Part shown: one piece after another, positions 1 to 64,000 of the stretch
How positions within the stretch are numbered: the first letter of the stretch is position 1
How the letters are laid out: each line of letters begins with the position of its first letter
NCBI GenBank assembly: GCA_002255925.1
Contig: NKIH01000004.1
Location: 124,001-188,000 of the forward strand
Length of the DNA stretch: 64,000 bases
DNA from: Burkholderiales bacterium PBB6
GTDB lineage: Bacteria; Pseudomonadota; Gammaproteobacteria; Burkholderiales; Burkholderiaceae_C
Direction: 5' to 3'
Notes under the pieces: model-generated
Seen by the model: the letters and a program-made list of their open reading frames with translations, nothing else
What the model was told of the DNA's origin: nothing
Databases searched by the model: none
Position numbers and translations under genes: made by a program

Positions 1-1200
1 ATGGCCCACCTGGCTGGTCATCTGCGACATCGAGCTGGCGGTTTCCTGCAGGCTGGAGGCGGTGTGTTCGGTGCGGGTCGAGAGATCCTGGTTGCCGGTG
101 GCGATTTCCTCGGTAGCGACGCGCACCGAATCGCTGGTGGCGCGAATCTCCGACAGCGTGTGCTGGATCTTGTCGACAAACTGGTTGAAGTGGCGGCCAA
201 TGGCGGCCAGCTCGTCATTGCCGTCGGCCTTCAGGCGGCGGGTCAGGTCACCGTCGCCCTCGGCCACTTCGCGCATCGCGTCGCGCAGCGTGGTCAGGCC
301 CTTGAGTCGGGAGGCCAGCAGGCCACCCACGGCCAGCACCGACACCAGTGCCAGTGCGGCGCTGCCGAGCAGCGACTGCCACAGCATGGCGGACACCCCG
401 GCCAGCGCCTCGCCCTTGTCCAGGGCCACCACCAGCGTCCACGGTGTGCCTTCAATGGTTTGCGTCGTCAGCAGCATCTGCCGGCCGGCCACGTTCACTT
501 CGGTCAACTGGCTGCCCGCCTCGGCGAGCAAGGCCGGCGTGAGTTCTGCCGACAGCTCGGTGGCCGGCTTGAGCACGCGGTCCACCTGCTCATGCACCAT
601 GACCTTGCCGTCCTTCGCCACGACGAAGCCGAAGCTGGAGGCGGTCGGGCGGATCGAGGCGATGTTCTTCGAGACGCCGTCCATGAACACGTCACCCGCA
701 GCCACGGCCTTGACGCTGCTGCCTTCCCGGATGGCCGCCGCGAAGGTGATGACCAGCTTCTTCGTGCTGGCGTCCACATAGGGTTCAGTCAGCACCACGC
801 CATTGCCCGCGGCGGCCTGGGTGTACCAGGGCCGGCCGGTCGGGTCATATCCTTCCGGCAGTTGCTGCGGCTTGGAGAAGGCGGTGTGCTTGTCGGCGAA
901 GCCGAAATAAGTGGTGTCGAAGCCGCCGGCCTGCTCGGCCTGGGCCAGGCGCGGCACCGGGTCGGCGTCCGCCACGGCGCCAGTGAACGACTGCACTACC
1001 GCGCGCCGTGAGGCCACCCAGTCACCGATGCTGGCAGCGTGCGAGTGCGCGAGCGACCGGGTCTGGGCGCCCAGGTCGGCGAGGGCGGAACTGCGGGCCG
1101 CAAAGTGGTTGTAGCTGACCAGGGCCAGCAGGCTCAGCAGCACCAGCGCGCCGGTGGTGGCCACCAGGCGGGCACGCAGGGAATTCAGGGCGGGCATCAT
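1..1200 (-). CDS. Methyl-accepting chemotaxis protein with dCache sensor (3' end outside window)
   Basis: Inner-membrane chemoreceptor that would pass periplasmic ligand signals to CheA/CheW. The 400 visible codons read, in order, a first membrane segment (about residues 10-28), a long periplasmic double-Cache-like region (about 40-265), a second membrane segment (about 271-295), a HAMP segment and the start of the helical signalling domain, which runs off the left edge. Two adjacent ATG codons lie at 1200 and 1197; AAGGAG ends 5 bases before the first, which I chose. The partial signalling region matches that of the receptor at 9375-10919 (ATGNQDLSTRTE against [12 protein letters not shown]). 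The ligand is unknown. The family call is firm; completeness cannot be judged. Confidence 0.9.
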   Translation of the reverse strand, partial: MMPALNSLRARLVATTGALVLLSLLALVSYNHFAARSSALADLGAQTRSLAHSHAASIGDWVASRRAVVQSFTGAVADADPVPRLAQAEQAGGFDTTYFGFADKHTAFSKPQQLPEGYDPTGRPWYTQAAAGNGVVLTEPYVDASTKKLVITFAAAIREGSSVKAVAAGDVFMDGVSKNIASIRPTASSFGFVVAKDGKVMVHEQVDRVLKPATELSAELTPALLAEAGSQLTEVNVAGRQMLLTTQTIEGTPWTLVVALDKGEALAGVSAMLWQSLLGSAALALVSVLAVGGLLASRLKGLTTLRDAMREVAEGDGDLTRRLKADGNDELAAIGRHFNQFVDKIQHTLSEIRATSDSVRVATEEIATGNQDLSTRTEHTASSLQETASSMSQMTSQVGH

Positions 1201-1310
1201 CGCGACTCCTTGCGGCCTGGCATTTGCCTGCCCTTCCGGAATGAGGGCATCCCAGCATCCAGCCGGCCGCCCGCGGAGTGTCCTGCGGGCCCGATGTCGC
1301 TCAATGCAAC

Positions 1311-1354
1311 AAAAAAGCCCCTTGATCGTCGCTGTTTGGCGCTTTCAAGGGGCT
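1311..1354 (-). terminator. Rho-independent terminator after cphA
   Basis: A perfect 10-bp inverted repeat (AGCCCCTTGA at 1316-1325 with TCAAGGGGCT at 1345-1354) is followed on the minus strand by six T residues (A-run 1311-1316). It lies 38 bases beyond the cphA stop and would end the cphA'-cphA transcript. Confidence 0.8.
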
Positions 1355-1392
1355 GATCGGGCGGCAGCCGCCCGTCGTGGTCGAGCGCGCCT

Positions 1393-3963
1393 TCAGTGGG
1401 CCGGCTCAGCCACGCGCTTGGCCAGATGGGCCAGGGCTTCTTCGACCTGATCGACCAGCACCAGGCACAGATCACCCGGTTGCAGGCGGCTCAAAGCGGT
1501 GTCGATGGCCAGGAACTCGCCGTGGATCTCGTCGACGTTGCGGGTGCGCGGTGCACCTTCCAGGCCCTGGCGCAGCAGGGCCAGCACTTCACCGTCTTCA
1601 CGGCCGCGCTGGCAGGCGTCCTGGTACAGGATCACGTCGTCAAAGGCCTTGCCGAGGATCTGCGTCTGTTCGGTGATGTCTTCGTCGCGGCGGTCACCGG
1701 CGCCGGAAATGACGACCGAGCGGCGCTTGCCCGGCATCGCGTTCACGGCGTCGACCAAGGCGCGCATGGCATCCGGGTTGTGGCCGTAGTCGGCGATCAG
1801 GGTGGCGCCGCGGTAGTCCATCACGTTGAAGCGGCCGGGGGCGTTGTCAGCGTCATTGACGAAGCTGGCCACACCGGCGCGGATGGCGTCCCACGACAGG
1901 CCCACGCCCCAGGCGGCGGCCACCGAGGCCATGGCGTTGTCCACCTGGAAGCCGATGGTGCCGCTGCGGGTGAGTGGCACGTCGGTCAGCGGAATCGATT
2001 CGCGCCAGTTGCCTTCCGAGGCCACGATGTGGCCGTCGTCCACGAACACGCAGCGCTGGCCCTGGGCGCGGTGGGTGGCCAGCACAGGGTGGTGCCGGTC
2101 CGCCGCGAAATAGATGATGCGGCCCGGGCAGGTCGGGGCCATCGACACGCAGTGCGGATCGGTGGCGTTGAGCACCGCGTAGCCATCGGTCGACACGTTC
2201 TGGACGATGACGCGCTTGAGCACCGCCAGGTCTTCGACCGTGGTGATGAAGTTCAGGCCGAGGTGGTCGCCGGCACCGATGTTGGTGACCACGGCCACCT
2301 GGCTGCGGTCGTAACCCAGGCCTTCGCGCAGGATGCCGCCACGGGCGGTTTCAAACACGGCGGCGTCCACGTCCGGGTTCATCAGCACGTTGCGCGCGCT
2401 GCGCGGGCCCGAGCAGTCGCCGGAGTCGATCTGGCGGCCGTTCACGTGTACGCCGTCGGTGTTGGTCATGCCCACACGCAGGCCGCTGGCGGCGAACAGG
2501 TGGGTGATCAGGCGCGAGGTGGTGGTCTTGCCGTTGGTGCCGGTGACGGCCACCACCGGGATGCGGCCGTTTTCGCCGGCCGGATACAGGTGGTTGATGA
2601 TGGCTTCACCCACCGCGCGGCCCTTGCCGAAGGACGGCGACAGGTGCATGCGCAGGCCAGGGGCCGCGTTCACTTCCACCACGCCGCCGCTCTGCTCTTC
2701 GAGCGGGCGGATGACGTTGTCGCACACCACGTCGACGCCGCAGATGTCGAGACCGATCATCTGCGCGGCGGCCACGGCGCGTGCCGCCACTTCCGGGTGC
2801 ACGTCGTCGGTCACGTCGGTGGCGGTGCCGCCGGTCGACAGGTTGGCGTTGTTGCGCAGGATGACGCGCTGGCCCTTGGGCGGCACCGAGGCCGGCGTCA
2901 GGCCTTGCAGTTCGAGGCGCGCCACGGCGATGTCGTCGAAGCGGATCTTGGTCAGCGACGTGGCGTGGCCATCACCACGGCGCGGGTCGGCATTCACCTG
3001 GTCCACCAGCTGGCGCACCGTGTGCTCACCGTCGCCGATCACGTGGGGCGGGTCACGCCGGGCCGCAGCCACCAGCTTGTTGCCCACCACCAGCAGGCGG
3101 AAGTCGCTGCCGGGCAGGAACTTCTCGACCATCGGGTGGCCGTATTCCTCGGCGGCCTTGTAGGCGGCGTCGAGTTGGTCGCGGGTGGTGATGTTCACCG
3201 TCACGCCCTTGCCCTGGTTGCCGTCTTGCGGCTTGAGCACCACGGGCAGGCCGATCTCCTCGGCCACTTCCCAGGCCTCGTCGGCGCTGCCCACCGGGCG
3301 GCCCACCGGCACCGGCACGCCAGCGGCGGCCAACAGCGTCTTGCACAGGTCTTTGTCTTGGGCGATGGATTCGGAGACTGCGCTGGTTGAATCCACTTCA
3401 GCCGCCCAGATGCGGCGCTGCTTGCTGCCCCAGCCGAATTGCACCAGCGAGCCGCTGGTCAGGCGGCGGTAGGGAATGCCGCGAGCCACGCCGGCATACA
3501 CGATCGAGCCGGTGGACGGCCCGAGGCGCACGTCTTCGTCCAATTCGCGCAACTCGGCCACGACGGCGTCGGCGTCGAAGGTGCCCTCGGCGCTCAGAGC
3601 CGCTTCCACCAGCGCCACGGCGGCATCAAACGCCTTGCGGCCGACCACCTCTTCCGTGTACTCCACCACCACCTGGTAGGTGCCGGCTTCGGTGGTTTCG
3701 GTGGTGCGGCTGAAGGTGACCGGGCAGCCGGCCTGGGCCTGCAGCGCCAGGGCGGCGGTTTCAACCACGTGGGCCAGCGACGTGATGTCGGGCTGGCGCC
3801 GCATCGAACCCAGCGCCGGGAACAGCGTGCGCAAGCGGGTTTCGAAGCCGGGCAGGCTGGTCAGGGCGCGTTCGGCTTCCTGGCAGGCCACGACGGATTC
3901 GATGGCGGTGTGACGGCTCCACAGGTTGGGGCCGCGAAGTGCGCGAGTGCGTGAAATGTCCAT
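1393..3963 (-). CDS. cphA: Cyanophycin synthetase CphA
   Basis: Cytoplasmic ATP-dependent polymerase that alternately adds aspartate to the backbone and arginine to its side chain, making the nitrogen/carbon storage polymer multi-L-arginyl-poly-L-aspartate. The 856-residue length is normal for the family. The N-terminal region begins with the family signature RALRGPNLWS. A central ATP-grasp domain (about 205-450, with VVLKPQDGNQGKGV) is followed by a Mur-ligase-like domain with an intact P-loop GTNGKTTT at about residues 474-482 and a full C-terminal Mur domain. The gene lies 81 bases downstream of the paralogue at 4045-6240 on the same strand, so the two are probably cotranscribed, ending at the hairpin at 1311-1354. 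Both catalytic centres look intact, so this is probably the working synthetase of the pair. Confidence 0.95.
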   Translation of the reverse strand: MDISRTRALRGPNLWSRHTAIESVVACQEAERALTSLPGFETRLRTLFPALGSMRRQPDITSLAHVVETAALALQAQAGCPVTFSRTTETTEAGTYQVVVEYTEEVVGRKAFDAAVALVEAALSAEGTFDADAVVAELRELDEDVRLGPSTGSIVYAGVARGIPYRRLTSGSLVQFGWGSKQRRIWAAEVDSTSAVSESIAQDKDLCKTLLAAAGVPVPVGRPVGSADEAWEVAEEIGLPVVLKPQDGNQGKGVTVNITTRDQLDAAYKAAEEYGHPMVEKFLPGSDFRLLVVGNKLVAAARRDPPHVIGDGEHTVRQLVDQVNADPRRGDGHATSLTKIRFDDIAVARLELQGLTPASVPPKGQRVILRNNANLSTGGTATDVTDDVHPEVAARAVAAAQMIGLDICGVDVVCDNVIRPLEEQSGGVVEVNAAPGLRMHLSPSFGKGRAVGEAIINHLYPAGENGRIPVVAVTGTNGKTTTSRLITHLFAASGLRVGMTNTDGVHVNGRQIDSGDCSGPRSARNVLMNPDVDAAVFETARGGILREGLGYDRSQVAVVTNIGAGDHLGLNFITTVEDLAVLKRVIVQNVSTDGYAVLNATDPHCVSMAPTCPGRIIYFAADRHHPVLATHRAQGQRCVFVDDGHIVASEGNWRESIPLTDVPLTRSGTIGFQVDNAMASVAAAWGVGLSWDAIRAGVASFVNDADNAPGRFNVMDYRGATLIADYGHNPDAMRALVDAVNAMPGKRRSVVISGAGDRRDEDITEQTQILGKAFDDVILYQDACQRGREDGEVLALLRQGLEGAPRTRNVDEIHGEFLAIDTALSRLQPGDLCLVLVDQVEEALAHLAKRVAEPAH

Positions 3964-4044
3964 GGCGTGTTTTTTTGACGACGTCTGCAGCGTGGGTGGG
4001 CTGTCTGGCTGGGTCTTGAGAATAGAGCAGAACGGGCTGGTGAA

Positions 4045-6240
4045 TCAGACCGGCGGCTGCAATTCGAAGGTCTCGATGCCGGCGGCAATCAATTCAGGCC
4101 CGATGCCGAAGGCCCAGGCGGTGGCCACAGCCGCCAGCAGGGCTTCGCTCAGACCGTGGTTGCCGGCTTCACCCTTGCGGGCCAGCAGGCCAGCCAGGTC
4201 GAGGCCGGTCTGCACGTCGTTGCCGGTGTGCAGCTGCACGCGGCCGCCCTTGATCGTCACGGCGCGGCCACCGGCCTGCACATGTTCCAGCAGGGCCGTG
4301 GGCAGGCTGTCGCCCCAGGCGTACATCAGCACGCTGCCGTCGCACAGCTCGGCCATCTCGGCGATGCGCGCATCGTTGGCGTTCAGCACGCCAACGCCAT
4401 CAGACAGCACCACGTCGATCTGGGTGCGCAGCACCTTGAACATCGGCGACTCGTCGTGGATGTCGTGGTGGGCCAGGCCTTCCCAGCCACCCATGTCGGT
4501 GACCACGCCCACATGGCAACGGTCATAGGGCAGGCCGTCGCCGAGGATCATCGCGGCGCTGTTCTCGAACACGGCGGCCTGGGCCTCGCGGTTCATCAAC
4601 AGGCGGTGGCTGGCATCCCAGAACTGCTTGCCGGTGCGGGCGATGCGGCGGCTGCCGAGGAACAGACCGTCCTGGCAGGCCAGCGCGGTGGGCTTGCCGG
4701 CCAGGTGGATCAACCAGGTCACGGCGCGGGCGATGGTGGCGGTGTGGCGCGTGCCGGCCACGCCGACGATCGGCACACGGCCCGGGCGCGGGTCATGGTC
4801 AGACTCAGGAAACAGGTGCTCGACGATGGCCTGGCCGACCGGGCGCGGCTGGCCTTCGGCGGGCTTCAGGTGCATCAGCAGGCCGGGGCCGGCATTGATC
4901 TCGACGATGGCGCCGCCCTGGGCTTCCAGCGGGCGGCCGATGTCTTCGCACACCAGGTCGACACCGGCGATGTCCAGGCCCACGGCCCGCACACCCAGCG
5001 ACACCACATGGGCCACGTCCGGGTGCAGGTCGTCGGTGCAGTCGATCGCGACGTTGCCGTTGCGCTGCACCAGCAGGCGCTTGCCGGCCGGCAGCACCGA
5101 CTGGCCGTCCAGGCCCTGGCGCTTCAGGTCGAGCAGGATGACTTCGTCTTCAGCGATGTTGAGCCGGTTCAGCGGATGCGCTTCGGTGGTGCCGCGGCGC
5201 GGGTCGGAGTTGATCTGGCTGTCGATCAGCTGGGTCACGGTGCTGTGGCCGTCGCCGGTCACCCAGGCCGATTCGCCACGGGCTGCGGCCACCACCTTGC
5301 CGCCCACCACCAGCAGGCGGTGTTCGTTGCCGCGGATGCAGCGCTCCACCAGCACTTCGCTGCCGTGCTTGTCCGCCAGCTCGAAGGCGGCGCGGATGTC
5401 AGCTTCTTCGGTCAGGTCGAGCGTCACGCCGCGGCCGTGATTGCCGTCACTCGGCTTGATCACCACCGGGCCGTCCATGTCCCGGGCTTCCGACCAGGCT
5501 TCATCGGCACTCGCCACCACCACGCCTTCGGGCACGGGCACGCCGCAGGCCTTCAGCAGGGTCTTGGTCAGGTCCTTGTCGCCGGCGATGCCTTCGGCAA
5601 TCGCGCAGGTCAGGTCGGTTTCGGCGGTCCAGATGCGGCGCTGGCGTGCGCCGTAGCCCAGCTGCACCAGGTTGCCATCGTTCAGGCGGATGTGCGGAAT
5701 GCGGCGGTCGGTGGCGGCCGCCACGATGCAGGCGGTGGACGGGCCGAGGTAGCAGTCGTCAATCGCGTCGCGCACCGCGGTGATGGCGGCTTCGACGTCG
5801 AAGGCCTCGTCGTTGATCGCGGCCATCAACAGCGCATGGCCTTGCTTCAGCGCTTCACGGCCAACTTCTTCATTGCGGGCGCGGAAGACCATGCGGTAGA
5901 CGCCGCGCTGCGACACGCTGCGCGTCTGCCCGAAACCCGTGGGCATGCCAGCCAGGTTCAGCAACTCGATCACGCAGTGTTCCAGCGTGTGGCCGGCCCA
6001 GGTGCCTTCACGCAGACGCTGGATGAAGCCGCCGCGCTCGCCGACGCCGCAGTGGTGTTCTTCCAGGGCGGGCAGCAGGGCCAGCAGGCGGTCGGTGAAG
6101 CCGGGCAGCAGGTTCGAGGGGAAGTCTTCCAGTTCGCCCAGATCGAGCCAGACCTCCATCACCGGGCGGTAGGTCCAGATGTTGGGGCCGCGCAGGTAGG
6201 TGATGCGTTGCAGCTGGATGTCGTTTTTCTTCAGGCTCAT
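4045..6240 (-). CDS. cphA': CphA-like cyanophycin synthetase paralogue (CphA'), Mur P-loop lost
   Basis: Second cyanophycin synthetase-like protein, 731 residues, about 125 shorter at the C-terminus than the neighbouring CphA. The N-terminus (YLRGPNIWTYRPVMEVW) and ATP-grasp region (VVIKPSDGNHGRGVTLDL) align well with CphA. Where CphA has GTNGKTTT, this protein reads GVAGTRHTATIA (about residue 490), so the Mur-ligase nucleotide-binding loop is gone. Paired cphA/cphA' genes are known in betaproteobacteria, and in cyanobacteria CphA2 enzymes with a dead Mur site reuse beta-aspartyl-arginine dipeptides. Whether this copy does the same is inference. I chose the ATG at 6240 because homology starts there; an in-frame start at 6282 adds 14 unlikely residues. 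No strong ribosome binding site is visible. Confidence 0.9.
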   Translation of the reverse strand: MSLKKNDIQLQRITYLRGPNIWTYRPVMEVWLDLGELEDFPSNLLPGFTDRLLALLPALEEHHCGVGERGGFIQRLREGTWAGHTLEHCVIELLNLAGMPTGFGQTRSVSQRGVYRMVFRARNEEVGREALKQGHALLMAAINDEAFDVEAAITAVRDAIDDCYLGPSTACIVAAATDRRIPHIRLNDGNLVQLGYGARQRRIWTAETDLTCAIAEGIAGDKDLTKTLLKACGVPVPEGVVVASADEAWSEARDMDGPVVIKPSDGNHGRGVTLDLTEEADIRAAFELADKHGSEVLVERCIRGNEHRLLVVGGKVVAAARGESAWVTGDGHSTVTQLIDSQINSDPRRGTTEAHPLNRLNIAEDEVILLDLKRQGLDGQSVLPAGKRLLVQRNGNVAIDCTDDLHPDVAHVVSLGVRAVGLDIAGVDLVCEDIGRPLEAQGGAIVEINAGPGLLMHLKPAEGQPRPVGQAIVEHLFPESDHDPRPGRVPIVGVAGTRHTATIARAVTWLIHLAGKPTALACQDGLFLGSRRIARTGKQFWDASHRLLMNREAQAAVFENSAAMILGDGLPYDRCHVGVVTDMGGWEGLAHHDIHDESPMFKVLRTQIDVVLSDGVGVLNANDARIAEMAELCDGSVLMYAWGDSLPTALLEHVQAGGRAVTIKGGRVQLHTGNDVQTGLDLAGLLARKGEAGNHGLSEALLAAVATAWAFGIGPELIAAGIETFELQPPV

Positions 6241-6415
6241 GGAAGCGTCTTTGGCAAAGGGTGGTGCGGCCAGATGTGGCATTTTGGGGGCTGCGGAGCG
6301 GATTTTGCTCGTTGTCTCGTCAGCGCGTTGTGGCCATGCGCCGTCGGCTGGCGCGGCACGGCCTCACATTTGGCGGAAAATCGCCTCTGCCGCCTTCTGG
6401 CGACCTACCCCCACC

Positions 6416-8743
6416 ATGCACCATCATCACTCCGAAACTTCCACGGGGGCCTTGCCCCAGCTGCTGCCCGGGACGCCCGCTGCGCCCCTGCTTGCTGGGG
6501 AAAACGCCCTGGCTGCACTGGCGGTTGACCTGAACGAGGCGCTGCGATTCGATCAGGGCCAGTTGCTGCTCACCGACCGCCGCTTGCTGGCCCATGCCGC
6601 GGGCGCGTCCGAGTGGCAGTCGTTCCCGCTGGAAGACGGGCAGACGCTGCGCCACGTGGACCACGCCGGCGTGGGCACGCTGGAGTTGTGCACAGCCGAG
6701 CGCCGCATCGCCCGCTGGCGCTTCACGCTGGGTGTGAACGTGCAGGCGCTGCGCCTGGTGCGCCGTTTCGAGCAGTTGCAGCAATCACGTGCCACCGGCC
6801 AGGTCGAGGAGGGCGACGACGCCACCCGCTGCCCGTCGTGCCGCGCACCGCTGCCGGCCGACAGCGACGAGTGCGAGGTCTGCACCCGTGAGCTGAACAG
6901 CCCGCCGAGCACCTGGGTGCTGCTGCGCCTGTGGCGCTTCGCCCAGCCCTACCAGGGCCGCCTGCTGATCGGCTTTCTGCTGATGCTGGCGTCCACGGCC
7001 GCCACGCTGGTGCCGCCGTACCTCACCATTCCCTTGATGGACGAGGTGCTGATCCCGTTCCAGAACGGCCAGAAGATCGACACGCATTACGTGCTGCTGC
7101 TGCTGTCGGGCCTGCTGGGCTCGGGCCTGCTGGCCTGGGGCCTGGGCTGGATCCGCACCTGGCTGCTGGCGCTGGTGTCCGAACGCATCGCGGCCGACCT
7201 GCGCACCACCGCCTTCGAGCACCTGCTCGGCCTGTCGCTCGACTATTTCGGCGCCAAGCGCACGGGTGACTTGATGGCCCGCATCGGCTCCGAGACCGAC
7301 CGCATCTCGGTGTTCCTGTCGCTGCACGCGCTCGATTTCGCGACCGACGTGCTGATGCTCGCCATGACCTCGGCGATCCTGTTCTCGGTCAACCCGTGGC
7401 TGGCGCTGGTGACGCTGCTGCCGCTGCCCTTCATCGCCTGGATGATCCACACCGTGCGCGACCGCCTGCGCACCGGCTTCGAGAAGATCGACCGGGTCTG
7501 GGGCGAAGTGACCAATGTGCTGGCCGACACCATTCCGGGCATCCGGGTGGTGAAGGCCTTTGCCCAGGAAAAGCGCGAAGCCACCCGCTTCCGCGAAGCG
7601 AACATGGCCAACCTGGCCGTCAACGACCGGCTCAACAAGACCTGGAGTCTGTTCACGCCCACGGTGTCGCTGCTCACCGACATGGGCTTGCTGGTGGTCT
7701 GGGCGTTCGGCATCTGGCAGGTCAGCCGCGGTGAAATCACCGTCGGTGTGCTGAGCGCCTTCCTGGCCTACATTGGCCGCTTCTACGGCCGGCTTGATTC
7801 GATGAGCCGCATCGTCTCTGTCACCCAGAAGGCGGCGGCTGGCGCCAAGCGCATTTTCGACATCCTCGACCATGTCTCCACCGTGCCTGAGCCGGCTGAT
7901 CCGGTGAAGCTGCCGCCGGGCGGCCTGAGTGGCGGCGTGACGATGGAGAACATCGCGTTCCGCTATGGCAACCGCTCGGTCATCCGTGGCCTGAACCTGG
8001 AGATCAAGCCGGGCGAGATGATCGGCCTGGTGGGCCACAGCGGCTCGGGCAAGAGCACGCTGGTGAACCTGCTGTGCCGCTTCCATGACGTGACAGATGG
8101 TTCGATCAAGGTCGACGGCATCGACCTGCGCCGCATGGCGGTGGCCGATTACCGCCGCCACATCGGCCTGGTGTTGCAGGAGCCCTTCCTGTTCTTCGGC
8201 ACGATCGCCGAGAACATCGCCTATGGCCGGCCTGACGCCACCCGCGCCCAGATCGTGGCGGCGGCCCGCGCGGCCCACGCCCACGACTTCATCCTGCGTC
8301 TGCCGCAGGGCTATGACTCGCTGGTGGGTGAACGTGGCCAGGGCTTGTCGGGTGGTGAGCGTCAGCGCATCTCGATCGCCCGCGCGCTGTTGATCGATCC
8401 GAAGTTCCTGATCCTCGACGAAGCCACGTCGGCGGTGGACACCGAGACCGAGAAGGAAATCCAGCGCGCGCTCGACAATCTGGTGCAGGGTCGCACGACG
8501 ATCGCGATTGCCCACCGCCTGTCAACGCTGCGCAAGGCCGACCGCCTGGTGGTGATGGACCGTGGCGAGGTGGTGGAAGTCGGCCCGCACGACGAGCTGA
8601 TGGCGCGCCAGGGCCACTACTGGCGCCTGTATGAGGCCCAGGCCCGCAAGGCCGAATCCGATGACGAAGGCAGCGACCACGACGCCGTGCTGTTGTCGAG
8701 CCAGTTGCCCCAGCCGTCGGCGCACAGCGCCACGGCCGGTTGA
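6416..8743 (+). CDS. Cyanophycin-associated ABC transporter (fused permease and ATPase) with N-terminal PH-like/zinc-ribbon extension
   Basis: Type I ABC exporter half-transporter of 775 residues. The core has six membrane segments from about residue 175, then an ATPase with Walker A GHSGSGKST (about 540), signature LSGGERQR (about 644) and Walker B FLILDEATSAVD. The first 165 residues are not part of a normal exporter: they hold a stretch resembling a bacterial PH domain (LLLTDRRLL) and a CPSC...CEVC zinc-ribbon pair at about 139-158. Genes of this type recur next to cphA in betaproteobacteria and are named for that association; the substrate is unknown to me. It is divergent from cphA' and followed 11 bases later by the DUF1854 gene. 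I chose the ATG at 6416 because the upstream in-frame codons show no protein-like sequence. Confidence 0.88.
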   Translation: MHHHHSETSTGALPQLLPGTPAAPLLAGENALAALAVDLNEALRFDQGQLLLTDRRLLAHAAGASEWQSFPLEDGQTLRHVDHAGVGTLELCTAERRIARWRFTLGVNVQALRLVRRFEQLQQSRATGQVEEGDDATRCPSCRAPLPADSDECEVCTRELNSPPSTWVLLRLWRFAQPYQGRLLIGFLLMLASTAATLVPPYLTIPLMDEVLIPFQNGQKIDTHYVLLLLSGLLGSGLLAWGLGWIRTWLLALVSERIAADLRTTAFEHLLGLSLDYFGAKRTGDLMARIGSETDRISVFLSLHALDFATDVLMLAMTSAILFSVNPWLALVTLLPLPFIAWMIHTVRDRLRTGFEKIDRVWGEVTNVLADTIPGIRVVKAFAQEKREATRFREANMANLAVNDRLNKTWSLFTPTVSLLTDMGLLVVWAFGIWQVSRGEITVGVLSAFLAYIGRFYGRLDSMSRIVSVTQKAAAGAKRIFDILDHVSTVPEPADPVKLPPGGLSGGVTMENIAFRYGNRSVIRGLNLEIKPGEMIGLVGHSGSGKSTLVNLLCRFHDVTDGSIKVDGIDLRRMAVADYRRHIGLVLQEPFLFFGTIAENIAYGRPDATRAQIVAAARAAHAHDFILRLPQGYDSLVGERGQGLSGGERQRISIARALLIDPKFLILDEATSAVDTETEKEIQRALDNLVQGRTTIAIAHRLSTLRKADRLVVMDRGEVVEVGPHDELMARQGHYWRLYEAQARKAESDDEGSDHDAVLLSSQLPQPSAHSATAG

Positions 8744-8754
8744 AGGAGACACGC

Positions 8755-9252
8755 ATGAGTTCAGCCACCACCGCGTCCAGCAACGCACCGTTCACGCTGA
8801 GCCGTGATGCGCTCGGGCGCCTCGTCTACACCGACGCCGAAGGCCACAGCCAGATCGGCGTGGTGCCGGTGCGGGCCTTTCCGCTGGCCGCACCCGACGA
8901 AGGCATCTCGATGGTCGGCCCGGAAGGCAAGGAGTTGTTCTGGGTCGAACACCTGAGCCAGTTGCCCGCCGGCCAGCGCCAGTTGCTGGAAGACGAGCTG
9001 GCCAGCCGCGAGTTCGTGCCGCAGATCAAGCGCCTGCTGTCGGTCTCGACCTTCTCCAGCCCCAGCACCTGGACCGTGGACACCGACCGCGGCGTGACCA
9101 CGCTGGTGCTCAAGGGCGAGGAAGACATCCGTCGCCTGCCGGGCGCCCGTTCCAGCCTGCTCATCACCAGCGGACACGGCATCGTGTTCCTGGTGCCTGA
9201 TCTGCTGGCCATGGACCGCCACAGCAAGAAGCTGCTTGAGCGCTTCCTCTGA
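8755..9252 (+). CDS. DUF1854 protein associated with cyanophycin genes
   Basis: Soluble 165-residue protein without signal peptide or membrane segment. It matches the DUF1854 family found beside the cyanophycin ABC transporter; conserved-looking stretches are GRLVYTDAEG near the N-terminus, FPLAAPDEGISMVG and the C-terminal DRHSKKLLERFL. The start at 8755 is supported by AAGGAG at 8743-8748, which overlaps the transporter stop codon, so the two genes are translationally close and form a two-gene operon ending at the hairpin at 9307-9338. The function is not known. An accessory role for the transporter, for example a regulatory or adaptor subunit, is inferred only from gene pairing. Confidence 0.85.
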   Translation: MSSATTASSNAPFTLSRDALGRLVYTDAEGHSQIGVVPVRAFPLAAPDEGISMVGPEGKELFWVEHLSQLPAGQRQLLEDELASREFVPQIKRLLSVSTFSSPSTWTVDTDRGVTTLVLKGEEDIRRLPGARSSLLITSGHGIVFLVPDLLAMDRHSKKLLERFL

Positions 9253-9306
9253 TCCGCTGACAGCCACGCACACCACGGCGGCATGATTCGCCAGTGAGTC
9301 GCCCAT

Positions 9307-9338
9307 GAAAAAAGGCCGGTAGCGATACCGGCCTTTTT
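9307..9338. terminator. Bidirectional terminator between DUF1854 gene and chemoreceptor
   Basis: Hairpin with an 8-bp core (GGCCGGTA 9314-9321 and TACCGGCC 9326-9333) and a GCGA loop. It has an A-run on the left and a T-run on the right, so it can end transcription of both converging genes. Confidence 0.8.
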
Positions 9339-9374
9339 GCTTGATGGGTTTGCGGTCAGGCTGCTCGCCGCGCC

Positions 9375-10919
9375 TCAGTGCAGCATCAAGGAATTGCCCG
9401 CGTCATTGGGCAACCGGAAGGTGGCGACCACGCTGGTCAGGCGGTGCGCCTGGTCCTTCAGCGATTCGGCGGCAGCGGCGCTTTCTTCCACCAGCGCGGC
9501 GTTCTGCTGCGTCATCTGGTCAAGCTGGCTGACCGCGTTGTTGACCTGGCCGATGCCGTCGCTTTGCTCGGCGGCTGCGGCGGTGATCTCGCCGATGATG
9601 TCGCTGACGCGCTGCACCGACGCCACGATCTCGTTCATCGTGTTGCCGGCGTCAGCCACCAGGCGTGCGCCCAGTTCGACCTTGTCGACGCTGGTGCCGA
9701 TCAGGCTCTTGATCTCACGCGCGGCTTCGGCCGAGCGTTGGGCCAGTGAGCGCACTTCGCCGGCCACCACGGCAAAACCACGGCCCTGCTCGCCTGCGCG
9801 GGCGGCTTCCACGGCGGCGTTCAAGGCCAGGATGTTGGTCTGGAAGGCGATGCCGTCGATCACGCCGATGATGTCGGAGATCTTCTTCGAGCTGTGGTTG
9901 ATCTCGTCCATGGTCGAAACCACCTGAGACACCACGCTGCCGCCACGTGCAGCCACATCAGCGGCCGACGAGGCCAACTGGTTGGCGGTGCGGGCCGAAT
10001 CGGCCGTCTGGTGCACGGTGCCCGACAGCTCAGTCACCGAGCTGGCGGTTTGCTGCAGGCTGGAAGCCGTGCGTTCCGTGCGCTGCGACAAGTCCTGGTT
10101 GCCGCTGGCGATTTCCTGCGAGGCGGTCGCCATCGAATCCGAGCCTTGGCGCACCGTGGCCACGATGCCGGCCAGGCCCTGGCTCATGTCACGCATCGCA
10201 CTGAGCAGGCTGGCGCCATGGCTGGCGTCCACCTCCACGCGCTGCGACAAGTCGCCGCCGGCCATCTGCTGCAGCACGGCGCGGGCATATTCCGGCTCGC
10301 CGCCGATCTGCGCCCAGATGCTGCGCACCAGGATGGTCGAGCCGATGCCCAGCGCAGCCACCACAGACAGCGCCACCACCACCATGGCCGTCAGGCCGGC
10401 CTGAACGCCGGATTCGGCCGAGGCGATGCCCGCGTCCATCGCTGACTTGGCGTTGTCGCGGGTTTTGCGCACGCTGGCTTCCAGCGTCTTGTAGGCCGAT
10501 TGCATCTTCGGCACGGCCACGGCTTGGTCGCCTTGCTTGGCGCCCAGCAGGATGCTGGCCGCTTCCAGGGTGGCCGTGGAATATTCATTGAACTGGGATT
10601 GCAGCGCAGCCACTTCCGCGTCCTTGCCTTGCAAGCCTTTCAGCTTGGCCAGCTGGGCGCTCATGGCCTTGCTGCGTTCTTCCACATCCTTCAGACGTTC
10701 CTTTTCACCCTCGGCCACGGCGCTCTGCACCACGGCCACGAGGGATTCAAGCTGACCGGCGAACTCGGTCACGCCGTCGAGGTACGGATAGTCCGCCGTG
10801 CCCATCTGGTGGATGGTGCCCGTGGTGCGCTGCGAGACCCAGGCCACGACGCTGACGCCGAGCACAAAGATGAGTGCCGCCGCGATCGGCAAGAGCCAGA
10901 TTCGTTGTTTGAGTCCCAT
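9375..10919 (-). CDS. Methyl-accepting chemotaxis protein
   Basis: Full-length chemoreceptor of 514 residues. It has a membrane segment at about 9-28, an all-helical periplasmic domain to about residue 180 (four-helix-bundle type, rich in Ala/Gln/Glu), a second membrane segment ([20 protein letters not shown]), HAMP, and the signalling tip with the hallmark [23 protein letters not shown] at 10919 is preceded by GGAG with a 7-base gap; a TTG at 10949 would add ten residues. The gene lies 55 bases after a PstS-like binding protein and, beyond that, an outer-membrane barrel, all leftward. It may read occupancy of that binding protein, but this is inference from order only. The C-terminus lacks the NWETF pentapeptide that tethers CheR/CheB in some receptors. 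Confidence 0.93.
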
Positions 10920-10974
10920 GGGGAGTCTCCGTACTTCTTTCAGATCCAAAGGAGGAAGGTCAGGGCTGGTGCGG

Positions 10975-11409
10975 TCAGTCCGCCACCAGCACCGACTTCA
11001 CGGTGCCGTCCACCGCCGATTTCTCGATGTAGCCGATCGCGTCAGGGTTGGCTGCCACGAACTTCTTCACCTCGGCCGAACTGGCCAGCGGCTTGGGCGG
11101 CGTCGCCTTGCCGGAGAAGGTCAGGCGCGACCAGGCGGCCTTCACCTGCGCACCGGTCTTGCCGGTGACCTTGCCGTAGAACTGCTCGTACACGGGGCTG
11201 CCTTCCGGCTGGTCGGCCATGGCGGCGGTGGCGCCCGAGGGCAGGGTGCCGACCTTGCCCAGGAAGATGGCGCTGACCTGTTCAGCCGTCATGCTGCCGG
11301 TGGCGCTTTTCGGGTTGACGATGACAGCGACTTCAGCCGAAGCCAGCGTCGCGGCGCTGGCGAGGGTCAGACCAAGAACCAGGCGCTTGCAGAGAGAGAT
11401 ATTGAGCAT
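10975..11409 (-). CDS. Small PstS-like periplasmic binding protein
   Basis: Exported protein of 144 residues: signal peptide ending near residue 25 ([14 protein letters not shown]), then the core of a phosphate-type substrate-binding fold ([24 protein letters not shown], a later [13 protein letters not shown] and an IGYIEKS segment). It is about half the length of true PstS, which is typical for the short single-domain members usually annotated as phosphate ABC transporter substrate-binding proteins. No ABC permease or ATPase is nearby. It sits between an outer-membrane barrel and a chemoreceptor on the same strand, so a sensing role is as likely as transport. The ligand is not shown by the sequence. 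Confidence 0.8.
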
Positions 11410-11423
11410 GTTGCCGGGCTCCT

Positions 11424-12644
11424 TCAGAACACGTGATCGACCGACAGGCCGTAGACATTGACACTGGCGCCGTCACCGAATCCGGTTTGCGGGTAGCCGA
11501 ACAGGCCGCGGCCGCCGTCGGTCTTGATGTGCTCCATCTGGAACTTCAAGGCGGTGTTGCGATAGGCGTCCCAGCGCAGGCCGAGCGCCGCGCTCTTCTG
11601 GCCCAGCGCCTGGGTGGCCACGGCGCCGTCCACTGCCATCGACAGGCCGGTCAGTGCCGGTGCAACGCCCTTGGGGATCGTGTTCACGACATTGCTGTCG
11701 TCGACCTTGATGGCGGAGATGACGGCGTACGGCGTGAAGTTGCCGATCCGGTAGCCCACCGAGGTGTACCAGCCGGTGGTGTCCGACACATAGCTCTGGT
11801 TCTTGCGGCGGGTGTATTCAGCGCTCGCCACCCAGTTGCCCTGGTCGTAACCCAGGCCCAGGCCCGAGAACGAGGCCGGCTTGTTGGTGGGGTCCAGTTG
11901 CTGGGCGACGCTGGTGAAGCCCGCGCCGTTCACCACGGTCAGCAGGCCGTTCAGGGCGGCGTTGTGCACCGTCAGCTTGCTTTCCACATGGCCCAGGCGC
12001 AGCGTCCAGCCGCCGTCCAGCTCCACCGTGGCGTTCAGGCCGTAGATGTCCTTCAGGTCGAGCTTGTTGCCCGTGTAGACGGCCGACGACTTGCCACCAA
12101 ACAGCTGCGTGTTCACGGTGGCGCCAGCCAGCTGGAATTGCCAGCTGATGTCAGCGCCGTCGGCATGGCTCACCGGCACCTGACCGTACACGTCCAGCGG
12201 CGGACGCATCCACACGTTGGCGTAGTTCACGTCGCGGAAGTCGGAGACCGAAAAGATCGGCAGGCCGATGCGGCCCACGCGCACGCCGACTTGCGGCGTC
12301 AGTTGCGCCTTCACGAAGGCCCATTCGACGGTCGGCGTCCAGTTGCCGTCGCCGGTGTACTTGGTGATGACCTGGCCGGTGGCCGAGAACATGCTGTTCA
12401 GCTTGCCCGAGAGTTGCAGGCCCAGCTTGGTGTCGGGCGTGAACGAGGCCGAGCGCGTGGCGCCGTCGTCCGCTTGACCCGGCACGCCGAAGACGGCGCG
12501 GCTTTCGGTGGTGCGCACGACGCCCGCCGTGGCAAAGCCTGAGAAATTCAGCGAAGTTTCGTCGCTCTGAGCGTGGGCCAGGCCGCAGGCAGCAGCGCAG
12601 GCCAGGGCCAGCAGGCGTGGTGAGGGGGTGCGAAGCGCGTTCAT
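11424..12644 (-). CDS. Outer-membrane beta-barrel (porin-like) protein
   Basis: Exported 406-residue protein with a clear signal peptide (LLALACAAACGLAHAQ, cleavage near residue 24). Alternating amphipathic strands run throughout and end in the aromatic C-terminus DHVF typical of Bam-assembled barrels. I chose ATG 12644 because AGGAAG precedes it by 5 bases and the signal peptide begins there; a longer reading from 12719 adds an implausible leader. It is first in a leftward set with the PstS-like protein (14-base gap) and the chemoreceptor. It is not closely similar to the general porin at 39203-40135, which carries the classical Burkholderiales start after its signal (QSSVTIYGKIE). Substrate unknown. 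Confidence 0.8.
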   Translation of the reverse strand: MNALRTPSPRLLALACAAACGLAHAQSDETSLNFSGFATAGVVRTTESRAVFGVPGQADDGATRSASFTPDTKLGLQLSGKLNSMFSATGQVITKYTGDGNWTPTVEWAFVKAQLTPQVGVRVGRIGLPIFSVSDFRDVNYANVWMRPPLDVYGQVPVSHADGADISWQFQLAGATVNTQLFGGKSSAVYTGNKLDLKDIYGLNATVELDGGWTLRLGHVESKLTVHNAALNGLLTVVNGAGFTSVAQQLDPTNKPASFSGLGLGYDQGNWVASAEYTRRKNQSYVSDTTGWYTSVGYRIGNFTPYAVISAIKVDDSNVVNTIPKGVAPALTGLSMAVDGAVATQALGQKSAALGLRWDAYRNTALKFQMEHIKTDGGRGLFGYPQTGFGDGASVNVYGLSVDHVF

Positions 12645-12889
12645 TGTCTTCCTGTGTGGTGAAGGTCTTGTCCATGGCATGCGGCAGCCTGACCAAGTGG
12701 CTGTCTCGGACACATGCATTCAACTTCGGCCACTTTGCCTATTCCTTGAGCATCCAATCCCCGGAATACGGCGCCGATGCGCGCCATATTCCTCATGCAA
12801 AGGCGAAGCCCGCCACGTAGCGCCTGGCCAGATAAATACTTGCGCGGGGACCATCCCCGGCTTCGTGCGGGGCCGACTAGACTGACGCC

Positions 12890-13402
12890 ATGAACTTGCC
12901 CGATGACGAATTGAATGACGCAAGCGCCGATGCAGCGGTGCACGAGGCCCGCCTGTGGCGCGACAAGGGATGGACCGCCCAGGTCTTCAAGAACGAAGAC
13001 GACGATGGCTGGGCCGTGGGCATGACGCGCGACGGCGAGAGTGAGCCCGCGCTGGTCGGCCCGTGGACGATGGGCCGCGACAAGAAGAACCCGAAGCCGC
13101 TGGATGTGAACGCCTTCAACACGCTGGTGAAAACCGCGTCTGAAGTGATCCGCCGGCATGAGCAGCACCTGCAGGCCACGCTGCACAAGCAGGTGGTGGT
13201 CAATCTGGGTGATCGGCGCATCACCGTGTGCCTCGACATCGAACCCGATGACGAAAACCCCCAGGCGAGCCTGAGCGCGCTCGATGAGGGGGATGAGTGC
13301 CTCGCCCGCGTGCCGGTGTCGCCGGGCTTCAAGCTCGACCGGGCCAGTGCCACGGCGTGGATCGAGGCCGACTTCGCGCGCCCTGGCCGCCGCGCTGACT
13401 GA
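12890..13402 (+). CDS. Hypothetical acidic cytoplasmic protein
   Basis: 170 residues, no signal peptide or membrane segment, strongly acidic N-terminus (MNLPDDELNDASADAAVHEA). A WTAQVFKNEDDDGWAVGMTRDG segment looks like a beta-hairpin, followed by a helical stretch with VIRRHEQHLQATLHKQ. I do not recognise a named family. It is a lone rightward gene between the divergent barrel gene and the converging cupredoxin gene. Codon use matches its neighbours and the frame is open with a plausible ATG, so I regard it as real. A short GC-rich hairpin (13406-13425) without a T-run follows its stop. Confidence 0.7.
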   Translation: MNLPDDELNDASADAAVHEARLWRDKGWTAQVFKNEDDDGWAVGMTRDGESEPALVGPWTMGRDKKNPKPLDVNAFNTLVKTASEVIRRHEQHLQATLHKQVVVNLGDRRITVCLDIEPDDENPQASLSALDEGDECLARVPVSPGFKLDRASATAWIEADFARPGRRAD

Positions 13403-13441
13403 TCAGCGGCCCGCGGTTTGGCCGCGGCGCCGCCGATCGCC

Positions 13442-14077
13442 TCAGCGCCGTGCGCGGGGCGTGAAGTTCAGGCTGACCGACAGCCGCGTGGCGCCGGACA
13501 CCTGAACCGGCACGGCCGGCTGCTCGATGAACTGCTGCGGGTGCCACACCACCACCTGCAAGGCGCCGTCCGGCACATTGGCCAGTTGCACCGAGCCATC
13601 GGCACCGCTGATGCCGTGCCAGGGTGAGTCGGTCACATACAGGCTGCCCTGCATGCGCGAGTGCAGCAGGCAGCCGAGCGTCACCGGCCCGGGCCCGCCT
13701 TCAATCACCACCTCAGGCGACGACGAGGGCTTGGTGGAGCCGGCATCGGAGCCGGCGATGCGGTACTCGAACACCTGCGCCTGGCTGCCCTTGACGTGGT
13801 GATCGAAGCTGTCGCGATTGGTGAAGCGCACCTTGGTGCCCGGCGTGACAACGCTCACGGCCGGCACGAAGCGCATGCCTTGCTGGGTGATTTCCACTGG
13901 CGCCATGGCTGACACCCGCGGTGCCAGACCGGGGCTGCGTACCACCACGGCCACATCGGCCACGGGTTGGCCACTGGCGTCCACCACGCGAACGGTCAAG
14001 GTGGCTGCGCTGGCGCTGGCCATCAAGGTCCATCCCAGTGCCAGGGCGCTGGCAAGCAAGCGAGTCTGCCGGTTCAT
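13442..14077 (-). CDS. Exported cupredoxin-like protein (methylamine utilization-type)
   Basis: Exported 211-residue protein: signal peptide to about residue 24 (ASASAATL), then a carboxypeptidase-regulatory-like beta segment and a cupredoxin fold. Candidate type-1 copper ligands are visible: a His in FDHHVKG and the Cys-His-Met set of GCLLHSRMQG. The family is often annotated as methylamine utilization protein, but no mau genes are near, so that label should not be read as function. Its start overlaps the stop of the truncated haemoglobin gene by four bases (ATGA, 14074-14077), so the two are translationally coupled. A periplasmic electron-transfer or copper role with the haemoglobin is inferred from coupling alone. 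Confidence 0.82.
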   Translation of the reverse strand: MNRQTRLLASALALGWTLMASASAATLTVRVVDASGQPVADVAVVVRSPGLAPRVSAMAPVEITQQGMRFVPAVSVVTPGTKVRFTNRDSFDHHVKGSQAQVFEYRIAGSDAGSTKPSSSPEVVIEGGPGPVTLGCLLHSRMQGSLYVTDSPWHGISGADGSVQLANVPDGALQVVVWHPQQFIEQPAVPVQVSGATRLSVSLNFTPRARR

Positions 14078-14607
14078 CGCACGGTGATGCTGTCGCGGTG
14101 CATCGGCGCCAGGGCCGCCAGCAGGCGGTTCTGGGCAGTGAAGGGAATGCCGCGCGCGTCCATCGACTGCTGCAGCACTTCCACCAGCGCATTGAAGTCT
14201 TGCTTGCGGATGTCCATATCGCGGTGGGCGGTCTTCATGTCGGCGCCTTTGTAGGCGCAGCCGCCGCCCAGCACCTGGCAGAACTGATCCGCCAGCTTGG
14301 TGGCCAGCTCAGGCGCATTGGTCTTCTCGAAGAAGGGGGCGGTGCGCGGATCGCGCTGCAGGCGGGCCACGAAATCGGTGCCCAGCTCACCCAGGCCGGC
14401 GCGGGCGCCGAAGGCGGCGAAGGTGCTGGAATCCAATGGTGCCGTGGTGGTGGCGGTGCTGGTGGGGGCTGCTGCCGGCATCGCAGCTTGTGCGTGCGCA
14501 GCCGGGCCGTGCAGGGTCAGCCAGGCGCCCAGCAGCGTGGCCGTGAGCGTGGCGGGGGCCTTGAAGAAGGCGGTGCGAAGGGTGTGTGCAGTCATGGCGG
14601 CGTTCAT
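14074..14607 (-). CDS. Exported group 1 truncated haemoglobin
   Basis: 177 residues. The first 41 form a signal peptide (hydrophobic LTATLLGAWLTLHGPAAHAQA). The remainder matches group 1 truncated globins: RDPRTAPFF in the N-terminal half, LADQFCQVLGGGCAYKGADM before the haem pocket, and the proximal histidine in KTAHRDMDI, followed by FNALVEVLQQSMDARGI. Most truncated haemoglobins are cytoplasmic, so the signal peptide is unusual and would put haem in the periplasm. It is downstream of the DUF3034 gene by 17 bases and overlaps the cupredoxin gene by 4. Known roles in the family include O2 and NO chemistry; which applies here cannot be told. Confidence 0.85.
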   Translation of the reverse strand: MNAAMTAHTLRTAFFKAPATLTATLLGAWLTLHGPAAHAQAAMPAAAPTSTATTTAPLDSSTFAAFGARAGLGELGTDFVARLQRDPRTAPFFEKTNAPELATKLADQFCQVLGGGCAYKGADMKTAHRDMDIRKQDFNALVEVLQQSMDARGIPFTAQNRLLAALAPMHRDSITVR

Positions 14608-14624
14608 TGAAATGGGGTGCGGTG

Positions 14625-15584
14625 TCAGAAGGCCACCTGGGCCGACAGGTAGGTGCCGGTCTGGCGGCGGGCGGCCACGGCAGGCACGATGCGGCCGAGG
14701 TCCACATGGGCCAGCGTCAACGACAGGTGCTTGTTCGGTGCCCAGGCCACGAACACATCCTTCCAGTCGTCTTCCTTCAAGCCGGCGCCGAGGATGGACG
14801 GGTTGAGGTTGTCGGGCTTGGCGCGGTATTCCACGCCCACCACCAGGTCCTTGCGCAGCAGCCAGGCCAGCGACACCTCCGGCATCAGCCGCATCTTGGT
14901 GTGACCGGTGCCGCCGAAGCCCAGCAGGCCGTTCTGGTTCGCCTTGGTGGCGCGCAGCGTGCCGTTCACCAGCACGCCTTGGGCCAGGAACAGCTTGGTG
15001 GCGCTGAGGTAAACATCCACGCCATCGGTGCGGGCGCCCAGTGCCGCGAGCGTGGGGGCCAGGCCACCCGCATCCAGCGTCTTGGATTCGATGCCCACGG
15101 CCAGTTGCGGCATCCAGGTGTCGCTGTCGAGCACAGCATCACCGGCGAAGTGCCACTTGGCCCCGACGATGTTCTGCTTCAGGCGCAGGCCGGGCAGGCC
15201 CAAGGCGGTGCCGGTGTTGCCGGTATCGAAATCCTGCCGGGCGATGGACAGCTCAAACTGGTCGTTCCAGGCCACGGTTACGCCGCCGGTGTTCATCGCG
15301 TAGTCGCCGGTGCGCACGCTGGTCAGGTGGGCGGTGGCGCCCCATTGCCCTTCGGTGGCGTAGCTGCCAGTCACGGCCCAGGGCGTGAGGCCACCGCCCG
15401 CCGCGCCGTCAATGCTGCTGACACCGCCGGTCAACAGCAGCTTGCCGTCGGCGGCCTTCGCGGGCGGCATCGTGCCCAGCAGCCCACCCGCCAGGGCCAG
15501 GCCCATGGCCAGCCGTGCCGCTGGCAGGGCATTCAGACGGGTCGTGCGAGCGGCGGTGGCCGCTGAGCGGGAAGGTGCGTGCAT
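14625..15584 (-). CDS. DUF3034 family outer-membrane-like protein
   Basis: 319 residues from the ATG at 15584, with a long signal region (LAMGLALAGGLLGTMPPAKAADG) and the conserved DUF3034 opening GKLLLTGGVSSIDGAAGGGLTPWAV. Alternating polar and hydrophobic strands and a terminal Phe (YLSAQVAF) suggest a beta-barrel. The function of the family is unknown to me. An alternative ATG at 15680 adds 32 residues without signal character and is rejected. It is the first gene of a three-gene leftward set with the truncated haemoglobin and the cupredoxin. The 269-base gap to mscS holds presumably divergent promoters, none of which I can call with confidence. Confidence 0.82.
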   Translation of the reverse strand: MHAPSRSAATAARTTRLNALPAARLAMGLALAGGLLGTMPPAKAADGKLLLTGGVSSIDGAAGGGLTPWAVTGSYATEGQWGATAHLTSVRTGDYAMNTGGVTVAWNDQFELSIARQDFDTGNTGTALGLPGLRLKQNIVGAKWHFAGDAVLDSDTWMPQLAVGIESKTLDAGGLAPTLAALGARTDGVDVYLSATKLFLAQGVLVNGTLRATKANQNGLLGFGGTGHTKMRLMPEVSLAWLLRKDLVVGVEYRAKPDNLNPSILGAGLKEDDWKDVFVAWAPNKHLSLTLAHVDLGRIVPAVAARRQTGTYLSAQVAF

Positions 15585-15853
15585 GGAGGAGCCTGTGTGG
15601 GTGAACGTGACGGATCGGGCCGAATGGCGTATTGATCCACCTTCGGGATACGCAGCACGGCTGGCACTGGATGCACCCATTTTGAGAAAAGGGTCTTTCG
15701 CGGCAGACTCGGGCAGATGCCACGACGCCGGCGCGCCGTCACCACACCGTCAAGACACAGTGCCGAAATGCAGGCGGGCCCGCGGCGGGTGCTGCCCAGG
15801 CTGGGCAGACTGGCGCTCGTCTTTCATTTCCTCGTCCTTTTCAGGAGCACGAC

Positions 15854-16669
15854 ATGGACATTTCCACGTTCCAACACTTCCTCAGCACCACAGCCACCGA
15901 GCTGGCCATCAAAGTGCTGGCTTCAATCGCCTTCTGGATCATCGGCCGCTGGCTGATCGGCCGGGTGGTGGGCCTGATGCAGGCCGCGATGGGCCGCAAC
16001 CATGTCGATCCGACGCTCACCAAGTACCTGGGCAACATCCTGGCGGTGGCGTTGAACATTGCCCTGGTGCTCGGCATCCTGGGCTACTTCGGCATCCAGA
16101 CGACCTCGTTCGCGGCCTTGCTGGCGGGCGCCGGTGTGGCCATTGGCGCGGCCTGGAGCGGCATGCTGGGCAACTTCGCGGCGGGCGCCTTCATGCTGGT
16201 GCTGCGCCCGTTCAAGGTGGGTGACTTCGTGTCGGTTGGCGGCATCACCGGCACCGTGCATGAGCTGGGCTTGTTCGCCACCACGCTGGTCACGCCCGAC
16301 AACGTGATGACGCTGGTGGGCAACGGCAAGATCTTTGCCGACACCATGCAGAACTTCAGCGCCCTGCCGGCGCGACGCGTCGAGCGCACCGCCCAGCTGG
16401 CCGTGGGTGTCGACCCGATCGACGCCATCGCCCGCCTGCGCGCGGCCGTGAGCCAGATTCCCAACGTGGTGGCCCAGCCTGCACTGGAGGTGGCCCTGCT
16501 CGACATGAACCTGAATGGCCCGGTGATTGCCGTGCGCCCGTACTGCGCCAACGAGCACTACTGGCAGGTGTACTTCGACACCAACGAAACGATCGTCCGC
16601 GTGGCCCGTGAAGCTGGCTGGCCCGCACCGACCCCGGCGCTGGTGAGCCGCATCATCCAGGCCGGCTGA
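15854..16669 (+). CDS. Small-conductance mechanosensitive channel (MscS family)
   Basis: Inner-membrane channel of 271 residues, close to E. coli MscS (286). It has three membrane segments (about 15-40, 62-82 and 86-115); the third is the Gly/Ala-rich pore helix LLAGAGVAIGAAWSGMLGNFAAGAFM, followed by the conserved beta-domain opening RPFKVGDFVSVGGITGTV. The expected C-terminal mixed domain follows. AGGAG stands 6 bases before the ATG. The protein releases solutes on hypo-osmotic shock. It is a single gene, divergent from the DUF3034 set and convergent with the TPR lipoprotein gene. Confidence 0.95.
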   Translation: MDISTFQHFLSTTATELAIKVLASIAFWIIGRWLIGRVVGLMQAAMGRNHVDPTLTKYLGNILAVALNIALVLGILGYFGIQTTSFAALLAGAGVAIGAAWSGMLGNFAAGAFMLVLRPFKVGDFVSVGGITGTVHELGLFATTLVTPDNVMTLVGNGKIFADTMQNFSALPARRVERTAQLAVGVDPIDAIARLRAAVSQIPNVVAQPALEVALLDMNLNGPVIAVRPYCANEHYWQVYFDTNETIVRVAREAGWPAPTPALVSRIIQAG

Positions 16670-16713
16670 GGCTTGGTGTCAGGCGGTTGATCCTCAGGGC
16701 GCCGGTTGGGCGC

Positions 16714-17904
16714 TCACGGTGAGACCGCCGCCTGCAGCCGCGCCAGCTTGCCGGCATACAGCCCCTGCTCATGCGTGGGGCTGTGCTGCACGGCCAGGGC
16801 CAGGTGGCGGCTGGCCTGCTCAGGCTGCTTCAATTGCAGATAGGCCTGGGCCAGCCAGACGTGCACGTCGCGCTGGGTAGCGTCGCGCTTCAGCAGGCGC
16901 TCCAGCAAGGCACGCGCAGTGCCGGCGTCGCCGCTTTGCAGCGCGGCCTGCGCCCTGCGGAATTCGCCCCACGGCGCCTCCCGCTGCAGGCGCGCCAGCC
17001 GCGCTTCACTGCGCGCCGCTTCGTCGGCTTGCCCCAGTGCGCGTTGCACGGCCGCCAGGTTGCCCAGCACGCCCGGGCTGTCCGGTTGCTGGCGCAGCGC
17101 CATCTGCCAGGTCTGCTCCGCCGGGGCCAGCAGGCCCTTGCGCTGGTAGATCACGCCCAGGGTATTGAGTGCCGGCGTGAAGTTCGGATCACGCCGCAAG
17201 GCGGCCTGCGCCCAGGCATAGGCATCGTCCGGCGCGCCGCTCAGCAAATGTTCTACCGCCCGGTTGTTCATGAACATCGTGACGATCGTGGCTTCGGTGA
17301 TGGTGCGGCTGGGTTGCCCCTGCATCAGCTCGTGCGGCAGGAAATCGACCACCAGCGACATGCCGCTGTCGTCCGTCCAGACGCTGCCTTGCGCGCGCTG
17401 GCCCAGCACCAGGTTCACATGGTCATTCACCACCAGCACGTCGCCGGCCAGGCTCCAGCTGGCCTCCACCTGCACCTGCTGGAAATGCACGTTCAAGCCC
17501 AGTGCCCGGGCCATGGCCGCTGACAGGATCACCAGCGACAGGCAGTTGCCTGAGCGCGCCTCGAACGCCTCTGCCGCCGTACGGGTGATGCGGGCGTCGT
17601 AATCGAGCTTCAATTGCTGGCTGGCCTGCAGCGCGCGGTAGAGGCCGCGCAGGCGCCCCTCCGATTGCAGGCGGGGGCCGAGCTCCACCCGAAGGTAACG
17701 CTGCATCTCGTCGCTCAGCGTGAACAGCTGGCTGACGTCGACCGGCTGCTGCGGCGGGCTGAAGGCTGCGTCTTGCCAGAGCGCTGCATCGGCCAGCTGC
17801 GGGGTGGGTGGGGGCGTCATGCAGGCAGTGAGGCAAGCAGACAGGCCCAAAGACACGCCTGCCACGACACAGGCTCGCCAGACGGGGTTGGATCGGCACG
17901 GCAT
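16714..17904 (-). CDS. TPR lipoprotein with transglutaminase-like segment
   Basis: 396 residues. The signal region ends in a lipobox-like LSACLTAC (Cys at about 28), so it is probably a lipoprotein. Residues about 60-200 resemble a bacterial transglutaminase-like fold: SGNCLSLVILSAAMARALG carries a candidate catalytic Cys, NDHVNLVL a candidate His, and VVDFLP a candidate Asp. The C-terminal half has about four tetratricopeptide repeats (ALNTLGVIYQRKGLLAPAEQ; AWLRRD-like spacing). This arrangement occurs in proteins of envelope maintenance or peptide processing, but I do not recognise a named member. No operon partner is present; ModE lies upstream on the same strand after a 97-base gap. Confidence 0.75.
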   Translation of the reverse strand: MPCRSNPVWRACVVAGVSLGLSACLTACMTPPPTPQLADAALWQDAAFSPPQQPVDVSQLFTLSDEMQRYLRVELGPRLQSEGRLRGLYRALQASQQLKLDYDARITRTAAEAFEARSGNCLSLVILSAAMARALGLNVHFQQVQVEASWSLAGDVLVVNDHVNLVLGQRAQGSVWTDDSGMSLVVDFLPHELMQGQPSRTITEATIVTMFMNNRAVEHLLSGAPDDAYAWAQAALRRDPNFTPALNTLGVIYQRKGLLAPAEQTWQMALRQQPDSPGVLGNLAAVQRALGQADEAARSEARLARLQREAPWGEFRRAQAALQSGDAGTARALLERLLKRDATQRDVHVWLAQAYLQLKQPEQASRHLALAVQHSPTHEQGLYAGKLARLQAAVSP

Positions 17905-18001
17905 GGTCGACTCCTTCTAACGCCACGGGGCAGCGCACCCCGGCGGTCCATCCTAGGCGCAAGCGGAAGGCGGCGCCATCGAGGGTGATGCCGAGGCAGC
18001 G

Positions 18002-18856
18002 TCAGGAAAAGCTGACCAGCACCACGCTGTCGCTGGCCACGCTGGCCCAGACGGGCGTGCCGGGCTCTGGCAGCTGTCCTTCTCCCGGGCCGGCGTACCA
18101 CAGCCCATGCCAGAGCCCATGCAGCAGCCCGCCGCCGGGCAAGGCCAGCGTCACGCCCACATGGGCGCTGCCCGGCCGGCAGGCCTGCAGCGTGCCCTGC
18201 CAGCGCGTCAAGTGGGCGGCGGCCCGCGGCTTGGTGGCGCGCACCTGCACCCAGGGCGCCTTGATGAGTGCGAACAGCGTCTGCCCGGGCGCCAGGCCCA
18301 TCTCGTGCACCGCCTCGGGCGTGACGCTGGCCAGCAGCGGGCCATCGGCGCCCAGGTCCAGTTGCACGTCGACCATGCCACCGCGGTCCACCAGTTGCAA
18401 CACCGTGGCGGCGAACTGGTTGCGGGCGCTGCTGCGCATGGTGAGGCGCCGCAGGTGGCTGCGCAGCGCCTCGGGGGTGCTGTCAGGCGGCAAGGTGCCG
18501 AGCCGGTTCAGCACATCCTGCTGCGAGCTGGCCATGGCCCGGTACAGTGCCATCAGCTGCCGGGCGTGGGCGGTCAGACGGGTGCCGCCGCCGCCCGCGC
18601 CGCCGGTGAGCCGCTCCACCAGCGGCGTGTCAGACAGGCTGCTCATCGTGTTGAGCATTTCCCACGCTGCCTTGTACGACATGGGCACATGGGCCGCCGC
18701 CCGATTGAGTGAGCCGTGCGCATCGATGGCCTCCAGCAGCCGCATGCGGGTGTCGTCCAGCAGGCTGCCCTGCGGGCCTTGCAGCGCAAAGTGTCCGGTC
18801 AGCGGGGTGGTGGCGGCCGCCTTGGCAGCCGTCGGTGGGCGACGCCGTTCAGTCAT
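18002..18856 (-). CDS. modE: Molybdate-responsive transcriptional regulator ModE
   Basis: 284 residues. The N-terminal winged helix-turn-helix matches ModE (LLEAIDAHGSLNRAAAHVPMSYKAAWEML, about 38-68), followed by the usual glycine-rich wing GGAGGGGTRLTAHARQLM. The C-terminal half holds two molybdate-binding TOBE-like modules; the first has SSARNQFAATVLQL and ends in ALIKAPWV, and the second is more degenerate. ModE represses molybdate uptake and activates molybdoenzyme genes when molybdate is bound. No modABC is in the window, but the gene is 0.5 kb from mobA and the molybdenum-dependent formate dehydrogenase island, which fits its role. No obvious ModE palindrome was found near the fdh genes. 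Confidence 0.85.
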   Translation of the reverse strand: MTERRRPPTAAKAAATTPLTGHFALQGPQGSLLDDTRMRLLEAIDAHGSLNRAAAHVPMSYKAAWEMLNTMSSLSDTPLVERLTGGAGGGGTRLTAHARQLMALYRAMASSQQDVLNRLGTLPPDSTPEALRSHLRRLTMRSSARNQFAATVLQLVDRGGMVDVQLDLGADGPLLASVTPEAVHEMGLAPGQTLFALIKAPWVQVRATKPRAAAHLTRWQGTLQACRPGSAHVGVTLALPGGGLLHGLWHGLWYAGPGEGQLPEPGTPVWASVASDSVVLVSFS

Positions 18857-18931
18857 GGGGGGCAGTGTAGGCAGCCCTGGCGCAAAACCTGCTGAGCATG
18901 AGGAAGAAGACCAACACCCATGGAGGCCATC

Positions 18932-19285
18932 ATGATCACTGCACCGTTGCTGGGCATCGTCCAGGAGACGGGCGACGCTGTCATCACGCTGCTGGGCGAT
19001 CAGGACCAGGGTGAACTGCTGGCCAGTGTCGCCACGCGGGCGGAAGTGGCGCAGCAGTTGTCAGCCCTGGCGTCGGTGATGCGCTCAGCCCCGGACAAAC
19101 TGGTCAAGGCGATGCCGGAGGTGGATTGGGCGGGCTGGGCTGGCGTGGGCGTCTCGCTGCGCTTCCCGGGGCCGGCTTTTGAGGATGCGCTGTGGTTCGG
19201 CGCGCATGCGCTGGTGCCGCACACCTTGGCCCGGCTGGCCGAATACCGGCAGAGTCGGCCGGAGTTGTTCAGGTGGTGGGGCTGA
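18932..19285 (+). CDS. Hypothetical small protein next to the mobA operon
   Basis: 117 residues, no signal peptide. It begins MITAPLLGIVQETGDAV and ends in an aromatic segment with RPELFRWWG. I do not recognise a family. The ATG at 18932 is chosen over the one at 18920 because GGAGG (18922-18926) sits 5 bases before it, and that Shine-Dalgarno sequence would lie inside the longer version. It is divergent from modE and converges on mobA, with the duplicated spacer at 19285-19356 between. Small proteins of this type are often seen near formate dehydrogenase or molybdenum cofactor genes, but no functional inference is safe. Confidence 0.6.
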   Translation: MITAPLLGIVQETGDAVITLLGDQDQGELLASVATRAEVAQQLSALASVMRSAPDKLVKAMPEVDWAGWAGVGVSLRFPGPAFEDALWFGAHALVPHTLARLAEYRQSRPELFRWWG

Positions 19286-19356
19286 GCCCGCAGCGCATTA
19301 GCCCGCAGCGGTTCAGCGCTTCAGCCGTTGGGCACTTCACCCGTTGGGCACGTCAC
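19285..19356. repeat. Two short tandem duplications between converging genes
   Basis: AGCCCGCAGCG occurs at 19285-19295 and GCCCGCAGCG again at 19301-19310. CCGTTGGGCACTTCAC (19325-19340) is followed directly by CCGTTGGGCACGTCAC (19341-19356) with one mismatch. The second pair overlaps the mobA stop codon. It looks like replication slippage. Confidence 0.7.
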
Positions 19357-19970
19357 CCCTGCAGGCGTCGCAGCTCTTCCGGCGTGTTGGCGTTGGCAAA
19401 CGCCGCGGCGTTGTCAAACACGACGGTGGCGCAGCGGTGCTGGGCCGTCCACACATCGATCTTGCGCTGACCTGATTGCGTGAACGCGACCAGGCTTTCC
19501 ATCAGCGAGGTCTTCATCAGGCAGAACACCGGCTGCACCTGCACCTTCAAGGTGCCATCGGCCGAGCCCTCGTCGGGCTCCATCGTGGCCGCCATGGCCA
19601 GATCCGCGTCCTCCGCTTCCAGCGCGGCTGCCAGGCGCTGCACCAGGTCGGGCGGAAAGTTCGGCGTGTCGCAAGGCACGGTCACGAGGTACGGGGTTTC
19701 GCTGCGCTCCAGCCCGGCCAGAAAGCCCGCCAGCGGACCGGGGAAATCGCTCACCGCATCCGGCCAGACCGGGACGCCCATCGACTCATAGGCGCCGAGG
19801 TTGCGGTTGGCATTGATCATCAGATGCCCCACCTGCTGCCCGAGTCGCAGCAGCGCGTGCATGGCCAGCGGCATGCCGAGGTGGTTCTGCAGGCCCTTGT
19901 CGACGCCGCCCATGCGGCTGCCGCGTCCGCCGGCCAGGATCAGGCCGGTGATGTCATCGGTGTTGATCAC
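19353..19970 (-). CDS. mobA: Molybdenum cofactor guanylyltransferase MobA
   Basis: 205 residues. The enzyme attaches GMP to Mo-molybdopterin to give the guanine dinucleotide cofactor used by DMSO-reductase-family enzymes such as formate dehydrogenase. The nucleotide-binding motif [17 protein letters not shown] is at about 11-27, and the [11 protein letters not shown] motif follows at about 100. The start is GTG at 19970, three bases after the stop of the TorD-like gene, so the two are tightly coupled at the end of the leftward operon. Length and motifs are normal. Its product would be consumed directly by the catalytic subunit encoded at 29113-32091. Confidence 0.95.
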
Positions 19971-19973
19971 GCT

Positions 19974-20609
19974 TCAGCCCTCCAGCATGTCGAAGGCTTG
20001 TGTTTCCACCTGCATGAAGGCCTGGGTGAAGCCCGCCAGCTGCCGGTACAAGCGCGCCGCCGGGTGCACGGCCACGGTGTCGCAGAGCTTGCCGACCCAG
20101 GTTTGCAGGTGGTTGCGGAAGAAGCGGCGCTGCTGCTCCAGGTTGCAGGTGGCGATGTCGTCACCGGCGATGAGCCAGCGCATCACTTCCAGGCCGTAGG
20201 CGAGGTGGTCTTCGGTGTCGCCGGAGGTCTCGTCGCGGGTCAGGCCGAGCCGGGCGAGGTCGTCGCGCAGCACGGCCAGCGGCTTCTCGTTCAAGAAGCC
20301 CGCCAGGTAAAACGAGCCGAACAGGAAGACCTCGGGCTTGCCGACACCGCCGAACAGCGCATCAAACTCCAGCTTGGCATCGGCCTCGGTGGTGGCCCGC
20401 AGGGCGCCCACGAGTTGCTCCCACGGGCCTTCCAGAAAGGCGCCTGATTCGGGCGCCTGCGTCACGGCGACGCCGAACTGGCGCAGCAGGGCCTCATCGG
20501 GCGGCGCCAGCCACAGGCGGGCCAGCAGGCCGTACAGCTCGGCACGGGCCAGCTCTTCGCTGTCGTCGGCAGTGGCAAAGCTCAGGGAGCGCAGTTGGTC
20601 GGCGTTCAT
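19974..20609 (-). CDS. TorD/DmsD-family molybdoenzyme chaperone
   Basis: 211-residue all-helical cytoplasmic protein. The family binds twin-arginine leaders and aids cofactor insertion before export. Visible family features are ARAELYGLLARLWLAPPD at the N-terminus, the central EFDALFGGVGKPEVFLFGSFYL (compare the YxxLF...P segment of TorD proteins) and the helical C-terminal half with FFRNHLQTWVGKLC. The partner is probably the Tat-targeted formate dehydrogenase catalytic subunit of the same island, by context. It lies 13 bases after the ferredoxin gene and 3 bases before mobA, so it belongs to the leftward accessory operon. Confidence 0.88.
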   Translation of the reverse strand: MNADQLRSLSFATADDSEELARAELYGLLARLWLAPPDEALLRQFGVAVTQAPESGAFLEGPWEQLVGALRATTEADAKLEFDALFGGVGKPEVFLFGSFYLAGFLNEKPLAVLRDDLARLGLTRDETSGDTEDHLAYGLEVMRWLIAGDDIATCNLEQQRRFFRNHLQTWVGKLCDTVAVHPAARLYRQLAGFTQAFMQVETQAFDMLEG

Positions 20610-20622
20610 GGCGGTGTGCGTT

Positions 20623-22797
20623 TCAGAGCTTGGTGATGTGGGTCTGTTGCTGGTCGCTGAACATGTCGACGACGCGGCAGTCGTTGCACATCTTCAGGCG
20701 ATCGGCGGCGGCGCCCTGGAAGGCCGGATGGCCCGCCAGCTTGCCCAGCATGTTCTCGATGGCCTTCAGCGTGCCGAAGGGCTTGGCGCAGCGGATGCAG
20801 GCGAAGGGCGCAGCCTCATGCAGCACGCGGGCGCTCTTGCGGGCCTTGCCCTCGTCGGCCAGCCACAGGCGCGGCTCGAGCGTGATGGCGGTTTCCGGGC
20901 AGGTGCTGACGCACAGGCCGCATTGCACGCAGTTCTTCTCGATGAAGCGCAGCTGCGGCTTTTCGGTGTTGTCGGCCAGTGCGCCTTCGGGGCAGGCGCC
21001 CACGCAGGCCAGGCACAAGGTGCAGCGGTCGGTGTTGACCTGCAGGCTGCCAAACGGCGAGCCAGCCTTCGGCAGCGCGATGGCTTCCGGCTTGGTCGGG
21101 GCTTGCGAGAGCAGGTGGTCCAGCGCCATGTCGAGCGTGGCGCGCTTGTTGGCCTGGGTGGCCATGGCCAGCGGCTGGGCCACGGTGGCCGCGGGGGCGC
21201 AGCGCAGGGCGGTGTCCAGGCTGGCCAGGTCGCGCGCATCGCGGGCTTCCAGCAGGTGCAGGTGTTGGCCGTCAAAGCCCAGTGCGTGGAGGATGGCCTG
21301 GGCCACCGCCATCTGCTCAGTCAGGGCCTGGCGGTACTCGGGTGCTTCCTCGTCGGTCAGCAGCACCATGATCTGTGAGGCGCCCATCGCGATGGCCGAG
21401 AGCCACAGGTCCAGACCCATGCTGGCGGTGTGCCACACGGCCATCGGCAGCACGCGGGCGGGCACGCCGTGCACATCGGCCTGCGTGCGGGCGGCGCGGC
21501 CCAGCTCATCGATCAGCTGGGTGCCGGCGCCCTGGCTGTGCACCAGCAGCGCCGCGTGCTTGCCGCCGGCGCGCTGGTAGGTGCCCACCAGGGTGCGCAG
21601 GCGCTTGCCCATGTCGACGGTGTCGGGCGTGGCGTAGGCCAGCGCGCCGCTCGGGCACACGGTGGTGCAGGCGCCGCAGCCGACGCACAGGTGCGGCTCG
21701 ACGATGATGCCGCCGCCACCCCCCTGGGCGATCACCTGCTTGCTGACGCCCTTGAGCGAGGCATTGCTGCGGATGGCACTGGTCGAGCACACGTCGATGC
21801 AGGCACTGCAGCCGATCTGCTCATTGCGGCTGTGGGCGCACAGCTTGTGCGTGTAGTGGAAGAACTTGGGCTTGTCGAACTCGCCCACCATCTCGCGCAG
21901 TTGCAGCACGGCGTCCATCCGGCGGCGCTCGTCGCGGCCCGGGTGGAAATAGCCTTGCGGCGGCTGGTGCTGGCTGAAGGCAGGGGCTTCGCGCAGATCG
22001 AGCACCAGATCGAACGCTTCGGTGATCGTGGTCGCGCTGCGGTTGAAATCAATCGCGCCGGCCACCTCGCACACCTGCACGCAGGCGCGGTGGCTGTTGC
22101 AGCGGGCCAGGTCGACCTGGTAGCTGAAGTCGATCGCGCCTTCGGGGCAGACGTCGATGCAGGCATTGCAACGCGTGCACAGCTCGGCGTCGATCGGGTT
22201 GCCGGCCGACCACTGCGCCTCGAACTGACCCAGCCAGCCCGTCAGCCGGGTGAGTTGGCCCGTGTGCACCGGCCAGTCGCGCCGCTGGGGCAGGGCGCCG
22301 CCGGGGCCGTCGAGCAGCAGGGTCACGTACAGCTTGTCGGCCAGCAGCGTGGCCATGCGCACGGCGTCATCGGCGCTGCCGATCACCAGCGTGCGGCCAG
22401 ACGAGCGGTAGGGCACGGTGGCCACCGGCGTGGGGTCGGGCAGCTGGGCCGCGGCGATCAGGGCTGCTAGCTTGGGCGTGGCCTGGGCGCCGTCTTTCGA
22501 CCAGCCGCCGGTTTCACGCAGGTTGACGAAGCGGATCGGCCGTTCGGTGACCGGCTGGGTGCCTTCGGTGGCCGTGTTCAGGTCGAGGAAGAGCCGGCTC
22601 TCCTGGGTGCAGGCCACCAGCACATCGTCGCCCGACTTGGCGGCGCGCTGGAAGCTGCCCGCCTCGCGGCGGCACAGCAGCGAGTGGACCGTCTCCAGGC
22701 CGTCGGTATCAGCGCCCGGTGTCTTCGCCAGGGCCTGGCTCAGCGCGGGGGCGTTCAGCGGCAGGGTCCGGTTGCAGTCGCAAATCAGCGTTTTCAT
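20623..22797 (-). CDS. Large multi-cluster 4Fe-4S ferredoxin-type protein of the formate dehydrogenase island
   Basis: Cytoplasmic protein of 724 residues carrying several ferredoxin motifs: CTRCNACIDVCPEGAI (about 207), a second C-rich segment CNSHRACVQVCEVAGAI, CSACIDVCSTSAI, CVGCGACTTVCPSGAL (about 365), and a C-terminal pair CTLCLACVGACPEGAL and CVQCGLCVSTCPETAI (about 590-630). Two more CxxC pairs near the C-terminus (CIRCAKPFG; CNDCR) could bind metal. I count at least six cluster-like sites. Proteins of this type recur with FDH3-like formate dehydrogenases in betaproteobacteria; the electron partner is unknown. Its 5' end overlaps the DUF3306 gene by 89 bases in another frame. The ATG has no clear ribosome binding site, so coupling to the overlapping gene is likely. 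Confidence 0.88.
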   Translation of the reverse strand: MKTLICDCNRTLPLNAPALSQALAKTPGADTDGLETVHSLLCRREAGSFQRAAKSGDDVLVACTQESRLFLDLNTATEGTQPVTERPIRFVNLRETGGWSKDGAQATPKLAALIAAAQLPDPTPVATVPYRSSGRTLVIGSADDAVRMATLLADKLYVTLLLDGPGGALPQRRDWPVHTGQLTRLTGWLGQFEAQWSAGNPIDAELCTRCNACIDVCPEGAIDFSYQVDLARCNSHRACVQVCEVAGAIDFNRSATTITEAFDLVLDLREAPAFSQHQPPQGYFHPGRDERRRMDAVLQLREMVGEFDKPKFFHYTHKLCAHSRNEQIGCSACIDVCSTSAIRSNASLKGVSKQVIAQGGGGGIIVEPHLCVGCGACTTVCPSGALAYATPDTVDMGKRLRTLVGTYQRAGGKHAALLVHSQGAGTQLIDELGRAARTQADVHGVPARVLPMAVWHTASMGLDLWLSAIAMGASQIMVLLTDEEAPEYRQALTEQMAVAQAILHALGFDGQHLHLLEARDARDLASLDTALRCAPAATVAQPLAMATQANKRATLDMALDHLLSQAPTKPEAIALPKAGSPFGSLQVNTDRCTLCLACVGACPEGALADNTEKPQLRFIEKNCVQCGLCVSTCPETAITLEPRLWLADEGKARKSARVLHEAAPFACIRCAKPFGTLKAIENMLGKLAGHPAFQGAAADRLKMCNDCRVVDMFSDQQQTHITKL

Positions 22798-23341
22798 CGG
22801 GGGTGGGCTCGGGCAGGGTGGGCGTCTCGGAGCGATCGGCTTCGAGCGCGGGGGCTGTGTCGGGGTCGGCGGCGGTGGCCAGGTCGGCGTCGCCTGCCTC
22901 AGGGTCGGTCGGGTCTTTGCGGAACAGGCCGAGGGCCTCGCTCTGCACCATCTTTTCCAGCCAGCCTTCTGGCAGCGGGTCGGGCTGGCTGTAGTCGTCG
23001 ATGTAGATGTCGAGGCCGTCCATCACGTTGTAGTGCGGATCGGCGAACAGCTTCTTCAGCGCGGCATTCCGCACATCGGGATTCACGTCGCGCTGCACGA
23101 AGCGGCTGACTTCGTCGCCTACCTGCAGCTCGGCCACATCGGCCAGGGTGGGCGCGGGCGGCTGTGCGGGGTCGGTGGGCTCGGTGGCTGAAGCACCGGC
23201 AGGCGGCGTGTTGGCTGGTACCGGCGCTGGAGGTGCGACGGGCACCACGGCGGCCGCTTCAGCCTCCCGCACGTCCGCCTTGCGGCGCGACCAGCGCGAG
23301 AAAAATCCGCCAGCCGGGCGGTCGGATTCCGGGGCGCTCAT
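22709..23341 (-). CDS. DUF3306 protein of the formate dehydrogenase island
   Basis: 210 residues. A basic N-terminal GGFFSRWSRRKADVREAE and a Pro/Ala-rich linker are followed by the conserved core SRFVQRDVNPDVRNAALKKL, then LFADPHYNVMDGLDIYIDDYS. The C-terminal tail is acidic and low in complexity. It matches DUF3306, which with DUF3305 is a conserved companion of betaproteobacterial formate dehydrogenase operons; the molecular role is not established. The start at 23341 lies 13 bases after the DUF3305 stop. The last 89 bases overlap the ferredoxin gene, and the tail may exist mainly because of that overlap. Confidence 0.85.
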   Translation of the reverse strand: MSAPESDRPAGGFFSRWSRRKADVREAEAAAVVPVAPPAPVPANTPPAGASATEPTDPAQPPAPTLADVAELQVGDEVSRFVQRDVNPDVRNAALKKLFADPHYNVMDGLDIYIDDYSQPDPLPEGWLEKMVQSEALGLFRKDPTDPEAGDADLATAADPDTAPALEADRSETPTLPEPTPDENADLRLQPDPAAERPRAEPGPGEDTGR

Positions 23342-23354
23342 GGCCGAGGCTGCC

Positions 23355-23837
23355 TCAACGCTGGCCGGGGGCGCGGAACGAGGCCGGGCGCTTGCGCTGC
23401 TTGACCTCGGGGCGGTAGTTGGCGTCGGTCCAGGCCTGCAGCCACTCGCGCTCATCGGCACCCAGCGGCAGGTTGTCGACGCGCTCCTGCGCGTCCAGCA
23501 GCCGGCCCGCCTCGTTGTACGAGAGCGTGACCTGCTCAGGCCAGGCGCGCGACGGGTCTTCGTCATCGACCCGCCACATCACGAACCACACCGGCGCGCC
23601 ACTGGTGAGGTTGAGGTAGTAGCCCTCGCCCTCGTCGTGGAACAGCGTGACGTCGAACCCCGGGTACAGCGTCTGCGCCGTCTTGCCGTCGTCGCGCAGC
23701 ACACGCGGGGCGTCACCGAACAGGCCGGTATCGGGCACCACGTCGGCGATCACGAAGCGCCAGTCTTCCCAGACATTGGGCTGGTGCTGGCGCTCGATGA
23801 CCACCGCCACGCGCAGCTGGGGCAACGCTTCACGCAT
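23355..23837 (-). CDS. DUF3305 protein of the formate dehydrogenase island
   Basis: 160 residues, soluble, no signal. It matches DUF3305: VVIERQHQPNVWEDWRFVI at the N-terminus, TLFHDEGEGYYLNLTSGAPVWFVMWR in the middle and VTLSYNEAGRLLDAQERVDNL near the C-terminus. The family is a near-constant partner of DUF3306 beside formate dehydrogenase genes. Function unknown; a part in assembly or in controlling the enzyme is inferred from genomic association. It is the second gene of the leftward operon, nine bases after apbC. Confidence 0.87.
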   Translation of the reverse strand: MREALPQLRVAVVIERQHQPNVWEDWRFVIADVVPDTGLFGDAPRVLRDDGKTAQTLYPGFDVTLFHDEGEGYYLNLTSGAPVWFVMWRVDDEDPSRAWPEQVTLSYNEAGRLLDAQERVDNLPLGADEREWLQAWTDANYRPEVKQRKRPASFRAPGQR

Positions 23838-23846
23838 GCTCGTCGC

Positions 23847-24938
23847 TCAGGTGTTCTTCGACACGGTGATGGTCGGGAACTTCGACGAGAAGTCCTTGGT
23901 GCGCTGGGCGATCTTCACCGCCACCTGGCGCGCCACGGTCTTGTAGAGGCCGGAGATCTCGCCATCAGGCTCGCTCACCACGGTCGGGCGGCCGGCATCG
24001 GCCTGCACGCGGATCGACAGGTTCAGCGGCAGGGCGCCGAGGTAATCCACGCCGTAGTCGGTGGCCATCTTCTTGCCGCCATCGGCGCCGAAGATGTGTT
24101 CCATGTGGCCGCAGTTCGGGCAGCAATACACAGCCATGTTCTCGACGATGCCGAGGATGGGCACGCCCACCTTCTCGAACATCTTCAGGCCCTTCTTGGC
24201 GTCGAGCAGGGCGATGTCTTGCGGGGTGGTGACGATGACGGCGCCGGTGATCGGCACGCGCTGGCTCAGCGTCAGCTGGATGTCGCCGGTGCCCGGGGGC
24301 ATGTCGACGATCAGGTAATCCAGGTCGCCCCAGTTGGTCTGGCGCAGCAGCTGCTCCAGCGCCTGGGTGGCCATCGGGCCGCGCCAGATCATGGCGTCGT
24401 CTTCATTGATCAGGAAACCGATGGAGGCCACCTTGACGCCGTAGTTCTCCAGCGGCTCCATGGTCTTGCCGTCCAGGCTTTCCGGCCGGCCGGTGATGCC
24501 CATCATCATGGGCTGGCTCGGGCCGTAGATGTCGGCGTCCAGGATGCCGACCTTGGCGCCTTCGGCCGCCAGGGCCAGGGCCAGGTTGACGGTGGTGGTG
24601 CTCTTGCCCACCCCGCCCTTGCCCGAGGCCACGGCGATGATGTTCTTCACGCCCGGCAGCAGCGAAACGCCGCGCTGCACCTGGTGCGCCACGATCTTCA
24701 CGCTCAGGTTGACGCTGACGTTCTCCACGCCACCCACGCTGCGGGTGGCCGCGATCAGGGCCTTGCGCAGCGCCGGCATCTGGCTTTGCGCCGGGTAACC
24801 CAGTTCGACATCAAACGACACGTCGGTGCCGTCGATGCGAAGGTTCCTGACCTGCTTGGCCGACACGAAATCACGGCCGGTGTTGGGGTCGACCACGGTG
24901 GTCAGTGCGTCGAGGACAGCTTGTTCGGTCAGCGCCAT
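23847..24938 (-). CDS. apbC: Iron-sulfur cluster carrier protein ApbC/Mrp
   Basis: 363-residue P-loop NTPase that holds and delivers 4Fe-4S clusters. It has an N-terminal DUF59-like domain (VLDALTTVVDPNTGRDFV), then the deviant Walker A motif SGKGGVGKSTTTVNLA (about 107-122) and the cluster-binding pair CCPNCGH at about 265-270. ATG at 24938 is chosen from homology; a longer in-frame reading to 25166 would run over the operator palindrome and is rejected. It leads the leftward operon DUF3305-DUF3306-ferredoxin-TorD-mobA, which suggests dedicated cluster supply for the many Fe-S sites in this island. A candidate operator lies at 24990-25008, 52 bases before the start. Confidence 0.95.
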   Translation of the reverse strand: MALTEQAVLDALTTVVDPNTGRDFVSAKQVRNLRIDGTDVSFDVELGYPAQSQMPALRKALIAATRSVGGVENVSVNLSVKIVAHQVQRGVSLLPGVKNIIAVASGKGGVGKSTTTVNLALALAAEGAKVGILDADIYGPSQPMMMGITGRPESLDGKTMEPLENYGVKVASIGFLINEDDAMIWRGPMATQALEQLLRQTNWGDLDYLIVDMPPGTGDIQLTLSQRVPITGAVIVTTPQDIALLDAKKGLKMFEKVGVPILGIVENMAVYCCPNCGHMEHIFGADGGKKMATDYGVDYLGALPLNLSIRVQADAGRPTVVSEPDGEISGLYKTVARQVAVKIAQRTKDFSSKFPTITVSKNT

Positions 24939-24989
24939 GGTAGGTTCAGGTGTGCATAGGTAAAACGTGCGCGAGTCTACCGGCTGGCG

Positions 24990-25008
24990 TTGCGACAGCC
25001 TGTCGCAA
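24990..25008. promoter_or_regulatory. Palindromic operator candidate upstream of apbC operon
   Basis: TTGCGACAG-C-CTGTCGCAA is a perfect 19-bp palindrome centred 61 bases upstream of the apbC start, in the 86-base gap between the histidine kinase stop and apbC. It shares CGACA-N3-TGTCG with sites at 28642-28656 in front of the formate dehydrogenase operon. A -10-like TAGACT (minus strand) lies between it and apbC, so binding would overlap the -35 region. Proposed as the binding site of the response regulator at 27169-28590 (inference). Confidence 0.6.
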
Positions 25009-25024
25009 GGGCTTGCCTCAGGGT

Positions 25025-27127
25025 TTACACCGTCTGGGGTGCGGCCAACGCCGGCAGCGTGCCCACCTCGCTGCGCAGGCGCAGGCTGACACGGGCACCC
25101 CGCCCGGGCAGATTGATGACTTGCAGCTCGCCGCCATAGCGTTCGACCAGGCTGTGGCTGATCCACAAGCCCAGGCCGGTGCCCTCATTGCGGCCGGTGG
25201 CAAAGGGCTGGAAAAGGCGGTTGAGCAACTCGGCCGGCACGCCCGGGCCGGTGTCTTCAACCCGGATCTCCACGCCGAGCTCGGCCCAGTCGGCGGTGGA
25301 CAGCCGAAGCTCGCCGCCTTCGGGCATGGCCTGCAGCGCATTCACCAGCAGGTTCACCAGCACCTGCTGCAATTCCTGGCGGTTGATCTGGGCGCTGCGG
25401 GTGTGCTGCCAGTCGGTGTGCACCTGCACCTGGGCATCTCTCAGCAGGTGCTCGACCAGCGGCAGGCAGTCGCGCAGTTCCTTGGCCGCATCGACGGTGT
25501 CGACGTAACCCGCATAGTCACCGGGCCGGGCAAATTGCAGCAGCCGGGTGACGATGAGGCGCATGCGCTCGATCTGCTGGTCCATCAGCGTCAGCTCGTC
25601 GCGCACCAGGCGGGCGTGCGGGCCCAGCAGCTCACGGGCCAGATCGAGGTTGCCCTGGATCACGGCGATCGGGTTGTTCACCTCGTGCGCGATGCCGGCG
25701 GTGAGCTGGCCGATGGCTGCCAGCTTTTCGGCGCGCACCAGCTGCTGCTGGGCGGTTTCCAGCTCCAGCGTGCGGCTGGCCAGCGCGGCGGTGCGCTGCG
25801 CCACCTTGGCATCGAGCGCCTGGTTCAGGGCCTGCAACTCGTCGGTGCGCTGATCGAGCGTGTCGAGCAGGTGGTCGAAATGGGCGGCCAGCTCGCCGAT
25901 CTCGTCGCGGCTATTGACCGCGCCGACACGCGCCTGGCTGTCGCCGGCCTCCAGCTGGATGATGGTGCGGCTCATCTGCTCCAGCGGGTGGAAGATGCCG
26001 CGTGCCCAGCGCAGGCTGACCCAGCCCGCCACCAGCATCACCGCGAAGAAAATCAGGCCGATGGTGGCCAGCGCGATGTATTTCAGCCCGACAAACGGCG
26101 CTTCCAGAAAGCCCACGTAGAGCATGCCGACGCGCCGGCCGAGGTGGTCGGTCAGCGGCAGATAACCGGAAACGTACCAGTCTTTCACGACGAAGGCGCG
26201 GTCCAGCCAGGTGTCGCCCCGGCCCAGCACGGCCTCGCGCACGGTGCTGGATACACGCGTGCCGATGGCCCGTTCACTGGCCTCGCCGCCGAACAGCCGC
26301 ACGTTGGTGCTGATGCGCACGTCGTCGAGGAACAGCGTGGCCGTGCCGTGGCTGCCCTGGGGCAGCGCACCGTCCGGATACACCACCTCGTTGAGCTGGT
26401 CGATGAAGCCGAGATTGCGGTTGAGCAGCACGCCGGCCTGCAGGTGGCCACGCAGCTGGCCATCCGGGCCGCGCACGTCTGCGGTGGCCATGACCACCAT
26501 CGCGCGGTCTTCCTGCGCCTGCGCGCTGGGGGCGGCATTGGCCGTGACCAGCAAAGGCACCGCCACGCGAGCGCGCAGGGCTTGGGGCAGGGCGGCTTGT
26601 TGCGTCGCGCTCAGCACCTCAACCGAGCCCTGGGGCCGTGGGCTGGTCGGGGGCACCCAGGGCAGGGCGGGGCCTTGGGCGGCTGCGGCGCCGGTCTGCA
26701 GGGCGCTGTCGGCTCCGGCCAGCAGTTGCGCGTCAGCGCTGCGGAACTGGATGAAGTCCAGCCGTTCCCGGTCGCGCAGGCGGCGCAGCAGCGCGGGCAG
26801 GTCTTGCGCGTGCGCTCTGGTTTGGTCGCTGCGCACGGCCTGCGTGCTGCCCTGCACCGGCAGCACACCGTCGAGTGCATCGCTCAGCGCGCGGGAGTCG
26901 GCCATCGCCGCCGCGCTGCCCCCCACGTCGGTGAGCATGCGGTCGAAGTGGCTGCGGGCCACGGCCAGGTCGGCCCGCACCTTGGCCACCAGCAGCTGGT
27001 CCACCGCTGCATTGCCCCAGATCAGCAGGAACATGCCCAGCAGCGGCAGCACCACCACCAGCGGCATCAGCACCATCGCCAGCAACTTGCGGCGGATGGG
27101 CCAGTGCTTGAACTGCAGCCGGGGCAT
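25025..27127 (-). CDS. Membrane sensor histidine kinase of the formate dehydrogenase island
   Basis: 700 residues. It has a membrane segment at about 17-38, a large periplasmic Cache-like sensor (about 40-350), a second membrane segment (YIALATIGLIFFAVMLVAGWVSL), a HAMP domain, a coiled coil, a HisKA domain with the phospho-accepting His in GIAHEVNNPIAV, and a HATPase domain with NLLVNALQAM, DTGPGVP and GTGLGLWIS. It follows the response regulator gene by 41 bases and is surely its partner. The periplasmic sensor faces the compartment where the Tat-exported formate dehydrogenase acts, so formate or an electron-acceptor signal is plausible, but the ligand is not shown. ATG 27127 gives a normal N-terminus. 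Confidence 0.92.
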   Translation of the reverse strand: MPRLQFKHWPIRRKLLAMVLMPLVVVLPLLGMFLLIWGNAAVDQLLVAKVRADLAVARSHFDRMLTDVGGSAAAMADSRALSDALDGVLPVQGSTQAVRSDQTRAHAQDLPALLRRLRDRERLDFIQFRSADAQLLAGADSALQTGAAAAQGPALPWVPPTSPRPQGSVEVLSATQQAALPQALRARVAVPLLVTANAAPSAQAQEDRAMVVMATADVRGPDGQLRGHLQAGVLLNRNLGFIDQLNEVVYPDGALPQGSHGTATLFLDDVRISTNVRLFGGEASERAIGTRVSSTVREAVLGRGDTWLDRAFVVKDWYVSGYLPLTDHLGRRVGMLYVGFLEAPFVGLKYIALATIGLIFFAVMLVAGWVSLRWARGIFHPLEQMSRTIIQLEAGDSQARVGAVNSRDEIGELAAHFDHLLDTLDQRTDELQALNQALDAKVAQRTAALASRTLELETAQQQLVRAEKLAAIGQLTAGIAHEVNNPIAVIQGNLDLARELLGPHARLVRDELTLMDQQIERMRLIVTRLLQFARPGDYAGYVDTVDAAKELRDCLPLVEHLLRDAQVQVHTDWQHTRSAQINRQELQQVLVNLLVNALQAMPEGGELRLSTADWAELGVEIRVEDTGPGVPAELLNRLFQPFATGRNEGTGLGLWISHSLVERYGGELQVINLPGRGARVSLRLRSEVGTLPALAAPQTV

Positions 27128-27168
27128 GGCTCAGCCGCGCCGCGGGGTGGTGCGGCGGCAGCCGGGGC

Positions 27169-28590
<1,422 letters not shown>

Positions 28591-28639
28591 AGGCGGCGGA
28601 TTCTAGGCACAGCCGCAAAGACCGGCGCAAGTCGGGATG

Positions 28640-28657
28640 TTGCGACAACTTGTCGCG
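28640..28657. promoter_or_regulatory. Palindromic operator candidate 1 upstream of fdh operon
   Basis: GCGACAA-C-TTGTCGC (28642-28656) is a perfect 15-bp palindrome in the 202-base divergent spacer between the response regulator and the Tat-protein gene. It shares CGACA-N3-TGTCG with the palindrome at 24990-25008. Its centre is 144 bases before the start codon at 28793 and 59 bases from the response regulator start, so it could serve both directions. Confidence 0.6.
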
Positions 28658-28661
28658 CCAA

Positions 28662-28676
28662 CAGACAGATTGTCGT
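28662..28676. promoter_or_regulatory. Imperfect operator candidate 2 upstream of fdh operon
   Basis: GACA-GAT-TGTC (28664-28674) repeats the core of the site at 28640-28657, with its centre 20 bases away, about two helical turns. That spacing is common for cooperating dimers. The outer arms are less symmetric than in the other two sites. Confidence 0.45.
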
Positions 28677-28792
28677 GGTCGGCGTGGGGGTTGTTTCTGA
28701 TTGTTCAAGAAGCTGGCGTCATCCCTAATGTGACGGCTACCATGCATTCAATTGCATAAGTTATTCGCAGTCACGCTGTGCCGGAGATCACC

Positions 28793-29005
28793 ATGAACGA
28801 CGCCAAGAAACTTCCCCCTGTGTCACGACGCACTCTTTTTGCGGGTGTGGGCACGGCAGGCGCACTGGCGGCCGTGGCAGCGGTGTTGCCGAGCGCCCCG
28901 GCGCCCGTGGCTGTCGCCCCTGTGGCGCCCGTGCCGGAAACCGGCAAGGACGGCTACCAGGAAACGGCCCACGTGATGCGCTACTACCAGACCGCCCGGG
29001 TCTGA
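28793..29005 (+). CDS. Small Tat-signal protein of the formate dehydrogenase region
   Basis: 70 residues with a twin-arginine-like leader (SRRTLFAGVG at about 11-20) and a hydrophobic Ala-rich stretch, then a Pro/Val/Ala linker and the short conserved tail DGYQETAHVMRYYQTARV. This is the formate dehydrogenase region Tat-target family, always found just ahead of FDH catalytic genes. There is no cofactor motif, so it may be a small structural or assembly subunit; its function is not known. GGAG at 28783-28786 is 6 bases before the ATG. It heads the rightward fdh operon; the catalytic gene follows after 107 bases. Confidence 0.85.
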   Translation: MNDAKKLPPVSRRTLFAGVGTAGALAAVAAVLPSAPAPVAVAPVAPVPETGKDGYQETAHVMRYYQTARV

Positions 29006-29112
29006 GCGTTGCCTTGAAAGCTGGCCGCGACTGACGCGGCCATTGGTTTTTGTTGACGCGCACCTTGTCGGCCCGCTGGCCGAACCTGTCGCTTCCGCCT
29101 CCAGGAGATTCC

Positions 29113-32091
29113 ATGCTGCTGACTCGCAGATCCAACCAAGCTGGCCAGAGTGGCTCAGGCCTCGTCAACAGTCTGACGCGAGGTGTGGCGCGCGCCATCC
29201 CCACGATGGACCGCCGCTCCTTCCTGCGCCGCTCCGGCCTAGGTGTGGGTGCCGGCATTGCCGCGTCGCAGCTGACGCTGGTGCGTCGCGCGGAAGCCTC
29301 TGACGCCCCGAAGGCGGCCGACGGCGCCAAGAAGGTGGAAGTCAAGCGCACGGTGTGCGGCCACTGCTCGGTGGGTTGCGCCGTGGACGCGGTGGTTGAA
29401 AACGGCGTCTGGGTGCGGCAAGAGCCGGTGTTCGATTCGCCGATCAACCTCGGTGCGCATTGCGCCAAGGGCGCGGCCCTGCGTGAGCACGGCCACGGTG
29501 AGTACCGCCTGCGCACGCCGATGAAGCTGGTCAACGGCAAGTACGAGCGCATCAGCTGGGACCAGGCGCTGGAAGAAATCAGCGCCAAGATGCTCGAGCT
29601 GCGCAAGGAAAGCGGCCCGGATTCGCTGTTCGTGGTCGGCTCGTCCAAGCACAACAACGAGCAGGCTTACCTGCTGCGCAAGTGGATCAGCTTCTGGGGC
29701 AGCAACAACACCGACCACCAGGCGCGCATCTGCCACTCCACCACCGTGGCCGGCGTGGCCAACACGTGGGGGTATGGCGCGATGACCAACTCCTACAACG
29801 ACATGCAGAACGCCAAGGCGGCGATCTACATCGGCTCCAACGCGGCGGAAGCCCACCCGGTGTCGATGCTGCACATGCTGCATGCCAAGGAAACCGGCTG
29901 CAAGATGATCGTGGTGGACCCGCGCTACACCCGCACGGCCGCCAAGGCCGACGAGTATGTGCGCATCCGCTCGGGCTCCGACATTCCGTTCCTGTTCGGT
30001 GTGATGCACCACATCTTCAAGAACGGCTGGGAAGACAAGAAGTACATCGAGGACCGTGTCTATGGCATGGAGAAGGTGCGCGAGGAATGCCTGACCAAGT
30101 GGACGCCCGAGAAGGTGCAGGAAGCCTGCGGCGTTGACGAAGCCACTTGCTACAAGGTCGCGAAGATCCTGGCCGAGAACCGCCCGGGCACCATCGTCTG
30201 GTGCATGGGCCAGACCCAGCACACCATCGGCAACGCCATCGTGCGTGCCAGCTGCCTGCTGCAACTGGCCCTGGGCAACGTCGGCAAGACCGGCGGCGGC
30301 ACCAACATCTTCCGTGGCCACGACAACGTGCAAGGCGCCACCGACGTCGGCCCGAACCCCGATTCGCTGCCGGGCTACTACGGCCTGGCCGAAGGTTCCT
30401 GGAAGCATTTCGCCAAGGCCTGGGACGTTGATTACGAGTGGATCAAGAAGCAGTTCGCGCCGGGCATGATGACCAAGTCCGGCATGACGGTGTCGCGCTG
30501 GATCGACGGTGTGCTGGAGAAGAACGAGCTGATCGACCAGGAATCCAACCTGCGTGGTCTGTTCTTCTGGGGCCATGCGCCCAACTCGCAGACCCGGGGT
30601 CTGGAGATGAAGAAGGCGATGGACAAGCTCGACCTGCTGGTTGTGGTGGACCCCTTCCCGTCGGCCACCGCTGCCATGGCTGCCATGCCCGGCAAGCCGG
30701 AAGATTTGAACCCGAAGCGCGCCGTGTACCTGCTGCCGGCTTGCACCCAGTTCGAGACGACCGGCTCGTGCACGGCCTCGAACCGCTCGGTGCAATGGCG
30801 CGAGCAGGTCATCGAGCCGCTGTGGGAATCGCGCACCGACCACATGATCATGTACCAGCTGGCGCAGAAGCTGGGCTTCGACAAGGAGCTGGTCAAGAAC
30901 TACAAGATGGTCAAGGGCAAGGGCGGCATGCTCGAGCCGGAGACCGAGTCCATCCTGCGTGAAATCAACAAGAGCGTCTGGACCATCGGCTACACCGGCC
31001 ACTCGCCGGAGCGCCTGAAGGCCCACATGCGCAACATGCATGTCTTCGACGTGAAGACGCTGCGCGCCAAGGGCGGCATCGACAAGGCCTCCGGCTACAG
31101 CCTCGACGGTGACTACTTCGGTCTGCCGTGGCCGTGCTGGGGCACCGCCGAGATGAAGCACCCGGGCTCGCCGAACCTGTACGACACCTCCAAGCACGTG
31201 ATGGACGGCGGCGGCAATTTCCGCGCGAACTTTGGTGTGGAGCGTGAAGGCGTGTCGCTGCTGGCCGCTGATGGCTCCCATTCGCTGGGCGCTGACCTCA
31301 CGACCGGCTACCCCGAGTTCGACCACCTGCTGGTGAAGAAGCTGGGATGGTGGGGCGAGCTGACCGAGGCCGAGCAGAAGGCCGCGGAAGGCAAGAACTG
31401 GAAGACCGACTCGTCGGGCGGCATCATCCGCGTGGTGATGAAGAACCACGGCTGCCACCCGTTTGGCAATGCCAAGGCCCGCGCCATCGTCTGGAACTTC
31501 CCGGATCCGATTCCGCAGCACCGCGAGCCGCTGTACAGCACGCGTCCGGACCTGGTCGCCAAGTACCCGACGCACGACGACAAGAAGGCCTTCTGGCGCC
31601 TGCCCACGCTCTACAAGACCGTGCAGGAAAAGAACAAGGACATCGGCAAGAACTTCCCGCTGATCATGACCTCCGGCCGCCTGGTGGAGTACGAAGGCGG
31701 CGGCGAGGAAACCCGTTCGAACCCCTGGCTGGCCGAACTGCAGCAGGACATGTTCGTCGAGCTGAACCCGAAGGCCGCGAACGACCGTGGCATTCGCAAC
31801 GGCGAGTACGTGTGGGTGAAGACCCCGCCGATGGCCGGTGTCGAGGGCTTCCGCGGCATTCGCGTGAAGGCCATGGTGACCGAGCGCGTCGATGCGGAAA
31901 CCGTGTTCCTGCCGTTCCACTTCTCGGGACGCTGGGGCGGCCTGGACATGGCGGCTTATTACCCGCAAGGCGCCATGCCGGTGGTGCGCGGCGAGGCCAT
32001 CAACACCGCGACGACCTACGGTTACGACAGCGTGACGATGATGCAGGAAACCAAGACCACGGTCTGCCAGATCGAGCGTGACAACGCCTGA
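29113..32091 (+). CDS. Formate dehydrogenase catalytic (alpha) subunit, Cys-type, Tat-exported
   Basis: 992 residues. Molybdopterin-dependent oxidation of formate to CO2 in the periplasm. A twin-arginine leader (DRRSFLRRSGLGVGAG, Arg pair at about 34-35) is followed by an N-terminal 4Fe-4S motif (C82-GH-C-SVG-C, with the fourth Cys in GAHCAKG), then the large molybdopterin domains and a C-terminal dinucleotide-binding domain. The metal ligand is Cys at about 207 (RICHSTTVAG), where E. coli FdnG has selenocysteine, so no selenium machinery is needed. AGGAG lies 5 bases before the ATG at 29113; an in-frame start at 29050 is rejected. It is followed by the Fe-S subunit after 20 bases. Confidence 0.96.
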   Translation: MLLTRRSNQAGQSGSGLVNSLTRGVARAIPTMDRRSFLRRSGLGVGAGIAASQLTLVRRAEASDAPKAADGAKKVEVKRTVCGHCSVGCAVDAVVENGVWVRQEPVFDSPINLGAHCAKGAALREHGHGEYRLRTPMKLVNGKYERISWDQALEEISAKMLELRKESGPDSLFVVGSSKHNNEQAYLLRKWISFWGSNNTDHQARICHSTTVAGVANTWGYGAMTNSYNDMQNAKAAIYIGSNAAEAHPVSMLHMLHAKETGCKMIVVDPRYTRTAAKADEYVRIRSGSDIPFLFGVMHHIFKNGWEDKKYIEDRVYGMEKVREECLTKWTPEKVQEACGVDEATCYKVAKILAENRPGTIVWCMGQTQHTIGNAIVRASCLLQLALGNVGKTGGGTNIFRGHDNVQGATDVGPNPDSLPGYYGLAEGSWKHFAKAWDVDYEWIKKQFAPGMMTKSGMTVSRWIDGVLEKNELIDQESNLRGLFFWGHAPNSQTRGLEMKKAMDKLDLLVVVDPFPSATAAMAAMPGKPEDLNPKRAVYLLPACTQFETTGSCTASNRSVQWREQVIEPLWESRTDHMIMYQLAQKLGFDKELVKNYKMVKGKGGMLEPETESILREINKSVWTIGYTGHSPERLKAHMRNMHVFDVKTLRAKGGIDKASGYSLDGDYFGLPWPCWGTAEMKHPGSPNLYDTSKHVMDGGGNFRANFGVEREGVSLLAADGSHSLGADLTTGYPEFDHLLVKKLGWWGELTEAEQKAAEGKNWKTDSSGGIIRVVMKNHGCHPFGNAKARAIVWNFPDPIPQHREPLYSTRPDLVAKYPTHDDKKAFWRLPTLYKTVQEKNKDIGKNFPLIMTSGRLVEYEGGGEETRSNPWLAELQQDMFVELNPKAANDRGIRNGEYVWVKTPPMAGVEGFRGIRVKAMVTERVDAETVFLPFHFSGRWGGLDMAAYYPQGAMPVVRGEAINTATTYGYDSVTMMQETKTTVCQIERDNA

Positions 32092-32111
32092 TCGCCAGAG
32101 GAGAAACTGAC

Positions 32112-32729
32112 ATGGCAAGAATGAAGTTCATCTGCGACTCGGAGCGCTGCATCGAGTGCAACGGTTGCGTCACGGCCTGCAAGGCCGAACACGATGTGCC
32201 CTGGGGCGTGAACCGCCGCCGCGTGGTCACGCTCAATGACGGCGTGCCTGGCGAGAAGAGCATTTCGGTGGCTTGCATGCACTGCTCGGACGCCCCCTGC
32301 ATGGCGGTGTGCCCGGTGGATTGCTTCTACCGCACCGACGAAGGTGTGGTGCTGCATGACAAGGACGTGTGCATCGGCTGCGGCTACTGCAGCTACGCCT
32401 GCCCGTTCGGCGCACCGCAGTTCCCGACCAACGGCACCTTCGGCCTGCGCGGCAAGATGGACAAGTGCACGTTCTGCGCCGGTGGCCCGGAAGCCAATGG
32501 CAGCGACGCCGAGAACGAGAAGTACGGCCGCAACCGCCTGTCTGAAGGCAAGCTGCCGGCCTGCGCTGAAATGTGCTCGACCAAGGCCCTGCTCGGCGGC
32601 GACGGCGACGTGGTGGCGGACATCTTCCGCACCCGCGTGATGACCCGCAACAAGGGCAGCGAAGTCTGGGGTTGGGGCACGGCCTACGGCCAGCCCACCG
32701 CCGCCAAGACCGAAGGCGCCAAGTCATGA
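32112..32729 (+). CDS. fdh3B: Formate dehydrogenase Fe-S (beta) subunit, FDH3 type
   Basis: 205-residue ferredoxin-like electron-transfer subunit that links the catalytic subunit to the cytochrome b. Four 4Fe-4S cluster motifs are visible: CIECNGCVTACKAEH near the N-terminus, CMHCSDAPCMAVCPVDCF, CIGCGYCSYACPFGAPQF, and the split set CTFC...CAEMCSTKAL. It lacks the C-terminal membrane anchor of E. coli FdnH/FdoH, as expected for FDH3-type proteins. A GAGG-type site precedes the ATG. Its stop overlaps the next start (ATGA), so it is coupled to the small lipoprotein gene. Confidence 0.95.
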   Translation: MARMKFICDSERCIECNGCVTACKAEHDVPWGVNRRRVVTLNDGVPGEKSISVACMHCSDAPCMAVCPVDCFYRTDEGVVLHDKDVCIGCGYCSYACPFGAPQFPTNGTFGLRGKMDKCTFCAGGPEANGSDAENEKYGRNRLSEGKLPACAEMCSTKALLGGDGDVVADIFRTRVMTRNKGSEVWGWGTAYGQPTAAKTEGAKS

Positions 32730-32977
32730 GCCGCATTGCCCACCTGATCGCGCTGTCGCTGTGTGCGGCCGCGTTGGCCGGTTGCGGCGAACGCGCGCAG
32801 ATCGGCGCGTCCAAGCTGAAGAAGGCGGACGCCAAGCCGTGGGAAAGCGCCAGCACCGACTACACCGACTCGGGCTGGAAGGCTGGTGATGAGACCAGCT
32901 GGCAAGCCCAGATCCGCACCCGTAATCAAAGCCAGAACGAATACCAGCGCACCGGCTCGGTGACGCCGGCCAAGTGA
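32726..32977 (+). CDS. Small lipoprotein between FDH beta and gamma genes
   Basis: 83 residues. The signal peptide ends in the lipobox LAGC (Cys at about 20), so the product should be an acylated envelope protein. The mature part is polar with no cofactor-binding Cys or His pattern (SKLKKADAKPWESASTDY...SGWKAGDETSWQAQ). The start overlaps the beta-subunit stop by four bases, and its own stop lies 17 bases before the gamma start, so it is embedded in the operon. I do not know a function; its place suggests a subunit or assembly factor at the periplasmic face of the enzyme. Confidence 0.82.
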   Translation: MSRIAHLIALSLCAAALAGCGERAQIGASKLKKADAKPWESASTDYTDSGWKAGDETSWQAQIRTRNQSQNEYQRTGSVTPAK

Positions 32978-32994
32978 TGGCGCAAGGAGTGCCC

Positions 32995-34143
32995 ATGAAG
33001 CGCTGCATGCAATCCCTGCTGATCGCCGCGAGCCTCACGCTCACGGCGGGTGGCGTTCTGGCACAGGCGACCCCGGCAGCCGCTGCGTCGGCAGCGCAAG
33101 GCGGGGCACCCGCCGGCTTCGTGGCGCCAGCGCTTCCGAAGCCTGACGACACCGCCGCCGAGCGCAACAAGAGCCAGCCGGGCAACAACGCGCCGTACTG
33201 GCGCGCGGTGCGTGAATCCGGCAACCAGGCGGGCTACAGCTCCTTGCCGGGTGCGGAGAAGGGCGTGCTGATCCAGTCCTTCGTGCAGTACCCGGGCTCC
33301 AGCCTGGCTACGGCCGGGGAGGCCTGGCGCCAGGTGCGCAACCACTGGATCCTGCCGTACGGCGGTGCCCTGCTGTTCATCGTGGCGCTGGCCCTCGGCC
33401 TGTTCTACTGGCGCAGGGGCCCGCTCGGCGGACACGGCGATGCCGATACCGGCCGCCTGATCGAGCGCTTCACGCCGTTCGAGCGCGCGGCCCACTGGTC
33501 GAATGCCGGTGCCTTCACCGTGCTGGCGATATCCGGCCTGGTGATGGCGTTTGGCAAATTCACGCTGCTGCCGGTGATTGGCGCCACGCTGTTCGGCTGG
33601 TTGACCTATGCCCTGAAGACGGCCCACAACTTCGCTGGTCCGCTGTTCGCGGTGTCGCTGCTGGTGGTGTTTTTCACCTTCCTGCGCGACAACTGGCCGA
33701 GCCGTGAAGACCTGACCTGGCTGCTGCGCGCTGGTGGCATGTTCGGTGGCCACGAGGTGCCGTCGCACCGCTTCAACGGCGGTGAAAAGATCGTCTTCTG
33801 GGGTGGCGTGCTGGGCCTCGGGCTGGTGGTGGTGGCGTCGGGCCTGGTGCTCGACAAGGTCCTCCCGGGTCTCGACTACCTGCGTGGCGACATGCAGATT
33901 GCCCACATGGTGCACGGCGTGGCAACGATCCTGATGATGGCCATGTTTGCCGGTCACATCTACATGGGCACGATCGGCATGAAGGGCGCGTACAGCGCCA
34001 TGCGCACCGGCTACGTGGACGAAGCCTGGGCCAAGGAGCACCACGAGCTTTGGTACGACGACATCAAGGCCGGCAAGATCCCTGCGCAACGTTCGACCGA
34101 AGCTGGCCAGGCGCCGGTGGGTCGTCCGGGCGTTCAAGCCTGA
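32995..34143 (+). CDS. Formate dehydrogenase cytochrome b (gamma) subunit
   Basis: 382-residue membrane subunit that passes electrons from the Fe-S subunit to quinone. It has an N-terminal signal-like segment, an Ala/Pro-rich periplasmic stretch of about 100 residues, one membrane segment (WILPYGGALLFIVALALGLFYW), then the four-helix di-haem cytochrome b core. Candidate haem ligands are the His residues in RAAHWSN, KTAHNFAG and the pair in QIAHMVHG, plus AGHIYMG. It is much longer than E. coli FdoI (211) because of the N-terminal part, which is usual in Burkholderiales. AAGGAG lies 5 bases before ATG 32995. Confidence 0.94.
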   Translation: MKRCMQSLLIAASLTLTAGGVLAQATPAAAASAAQGGAPAGFVAPALPKPDDTAAERNKSQPGNNAPYWRAVRESGNQAGYSSLPGAEKGVLIQSFVQYPGSSLATAGEAWRQVRNHWILPYGGALLFIVALALGLFYWRRGPLGGHGDADTGRLIERFTPFERAAHWSNAGAFTVLAISGLVMAFGKFTLLPVIGATLFGWLTYALKTAHNFAGPLFAVSLLVVFFTFLRDNWPSREDLTWLLRAGGMFGGHEVPSHRFNGGEKIVFWGGVLGLGLVVVASGLVLDKVLPGLDYLRGDMQIAHMVHGVATILMMAMFAGHIYMGTIGMKGAYSAMRTGYVDEAWAKEHHELWYDDIKAGKIPAQRSTEAGQAPVGRPGVQA

Positions 34144-34162
34144 CATTTTCTGGAGACATCCG

Positions 34163-34504
34163 ATGCGTGCATTGACCCTCTGTGTGCTGGCCCTGGTGGC
34201 CGGCACCTGTGCCGCCAAACTGCCTGCCCCGAGCGACGAAGCCAAGGCGAAGGCTGCCGAGGCCGCCGCGAAGACCGCGCACGGCAACAAGGTGGCTGAT
34301 TTCCAGCTGTGCAAGTCGCGTGAGCGCGTGGCCGACCAGTACCGTGCCCAGGCCAAGAAGGCCGGCAAGGAACTCGGCGCCACCGTCGACACCCCGGCCT
34401 GCGCTGACCCGGGTGCGTTTGTCTACACGCCGCCGGCGCCAGCTTCTGCGCCCGCCACGGCTGCAGCCCCTGCCGCACCGGCATCGGCTGCGAAGAAGGG
34501 CTGA
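34163..34504 (+). CDS. Small secreted Ala-rich protein of the fdh operon
   Basis: 113 residues with a short signal peptide (MRALTLCVLALVAGTCAA), a Lys/Ala helical segment, a middle containing a Cys pair (DFQLCKSRER and TPACADPG) that could form a disulfide, and a Pro/Ala-rich tail. It begins 19 bases after the cytochrome b gene and ends 2 bases before fdhD, so it is part of the operon. I do not recognise a family or function. The tail is low-complexity. Confidence 0.75.
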   Translation: MRALTLCVLALVAGTCAAKLPAPSDEAKAKAAEAAAKTAHGNKVADFQLCKSRERVADQYRAQAKKAGKELGATVDTPACADPGAFVYTPPAPASAPATAAAPAAPASAAKKG

Positions 34505-34506
34505 CC

Positions 34507-35436
34507 ATGAGCGCCGCGGCCTCCGCTGCCACCCAGTCCACTGACGCCGTCACGGCGGTGGTGCCTGTGTTGCGGAGCGATGCGCCGCGGATGACGGCTG
34601 CCAGCGCGCCGATGCTCCGCGAGATCCAGATCCAGGACGAATACGGCCAACGCCGCAGCCTGCACATTCCTGCTGAGCGGCCGTTGACGGTGTTCGTGGA
34701 CAAGCGCGAGCTCGTCACCCTGATGACCCTGGGCGCTGCGCCAGAGATGCTGGTGCTGGGTTACCTGCTCAATCAGCGGCTGGTGTCGTCGCTCGAAGAC
34801 ATTGAGTCCATCACCGTGGACTGGGACGTGCATGCCGCCGCGGTGAAAACCCGGCACGGCATTGATGATCTCGACAGCCGCACCGCCAAGCGGGTGGTGA
34901 CCACCGGTTGCGGGCAGGGCACGGTGTTTGGTGACCTGATGCAGCAGGTGGACGCGGTACATCTGCCGGCGGCAGACAGCGCCCGCATCCGCCAGTCGAC
35001 ACTCGCCCGGATGCTGGACACCATGCGCCAGCAAGACAGCATCCACCGCAAGGCGGGTTCGGTCCACGGCTGCGCCTTGTTTGAAGGCGACCAGCTGTTG
35101 ATGTTCGTCGAAGACGTGGGTCGCCACAACGCCATCGACACCATCGCCGGCTGGATGTGGCTGCACGGCGTGACCGGCGGCAACAAGACCTTCTACACCA
35201 CGGGCCGGCTCACCAGCGAAATGGTGATGAAGGCTGCGCACATGGGCGTGCCCATTGTCGTCTCTCGCAACGGCGTGACGCAGATGGGCCATGACTTGGC
35301 CTCGAAGCTCGGCATGACGCTGTTCGGTCGTGCGGCGAACAAGCACTTCCTCTGCTACACCGGCTTTGACCGGTTCGACGCCGAGCCGCTGCCACAACCT
35401 GCGGCGGTGCGGGTGGTGGCGGGCAGCGACACCTGA
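34507..35436 (+). CDS. fdhD: Formate dehydrogenase sulfurtransferase FdhD
   Basis: 309 residues. FdhD carries sulfur from a cysteine desulfurase (IscS) to the molybdenum cofactor, which is required for active formate dehydrogenase. The family motif region is RVVTTGCGQGTVF (about 130-142). Only one Cys is present in this loop, whereas E. coli FdhD has a CxxC pair. Other family segments are VHGCALF, FVEDVGRHNAIDTIAGW and FYTTGRLTSEMV. It is the last gene of the rightward fdh operon. The following 33-base gap to the converging gene has a CGAGCC/GGCTCG stem without a T-run. Confidence 0.94.
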   Translation: MSAAASAATQSTDAVTAVVPVLRSDAPRMTAASAPMLREIQIQDEYGQRRSLHIPAERPLTVFVDKRELVTLMTLGAAPEMLVLGYLLNQRLVSSLEDIESITVDWDVHAAAVKTRHGIDDLDSRTAKRVVTTGCGQGTVFGDLMQQVDAVHLPAADSARIRQSTLARMLDTMRQQDSIHRKAGSVHGCALFEGDQLLMFVEDVGRHNAIDTIAGWMWLHGVTGGNKTFYTTGRLTSEMVMKAAHMGVPIVVSRNGVTQMGHDLASKLGMTLFGRAANKHFLCYTGFDRFDAEPLPQPAAVRVVAGSDT

Positions 35437-35469
35437 CGAGCCCGGCACGGGCCAGGCTCGCCGGCTGCG

Positions 35470-35859
35470 TCAGCCCTGGGCTTGCGCGTCGATCTCTGCA
35501 AACACCTCACGCGCCACGCGGAAGCTGTCCATCGCGGCCGGTGCGCCGCAGTAGATGGCTGCCTGCAGAAACACCTCTTTGATCTCGTCGCGCGTGACGC
35601 CGTTGTTCAGCGCGCCGCGCAGGTGCAGCTTCAGCTCATGCGGGCGGTTGAGCGCCGTGAGCATCGACAGCACCAGCAGGCTCCGGTCGCGCCGGGCCAG
35701 CCCCGGGCGGTTCCAGACATCGCCCCACGCGTACTGCGTCACCATCTCCTGCAAAGGCAGGCTGAACGCATCGGCGTTGCGGATGGCGTTGTCGACATAG
35801 TCGCTGCCGAGCACCTCGCGGCGCGTTTGCAGCCCCTTGTTGAACAGGTCGTCGTTCAT
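35470..35859 (-). CDS. Carboxymuconolactone decarboxylase family protein
   Basis: 129 residues, all-helical AhpD-like fold of the gamma-carboxymuconolactone decarboxylase type: LGSDYVDNAIRNADAF, YAWGDVWNRPGLARRDRSLL, LNRPHELKLHLRGALNNGVT and EIKEVFLQAAIYCGAPAAMD. The CxxC of AhpD peroxidase members is absent; one Cys is present in IYCGAP. The fit is good for PcaC (protocatechuate pathway), but no other pca gene is in the window, so the substrate is uncertain. ATG 35859 has GAGG 8 bases upstream. It follows ilvA by 10 bases on the same strand and is probably cotranscribed with it. Confidence 0.85.
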   Translation of the reverse strand: MNDDLFNKGLQTRREVLGSDYVDNAIRNADAFSLPLQEMVTQYAWGDVWNRPGLARRDRSLLVLSMLTALNRPHELKLHLRGALNNGVTRDEIKEVFLQAAIYCGAPAAMDSFRVAREVFAEIDAQAQG

Positions 35860-35869
35860 CAGGTATTCC

Positions 35870-37453
35870 TCAGCGCAGGAAGAGCTTGTAGACCGGGTTT
35901 TCGGTTTCGTCGACGCAGGGGTAAGCCAGGCCGTCGATGAAGGCCTTGAGGGCTTTCTTGTCGCCCTTCGGCACCTGGATGCCAACCAGGATGCGGCCGT
36001 AATCGGCGCCCTGGTTGCGGTAGTGGAAGAGGCTGATGTTCCAGTCCGGGTGCATGGCCGACAGGAAGCGCATCAGCGCACCCGGCCGCTCGGGGAACTG
36101 GAAGCGGAACAGGCGCTCGTCGCTGGCCAGCTCGCTGCGGCCGCCCACCATGTGCCGCACGTGTTCCTTCGCCAACTCATCGTCGGTGAGGTTGACCGTG
36201 GCGAACCCATGCTTGCTGAAGCTGCGCGCGACTTTGTCGGCCTCGTCGCGCTTGCTGATGGAAATGCCCACGAACACATGCGCCACATTGGCGTGCGAGA
36301 TGCGGTAGTTGAACTCGGTGACGCTGCGCGTGCCCAGCAGTTCGCAGAAGCGCTTGAAGCTGCCGCGCTCTTCGGGGATGGTCACCGCGAACAGCGCTTC
36401 GCGTTGTTCACCGAACTCGGCCCGTTCGGCCACGAAGCGCAGCCGGTCGAAGTTCATGTTCGCGCCGCAGGTCACGGCCACGAAGGTGCTGCCCTTGAGC
36501 TTGTGCTCCGCGGCGTATTGCTTGATGGCGGCCACACCCATGGCGCCCGATGGCTCGACGATGCTGCGGGTGTCCTGGAACACGTCCTTGATGGCGGCGC
36601 AGACCGCGTCGGTGTCGACCACCACGAAGTCATCGACCAGCTCACGCGCCAGGCGGAAGGTTTCTTCGCCCACCAGCTTCACGGCAGTACCGTCGGCGAA
36701 CAGGCCCACATCGGGCAGGGTCACGCGCTTGCCTGCCTTGACCGACTGCAGCATGGCGTCGGAATCAACCATCTGCACGCCGATGATCTTGATCTCCGGC
36801 CGCACGGCCTTGATGTAGGCCGCGACACCGGAAATCAGGCCGCCACCGCCAATCGCGCAGAACACCGCGTCGATCGGCCCCTGGTGCTGGCGCAGGATCT
36901 CCATCGCGATCGTGCCCTGGCCGGCGATCACATCCGGATCATCAAACGGGTGCACGAAGGTCAGGTTCTGGGCCTTTTCCAGCTCCACGGCATGGCCGTA
37001 GGCATCGGAGAAGCTTTCACCGAACAGCACCACCTCGCCGCCCAGAGCAATCACGGCGTCGATCTTGACCTTGGGCGTGGTCACGGGCATCACGATGACA
37101 GCGCGGCAGCCCAGCTTGCGCGCACCCAGCGCCACACCCTGGGCATGGTTGCCAGCGGACGCGCAGATGACACCGCGCTTGAGCGCTTCCTGGCTCAGGT
37201 GCGCCATCTTGTTGTAGGCGCCGCGCAGCTTGAAGCTGAACACGGGTTGCAGGTCTTCCCGCTTGAGCAGCACCTGGTTGCCGACCCGCTTGGACAGGAT
37301 GCGCGCGTGATCGAGCGGCGATTCCATCGCCACGTCGTACACCTTGGCATTCAGAATCTTGCGCAGGTAGTCAGCCGGGCTGGGCTTGGTCACCTCGCGC
37401 GAGCTGCTGCTTGAGCTTGGGTTGACGCGGGTCTTGCGGGCGGCGCCGGCCAT
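35870..37453 (-). CDS. ilvA: Biosynthetic threonine ammonia-lyase (threonine dehydratase) IlvA
   Basis: 527 residues. PLP enzyme that converts threonine to 2-oxobutanoate, the first step of isoleucine synthesis. The PLP lysine lies in FSFKLRGAYNKM (about 70-80), the glycine-rich phosphate loop is IGGGGLISG, and two C-terminal ACT-like regulatory domains (about 340-525, LFAVTIPEERGSFKRF and LFRFQFPERPGALMRFL) fit feedback control by isoleucine and valine. AGGAG lies 7 bases before ATG 37453. Upstream on the same strand are a Val/Ile/Leu-rich leader peptide and a terminator, pointing to transcription attenuation. Confidence 0.96.
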   Translation of the reverse strand: MAGAARKTRVNPSSSSSSREVTKPSPADYLRKILNAKVYDVAMESPLDHARILSKRVGNQVLLKREDLQPVFSFKLRGAYNKMAHLSQEALKRGVICASAGNHAQGVALGARKLGCRAVIVMPVTTPKVKIDAVIALGGEVVLFGESFSDAYGHAVELEKAQNLTFVHPFDDPDVIAGQGTIAMEILRQHQGPIDAVFCAIGGGGLISGVAAYIKAVRPEIKIIGVQMVDSDAMLQSVKAGKRVTLPDVGLFADGTAVKLVGEETFRLARELVDDFVVVDTDAVCAAIKDVFQDTRSIVEPSGAMGVAAIKQYAAEHKLKGSTFVAVTCGANMNFDRLRFVAERAEFGEQREALFAVTIPEERGSFKRFCELLGTRSVTEFNYRISHANVAHVFVGISISKRDEADKVARSFSKHGFATVNLTDDELAKEHVRHMVGGRSELASDERLFRFQFPERPGALMRFLSAMHPDWNISLFHYRNQGADYGRILVGIQVPKGDKKALKAFIDGLAYPCVDETENPVYKLFLR

Positions 37454-37556
37454 GGCGGCTCTCCTGTGGTTTTGTACGGGCTGGAACAAGCAGCCATGCC
37501 TCATGAAATCGAGGTTTGCTGCGCTGCCGCATGATACCGGCTGCCCGTTTTGGCCA

Positions 37557-37588
37557 GAAAAAAGCCCGAAGTCTTGCGACTTCGGGCT
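37557..37588 (-). terminator. Attenuator terminator in the ilvA leader
   Basis: A perfect 11-bp stem (AGCCCGAAGTC 37563-37573 with GACTTCGGGCT 37578-37588, loop TTGC) is followed on the minus strand by six T residues (A-run 37558-37563). It lies 103 bases before the ilvA start. The next gene upstream reads the other way, so the hairpin cannot serve as that gene's terminator. Confidence 0.8.
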
Positions 37589-37684
37589 GAATCCACCAAT
37601 AGAGGAGGTGGAGGAGACAACGGGGTGCGTTGCGAGCTTGGGCTCGTGCACAGCCGGGTGGGGCCTGAGAGGCGCCGAACCGGC
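37589..37684 (-). promoter_or_regulatory. ilvA leader segment between leader-peptide stop and terminator
   Basis: 96 bases of the ilvA leader. The 387-base gap between ilvA and the OsmC-like gene is explained mainly by this leader plus its peptide and terminator. A GAGC-CCAA-GCTC hairpin is visible. A short TTCGG near 37674 could pair with CCGAA in the terminator's 5' arm, a weak antiterminator candidate. No convincing -35/-10 pair was found further upstream; a 12-bp palindrome AATTGCGCAATT (37778-37789) lies there. Confidence 0.5.
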
Positions 37685-37741
37685 CTATGCGTACAGCAAC
37701 GCGATGGAGATCAGTGTAATCACTACCGTGTTGCACTGCAA
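37685..37741 (-). CDS. Putative ilvA leader peptide (18 residues)
   Basis: Short open frame reading MQCNTVVITLISIALLYA from a TTG start to TAG. Eight of 18 codons are Val, Ile or Leu and two are Thr, with runs GTA-GTG-ATT, CTG-ATC and TTG-CTG. It is followed 96 bases later by a strong terminator and then by ilvA, the standard layout of a ribosome-mediated branched-chain attenuator. GAGG stands 4 bases before the TTG, a slightly short spacing. The overlapping frame encodes unrelated sequence without such bias. Composition and position make it convincing; translation is not shown. Confidence 0.7.
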   Translation of the reverse strand: MQCNTVVITLISIALLYA

Positions 37742-37840
37742 TATCCCTCGGCCAGAGAACGTACGCCATCAAAGGATAATTGCGCAATTCCGGCTGAATG
37801 TATTGGCCGGCTCTCTGGCCCCGAGGGGCAAGGATTCGAG

Positions 37841-38272
37841 ATGGATTGCACTGTTCGCTGGATCGCCGACGCCGGCATGGTGATGCAAGCAGAAACCGGC
37901 AGCGGCCACATCGTGACGATGGACGGCGCGCCGGAAGGCGGCGGGCGCAACCTGGCGCCGCGTCCGATGGAAATGATGCTGGTGGGCGCCGGCGGCTGCA
38001 CCGCCTATGACGTGGTGCTGATCCTCAAGCGCGGTCGCCAGGCCGTGACCGGCTGCGACGTGCAGATCAAGGCAGAACGCGCAGAGACCGACCCGAAGGT
38101 CTTCACGAAGCTCAACATGCACTTCGTGGTGAGCGGGCGGGGCCTGTCAGAGGCCGTGGTGGCCCGTGCCGTGGCCTTGTCGCATGAGAAGTACTGCTCG
38201 GCGACCGCCATGCTGGGCCGCACCGCCGAGATCACCACCAGTATCGAGCTGCGCGATACCTCGGCTGCCTGA
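37841..38272 (+). CDS. OsmC-family protein
   Basis: 143 residues, OsmC/YhfA-like fold: an N-terminal beta region with HIVTMDGAPEGGGRNLAPRPMEMML, then the central helix VGAGGCTAYDVVLILKRGRQ carrying the first redox-type Cys, and the second Cys in HEKYCSATAML. The paired cysteines match the peroxidase-type centre of OsmC/Ohr proteins, but this subfamily's substrate is not known. AAGGA lies 6 bases before ATG 37841. A GATAAT hexamer at 37775-37780 could be its -10, without a good -35. It is divergent from the ilvA leader. Confidence 0.9.
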   Translation: MDCTVRWIADAGMVMQAETGSGHIVTMDGAPEGGGRNLAPRPMEMMLVGAGGCTAYDVVLILKRGRQAVTGCDVQIKAERAETDPKVFTKLNMHFVVSGRGLSEAVVARAVALSHEKYCSATAMLGRTAEITTSIELRDTSAA

Positions 38273-38294
38273 GTGAGTGGGCGGCAGCCGCCGC

Positions 38295-38930
38295 TCAGAG
38301 GTGGTGGGCGATACGCGTCATGACGCTGGCGGCGCCCTTCATCACGCTGCGCAACACCTGAGGCATGGCCGCAGCGCCTGCGGCTTCTGCCTGCTCAGCG
38401 TGGTGCGCTTCGTCGACCTTCATCTGCGCGACGATGGCGCGCGAAGTCTGGTCAGCCGCGGGCAGACGGTCCAGGTGGCTGGCCAGATGCTGCTCAACCT
38501 GCCGCTCGGTTTCGACCATGAAGCCCAGGCTCCAGGCGTCACCCGCCTTGCCGGCCACCACGCCGATGGCGAAGGCGCCGGCATACCAGAGCGGGTTCAG
38601 CAGGCTGGGGCGATCGCCCAACTCCTTCAGCCGCTGCGCCGTCCAGGCCAGGTGGTCGGTTTCTTCCCGAGAGGCTGCACGCATCTGATCACGCACCGAA
38701 TCGGAGCGTGCGGTCAGGGCTTGCGCCTCATAAAGTGCCTGGGCGCAGACCTCGCCCACGTGGTTCACGCGCATCAATGCGCCTGAAAGCTTGCGCTCGT
38801 CCGCGCTGAGCGCCTCGGGCTCGGTGGGCAAGCCTGGCACGCGACGTGCTGAGTGAGGTTGTGCATGAACGGTTCGCAGCGCGTTGTCTGCGGCGACGAT
38901 CCAAGCATCCAGAGGGTTATAGACACGCAT
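38295..38930 (-). CDS. coq7: 3-demethoxyubiquinol 3-hydroxylase (Coq7)
   Basis: 211-residue di-iron carboxylate enzyme for the late hydroxylation in ubiquinone synthesis. The metal ligands are visible in ordered motifs: MRVNHVGEVCAQALY, REETDHLAWTAQRL, and near the C-terminus VETERQVEQHL and KVDEAHHAEQA (ExxH pairs). It stands as a single gene converging on the OsmC-like gene and divergent from the porin. ATG 38930 starts the homologous region (MRVYNPLDAWIVAADNAL); an upstream TTG at 38954 adds eight residues and is less likely. Confidence 0.95.
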   Translation of the reverse strand: MRVYNPLDAWIVAADNALRTVHAQPHSARRVPGLPTEPEALSADERKLSGALMRVNHVGEVCAQALYEAQALTARSDSVRDQMRAASREETDHLAWTAQRLKELGDRPSLLNPLWYAGAFAIGVVAGKAGDAWSLGFMVETERQVEQHLASHLDRLPAADQTSRAIVAQMKVDEAHHAEQAEAAGAAAMPQVLRSVMKGAASVMTRIAHHL

Positions 38931-38997
38931 GGCAGCAGGATAAGGCAACTTCAATCTCCGACACGGCTGTGCCAGTGGCTGCTGGCAAGCGGCACAG

Positions 38998-39043
38998 TGT
39001 CACCGTACCGTGACAACTCGTTGTAATGTGACAACAAGACAAC
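38998..39043. promoter_or_regulatory. Cluster of inverted repeats upstream of porin promoter
   Basis: TGTCAC-CGTACC-GTGACA (38998-39015) overlaps ACAAC-TC-GTTGT (39013-39024) and is followed by GTTGT-AATGTG-ACAAC (39020-39035) and a third ACAAC (39039-39043). Such clustered dyads, about 20 bases before the candidate -35, suggest an operator for coq7, the porin or both. The regulator is unknown. Confidence 0.4.
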
Positions 39044-39063
39044 AAGCTTGGGGTCGTTACGGT

Positions 39064-39092
39064 TTGCGTGGGCCGGGTGCGTCTGGTGCAAT
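39064..39092 (+). promoter_or_regulatory. Candidate porin promoter
   Basis: TTGCGT (39064-39069) and TGCAAT (39087-39092) are separated by 17 bases. Transcription from here would give a leader of about 105 bases before the porin ATG. The leader contains CCACC-ATCAA-GGTGG and a CCCGATCGGG palindrome, so it is structured. Confidence 0.35.
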
Positions 39093-39202
39093 GGCGACAG
39101 CTTCCGATAAGGAGGTTGGCCTGATCAGCCCGGACCACCATCAAGGTGGCAGGGTACTCCCCCCGATCGGGACCTCTTGTTCCAACCTAGGAGATAGTTG
39201 CA

Positions 39203-40135
39203 ATGAATAAATCTCTGCTCGCTCTCGCAGTGCTCGGCGCTTTCGCTGGTGCAGCCTCGGCTCAATCGTCTGTGACCATCTACGGCAAGATCGAACTGGC
39301 CGCTGGCAAGCCCACCGGCACCACCGACAAGCAAATCATGGACAACAACACCGGCAGCCGTATCGGCTTCCGTGGCGTTGAAGACCTGGGCGGTGGCATG
39401 CAAGCCCTGTTCGGTTTCGAGCACCGCCTGTCTCCTGACACCGGCGCCTCGACCTCGACCAACTTCTGGAATGGCTACTCGACCGTTGGTCTGGCTGGCT
39501 CGTTCGGCAAGGTGAACCTGGGCCGTCAGTACGTCGCAGCCTTCACCCACATCCAGAACCAGATCGACCCGTTCTCGGGCGACACCCAAGCCGCTCTGCG
39601 TGACACCGGCATGCGTTTTGGTGGCATCACCAAGGTTCGCGTGGCTGACTCGATCCGCTACGACTTCAGCGCCAATGGCATCAACTTCGCAGCCAGCGTT
39701 GGCGAAGCTCCTGCTGGCAGCCCTGACCGTCCGATGTCGGTGGCCGTGAACTACTCGGCTGGTCCGATGTTCCTGGGCCTGGGCATTGAAAACCCGGAAG
39801 GCGCCAACGACAACGTGTGGAACATCGGTGGCCGTTACAACTTCGGCTTCGCCACCCTGTCGGCCGGTTACGGCAAGGGCTCGAACAACGCCAATGTGGA
39901 TGCCAAGGGCTTCCTGCTGGGCGCCGTGGTGCCTTTCGGCGCGACCGACTTCAAGATCGGCTACGCTGAAAACAAGCTGGACAACACCAGCCTGAAGACC
40001 AAGCGTGCTTCCATCGGTGCTGATTACAACCTGTCGAAGCGCACCAAGCTGTTCGCCAACTACTCCAAGGTTGGCGGCGGCGTGCCGGTCGGCCCGAAGA
40101 GCGGCTACAGCGCTGGTATCAACCACAGCTTCTGA
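39203..40135 (+). CDS. General porin, Burkholderiales type
   Basis: 310-residue trimeric outer-membrane porin for passive diffusion of small solutes. It has a signal peptide to about residue 20 (LGAFAGAASAQ), the classical mature start SSVTIYGKIEL, the early segment GSRIGFRGVEDLGGGMQALFGFEHR, and a barrel ending in INHSF with the C-terminal Phe needed for Bam insertion. Codon use is strongly biased toward preferred codons, unlike most neighbours, which fits high expression. An AGGAGA site precedes the ATG. A strong terminator follows at 40172-40196, so it is a single-gene unit. Confidence 0.95.
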   Translation: MNKSLLALAVLGAFAGAASAQSSVTIYGKIELAAGKPTGTTDKQIMDNNTGSRIGFRGVEDLGGGMQALFGFEHRLSPDTGASTSTNFWNGYSTVGLAGSFGKVNLGRQYVAAFTHIQNQIDPFSGDTQAALRDTGMRFGGITKVRVADSIRYDFSANGINFAASVGEAPAGSPDRPMSVAVNYSAGPMFLGLGIENPEGANDNVWNIGGRYNFGFATLSAGYGKGSNNANVDAKGFLLGAVVPFGATDFKIGYAENKLDNTSLKTKRASIGADYNLSKRTKLFANYSKVGGGVPVGPKSGYSAGINHSF

Positions 40136-40141
40136 TCCATC

Positions 40142-40196
40142 ACCTGCCTTCGGGCAGGTCTGGCAGAAACCAAAAGCCACCTTCGGGTGGCTTTTT
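40142..40196 (+). terminator. Tandem hairpins ending the porin transcript
   Basis: ACCTGCC-TTCG-GGCAGGT (40142-40159) is followed by AAAAGCCACC-TTCG-GGTGGCTTTT (40172-40195) with a T-rich tail. Both use the very stable UUCG-type loop. The second is a standard rho-independent terminator. Confidence 0.85.
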
Positions 40197-40243
40197 CATT
40201 GGTGAAACGTCTGCAGTCCCCCGTTCACTTGTACCGTGTCGCC

Positions 40244-41017
40244 ATGAATTTGCCTGAGCCCACGTCTCACTTCAGTCAGCCGAATCGTCGAGCCCTGTTG
40301 GTCGCCGGCGCTGCCGCGCTGTCAGGGTGCGCCTCAACAACGTCGCTGCCGCAGGCCGATGCTGCTGCAGGCGCTAGCCAGACCGGCGCCTGGCAGGCCG
40401 TGACCTTCCCGGGCAAGGCGTTGACGACCTACCGACGTGACGTCAAGGACGGTGTGCCAGCCTGGCGGGCTGAGGCCCATCAGTCGGCCAGCATGTGGCG
40501 ACACCGGGTCAGCCTCGCGCCCGGCCAGTTCGATGTCGTGCGCTTTTCGTGGTGGGTGGATCGGCTCGTCCCGGGTGCAGCGTTGGGCGAAGCGGGCAGA
40601 ACCGATTCACCGGCGCGCCTCGTCTTTGCGTTCGCCGGCGACGATACCCGCTTGTCGATGCGCAACCGCATGCTCTTCGATCTTGCGGAGTCGCTGGGAC
40701 AAGAGCGCCCCCCGTACGCCACGCTCGTCTATGCCTGGAGCAATGACCTGCCCGTGGGCGAGGCCGTGGTTCATCCACGCAGTGATCGCGTCCGCAAGAT
40801 CGTGATCGATTCGGGCGATGCCCACTTGCGTACCTGGCGGCAGCATGAGCGCCGTCTGTCAGATGATTTCCAGCAGCTTTTCGGGGAAGCGCCCGGGCCG
40901 CTGGTCGGCGTGGCGTTCATGACCGACGCCGACAACCTCGAGGCCTCCGCGCTGACCTGGTACGGCCAGGTTGAGGTGCAAGGGCAGGCGGGGAGCCAAG
41001 GGCTGTCGATTTTCTGA
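40244..41017 (+). CDS. DUF3047 lipoprotein
   Basis: 257 residues. The signal peptide ends in the lipobox LSGC (Cys at about 29). The mature domain matches DUF3047: WWVDRLVPGAALGEAGRTDSPARLVFAFAGD, TLVYAWSNDLPVGEAVVHP, and near the C-terminus GVAFMTDADNLEASALTWYG. The family is of unknown function and resembles carbohydrate-binding beta-sandwiches in pattern. It is a single gene after the porin terminator; the spacer to the ABC transporter genes is 164 bases and carries a small tandem repeat. Confidence 0.85.
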   Translation: MNLPEPTSHFSQPNRRALLVAGAAALSGCASTTSLPQADAAAGASQTGAWQAVTFPGKALTTYRRDVKDGVPAWRAEAHQSASMWRHRVSLAPGQFDVVRFSWWVDRLVPGAALGEAGRTDSPARLVFAFAGDDTRLSMRNRMLFDLAESLGQERPPYATLVYAWSNDLPVGEAVVHPRSDRVRKIVIDSGDAHLRTWRQHERRLSDDFQQLFGEAPGPLVGVAFMTDADNLEASALTWYGQVEVQGQAGSQGLSIF

Positions 41018-41070
41018 GCGCGCGTGCCACCGGCCTCGGTTGGGCTCATCCAGCAGACAGGCGCAAAGCG

Positions 41071-41094
41071 CAGCGCAAATCCCAGCGCAAATCC
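41071..41094. repeat. 12-bp tandem duplication
   Basis: CAGCGCAAATCC occurs twice without a gap (41071-41082 and 41083-41094), with a diverged third unit (CGTCGCAAAGAC) directly after. It lies in the leader region of the ABC transporter operon. Confidence 0.7.
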
Positions 41095-41181
41095 CGTCGC
41101 AAAGACCGCATAACGATCCGCGCACGGCCTCGCTTATGCTGATGTCGCACGGGCACACACCTTGCGACACTCACCCCACTC

Positions 41182-42168
41182 ATGCTCGCATTCATCATTC
41201 GCCGATTGGGACAGGCTGTCCTCGTGTTGCTCACCGTGGCCTTCCTGGCCTTCATGCTGTTCCAGTACGTCGGTGACCCTGTCACCAACCTGCTGGGCCA
41301 GGACGCCACGCCAGAGCAGCGCACCCAACTGCGTGCCGATCTCGGGCTGGACCAAACCTTTCCGGTGCAATTCGCGAACTTTGTCGGCCGCGCCGTGCAG
41401 GGTGAATTTGGTCTGAGCTTGCGTCAGGGCCGCAAGGTGTCCACGCTGATCGGTGAACGGTTTCCTGCCACGCTGGAGCTGGCGCTGACGGCCGCGCTGT
41501 TGTCGCTGCTGCTCGGCTTGCCGCTGGGCGTGTATGCCGCGCTGCGCCGTGGCCATGCGGATGCCCAGTTGCTGATGACAGCGTCCTTGCTGGGCGTGTC
41601 GTTGCCCACCTTCCTGATCGGCATCCTGTTCATCTTTGTGTTCTCGGCGCACCTGGCCTGGCTGCCCGGGTTTGGCCGCGGGGAAACGGTGGCCTGGGGT
41701 TCCTGGTGGCAGACCGGCTGGTTCACGCTGGACGGCTGGAAGCATCTGTTGATGCCGTCCGTCACTTTGGCGATCTATCAGATCACCTTGCTGATGCGGC
41801 TGGTGCGCGCCGAGATGCTGGAAGTGCTGCGCACCGATTACATCAAGTTCGCCCGGGCGCGCGGCTTGAGCAACCGGGCCGTGCACTTCGGCCACGCGCT
41901 CAAGAACACACTGGTGCCTGTGATCACCATCACCGCGCTGCAGCTGGGTGGCTTGATCGCCTTCTCGATCATCACTGAAACGGTGTTCCAGTGGCCCGGC
42001 ATGGGCCTGCTGTTCGTGCAGGCCGTGCAGTTCGCTGACATCCCGGTGATGGCGGCCTACCTCTGCCTGATCGCACTGATCTTCGTGGCCGTGAACCTGG
42101 CCGCTGACCTGCTCTACGTCGTTGTCGACCCCCGCTTGCGGGTTGAGCGCTCCACGGCAGGCCATTGA
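41182..42168 (+). CDS. Peptide-type ABC transporter permease (DppB/OppB-like)
   Basis: 328-residue inner-membrane permease. It starts with the family signature MLAFIIRRLGQAVLVLLTV and ends with FQWPGMGLLFVQAVQFADIPVMAAY; the EAA-type loop for ATPase contact is in MLEVLRTDYIKFARARGLS. Six membrane segments are visible. It is the first gene of a four-gene importer (two permeases, two ATPases). The usual substrate-binding protein gene is not next to it, so the substrate (peptide, nickel or other) cannot be read from context. Confidence 0.93.
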   Translation: MLAFIIRRLGQAVLVLLTVAFLAFMLFQYVGDPVTNLLGQDATPEQRTQLRADLGLDQTFPVQFANFVGRAVQGEFGLSLRQGRKVSTLIGERFPATLELALTAALLSLLLGLPLGVYAALRRGHADAQLLMTASLLGVSLPTFLIGILFIFVFSAHLAWLPGFGRGETVAWGSWWQTGWFTLDGWKHLLMPSVTLAIYQITLLMRLVRAEMLEVLRTDYIKFARARGLSNRAVHFGHALKNTLVPVITITALQLGGLIAFSIITETVFQWPGMGLLFVQAVQFADIPVMAAYLCLIALIFVAVNLAADLLYVVVDPRLRVERSTAGH

Positions 42169-42195
42169 CCGGTGGCCCGAACCCAAACGCCTGCG

Positions 42196-43137
42196 ATGAC
42201 CACTTCCACTTCTCCACAAACCCGCCCGTCGGGCTGGCTGGCGCGATGGCGCGCCAGCGATGTCTGGTACAGCTTCTGTCAGTCGCGCACCGCCATGGCT
42301 GCCGCGCTGGTGGCGTTGGTCTGCCTGTTAGGCGCCTTTCTGGCGCCCTGGCTGGCGCCGCACAACCCGTACGATTTGTCTCAGCTGGAGTTGATGGACG
42401 CGCGGCTGCCGCCGGCCTGGGTGCCTGAGGGCAGCGCGAAGTTCGTGCTCGGCACCGACGATCAGGGCCGAGACATCCTTTCCGCGCTGATGTACGGCGC
42501 GCGCATCTCGCTGCTCGTGAGCATCGCCTCGGTGCTGCTGTCGATGCTGGTGGGTGTTGGCCTGGGTCTGCTCTCCGGCTTCGTGGGTGGCCGCGTCGAT
42601 GCGCTGATCATGCGGGTCTGCGATGTGATGCTCTCGTTCCCGGCGATTCTGGTGGCCCTCTTGATCGACGGCGTTGGTCGCGCCTTGTTTCCCAACGCGC
42701 ACGACACGCTCGCGTTTGCCGTGCTCATCCTTTCCATTTCCTTGACCGGCTGGGTGCAATACGCCCGCACGGTGCGTGGCTCGACGCTGGTGGAGCGGCG
42801 CAAGGAATATGTGCAGGCGGCGCAGGTCATTGGTGTGAAGCCATGGCGCATCATGCTCCGGCATGTGCTGCCCAATGTGCTGGGCCCGGTGATGGTGATT
42901 GCCACCATCCAGGTGGCCCTGGCCATCCAGACGGAGGCGGCCCTGTCTTACCTGGGCGTCGGAGTGCCACCCACCAGCCCGTCCTTGGGCACGTTGATCC
43001 GCATCGGCCAGGAATACCTGTTTGCCGGCGAATGGTGGATCACGCTGTTTCCCGGCGTGATGCTGGTGATGATCGCCTTGTCCGTGAATTTGCTGGGGGA
43101 CTGGCTGCGCGATGCGCTCAATCCCCGACTGAGGTAA
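42196..43137 (+). CDS. Peptide-type ABC transporter permease (DppC/OppC-like)
   Basis: 313 residues. It has an N-terminal DppC-type domain (RTAMAAALVALVCLLGAFLAPWLAPHNPYD), the family motif GTDDQGRDILSALMYGARISL, the EAA loop with RKEYVQAAQVIGVKPWRIMLRHVLPN, and five to six membrane segments. It is the partner of the preceding permease. ATG 42196 is chosen; a GTG at 42172, 3 bases after the upstream stop, would add eight residues and cannot be excluded. The next gene starts 5 bases after its stop. Confidence 0.93.
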   Translation: MTTSTSPQTRPSGWLARWRASDVWYSFCQSRTAMAAALVALVCLLGAFLAPWLAPHNPYDLSQLELMDARLPPAWVPEGSAKFVLGTDDQGRDILSALMYGARISLLVSIASVLLSMLVGVGLGLLSGFVGGRVDALIMRVCDVMLSFPAILVALLIDGVGRALFPNAHDTLAFAVLILSISLTGWVQYARTVRGSTLVERRKEYVQAAQVIGVKPWRIMLRHVLPNVLGPVMVIATIQVALAIQTEAALSYLGVGVPPTSPSLGTLIRIGQEYLFAGEWWITLFPGVMLVMIALSVNLLGDWLRDALNPRLR

Positions 43138-43142
43138 GCCGC

Positions 43143-44126
43143 ATGGCCGCGTTGCTTGAAGTTGACCGCCTGCGGGTGGAGTTCCCCACGCGCCACGGCA
43201 AGTTGCTGGCGCTGGACGACGTGAGTTTCCACATCGAGGCCGGTGAAATCCTCGGCGTTGTCGGTGAGTCTGGGGCCGGCAAGTCGCTCACGGGCGCCGC
43301 CATCATCGGCTTGCTGGAGCCACCCGGCCGTGTGGCCGGCGGTGAAATCCGGCTCGAAGGCGAGCGCATCGACAACCTCACCGAGGCCCAGTGGCGGCAC
43401 GTGCGCGGCCGGCGCATCGGCGCCATCTTCCAGGATCCGCTGACCTCGCTCAACCCGCTCTACACGGTGGGCCAGCAACTGGTCGAGACCATCGTGACCC
43501 ACCTGCCACTGAGTGCCGCCGAGGCTCGCGTTCGGGCGGTGGATCTGCTGCGCAAGACCGGCATTCCGGCGCCTGAAGCGCGGGTTGACCAATACCCGCA
43601 CCAGTTTTCCGGCGGCATGCGCCAACGGGTTGTCATTGCGCTTGCGCTGGCGGCCGAGCCGCGGCTGATCGTGGCAGATGAGCCGACGACCGCACTGGAC
43701 GTGTCCATCCAGGCGCAGATCATTGCCTTGCTGCGGCAACTGGCCAAGGAGCAGGGCACTGCGGTGATGCTGGTGACCCACGACATGGGTGTGATTGCTG
43801 AAACCTGCGACCGGGTGGCGGTGATGTACGCCGGGCGGGTGGTGGAAGTCGGCCCTGTGCAGCAGGTGCTGCATGCCCCGGCCCACCCCTACACGCAGGG
43901 CTTGATGGGGGCCATTCCGGTGATGGGGGAGTCACGCGATCGCCTGCTGCAGATCGACGGCAGCATGCCTCGCCTGAACGCGATGCCTGACGGCTGCGCC
44001 TTTCACCCGCGCTGCGACCGTGCTACCGAGCATTGCCGGCAAGCGCGGCCGACGTTGCTCCGTGCGGGGCCCACATCGGCCGCTTGCTGGTTGCTGCGTG
44101 ACGCTCAAGCGGAGGTAGCGGCATGA
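43143..44126 (+). CDS. Peptide-type ABC transporter ATPase (DppD/OppD-like)
   Basis: 327-residue ATPase with Walker A GESGAGKS, signature FSGGMRQR and Walker [13 protein letters not shown]. The C-terminal oligopeptide/dipeptide extension carries the Cys-rich [17 protein letters not shown], which in this family binds a 4Fe-4S cluster. GAGGT precedes the ATG. Its stop overlaps the next start (ATGA, 44123-44126), so the two ATPases are coupled and probably form a heterodimer. Confidence 0.94.
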
Positions 44127-45115
44127 GCGCGCTGGTGGAGGTGAAAGGCCTGGCCAAGGTGTTCGACGTATCGGCGCCGTGGCTGAACCGGGTGATCGAG
44201 CGCCAGCCCCGGCAGTTTGTCCATGCGGTCGACAACGTCAGCTTCAGCATCCAGCGTGGCAAGACGTTCGCGCTGGTGGGTGAATCAGGCTGCGGCAAAA
44301 GCACGGTCGCGCGTTTGCTCGTGGGCTTGCATGAGGCCACACGCGGCGAGGTCTTGTTTGACCAGGTTGAGTTGACCGGCGCGCTGAAAGGCCCGCAGGG
44401 CACCGCGCTCCGGCAGCGCATGCAGATGATCTTCCAGGACCCGTACGCCAGCTTGAACCCGCGCTGGCGCGTGTCTGACATCGTGGCTGAACCCCTGCGT
44501 GAACATCGCATCCTCACCGATGACACCGAAGTGAATGACCGTGTGGCGCATCTGCTCCAGGGCGTGGGCCTGTCGGCGTCGGATGCTGCTCGCTTTCCGC
44601 ACCAGTTTTCCGGTGGGCAGCGTCAGCGAATCTCCATCGCGCGTGCCTTGGCCAGCCAGCCCGAGTTTCTGGTGTGCGACGAGCCGACTTCTGCGCTCGA
44701 TGTCTCGGTGCAGGCGCAGGTGCTGAACCTGATGAAGGACCTGCAGCAGGACCGCGGCCTGACCTATCTGTTCATCTCGCACAACCTGGCCGTGGTGCAG
44801 CACGTGGCCGACGACGTCGGCGTGATGTACCTGGGCCGTCTGGTGGAGGTGGCGCCGAAACGCACGGTGTTCAGTGCGCCGCGCCACCCCTACACGCAGA
44901 TGCTGCTGGATGCGATTCCGGATGTCCGGATGACCGGGCGGCAGCGCAGCCCGGTGATCGGCGAAGTGCCCAATCCGATGAATCCACCAACCGGTTGCGC
45001 TTTCCATCCGCGCTGCCCGCACGCTCGCGCGGTGTGCAAGGCCGAGCGGCCGGAGCTGATGGTGGACGGTGACAGCCAGGTGGCCTGCCACGCGGTGCAG
45101 CAGGGTTGGCTGTGA
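44123..45115 (+). CDS. Peptide-type ABC transporter ATPase (DppF/OppF-like)
   Basis: 330-residue ATPase. Walker A GESGCGKST at about 54, an insert with NRVIERQPRQFVHAVDNVSF before it as in OppF proteins, the Q-loop FQDPYASLNPRW, signature FSGGQRQRISIA and Walker B VCDEPTSALD. The C-terminal Cys motif [15 protein letters not shown] is again present. It is the last gene of the operon. A 7-bp stem (AGGCCAG and CTGGCCT, 45115-45133) overlaps its stop but has no T-run. Confidence 0.94.
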   Translation: MSALVEVKGLAKVFDVSAPWLNRVIERQPRQFVHAVDNVSFSIQRGKTFALVGESGCGKSTVARLLVGLHEATRGEVLFDQVELTGALKGPQGTALRQRMQMIFQDPYASLNPRWRVSDIVAEPLREHRILTDDTEVNDRVAHLLQGVGLSASDAARFPHQFSGGQRQRISIARALASQPEFLVCDEPTSALDVSVQAQVLNLMKDLQQDRGLTYLFISHNLAVVQHVADDVGVMYLGRLVEVAPKRTVFSAPRHPYTQMLLDAIPDVRMTGRQRSPVIGEVPNPMNPPTGCAFHPRCPHARAVCKAERPELMVDGDSQVACHAVQQGWL

Positions 45116-45142
45116 GGCCAGGCGGGCTGGCCTGACTGGTCT

Positions 45143-45286
45143 TCAGCGCGCGGGTGCGCTGGCGGCCGGCGTGCTGCTGGCTGCTTGCTGGGCCGGCTTC
45201 GGCAGCACCAGCGGGCCGCGCTGGCCGCAGGCGGTGAGCATCAGCAAGACTGCCACCGCACCAACCACGCTGCGCCCGCTGGGCAC
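45143..45286 (-). CDS. lptM: LPS translocon maturation lipoprotein LptM
   Basis: Small lipoprotein with lipobox LTAC followed at once by the family signature GQRGPLVLPKP and a short Ala/Pro/Ser-rich tail. LptM (formerly YifL) helps oxidative maturation of the LptD/LptE lipopolysaccharide translocon at the outer membrane. From the GTG at 45286 the product has 47 residues, with the Cys at position 20, an ideal signal length. Longer in-frame starts at 45364 and 45352 would put 26 or 22 unrelated residues first and leave almost no room for a promoter divergent from cyaY. It is next to cyaY, a frequent arrangement. Confidence 0.8.
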   Translation of the reverse strand: MPSGRSVVGAVAVLLMLTACGQRGPLVLPKPAQQAASSTPAASAPAR

Positions 45287-45382
45287 ACGGCTTCGAGCCG
45301 GGCAGGGGTGTTGGGAGGAGGGTTGGAGACTCGCCACTACACTGGGCGCCATTGAACTTTTCATGCCCGGATCTTACCCACC

Positions 45383-45733
45383 ATGAGCGCCCATATCCTG
45401 TCTGATGCCGAGTACCACCGCGCCACCGCAGCCATCCTGGCAGCAGTCGAAAGCCACGTGGACCACTGGCTTGACGACGACGTGATCGACATCGATACCC
45501 ACCGCAACGGCGGGGTGCTGGAGATGACGTTTCCGAACGGCAGCAAGATCATCCTGAACACCCAGGCGCCGCTGCATGAGTTGTGGATGGCCGCACGTGC
45601 GGGTGGCCACCACTACCGTTTCCTGGATGGACAGTGGGTGGACACGCGCGACGGCAGCGAATTCTTCGCCAGCCTGTCGAAGCAGGCCACGGCCCAGGCC
45701 GGACAAGCGCTGGCGTTTGCACCGGCCGCGTGA
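45383..45733 (+). CDS. cyaY: Frataxin-like iron donor protein CyaY
   Basis: 116 residues, normal for the family. CyaY binds iron and modulates IscS-driven Fe-S cluster assembly. Family features: the acidic first helix with AILAAVESHVDHWLDDDVIDIDTH, the strand GGVLEMTFPNGSKIILNTQAPLHELWMAA and the core Trp in FLDGQWVDTRDGSEFF. It is divergent from lptM and convergent with the PBP1A gene. Confidence 0.95.
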   Translation: MSAHILSDAEYHRATAAILAAVESHVDHWLDDDVIDIDTHRNGGVLEMTFPNGSKIILNTQAPLHELWMAARAGGHHYRFLDGQWVDTRDGSEFFASLSKQATAQAGQALAFAPAA

Positions 45734-45749
45734 GGCGCGGCGGGTGAAG

Positions 45750-45768
45750 GGGCGGGCCCGGCCCGCCC
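45750..45768. terminator. GC-rich hairpin between cyaY and PBP1A genes
   Basis: GGGCGGG (45750-45756) pairs with CCCGCCC (45762-45768). It lies between the converging genes and has no T-run, so a terminator role is uncertain. Confidence 0.3.
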
Positions 45769-45776
45769 TCGGTTCC

Positions 45777-48143
45777 TCAGCGGAACAGGTCGAGGATGCC
45801 CTTCTTTTCCTCGTCGCTCGGCCGGCCCGGTGAGCGATCTTCGGCCCCCAGCGAGCCCACGCCCTGGCCCTGGCTGAACTCGGTGTAGAACCACTCGCCC
45901 CCCACGTTCACGACGCCTTCCGGCGGCACCATCTCGGCCACCGGCACACCTTTGAGTGCGTGCTGCATGAACTCGATCCACACGGGCAGCGACAGCCCTC
46001 CGCCGGTTTCCCGGTCGCCAAGCTTGCGCGGGTTGTCATAGCCGATCCACACCACCGCCGCGAGGCTCGGGTGGTAGCCGCCGAACCAGGCGTCCATCGA
46101 ATCATTGGTCGTGCCGGTCTTGCCGTAAACGTCAGGCCGCTTCAAGGTGGCCTGTGCGCGTGCCGCGGTGCCGGAGCGGGTCACTTCCTGCAGCAGGCTG
46201 CTCATCACGAAGGCATTGCGCGCCTCCACCACCCGCAGCGATTCATCAGGCGCCTGCATGGCCGTTTCATGCAGCACCTTGCCGCGCGTGTCGGTGATGC
46301 GGGCGATCAGCACCGGGTTGACGCGGTAGCCACCATTGGCGAACACGCTGTAGGCGGTGGCCATCTGCATCGGCGTGACCGAGCCGGCGCCAAGCGCCAT
46401 CGTCAGATAGGGGTCGTGCTTCTCGCGCTCGAAGCCGAAGCGGGTGATCCAGTCCCGGGCGTAAGGCACGCCGATGGATTGCAGGATGCGGATCGACACC
46501 ATGTTCTTGGACTTCGCCAGCGCGCGTCGCAGGGGCATCGGGCCGTCAAAGGTGCCGTCGTAGTTCTTGGGCTCCCAGGGCTGGCTGCCGGTGCTGCCTG
46601 CATCGAAGAACAAGGGCGCGTCATTCACCACGGTGGCGGGCGTGAAGCCCTTTTCCAGTGCCGCCGAGTAGATGAAGGGCTTGAAGCTGGAGCCCGGCTG
46701 GCGCCAGGCCTGGGTCACGTGGTTGAACTTGTTCTTGCCAAAATCGAAGCCGCCGACCAGGGCACGGATGGCGCCGGTTTGCGGCTCCATGGCCACGAAC
46801 GCGCCTTCCACTTCGGGCTGCTGGGTGATGAACCAGGCGTCTTTTGCGCCCTTGATCACCCGGACGATGGCGCCGCGGCGCACCTGCACCTTGGGGTCGG
46901 CCTTGTCAGACAAACCGGACGTGGCGGGGCGCAGGCCCTCGCCCGTCAGCGTCACCGACTCGCCGGATTGAAGGGCCACCACCACCTTCTTCGGCGAGGC
47001 TTCCAGCACCACGGCGGCCTTCAGCTCGTCGTTGTCCGGATGGTCTGCCAGTGCTTCGGCGATGCGGGTGTCCAGGGCCTTGGGGTCGGCGGGCAGATCG
47101 ACATAGGCTTCCGGGCCGCGGTAAACCTGCCGCTTCTCGTAGTCCATCAAACCCTTGCGCAGGGCGCGGTACGCGGCCATCTGGTCGCCCGCCTTGACCG
47201 TCAAGGTGACGTTGAGGCCCCGGGTGTAGGTGTCCGCGCCGTATTGGCTGAAAACCAGTTGTCGCGCTGCTTCCGCCACGTATTCGGCATGCACGGGCAT
47301 CTCATTGGACGCCCGGTACTTCAGAACCTCAGCCTTAGCCTGCTTGTGCTGCTCTTCGGTGATGAAGCCGTTGTCCAGCATCCGGTCGATGATGTATTGC
47401 TGCCGCAGCGTGGCGCGTCTGGGGTTGGCAATCGGGTTGTAGGCCGACGGCGCCTTGGGCAGGCCGGCCAGCATCGCGGCTTCAGCCACCGAGATGTCCT
47501 TGAGCGGCTTGCCAAAATAAATCTCGCTGGCGGCTGCAAAACCATGGGCCCGCTGACCCAGATAAATCTGGTTCATGTAGACCTCCAGGATCTGGTCCTT
47601 GGTCAGCTGGCTTTCGATCTTCAGCGCCAACAACACCTCGTAAAGTTTGCGGGTGAGCGTCTTTTCGGCCGAGAGATAAAAGTTTCGGGCCACCTGCATC
47701 GTGATCGTCGATGCGCCCTGGCTGCCCATCGAGCCAAATTGCGCCACCCCGGCGCGAATCACCCCGAGATAGTCGACGCCACTGTGTTGATAGAACCGGG
47801 CGTCCTCGATCGCGAGAACAGCCTCTTTCATCACCTTAGGGATTTCCGTAACGGGGGTGAACTGGCGGTGTTCGTCGCCGTATTCCCCCAGCAACTGACC
47901 GTCGGCCGAGTAAATCCGCATCGGCAACTTGGGCCGGTAATCGGTGATTGAGTCCAGCTCCGGCAGGGCCGGGTAGGCCACCGCCAGGGCGATACCGCCG
48001 CAGATGACGCCCGCAAAAATCAGCGCCAGGCCCGTGCCGAGCAGGCCGAGCAGCACCTTGCCCAGCCAGCGTCCGAAGCCGTTTGAAGCGCTGTTGCCCG
48101 GTTTGGCAGGGGCGGTGTGTTGGTTGGTGTCTTGGTCGCTCAT
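45777..48143 (-). CDS. Penicillin-binding protein 1A (bifunctional peptidoglycan synthase)
   Basis: 788-residue inner-membrane enzyme with one N-terminal membrane segment (LLGTGLALIFAGVICGGIALAV). The glycosyltransferase domain has EDARFYQHSGVDYLG and GASTITMQVARN. The C-terminal transpeptidase domain has the active-site SxxK in PGSSFKPFIYSA, the SxN motif in AKSKNMVS and the KTG motif in YGKTGTTNDSMDAWF. An OB-like insert (about 300-400) is typical of PBP1A. Divergence from the pil operon is the usual betaproteobacterial order (mrcA/ponA next to pilM). It has the expected full length. Confidence 0.95.
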   Translation of the reverse strand: MSDQDTNQHTAPAKPGNSASNGFGRWLGKVLLGLLGTGLALIFAGVICGGIALAVAYPALPELDSITDYRPKLPMRIYSADGQLLGEYGDEHRQFTPVTEIPKVMKEAVLAIEDARFYQHSGVDYLGVIRAGVAQFGSMGSQGASTITMQVARNFYLSAEKTLTRKLYEVLLALKIESQLTKDQILEVYMNQIYLGQRAHGFAAASEIYFGKPLKDISVAEAAMLAGLPKAPSAYNPIANPRRATLRQQYIIDRMLDNGFITEEQHKQAKAEVLKYRASNEMPVHAEYVAEAARQLVFSQYGADTYTRGLNVTLTVKAGDQMAAYRALRKGLMDYEKRQVYRGPEAYVDLPADPKALDTRIAEALADHPDNDELKAAVVLEASPKKVVVALQSGESVTLTGEGLRPATSGLSDKADPKVQVRRGAIVRVIKGAKDAWFITQQPEVEGAFVAMEPQTGAIRALVGGFDFGKNKFNHVTQAWRQPGSSFKPFIYSAALEKGFTPATVVNDAPLFFDAGSTGSQPWEPKNYDGTFDGPMPLRRALAKSKNMVSIRILQSIGVPYARDWITRFGFEREKHDPYLTMALGAGSVTPMQMATAYSVFANGGYRVNPVLIARITDTRGKVLHETAMQAPDESLRVVEARNAFVMSSLLQEVTRSGTAARAQATLKRPDVYGKTGTTNDSMDAWFGGYHPSLAAVVWIGYDNPRKLGDRETGGGLSLPVWIEFMQHALKGVPVAEMVPPEGVVNVGGEWFYTEFSQGQGVGSLGAEDRSPGRPSDEEKKGILDLFR

Positions 48144-48322
48144 GAGGATCCCATTGGGGCAGCCGGATTATAGGAACCGGCGCCATGGCACGCGGCTTGC
48201 AGAAGACTTTGCCTTCATGACAGGCGCAACGCGCGGGCAAACCCTGATGGGTTGGGCAGCAAATGCTTACGAATGTCGTCGGGCGAGAGCAACGTGGCCA
48301 CCGTTCGCGCTTTCCTTATTCC

Positions 48323-48352
48323 TTGGTTGCTCAAGAGTCTTGCTGCTAGCAT
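48323..48352 (+). promoter_or_regulatory. Candidate pilMNOPQ promoter
   Basis: TTGGTT (48323-48328) and TAGCAT (48347-48352) are 18 bases apart, in the 262-base divergent spacer between the PBP1A gene and pilM. The fit to the sigma-70 consensus is moderate. Confidence 0.35.
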
Positions 48353-48405
48353 TGAAGTGCTTTGTTAACTTCGCGTCGCTTGCGGCGCAGCGGGAGCCTT
48401 GTCTC

Positions 48406-49485
48406 GTGGGATTTCTAGATCGCCTTCTCGGCCAGAAACATCCCCAGATGATCGGTCTGGATATCAGTTCATCCAGCGTCAAGCTGGTGGAGCTGAGCCA
48501 ATCAACGTCCGGGGAATTGGTGCTGGAGCGTCTTGCCAGCGAGCCTTTTGAAAAAGGCTGGATCGTCGACGGCCAGATCGAAAAATTCGATGAGGTCGCT
48601 GACGCGGTGCGCCGCGTGGTCAGCCGGAGCGGCACCAAGACGCGCCAGGTCGTGATGGCCATGCCGCAATCGGCCGTCATCACCAAGCGCATCGTGCTGC
48701 CTGCTGGCCTGCGTGAAGACGAAATGGAGCTTCAGGTTGAGTCTGAAGCCCATCAGTACATTCCGTTCTCGCTGGACGAAGTCAGCCTGGATTTCTGCGT
48801 CATCGGCCCGAACGCCACGTCGGTCGGTGATGTCGATGTGCTGATCGCAGCGTCCCGCAAGGACCGCGTTCAGGATCGTCAAGGCTTGGCGGAAGCCGCC
48901 GGCCTGACGCCTGTGGTGCTCGACATCGAATCGCATGCATCGCGCCTGGCGATGGGGCGCCTGATCCAGGCGCTGCCAGACCGCGGCAAGGATGCACTGG
49001 TGGCCCTGTTCGAAATCGGCGCTGACTCCACGAGCCTGAAGGTGCTGCGCGAAGACGAAATGCTGTACGACCGAGACCAATCGTTCGGCGGCTCGCAGTT
49101 GACCCAGTTGATTTCACGTCAGTACGGTTTTTCGTACGAAGAAGCCGAGCAGAAGAAGCTGGCTGGCGATCTGCCCGAGGACTACGAGTCGTCGCTGCTG
49201 ACGCCGTTCGTCGACAGCCTGGCCCATGAAATCGGTCGAGCCCTTCAATATTTCTTCACCAGCACGCCGCACCACAAGGTGCACTACGTGATGCTGGCGG
49301 GCGGCACGGCGTCGATGCCTGGCCTGCGGGAACGCGTCAAGGACGTCACCGGGTTTTCGTCCAAGGTGGTGAACCCGTTCGAGACCATGAAGATCGCATC
49401 CTCGGTGCGTGAAGCGAAGCTGCGCCGCGAGGCGCCTTCTTACCTGACCGCGTGCGGGCTGGCCATGCGGAGGTTTGTGCAGTGA
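48406..49485 (+). CDS. pilM: Type IV pilus assembly protein PilM
   Basis: 359-residue actin-like cytoplasmic ATP-binding protein that links PilN at the inner membrane to the pilus motors. The N-terminal segment MIGLDISSSSVKLVEL is the phosphate-1 loop, and VALFEIGADSTSLKVL is the second. I chose GTG 48406 because the family begins with GFLDRLLG followed by the ISSSSVK motif, and GGAG precedes it; the frame is open further upstream but that part is not protein-like. Its stop overlaps the GTG start of pilN (GTGA), so they are coupled. Confidence 0.93.
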   Translation: MGFLDRLLGQKHPQMIGLDISSSSVKLVELSQSTSGELVLERLASEPFEKGWIVDGQIEKFDEVADAVRRVVSRSGTKTRQVVMAMPQSAVITKRIVLPAGLREDEMELQVESEAHQYIPFSLDEVSLDFCVIGPNATSVGDVDVLIAASRKDRVQDRQGLAEAAGLTPVVLDIESHASRLAMGRLIQALPDRGKDALVALFEIGADSTSLKVLREDEMLYDRDQSFGGSQLTQLISRQYGFSYEEAEQKKLAGDLPEDYESSLLTPFVDSLAHEIGRALQYFFTSTPHHKVHYVMLAGGTASMPGLRERVKDVTGFSSKVVNPFETMKIASSVREAKLRREAPSYLTACGLAMRRFVQ

Positions 49486-50108
49486 TTCTGATCAACCTGT
49501 TGCCTCACCGTGAGGCGCGCCGACAGGAACGCAAACGTGCGTTCTTCTCGGCCTTGGGATTGGCGTCCCTGGTGGGCGTGGGCCTGGTGGTGCTGTGGTT
49601 CGGTGTGCTGCAACAGATGATTTCTGTGCAGCAGGGCCGCAACCGCTACCTGACCGAGGCCATCAAGGAACTCGAAGAGCGCATCAAGGACATCGCCAAC
49701 CTCAAGGATGAAATTGAAGCCTTGAAGGCGCGCCAGAAGGCCGTGGAAGACTTGCAGGCCGACCGCAATGTGCCGGTTTACCTGCTGGACGAACTCGTCA
49801 AGCAGACGCCGGAAGGTGTGTACCTGACCAACATCCGCCAGGTCGGCAGCGTCGTCACGTTCCAGGGCCTGGCTCAGTCGCAGGAGCGGGTTTCTGAATT
49901 CATTCGAAACGCGGCTTACAACTCCCAATGGCTGGAAAAGCCTGAATTGGTCGAAATCAAGGCCACCAACGTGACTGTTGGCAAGGCGCAGCGCAAGCTG
50001 TTTGATTTCTCCATGAAGGTCAGCCTGAAGCGGCCGCAAGCCCCGGCGGGTGCCGCCAGTGGTGCAGTGGCTCGCCCCCCGGCAGCTTCTGCCTCGCAGG
50101 CGTCGTGA
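49482..50108 (+). CDS. pilN: Type IV pilus assembly protein PilN
   Basis: 208-residue bitopic inner-membrane protein. The cytoplasmic N-terminus ILINLLPHREARR carries the conserved INLLPWR-type motif that binds PilM; it is followed by one membrane segment (about 25-45), a coiled coil (LEERIKDIANLKDEIEALKARQKAV) and a ferredoxin-like periplasmic domain. The start is GTG 49482, overlapping the pilM stop, with CGGAGG 8 bases before it. The C-terminus ends in an Ala/Pro-rich tail. Confidence 0.93.
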   Translation: MILINLLPHREARRQERKRAFFSALGLASLVGVGLVVLWFGVLQQMISVQQGRNRYLTEAIKELEERIKDIANLKDEIEALKARQKAVEDLQADRNVPVYLLDELVKQTPEGVYLTNIRQVGSVVTFQGLAQSQERVSEFIRNAAYNSQWLEKPELVEIKATNVTVGKAQRKLFDFSMKVSLKRPQAPAGAASGAVARPPAASASQAS

Positions 50109-50116
50109 GGTAGAAG

Positions 50117-50818
50117 ATGGCGACGATAGGCAAAAACATCGATGTCGGGGCTGCAGTTCGTGGCGGTCTCTCCCAGTTCCGGGAACTCAACCCCAAAGAG
50201 CCAGGCCAATGGCCGCTGCTGCCCAAGATCGTGGCGTGGTTGGCCGCGATGGTGGCCGTGGTGATCCTCGGCTGGCTGCTGGTGCTGAGCGAGGAAGACG
50301 ACAACCTCAATGCAGAGCGGGCCAAGGAGCCCAACCTGCGCAACGAATACCGCGTCAAGCTGACCCAGGCCATCAACCTGGACGAGCTGAAGAAACAGAA
50401 GGAGCTGGTTCAGGAGTACGTGACCCAGCTTGAGAAGCAGCTGCCCGGCAAGGCTGAAATGGATGCACTGCTGTCTGACATCAACCAGGCGGGTGCTGGC
50501 CGTGGTCTGCAGTTCGAGCTGTTCAAGCCAGGCCAGATCGTGGTGAAGGACTACTACGCCGAACTGCCGATCTCGATCAAGGTGTCGGGTGCGTATCACG
50601 ACATCGGCTCGTTCGCCGGCGACGTGGCCAACCTGTCCCGGATCGTGACGCTGCACAACCTCGTGGTGTCGCCGGCTGGCAAGGACAGCAACGGCCCGCT
50701 CACGATGGAAGCCACCGCACGCACCTACCGCTACCTTGATGCCGCCGAAGTGGCCGAGGTCAAGCGCAATGCGGCTGCCGCGCGCAAGAACGGCGCCAAG
50801 CCCAAGGACGCGCCATGA
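50117..50818 (+). CDS. pilO: Type IV pilus assembly protein PilO
   Basis: 233-residue bitopic partner of PilN. It has a membrane segment (WLAAMVAVVILGWLLVLS), a coiled coil (NAERAKEPNLRNEYRVKLTQA...LEKQLPG) and a periplasmic domain with GRGLQFELFKPG and LPISIKVSGAYHDIGSFAGDVANLSRIV, which is diagnostic for PilO. It starts 8 bases after pilN and overlaps pilP by four bases (ATGA). It forms the inner-membrane alignment platform. Confidence 0.94.
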   Translation: MATIGKNIDVGAAVRGGLSQFRELNPKEPGQWPLLPKIVAWLAAMVAVVILGWLLVLSEEDDNLNAERAKEPNLRNEYRVKLTQAINLDELKKQKELVQEYVTQLEKQLPGKAEMDALLSDINQAGAGRGLQFELFKPGQIVVKDYYAELPISIKVSGAYHDIGSFAGDVANLSRIVTLHNLVVSPAGKDSNGPLTMEATARTYRYLDAAEVAEVKRNAAAARKNGAKPKDAP

Positions 50819-51342
50819 ATCAACGTTGGATAGCCAGCCTCTGCCTGCTGGCCTGCCTGGGCGCCTGCTCGTCGGATGACGACGAGTTGAAGGCCTGGAT
50901 GGATCAGCAGAAGCAGGAAGTCAAGCCGAGCGTCGAGCCCATCGCCGCGCCGAAGAAGTTCACGCCGCAGGCCTACACGGGCGTTGGTGCGGTTGACCCG
51001 TTCGGTGCGCAGAAGATGGCCTCGGGCAACAAGCTCGATGCGAACCAGTCCGGGGCCATGCTGGCCTCGGAAGCCAAGCGCCGCAAGGAGCCTCTCGAAG
51101 CGTTCCCGCTGGACGGCATGGTGATGGTCGGCAGCATGACACGCGACAAGCGCCAGTACGCGATCCTGAAGGTCGAGGCCCTGCTTCACTACGTGAAGGT
51201 CGGCGAGTACCTGGGTCTGAATTACGGGAAGATCACCAAGATCACCGAAACGGAAATCACCTTGCGCGAAATCGTTCAGGACGCGGCGGGTGAATGGATC
51301 GAGCGCAACAGTACGCTCCAATTGCAGGAGACGGCGCGATGA
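50815..51342 (+). CDS. pilP: Type IV pilus lipoprotein PilP
   Basis: 175-residue lipoprotein with lipobox LGAC (Cys at about 18) that joins PilN/PilO to the PilQ secretin. The mature protein has a flexible Asp/Glu/Lys linker, VDPFG, then the beta-sandwich core LDGMVMVGSMTRDKRQYAILKVE and GEYLGLNYGKITKITETEITLREIV. Both its start and its stop overlap neighbours (pilO and pilQ, four bases each), so the operon is tightly coupled. Confidence 0.94.
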   Translation: MNQRWIASLCLLACLGACSSDDDELKAWMDQQKQEVKPSVEPIAAPKKFTPQAYTGVGAVDPFGAQKMASGNKLDANQSGAMLASEAKRRKEPLEAFPLDGMVMVGSMTRDKRQYAILKVEALLHYVKVGEYLGLNYGKITKITETEITLREIVQDAAGEWIERNSTLQLQETAR

Positions 51343-53516
51343 ATAACAGGTTGGAGTCACGCACGATGCGGAGTCGCTACGCAGGGGCCGTTGTCCTTAC
51401 TTTGGGCTTGATGACCTTGCCCGCCATGGGTTGGGCCCAGAACATGATCCGCGGTATCACCGCTGCCCAGCAGGCGGGCGGCGAGGTGGTGCGGGTGGAG
51501 CTGAGCGAGGCGCTCACGGCCTTGCCGGCTGGCTTCTCGGTGCAGTCACCACCCCGCGTGGCGATTGACCTGCCTGGCGTGGTGAACGCGCTGGGTCGTC
51601 CGTCGGTGGATGTGAACCAGGGGAATGTTCGCGCGGTCAACGTGGCGAACTCCGGTGATCGGACTCGTCTGGTGCTGAGCCTGCGTCAAGCTGCAACGTA
51701 CCGCACTGAAATCCAGGGCAAGACCTTGCTGATCCTGCTGGATCAAGCGGCTGCCGTGGGTGCTGCACCGACGTCGGCTTCCACACCGCCTGTGCATTTC
51801 GCTGCCAGCCAGAATGCTGACCCGCTGCCGATCCGCGACATCGACTTCCGTCGCGGCCCGGACGGCGCTGGTCGTGTCATCGTCGGCCTGGTGAACACCC
51901 AGGTGGGCGTTGATCTGCGTCAGCAGGGCCAGAACCTCGTCGTCGAATTCCTGCGCTCGTCGCTGCCCGAGAACCTGCGCCGTCGCCTGGATGTGTCTGA
52001 CTTCGGCTCGCCTGTACAGGCCGTGTCCATGGCGCAGACGGGTGACCGTGTCCGCATGGTCATCGAGCCCCGTGGCGCGTGGGAACACAGCGCTTACCAG
52101 ACCGACAACCAGTTCGTGCTGGAAGTGCGCCCCGTGCGGATGGACCCGAACAAGGTCACGCAGGGTCCGACCTACCAGGGCGAAAAGCTGTCGTTGAACT
52201 TCCAGAACATCGAAGTTCGCGCTCTGCTGCAGGTCATCGCTGACTTCACCAACTTCAACGTGGTGACCAGCGATACCGTGACCGGCACTTCCACGCTGCG
52301 CCTGAAGGATGTGCCGTGGGACCACGCCCTCGACATCATTCTGCAGAGCAAGGGCCTGGGCATGCGCAAGTCGGGCAATGTGCTCTGGATTGCGCCGAAG
52401 GACGAGCTGGCCGCCAAGGAACAGATCGATCTGGAAGCCAAGAAGAAGATCGCTGATCTGGAGCCGGTGCGCACCCAGTCTTTCCAGCTGAACTACACCA
52501 AGGCCGAAGAAGTGGCTCGCGGCCTGATTGGCACGACCACCAACTCCGGCAATGGCGGCAACAACACCACCACGCGCATCCTGTCGCCTCGCGGCACGGT
52601 GCTGTTCGAAACCCGGACCAACCAGCTGTTCGTTTCGGACGTCCCGTCGAAGCTTGAAGAAGTCGCGATGATGATTTCCAAGATCGACGTGCCGGTGCGC
52701 CAGGTGTTGATCGAGGCGCGCATCGTTGAGGCGGACGACAAGTTTGGCCGTGCACTGGGCGTGAAGTTGGGTAGCACCGACATGCGCGGCCTGCGCGGCG
52801 GCACGCCGGGCTACAACGTGGGTGGTGGCAACAACGTCACCATCGGCGGCAACTACAACGGCGTGGGCTACCAGACCCTGCAGCAGACAAACGATGCTGC
52901 CTACAGCAACACCCAGTTCGTCAGCCTGCCGGCTTCGACCTCGAACATCAGCACTGCGTCGGCGGCCACGTTCGCGCTGTCGCTGTTCAGTGCTTCGGCC
53001 AACCGGTTCCTGAACCTGGAGCTGTCGGCACTGGAAGCGGAAGGCAAGGGCAAAATCGTCTCCAGCCCGCGCGTCATCACCGCTGACCAGGTCAAGGCCT
53101 TGATCGAGCAGGGTGAAGAGCTGCCCTACAACGTGGCCACGTCGAGTGGCGCCACGTCGATCCAGTTCAAGAAGGCCAGCCTGAAGCTGGAAGTCACGCC
53201 GCAGATCACGCCGGAAGGCAATGTGATTCTCGACGTGGACGTGAACAAGGACAGCCGCGGTGAGTTGACCAACGCCGGCCCGGCCATCAACACCAAGCAC
53301 GTGAAGACGCAAGTGCTGGTCGAGAACGGCGGCACGGTGGTGATTGGCGGTATCTTCACGCAGAACGACCGCGACGAAACCAACAAGGTGCCGTTCCTGG
53401 GCGATCTGCCGGTGGTTGGCAATCTGTTCAAGAACACGGTCCGCTACAGCAACCGCACCGAGTTGCTGGTGTTCATCACGCCGAAGGTCGTGACGGACCG
53501 TTCCGCAGCTCGCTGA
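51339..53516 (+). CDS. pilQ: Type IV pilus secretin PilQ
   Basis: 725-residue outer-membrane secretin through which the pilus passes. It has a signal peptide (to about residue 32, MTLPAMGWAQ), two AMIN domains for peptidoglycan binding (about 35-130 and 155-255), a secretin N-terminal region (LSLNFQNIEVRALLQVIADFTNFNVV), an NolW-type domain, then the secretin core with KIVSSPRVIT and VENGGTVVIGGIFTQ. A glycine- and asparagine-rich segment (GGTPGYNVGGGNNVTIGGNYNG) lies in the core's first part. ATG 51339 overlaps the pilP stop, with AGGAG 8 bases before. Confidence 0.95.
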   Translation: MNNRLESRTMRSRYAGAVVLTLGLMTLPAMGWAQNMIRGITAAQQAGGEVVRVELSEALTALPAGFSVQSPPRVAIDLPGVVNALGRPSVDVNQGNVRAVNVANSGDRTRLVLSLRQAATYRTEIQGKTLLILLDQAAAVGAAPTSASTPPVHFAASQNADPLPIRDIDFRRGPDGAGRVIVGLVNTQVGVDLRQQGQNLVVEFLRSSLPENLRRRLDVSDFGSPVQAVSMAQTGDRVRMVIEPRGAWEHSAYQTDNQFVLEVRPVRMDPNKVTQGPTYQGEKLSLNFQNIEVRALLQVIADFTNFNVVTSDTVTGTSTLRLKDVPWDHALDIILQSKGLGMRKSGNVLWIAPKDELAAKEQIDLEAKKKIADLEPVRTQSFQLNYTKAEEVARGLIGTTTNSGNGGNNTTTRILSPRGTVLFETRTNQLFVSDVPSKLEEVAMMISKIDVPVRQVLIEARIVEADDKFGRALGVKLGSTDMRGLRGGTPGYNVGGGNNVTIGGNYNGVGYQTLQQTNDAAYSNTQFVSLPASTSNISTASAATFALSLFSASANRFLNLELSALEAEGKGKIVSSPRVITADQVKALIEQGEELPYNVATSSGATSIQFKKASLKLEVTPQITPEGNVILDVDVNKDSRGELTNAGPAINTKHVKTQVLVENGGTVVIGGIFTQNDRDETNKVPFLGDLPVVGNLFKNTVRYSNRTELLVFITPKVVTDRSAAR

Positions 53517-53557
53517 AATTGGCTGAGGCTGCGCGCGTAGACATGGGAGCAATTGGA

Positions 53558-55177
53558 ATGCACAAGAAATTTGGCACGTGGCTGGCAGTGGCCGCCACGG
53601 TCTTGATGACCGCCTGCGGTGGCGGTGGGTCTGACTCGGGCAACTCGGGCTTTGGTGGGGGGTCGACCACCAGCACCGTGTCTGATCTGGTCCTGACGCT
53701 CAGCACCCAGCAGCTGGTCAACACCGGTCTCGAGACCGTGACCGCAACGGCAACCGCAGTGGACGGCAACCGGAATGCAGTGTCCGGTGCCAACGTGACG
53801 TTCGCCGTGAACAACAACGCGGTCGCGTCAGTGGGCTCTTCGAGCACCGATTCTTCGGGCAAGGCCGCCGCGACCGTCGGTATCGGCTCTGACCGATCCA
53901 ACCGCATCATCACTGTCACGGTCACCTCCGGCTCCCTCAGCCGCAGCGCCACCATCCTGGTGACGGGCACCAAGATCACGGCCACCCTGACGTCAACCGT
54001 GGTGCCTGGCGGCGCCGGCTATGTGAATTACAAGGTCTCGGATTCCAATTCCAATGCCTTGCCCGGGCAAGAGGTGGTGGTCACGGCCCCTGGCTTGGCA
54101 GGCGCGACCGGCGTCACCAACTCGTCCGGCGAGTACCGCTTCGACTTCACTGCACCGACCACGAGCGGCCCATTGACGATCACGGCGACCGCCGGTGGTG
54201 TGTCTCTGAACCAGACCGTCCAGGTGCAGTCGACGAACAGCAACATTCCCGTGGCCGTCGGCCCGGTGACGTCCGCGTCGCTGTCGGCGAACCCGAAGAC
54301 GGTTCCGGTCAATTCGACGGGCACGTCGAACCAGTCTGAAATCCGTGCCCTGTTCGTGGCCGCCGCCAACCGGCCGGTGGAAAACGTTCGCGTGCGTTTC
54401 GAGCTGCCGGATCCGAACAGCATCGGCGGCACGATTTCGGCTGGTTCCAACCTGCTGTATTCGAGCGCCAACGGCATCGTGAGCACGTCTTACGTGCCTG
54501 GCACGCGCTCCAGCCCGACCGACGGTGTCACCGTGCGGGCCTGCTGGGACTACAGCGACTTCGCCGTCGGTGTCTGCCCGAACTCGGTGGATGTGAAGTT
54601 GACCGTAACTGCCGAGCCACTGTCGGTGAGCATCGGCGCCAACGGCAGCATTGCCGAAGGTACCGACAAGCTGACCTACGTGCTCGATTACGTGGTGATG
54701 GTGGTCAACTCCGCCGGTTTCGCCATGTCGAATGTCGCTGTGAGCGCCACGCTTGATCTGCCTGCCTATTACAAGGGCCGTTGGAATCTGGCGAACGGGG
54801 CTTGGGGCCAAACGATCACCGCTGGTTGTGCCAACGAGGACGTGGACCGCAATGGCGTCTTGAGCATCGCTGAAGACATCAATGGCAGTGGCTCGATCGA
54901 GCCTCGCAAGGCTGACGCATCCCTGAGCTTCAACGGCTCGAACCTCACCAACAGCAATGGCATGGTGTTCCTGCGTCTGGTTTATCCGCAAGACAAGGCG
55001 AGTTGGGTCAGCTACGGCATCACCGTGTCTGCAAACGGTGTCGCTGGCACTGAAGGCACGGCGCAGTTCTCTGGCCTCACGAAGGTGCCGTCCGATGTGC
55101 TGGCCATCACCACCGCGACGCCGGCGTTCTGGCTGAGCCCTTACGGCCAGTCGAGTTCGTGCGCGAATCCGAATTGA
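53558..55177 (+). CDS. Ig-like domain lipoprotein with EF-hand, inserted after pilQ
   Basis: 539 residues. The lipobox LMTAC (Cys at about 18) is followed by a Gly/Ser-rich spacer and about four bacterial Ig-like beta-sandwich repeats (residues about 40-330: AVSGANVTFAVNNNAVAS, ALPGQEVVVTAPGLAG, RPVENVRVRFELPDP). Near residues 420-450 is a canonical EF-hand loop DVDRNGVLSIAE and a second, incomplete loop DINGSGSIE, so calcium binding is likely. It starts 41 bases after pilQ and ends before a strong terminator. This looks like a surface adhesin-type or matrix protein. A link to pili is suggested only by position. Confidence 0.82.
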   Translation: MHKKFGTWLAVAATVLMTACGGGGSDSGNSGFGGGSTTSTVSDLVLTLSTQQLVNTGLETVTATATAVDGNRNAVSGANVTFAVNNNAVASVGSSSTDSSGKAAATVGIGSDRSNRIITVTVTSGSLSRSATILVTGTKITATLTSTVVPGGAGYVNYKVSDSNSNALPGQEVVVTAPGLAGATGVTNSSGEYRFDFTAPTTSGPLTITATAGGVSLNQTVQVQSTNSNIPVAVGPVTSASLSANPKTVPVNSTGTSNQSEIRALFVAAANRPVENVRVRFELPDPNSIGGTISAGSNLLYSSANGIVSTSYVPGTRSSPTDGVTVRACWDYSDFAVGVCPNSVDVKLTVTAEPLSVSIGANGSIAEGTDKLTYVLDYVVMVVNSAGFAMSNVAVSATLDLPAYYKGRWNLANGAWGQTITAGCANEDVDRNGVLSIAEDINGSGSIEPRKADASLSFNGSNLTNSNGMVFLRLVYPQDKASWVSYGITVSANGVAGTEGTAQFSGLTKVPSDVLAITTATPAFWLSPYGQSSSCANPN

Positions 55178-55199
55178 GTAGACTCTAGCTACGCTTCGG

Positions 55200-55233
55200 G
55201 CCCGCAGAGGTGCATGCCTCTGCGGGCTTTTTT
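55200..55233 (+). terminator. Terminator at the end of the pil/Ig-protein operon
   Basis: An 11-bp perfect stem (GCCCGCAGAGG 55200-55210, CCTCTGCGGGC 55217-55227, loop TGCATG) is followed by TTTTTT. It ends only 15 bases before the aroK ATG, so aroK expression needs read-through or a promoter inside the upstream gene. Confidence 0.85.
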
Positions 55234-55248
55234 ACATGTGGGTCAGTC

Positions 55249-55776
55249 ATGAGTGTGGTTCTGGTTGGATTGCCGGGTAGCGGCAAGTCCACGGTGGGTA
55301 GGCATGTGGCGCGTTTGATGAACTTGCAGTTCGTCGATGCCGACACCGAAATCGAACGCCAGCTGGGAACCAGCATCCGCGTCCACTTCGAGCAGTACGG
55401 AGAGCAAAGCTTCCGGGACCATGAGCAGCAGGTGATCGCCGAGCTCTGTGCCCGACCAGACCTGGTGGTGGCCACCGGCGGTGGCGCCGTGCTGCGAGAG
55501 GCCAATCGCGCACAGATCAAGCAGTCGGGTCATCACGTGGTGTACCTGCGGGCTACACCCGATGACCTGGCCCGGCGGCTGCGGCATGACACACAGCGCC
55601 CGCTGCTTCAAGGCGTTGATCCGCTGAAGCGCCTCAGGGATCTTTTTGCCGAGCGTGACCCGTTTTACCGTGAGGTCGCCGATTTCGGCATTGATACCGG
55701 TAGAACGTCCGTGCACACGCTGGCCAATCTCGTGGCCATGCAACTCGACATGCTGCCCGCCAAACCCCAGCCCTGA
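55249..55776 (+). CDS. aroK: Shikimate kinase AroK
   Basis: 175 residues. Phosphorylates shikimate in aromatic amino-acid synthesis. It has Walker A GLPGSGKSTVG, the shikimate-binding DADTEIE and the GGGAVLR motif (about 80), and the lid region RPLL. ATG 55249 is chosen by homology; no clear Shine-Dalgarno sequence is visible. An in-frame GTG at 55210 would add 13 residues encoded inside the terminator hairpin. It is followed by aroB after 57 bases, as in many proteobacteria. Confidence 0.93.
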   Translation: MSVVLVGLPGSGKSTVGRHVARLMNLQFVDADTEIERQLGTSIRVHFEQYGEQSFRDHEQQVIAELCARPDLVVATGGGAVLREANRAQIKQSGHHVVYLRATPDDLARRLRHDTQRPLLQGVDPLKRLRDLFAERDPFYREVADFGIDTGRTSVHTLANLVAMQLDMLPAKPQP

Positions 55777-55833
55777 AGGTCCGCGTCTTTCGGTTGCAGG
55801 GGCCCAGGCCACTACCCAACTACACTTCCTCGC

Positions 55834-56946
55834 ATGTCTGCTCCTTCGAATCTTCCTGTGCCGACCAAGGTCGGCATCGCTCTTGGCGATCGCTCCTACG
55901 ATGTCGTGATTGGCGCCGGCCTGCTGGATGCGGCCGCTACCTGGTCTGATCTGCCGAAGTCTGCCCAGGCGCTGGTGGTCACCAATGAGGTGGTGGCACC
56001 GCTCTATGCCGATGTACTTCAACGTCAACTGTCGGCGCTCCACACCCGCGTGGACGTGCTGGTGCTGCCAGACGGCGAGGCTCACAAGGACTGGCAGACG
56101 ATGAACCTCGTGTTCGATCGGCTGCTGGCCAATGGGGCAGACCGCAAGACAGTGCTTTATGCGTTGGGCGGCGGAGTTGTCGGGGACATGACCGGTTTTG
56201 CCGCCGCCTGCTACATGCGCGGCGTGCCTTTTGTGCAGGTGCCCACCACCTTGCTGTCGCAGGTTGATTCGTCCGTTGGCGGCAAGACCGCCGTCAATCA
56301 CCCGCTCGGCAAAAACATGATCGGCGCGTTCTACCAGCCGGTGCGCGTGATCTGCGACATGGACACGCTGCGCACACTGCCTGCGCGTGAGGTGTCGGCT
56401 GGTCTGGCTGAGGTTATCAAGTACGGCCCGATTGCCGACGCATCTTTTCTGACCTGGCTCGAAGAGCACATGGAGGGCTTGGTGGCGCTGGAGCCTGCCT
56501 TGATCGCCCATGCAGTTCAGCGGTCCTGCGAGATCAAGGCCGCCGTGGTTGGCGCTGACGAGCGGGAAGGTGGCCTGCGCGCCATCCTGAATTTTGGTCA
56601 CACCTTCGGCCACGCCATTGAAGCAGGCCTGGGTTTTGGCACCTGGCTGCATGGCGAGGCGGTGGCGGCGGGCATGGTGATGGCGGCGGATCTGTCAGAG
56701 CGTTGCGGCCTGATGCCTGCCGGCTTTGCGGATCGTCTGCGTGCGTTGATTTCGCGCGCCGGCCTGCCGGTGGTGGCGCCGGCACTGCCCGCTGAGGAGT
56801 ACCTGGAGCACATGCGGGTCGACAAAAAGTCTCAGGGCGGCGAAATCCGCTTCGTGCTGATCGACAAGCTGGGCTCGGCGGTGATGCGCCCGGCGCCCGA
56901 AGCCTTGGTGCGCCAAACGCTGGCTGCCTGCTGCCAACCCGCATGA
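55834..56946 (+). CDS. aroB: 3-dehydroquinate synthase AroB
   Basis: 370 residues, normal length. NAD- and metal-dependent second step of the shikimate pathway. The NAD-binding region is [19 protein letters not shown] with the glycine-rich [16 protein letters not shown]; the metal ligands lie in [10 protein letters not shown], the HTFGHAIE motif and [10 protein letters not shown]. The stop overlaps the next start by four bases (ATGA, 56943-56946), so it is coupled to dgt. Confidence 0.95.
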
Positions 56947-58097
56947 ATGAACCGCTGGCGCCGTGGGCCAGTTGGCCCCAAAGAAGCCGGGGCCGCAGGC
57001 GCGCGGAGCCAGCCGCACCCACACGCGACGACTTCCAGCGCGACCGGGACCGCATCGTCCATTCCACCGCCTTCCGGCGCCTGGTCTACAAGACGCAGGT
57101 TTTCCTGAATCACGAAGGTGACCTGTTCCGTACCCGGCTGACGCACTCTCTCGAGGTGGCGCAGCTGGGGCGCAGCATTTCGCGCAGCTTGGCTCTGAAC
57201 GAAGACCTGGTTGAAGCGATCGCCCTGGCGCACGACCTTGGCCACACGCCCTTCGGCCATGCCGGCCAAGACGCCTTGAACGACTGCATGGCGGCACACG
57301 GCGGCTTTGAGCACAACCTGCAAAGTCTGCGCGTGGTCGACGAGCTGGAGCAGCGTTACCCCGACTGGGACGGCTTGAACCTGTGCTTTGAAACCCGTGA
57401 GGGGGTGTTGAAGCGTTGCCCGCTGGCGCTGGCGCAGCGCATGGAGCAGCGAGAGCCGGGTGGGGTGGGGCAGCGGTTCCTGCTCGGCCATCAAGCCAGC
57501 CTGGAGGCGCAGCTGACCAACCTGGCGGACGAGATTGCCTACAACGCGCATGACGTCGACGACGGCGTGCGCTCCGGCTTGCTGTCGCTCGACCAGCTGC
57601 GCGGCGTGGCCTTGTTCGAGCGACATTTTCAGGACGCGATGGCAGCGCACCCGGGCTTGGCAGGTGCCGCCGTCAAACGGCAACTGGCCGAAACCATCCG
57701 GCGCATGCTGTCGGCGCAGGTTTACGACGTGATCGACGCGAGCCGTGCACGCTTGGCCGAGGCGGCGCCCGTCGATGCCGAAGCCGCACGGCTCCTCGGC
57801 CCGCTGATTGGCTTCAGTGCCGGCATGAAACAGGCCAGCGCCGACATGAAGCGCTTCATGTTCCGCGAGCTGTATCGCCACCCCCAGGTGGTGGCCACCA
57901 CCGAGGCCGGCCGCCAGATCATCCGCGACCTGTTCGCCGCGTATTTGAGCGCACCCGCTGAAATGCCCGACGACTACGCCCAAGCCGCCGATCTCCCGCG
58001 ATCCGTCTGCGACTACATCGCCGGCATGACCGACCGCTTCGCCACCCGCGAACACCACCGGCTCACCGGACAGCGCCTGTTCCCGCAAGCCGATTGA
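56943..58097 (+). CDS. dgt: Deoxyguanosinetriphosphate triphosphohydrolase-like protein (Dgt)
   Basis: 384-residue HD-superfamily hydrolase that splits dNTPs to nucleoside and triphosphate. The N-terminus has the family feature [22 protein letters not shown]. The HD metal site is formed by the His in THSLEVAQ and the HD pair in [15 protein letters not shown], with later ligands in [16 protein letters not shown]. Location after aroB is typical of betaproteobacteria. The 44-base gap after it holds the left end of the REP-type element. Confidence 0.93.
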
Positions 58098-58108
58098 GCT
58101 TCGCCCCA

Positions 58109-58133
58109 ATAAATGGGGTCAGAGTAGATTAAG
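58109..58133 (+). repeat. Left inverted repeat of the RAYT unit
   Basis: Contains the core TAAATGGGGTCAGAGT (58111-58126) followed by AGATTAA. It starts 12 bases after the dgt stop codon. Confidence 0.8.
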
Positions 58134-58141
58134 CTTGCCGC

Positions 58142-58852
58142 ATGGCGAGACAAGCAAGGCTGGTGGCGCCCGGCCACCCACACCACGTCATCCAGCGTGG
58201 CAACAACCGCGGTCTAATCGTGCATGACGACGTCGACCGCAAACACTACCTGCAGGTGTTGGGCGACGTCGCCATTGAACACCGGGTGTCGATCCATGCC
58301 TATGTGCTGATGGACAACCATGTGCACCTGCTTGTGTCGCCGAGCACCGAGCAGGGCTTGAGCCGCATGATGCAGAGCCTGGGCCGCCGGTATGTGGGCT
58401 GGTTCAACCACCGGCATGGCCGTACGGGCACACTTTGGGAAGGCCGCTTCCGTGCGCAGGTCATCGACGCTGACGGATGGCTGTTGTCCTGCCTCAAATA
58501 CATCGAACTGAACCCCCACCGCGCAGGGCTGGCCTCAGGCTTGCTTGACTGGCCTTGGTCGAGCTTGTCGCACCACATTGGTGAGCACCGGGACCCGCTG
58601 ATCACCGACCATCCTGCCTTCTGGCAACTGGGCAACACGCCGTTTGAGCGTGACATCAACTATCGCCGCTGGTTGGAGGAGGGGTTGTCTGACACAGACC
58701 GCCAACACATCACGACTACGCTGATGAAGGGGGCGACGCTCGGCAGCGATGCTTTCGTTCAGCAAGTCGGCGTTCTCACCCAGCGCGACTTGAGCCCGCG
58801 CCCACGTGGCAGACCACGCAAGTTGCCGGGCGGTTACTCTGTCCCCAATTAA
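58142..58852 (+). CDS. REP-associated tyrosine transposase (Y1 family)
   Basis: 236-residue HUH endonuclease-type transposase. It has the N-terminal PGHPHHVIQRGNNRG motif, the metal-binding HUH motif in MDNHVHLLV (about 59-67), EGRFRAQVID, and the catalytic Tyr in LKYIELNPHRAG (about 120). The C-terminal RGRPRKLPGG is basic. Such single-copy genes process REP sequences and are usually stable residents rather than active insertion sequences. The stop codon lies within a repeat copy (58836-58853) of the right end. The reading frame is intact. Confidence 0.93.
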   Translation: MARQARLVAPGHPHHVIQRGNNRGLIVHDDVDRKHYLQVLGDVAIEHRVSIHAYVLMDNHVHLLVSPSTEQGLSRMMQSLGRRYVGWFNHRHGRTGTLWEGRFRAQVIDADGWLLSCLKYIELNPHRAGLASGLLDWPWSSLSHHIGEHRDPLITDHPAFWQLGNTPFERDINYRRWLEEGLSDTDRQHITTTLMKGATLGSDAFVQQVGVLTQRDLSPRPRGRPRKLPGGYSVPN

Positions 58853-58902
58853 ATATCCAATCACGCTTTGCGATATTTAATCTGACTCTGACCCCATTTA
58901 AT
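58836..58902 (-). repeat. Right-end repeats of the RAYT unit
   Basis: Two direct copies of the arm, ACTCTGTCCCCAATTAAA (58836-58853) and ACTCTGACCCCATTTAAT (58885-58902), flank a hairpin (58848-58857 with 58872-58881). The second copy is the inverse of the left repeat. Confidence 0.8.
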
Positions 58903-58907
58903 AGTGC

Positions 58908-58936
58908 TTGAAGGGTTGGGGGCTTGGCTTTATCCT
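58908..58936 (+). promoter_or_regulatory. Candidate gltBD promoter
   Basis: TTGAAG (58908-58913), a 17-base spacer and TATCCT (58931-58936) give a good sigma-70 fit. The start codon is 35 bases further on. The RAYT right repeat ends only five bases before the -35 element. Confidence 0.55.
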
Positions 58937-58971
58937 CGCGTTTATCCCTAGCTACCGTCGAGGATTGCGCC

Positions 58972-63723
<4,752 letters not shown>

Positions 63724-63755
63724 GCACCCCACGACGACATCAGGAAACAAGCATC

Positions 63756-64000
63756 ATGGGAAAAGTCACCGGCTTTCTGGAATACGAGCGTCTCGAAGAG
63801 GGCTACGAGCCCGTCGAAAAGCGGCTGAAGAACTACAAGGAATTTGTCATCGGCCTGAAGGCGGACGACTCCAAGGTTCAGGCCGCACGCTGCATGGACT
63901 GCGGCACGCCGTTCTGCAACAACGGCTGCCCCGTCAACAACGTGATCCCTGACTTCAACGACCTGGTTTTCCGGGCCGACTGGAAGAACGCGATCACGGT
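63756..64000 (+). CDS. gltD: Glutamate synthase small subunit GltD (5' part, cut by window end)
   Basis: The first 81 codons are visible: [15 protein letters not shown], then the N-terminal Fe-S region with [28 protein letters not shown], which holds the Cys set typical of GltD and related FAD oxidoreductases. AGGAAA precedes the ATG. The FAD and NADPH domains lie outside the window. Confidence 0.95.

What the first reader, a model, noticed from the sequence alone, without database searches (positions are those of the whole stretch)
24990..28676. Shared CGACA-N3-TGTCG palindromes tie two formate dehydrogenase operons to one regulator
A perfect 19-bp palindrome (24990-25008) stands in front of the leftward apbC-DUF3305-DUF3306-ferredoxin-TorD-mobA operon. 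A perfect 15-bp palindrome with the same core (28642-28656) and a second core GACA-GAT-TGTC, with its centre 20 bases on, stand in front of the rightward fdh operon. The response regulator and kinase genes lie exactly between them. The simplest reading is a dedicated formate regulon with a defined operator. I know of no description of this operator, but could not search.
Basis: partly seen in the sequence, partly recalled or inferred. Interest (0 to 1): 0.75.

Follow-up and report, generated by a model that had tools for sequence, protein, structure and literature searches.

The report
Formate regulon with conserved DNA switch
Next to the formate-oxidising genes of this bacterium lies a probable formate sensor and its gene switch; the switch's likely DNA docking site is found in front of the same genes in many relatives, while in some lineages, this one included, the switch seems to have changed the way it turns genes on.

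Summary
The palindromes are real. They are copies of one 19-bp operator, TTGCGACAA-N-TTGTCGCAA, which follows the adjacent two-component regulator rather than the enzyme: upstream of fdhA the bare core occurs in 39 of 40 genomes examined with both genes but in 2 of 74 with fdhA and no regulator, also in three genomes where regulator and fdhA lie 12-211 kb apart. In relatives it precedes the maturation operon and an unrelated selenocysteine formate dehydrogenase. By sequence profile the kinase's sensor matches only two solved structures at E<0.1, both formate-bound; the Arg/Thr/Thr of known formate sensors is kept in 35 of 35. A formate regulon is well supported.

Relatives with GAFTGA have a -24/-12 promoter at fdh (27 of 29); the others mostly not (6 of 31). 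The window has neither, but a sigma70-like element. RpoN is still encoded. I read this as a target-specific sigma-factor switch with the operator kept. No binding or expression data exist.

The parts
24990..25008 (.). Operator of the accessory operon, TTGCGACAGCCTGTCGCAA, centre 61 bp before the apbC start codon
   Evidence: (matrix score 25.5); the operator stands before the DUF3305- or ApbC-led operon in 14 of 18 loop-altered loci with that region in view, window included
28640..28658 (.). Main operator in the divergent regulator/fdh promoter region, TTGCGACAACTTGTCGCGC (perfect palindrome 28642-28656), about -87 from the inferred fdh start
   Evidence: (score 29.8)
28664..28674 (.). Second, weak operator core GACAGATTGTC, about -67; tandem second sites occur in relatives but usually 22-23 bp on, here 20
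   Evidence: score 7.2; spacing 22 or 23 in 20 of 28 neighbouring pairs
28701..28729 (+). Sigma70-like fdh promoter, TTGTTC - 17 bp - CCTAAT (inferred from conservation, not mapped)
   Evidence: TTG-N3-N17-NNTAAT in 5 of 9 aligned regions (window, L027, L031, L032, L046)
28742..28757 (.). Inverted repeat ATGCA-TTCAAT-TGCAT just after the inferred start, in fixed register with the promoter-like element in 3 relatives; role unknown
27169..28590 (-). Response regulator, NtrC type (receiver, AAA+, Fis-type HTH), sigma54-contact loop GAFTGA replaced (QAWRGPDSSRQVR between ELFG and DGLF)
25025..27127 (-). Sensor histidine kinase with periplasmic Cache domain, HAMP, HisKA, HATPase; predicted formate sensor (R271, T274, T290)
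23847..24938 (-). apbC/mrp Fe-S carrier, first gene behind the 24990 operator
23355..23837 (-). DUF3305 gene
22709..23566 (-). DUF3306 gene (start uncertain, overlaps DUF3305 as listed)
20623..22797 (-). 4Fe-4S polyferredoxin-like protein
19974..20609 (-). TorD/NarJ-type chaperone
19353..19970 (-). mobA, molybdenum cofactor guanylyltransferase
28793..29005 (+). fdhX, formate dehydrogenase region TAT target (TIGR02811, 47.7 bits against a cut-off of 48.45), first gene of the fdh operon
29113..32091 (+). fdhA, formate dehydrogenase alpha subunit (Fdh-alpha model best, below its curated cut-off)
32112..32729 (+). fdhB, iron-sulfur subunit
32974..34143 (+). fdhC, cytochrome b561-type subunit
34507..35436 (+). 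fdhD

Best explanation
The palindromes are operators of the adjacent response regulator. Its partner kinase most likely senses periplasmic formate through a Cache domain and phosphorylates the regulator, which then binds TTGCGACAA-N-TTGTCGCAA before its own gene and the fdh operon (28640) and before the maturation operon (24990). In many living relatives, and probably in the ancestor, the regulator is an ordinary sigma54 activator: it binds about 60-180 bp upstream of a -24/-12 promoter and works through its GAFTGA loop. In the window's lineage the loop and the -24/-12 promoter are both gone while the operator stayed, so here it most likely activates fdh from about -87/-67 at a sigma70-type promoter, without sigma54. 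Shown by sequence: operator, its tie to the regulator, loop loss, promoter loss. Inferred: binding, formate as ligand, activation, the sigma70 promoter.
For: Operator tracks regulator: bare core upstream of fdhA in 39 of 40 fdhA+regulator+ genomes examined (of 42) and 2 of 74 fdhA+regulator- genomes examined (of 77); this holds with the regulator about 211, 19 and 12 kb from fdhA in G058, G195, G199, while same-genus G076 has fdhA (90%) and neither regulator (none at E<=1e-100) nor operator. GACANNNTGTC within -400..+60 of the regulator start in 62 of 80 named loci, 79 hits in 36 kb against 37 in the other 1.39 Mb. Of 18 strong sites (score 18 or more) elsewhere in these loci, 13 stand before DUF3305-led accessory operons, 2 before fdhX, 2 before a selenocysteine FDH-N, 1 unassigned. 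Formate: a profile of 35 sensor domains (window plus 34 of 71 available) hits only 8py0 (1.1e-5) and 8py1 (3.4e-4) in the PDB at E<0.1, both 'in complex with formate'; R271/T274/T290 invariant in 35 of 35 and aligned with R/T/T of 8py1, the pattern reported for PacF R142/T145/T158 (PMC12501870 passages). Sigma switch: -24/-12 site (score 9 or more of 11, 40-200 bp downstream of the operator) in 27 of 29 GAFTGA loci and 6 of 31 others, window among the others; shuffled segments 61 of 3000; operator-to-site distance 62-177 bp in GAFTGA loci. RpoN present in 20 of 20 genomes tested, own included. The operator at the accessory operon is confined to loop-altered loci: 14 of 18 against 0 of 16.
Against: No binding or expression data. 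The loop-promoter association is not independent of phylogeny: on starred branches only 2 independent pairs exist, so no sign test can reach significance. Some altered loops (DAFTGA L073 and L091, GSFTGA L096, GVIQGV L052) still have a -24/-12-like site (scores 8, 8, 8, 9), and one GAFTGA locus (L099) has none, so the coupling is not strict. Grouping S and P with T was done after seeing the data; the strict count is the one given. 18 of 80 loci lack the operator before the regulator: 2 contigs end there, 2 have imperfect copies, 5 have it elsewhere in the locus, 9 are unexplained. The sigma70-like element is seen in only 5 of 9 aligned regions of the window's relatives, in 4 of 34 fdhX-led loci overall, and the generic promoter scan found none. 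The extra site before another molybdo-enzyme gene in this genome (L004) is absent from 29 of 29 orthologs fetched. By fold alone, LuxQ and other Cache sensors rank above the formate receptors, and in Atu0526 exchange of the conserved Arg raised formate affinity while abolishing the response (PMC8698456 passages), so a conserved Arg does not prove binding.
Confidence: 0.77

Rival explanations
1. The operator belongs to some other regulator that is inherited together with this two-component system and fdh.
For: Co-occurrence alone cannot name the protein; no footprint exists.
Against: The site sits before the regulator's own gene in 62 of 80 loci, is nearly absent before fdhA when this regulator is absent (2 of 74) and present when it is unlinked (G058, G195, G199). 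In relatives it has the position of an NtrC-type enhancer, 62-177 bp upstream of -24/-12 promoters.
Confidence: 0.1
2. The loop-less regulator is a repressor in this lineage: it blocks fdh and accessory transcription and formate releases it.
For: Caulobacter NtrC, which lacks GAFTGA, has NtrC-repressed genes with sigma70 promoters (PMC10274813 passages). The 24990 operator is close to the apbC start (61 bp).
Against: The fdh operators lie upstream of the inferred -35 (-87, -67), not over it; in relatives the same site has the position of an activator's enhancer; receiver, AAA+ and kinase domains are kept.
Confidence: 0.17
3. It still works with sigma54 through a divergent loop and an unrecognised -24/-12 promoter.
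For: RpoN is encoded; some altered-loop relatives keep -24/-12-like sites.
Against: The window's best GG-N10-GC site in the fdh direction scores 6 of 11 and none passes in the anchored interval; the loop is replaced over its whole length; a TTG-N17-TAAT element is shared with 4 close relatives.
Confidence: 0.12
4. The palindromes are chance or coding coincidences.
For: The bare GCGACANNNTGTCGC core is at control level genome-wide (201 against 239 in 80 genomes), and the genome's L001 copy is a coding coincidence in a PP2C phosphatase gene.
Confidence: 0.01

Closest known systems
Rhodobacter capsulatus NtrC, Caulobacter NtrC, Vibrio cholerae VspR (and HupR, recalled): enhancer-binding proteins without GAFTGA
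   Same: AAA+ regulators of this kind with the sigma54-contact loop lost, reported to act at sigma70 promoters (PMC10274813, passages seen)
   Different: Those concern other pathways. Here one orthologous family holds intact, substituted and deleted loops side by side, largely matched by presence or absence of a -24/-12 promoter at the same target, with the same operator throughout
Formate-binding Cache sensors: PacF, Atu0526 and the chemoreceptors of PDB 8py0 and 8py1
   Same: Cache fold; sequence profile match to 8py0 and 8py1; Arg/Thr/Thr aligned and invariant
   Different: Those are chemoreceptors; this is a histidine kinase next to fdh, with a larger periplasmic domain of which only the C-terminal part matches by sequence
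FhlA/HyfR (recalled), the classical formate-responsive sigma54 activators of enterobacteria
   Same: Formate input, AAA+ sigma54-activator output in the GAFTGA relatives
   Different: FhlA senses cytoplasmic formate by its own N-terminal domains (recalled); here a two-component system with receiver domain and a periplasmic sensor
FdsR-type LysR regulators of soluble NAD-linked FDH in Cupriavidus (recalled)
   Same: Formate dehydrogenase regulation in Burkholderiales
   Different: Different protein family and a different enzyme

Membership tests
NtrC-family response regulator (bacterial enhancer-binding protein) | Receiver domain, sigma54-activator AAA+ domain, Fis-type HTH | tested here: met
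   Pfam PF00072, PF00158, PF02954
NtrC-family response regulator (bacterial enhancer-binding protein) | GAFTGA loop that contacts sigma54 | tested here: not met
   QAWRGPDSSRQVR between ELFG and DGLF; GAFTGA intact in 29 of 77 readable orthologs
NtrC-family response regulator (bacterial enhancer-binding protein) | -24/-12 promoter downstream of the operator at its target | tested here: not met
   Window: no site of score 8 or more in the anchored interval; best anywhere in the fdh direction 6 of 11
GAFTGA-less, sigma70-acting NtrC-type regulators | Loop loss with Walker A and B kept | tested here: met
   GESGTGKE and GGTLFLDE present, columns invariant or nearly so in 20 aligned orthologs
GAFTGA-less, sigma70-acting NtrC-type regulators | Action at a sigma70 promoter | tested here: inconclusive
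   TTG-N3-N17-NNTAAT in the window and 4 of 8 aligned relatives; the generic sigma70 scan found none; no start site mapped
Formate-binding Cache sensor domains | Homology to solved formate-bound sensor domains | tested here: met
   8py0 E 1.1e-5, 8py1 E 3.4e-4, the only hits at E up to 0.1; Foldseek finds both (E 8.7e-5, 9.1e-4) but ranks LuxQ and other Cache sensors higher
Formate-binding Cache sensor domains | Arg/Thr/Thr at the formate site | tested here: met
   R271, T274, T290 in 35 of 35, aligned to 8py1; PacF residues from PMC12501870 passages
Formate-binding Cache sensor domains | Formate binding in vitro | not testable with these tools
   needs calorimetry or thermal shift
Two-component regulon with a defined operator | Operator conserved at orthologous targets and dependent on regulator presence | tested here: met
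Two-component regulon with a defined operator | Direct binding | not testable with these tools
   needs footprint or gel shift
FhlA/HyfR | No receiver domain, N-terminal ligand-sensing domains | tested here: not met
   Receiver domain at residues 28-138; what defines FhlA is recalled

The most novel reading that the evidence does not exclude
Within one orthologous two-component formate regulator, release from sigma54 has happened more than once (the window's clade of about 30 loci, the GAFAGA clade of 8, and perhaps L056), each time with loss of the -24/-12 promoter at the same target while the operator was kept, and in the two larger clades with an operator also at the accessory operon. The family is a natural series showing how an enhancer-dependent ATPase activator turns into a conventional sigma70 regulator in genomes that keep RpoN.
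Probability: 0.6. Interest if true: 0.78.

Novelty: new variant of a known kind. Interest (0 to 1): 0.64.

Why it matters
It gives a respiratory formate dehydrogenase family, found mostly in Burkholderiales here, a candidate sensor, regulator and operator, which helps anyone engineering formate-grown bacteria. More generally, enhancer-binding proteins without GAFTGA are known from scattered examples; here intact, substituted and deleted loops coexist in one family with the same operator and target, so the order of events in a sigma-factor switch can be tested directly by swapping loops and promoters.

Tried and rejected
Genome-wide enrichment of the bare core: rejected as evidence, since GCGACANNNTGTCGC totals 201 against 239 for its reversed control in 80 genomes. 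Regulon extension to L004 (another molybdopterin oxidoreductase, site about 50 bp before its gene): kept only as a possible local recruit, as the site is absent in 29 of 29 orthologs fetched (30 loci were fetched from 66 genomes of 80 with the gene, one being the window's own). Motif sites in regulator-less genomes: of 10, 9 were fetched and 6 lie inside a PP2C phosphatase gene (its GDNLSL stretch), as does L001 in this genome. Raw Fisher values for loop against promoter are not corrected for kinship and are not used as probabilities. A sign test on independent pairs had too few pairs. The generic sigma70 and terminator scan found no promoter.

Literature: ten searches of an open-access library; in their listings I saw no description of this operator, of this two-component system at fdh, or of a co-loss of GAFTGA and -24/-12 promoter. 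Listings were capped (for example 25 of 543 papers, 15 of 700), subscription papers are not covered, and no paper on 8py0/8py1 was read (what I know of it beyond the PDB titles is recalled). Papers seen: passages only of PMC10274813, PMC4464133, PMC7175178, PMC12501870, PMC13215616, PMC8698456, PMC10924467; search listings for the rest.
Full report
Observation. The three palindromic elements are present at the stated coordinates. In the 64-kb window CGACA-N3-TGTCG occurs twice against 0.08 expected. Only one of the two operons encodes a dehydrogenase; the other encodes likely maturation factors. The 28640 site also lies in front of the regulator gene itself.

Is it an operator? Genome-wide the bare core is not special: GCGACANNNTGTCGC has 4 places in the 4.41-Mb genome against 2 for the reversed pattern, and 201 against 239 summed over 80 family genomes. 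One of the four, L001, is a coding coincidence inside a PP2C phosphatase gene. Comparison decides. An alignment of 20 regulators fetched 80 named loci, the best of 510 confirmed relatives; by title they are mostly Burkholderiales, a few bins being titled otherwise (L044, L047, L066, L099, L102). GACANNNTGTC lies within -400 to +60 of the regulator start in 62 of 80; 79 hits fall in these 36 kb and 37 in the other 1.39 Mb. The sites give the consensus TTGCGACAA-N-TTGTCGCAA; the window's two full sites score 25.5 and 29.8 (median of the training sites 27). Of the 18 loci without it, 2 contigs end at the gene, 2 have imperfect copies, 5 have strong sites elsewhere in the locus and 9 are unexplained. 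Of the 18 strong sites (score 18 or more) elsewhere in the 80 loci, 13 are upstream of a DUF3305-led accessory operon, whether that operon is codirectional with the kinase or convergent to it; 2 precede fdhX, 2 precede a formate dehydrogenase of the FDH-N class with an in-frame TGA selenocysteine codon (L053 protein: TIGR01553, 1432 bits; the same TGA in L050, L053, L054, L094, L140 and L153), and 1 (L036) has no recognised neighbour.

Does it belong to this regulator or to fdh? In 250 family genomes the regulator (E<=1e-150) is found in 51 and GCGACAANTTGTCGC in 40; 30 of the 51 have it against 10 of 199 without the regulator, while the reversed control is unrelated (19 of 51 against 78 of 199). 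Of the 10, 9 were fetched and 6 are the PP2C coincidence. FdhA orthologs (E<=1e-250) are in 119 of the 250: 42 with and 77 without the regulator. I fetched about 1.2 kb upstream of fdhA in 40 of the 42 and 74 of the 77; left out were G041, G161, G003, G101 and G104, where the fdhA match is cut or at a contig end; four of the 74 stretches are shortened by contig ends. The bare core is in 39 of 40 and 2 of 74; at matrix score 16, 39 of 40 and 0 of 74. In G199, G195 and G058 the regulator start is about 12, 19 and 211 kb from that of fdhA, yet the operator stands before fdhA. G076, of the window's own genus, has a 90% identical FdhA without regulator or operator. The matrix was trained on named loci that partly are the same species as the regulator-positive genomes; the bare-core count is free of that.

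What is sensed? A profile of 35 sensor domains (the window's and 34 of 71 available) matches two PDB sequences at E up to 0.1, 8py0 (1.1e-5) and 8py1 (3.4e-4), which are chemoreceptor sensor domains 'in complex with formate' (titles). The HMMER alignment pairs R-x-x-T and the following G-T of 8py1 with R271, T274 and T290 of the kinase, invariant in 35 of 35. A paper on a related receptor says that changes of R142, T145 and T158 of PacF affect formate binding (PMC12501870, passages). Against a simple reading, exchange of the conserved Arg of Atu0526 raised formate affinity while it abolished the response (PMC8698456, passages). The predicted structure (mean pLDDT 86) is a larger periplasmic domain; Foldseek ranks LuxQ and other Cache sensors first and the formate receptors 19th (8py0) and 37th (8py1), with the highest sequence identities (19-22%) of the 50 rows shown. 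Formate as ligand is therefore supported by sequence, not shown.

How does the regulator work? It is an NtrC-type protein, but the GAFTGA loop is gone (QAWRGPDSSRQVR). Among 77 of the 80 loci with a readable loop GAFTGA is intact in 29, has one substitution at its T in 17, and is otherwise altered or deleted in 31. Loci with intact loops have a -24/-12 promoter in the fdh direction, for example TGGCACGCTTCTGGCT, 62-177 bp downstream of the operator. Of 60 loci with operator and divergent fdh in view, a site of score 9 or more in the interval 40-200 bp downstream of the operator occurs in 27 of 29 GAFTGA loci and 6 of 31 others including the window; the six are three GAFSGA, two GAFPGA and one GVIQGV. 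The nine GAFAGA loci in this set (L035, L056, L060, L063, L065, L066, L069, L071, L100) all lack even a score-8 site. DAFTGA and GSFTGA loci keep sites of score 8, so loop and promoter are not perfectly coupled. Shuffled segments reach score 9 in 61 of 3000 and score 8 in 307 of 3000. The regulator tree, built without the loop, puts the window in a 30-row clade (98*) of 27 lost loops, one GAFAGA and two unread, and a GAFAGA group of 8 in another place (100*), nested among GAFTGA rows on branches of support 85-93; only 2 independent pairs are available on starred branches, too few for a test. The accessory-operon operator occurs in 14 of 18 loop-altered loci with the region in view and 0 of 16 with T, S or P, again dominated by two clades; whether it was gained there or lost elsewhere is open.

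The window's promoter. I aligned nine divergent regions: the window, seven loop-lost loci and L158, whose loop was not read. TTG-N3-N17-NNTAAT occurs in five of them (window, L027, L031, L032, L046), in the window, L027, L031 and L046 in fixed register before an ATGCA-N6-TGCAT repeat; it is not found in L034, L037, L081 and L158, and among 34 fdhX-led loci only in those four relatives. In the window -35 is 28701-28706, -10 is 28724-28729, and the operators would be centred near -87 and -67, suitable for an upstream activator at a sigma70 promoter. RpoN is encoded in 20 of 20 tested genomes, own included, so the change concerns this target, not the loss of sigma54. GAFTGA-less regulators acting at sigma70 promoters are known from R. 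capsulatus, Caulobacter and V. cholerae (PMC10274813, passages).

Verdict. The additional finding, a two-component formate regulator that appears to have left sigma54 more than once while keeping its operator, is the more interesting part. Not shown: binding, ligand, direction of control and the promoter. Literature searches (listed under tried and rejected) showed no description; the library is open-access only and listings were capped.

Noticed in passing
28742-28757: ATGCA-N6-TGCAT inverted repeat in the 5' leader of fdhX, 41 bp after the -35-like TTG in the window and L027, L031, L046; possible second operator or leader structure.
   Followed up: partly
L004 1499-1517 (genome C25:212802-212820): A strong operator copy about 50 bp before another molybdopterin oxidoreductase gene, absent from 29 of 29 orthologs fetched: perhaps a local recruit to the regulon.
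   Followed up: partly
L050, L053, L054, L094, L140, L153: The operator stands near a selenocysteine-containing FDH-N (in-frame TGA; family checked for L053 only), so the regulator may serve two distinct classes of formate dehydrogenase.
   Followed up: partly
L001, L114, L115, L150, L151, L155, L156, L157: A conserved PP2C phosphatase stretch (GDNLSL) encodes GCGACAAC-TGTCGC-like palindromes by codon coincidence, a trap for genome-wide motif scans.
   Followed up: yes
18002-18856: A ModE-like gene (HTH_1 plus TOBE domains) lies beyond mobA, possibly adding molybdate control.
   Followed up: no
G075 (L009, L026): One genome carries two regulator paralogs, each with its own operator upstream.
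   Followed up: no
L082, L085, L019: GAFPGA loops; L082 and L085 keep a good -24/-12 promoter, so proline may be tolerated in place of the GAFTGA threonine.
   Followed up: no
L035: The regulator, kinase and fdh genes also occur on a record titled Variovorax sp. WS11 plasmid pVarWS11_iso, so the module may be mobile.
   Followed up: no
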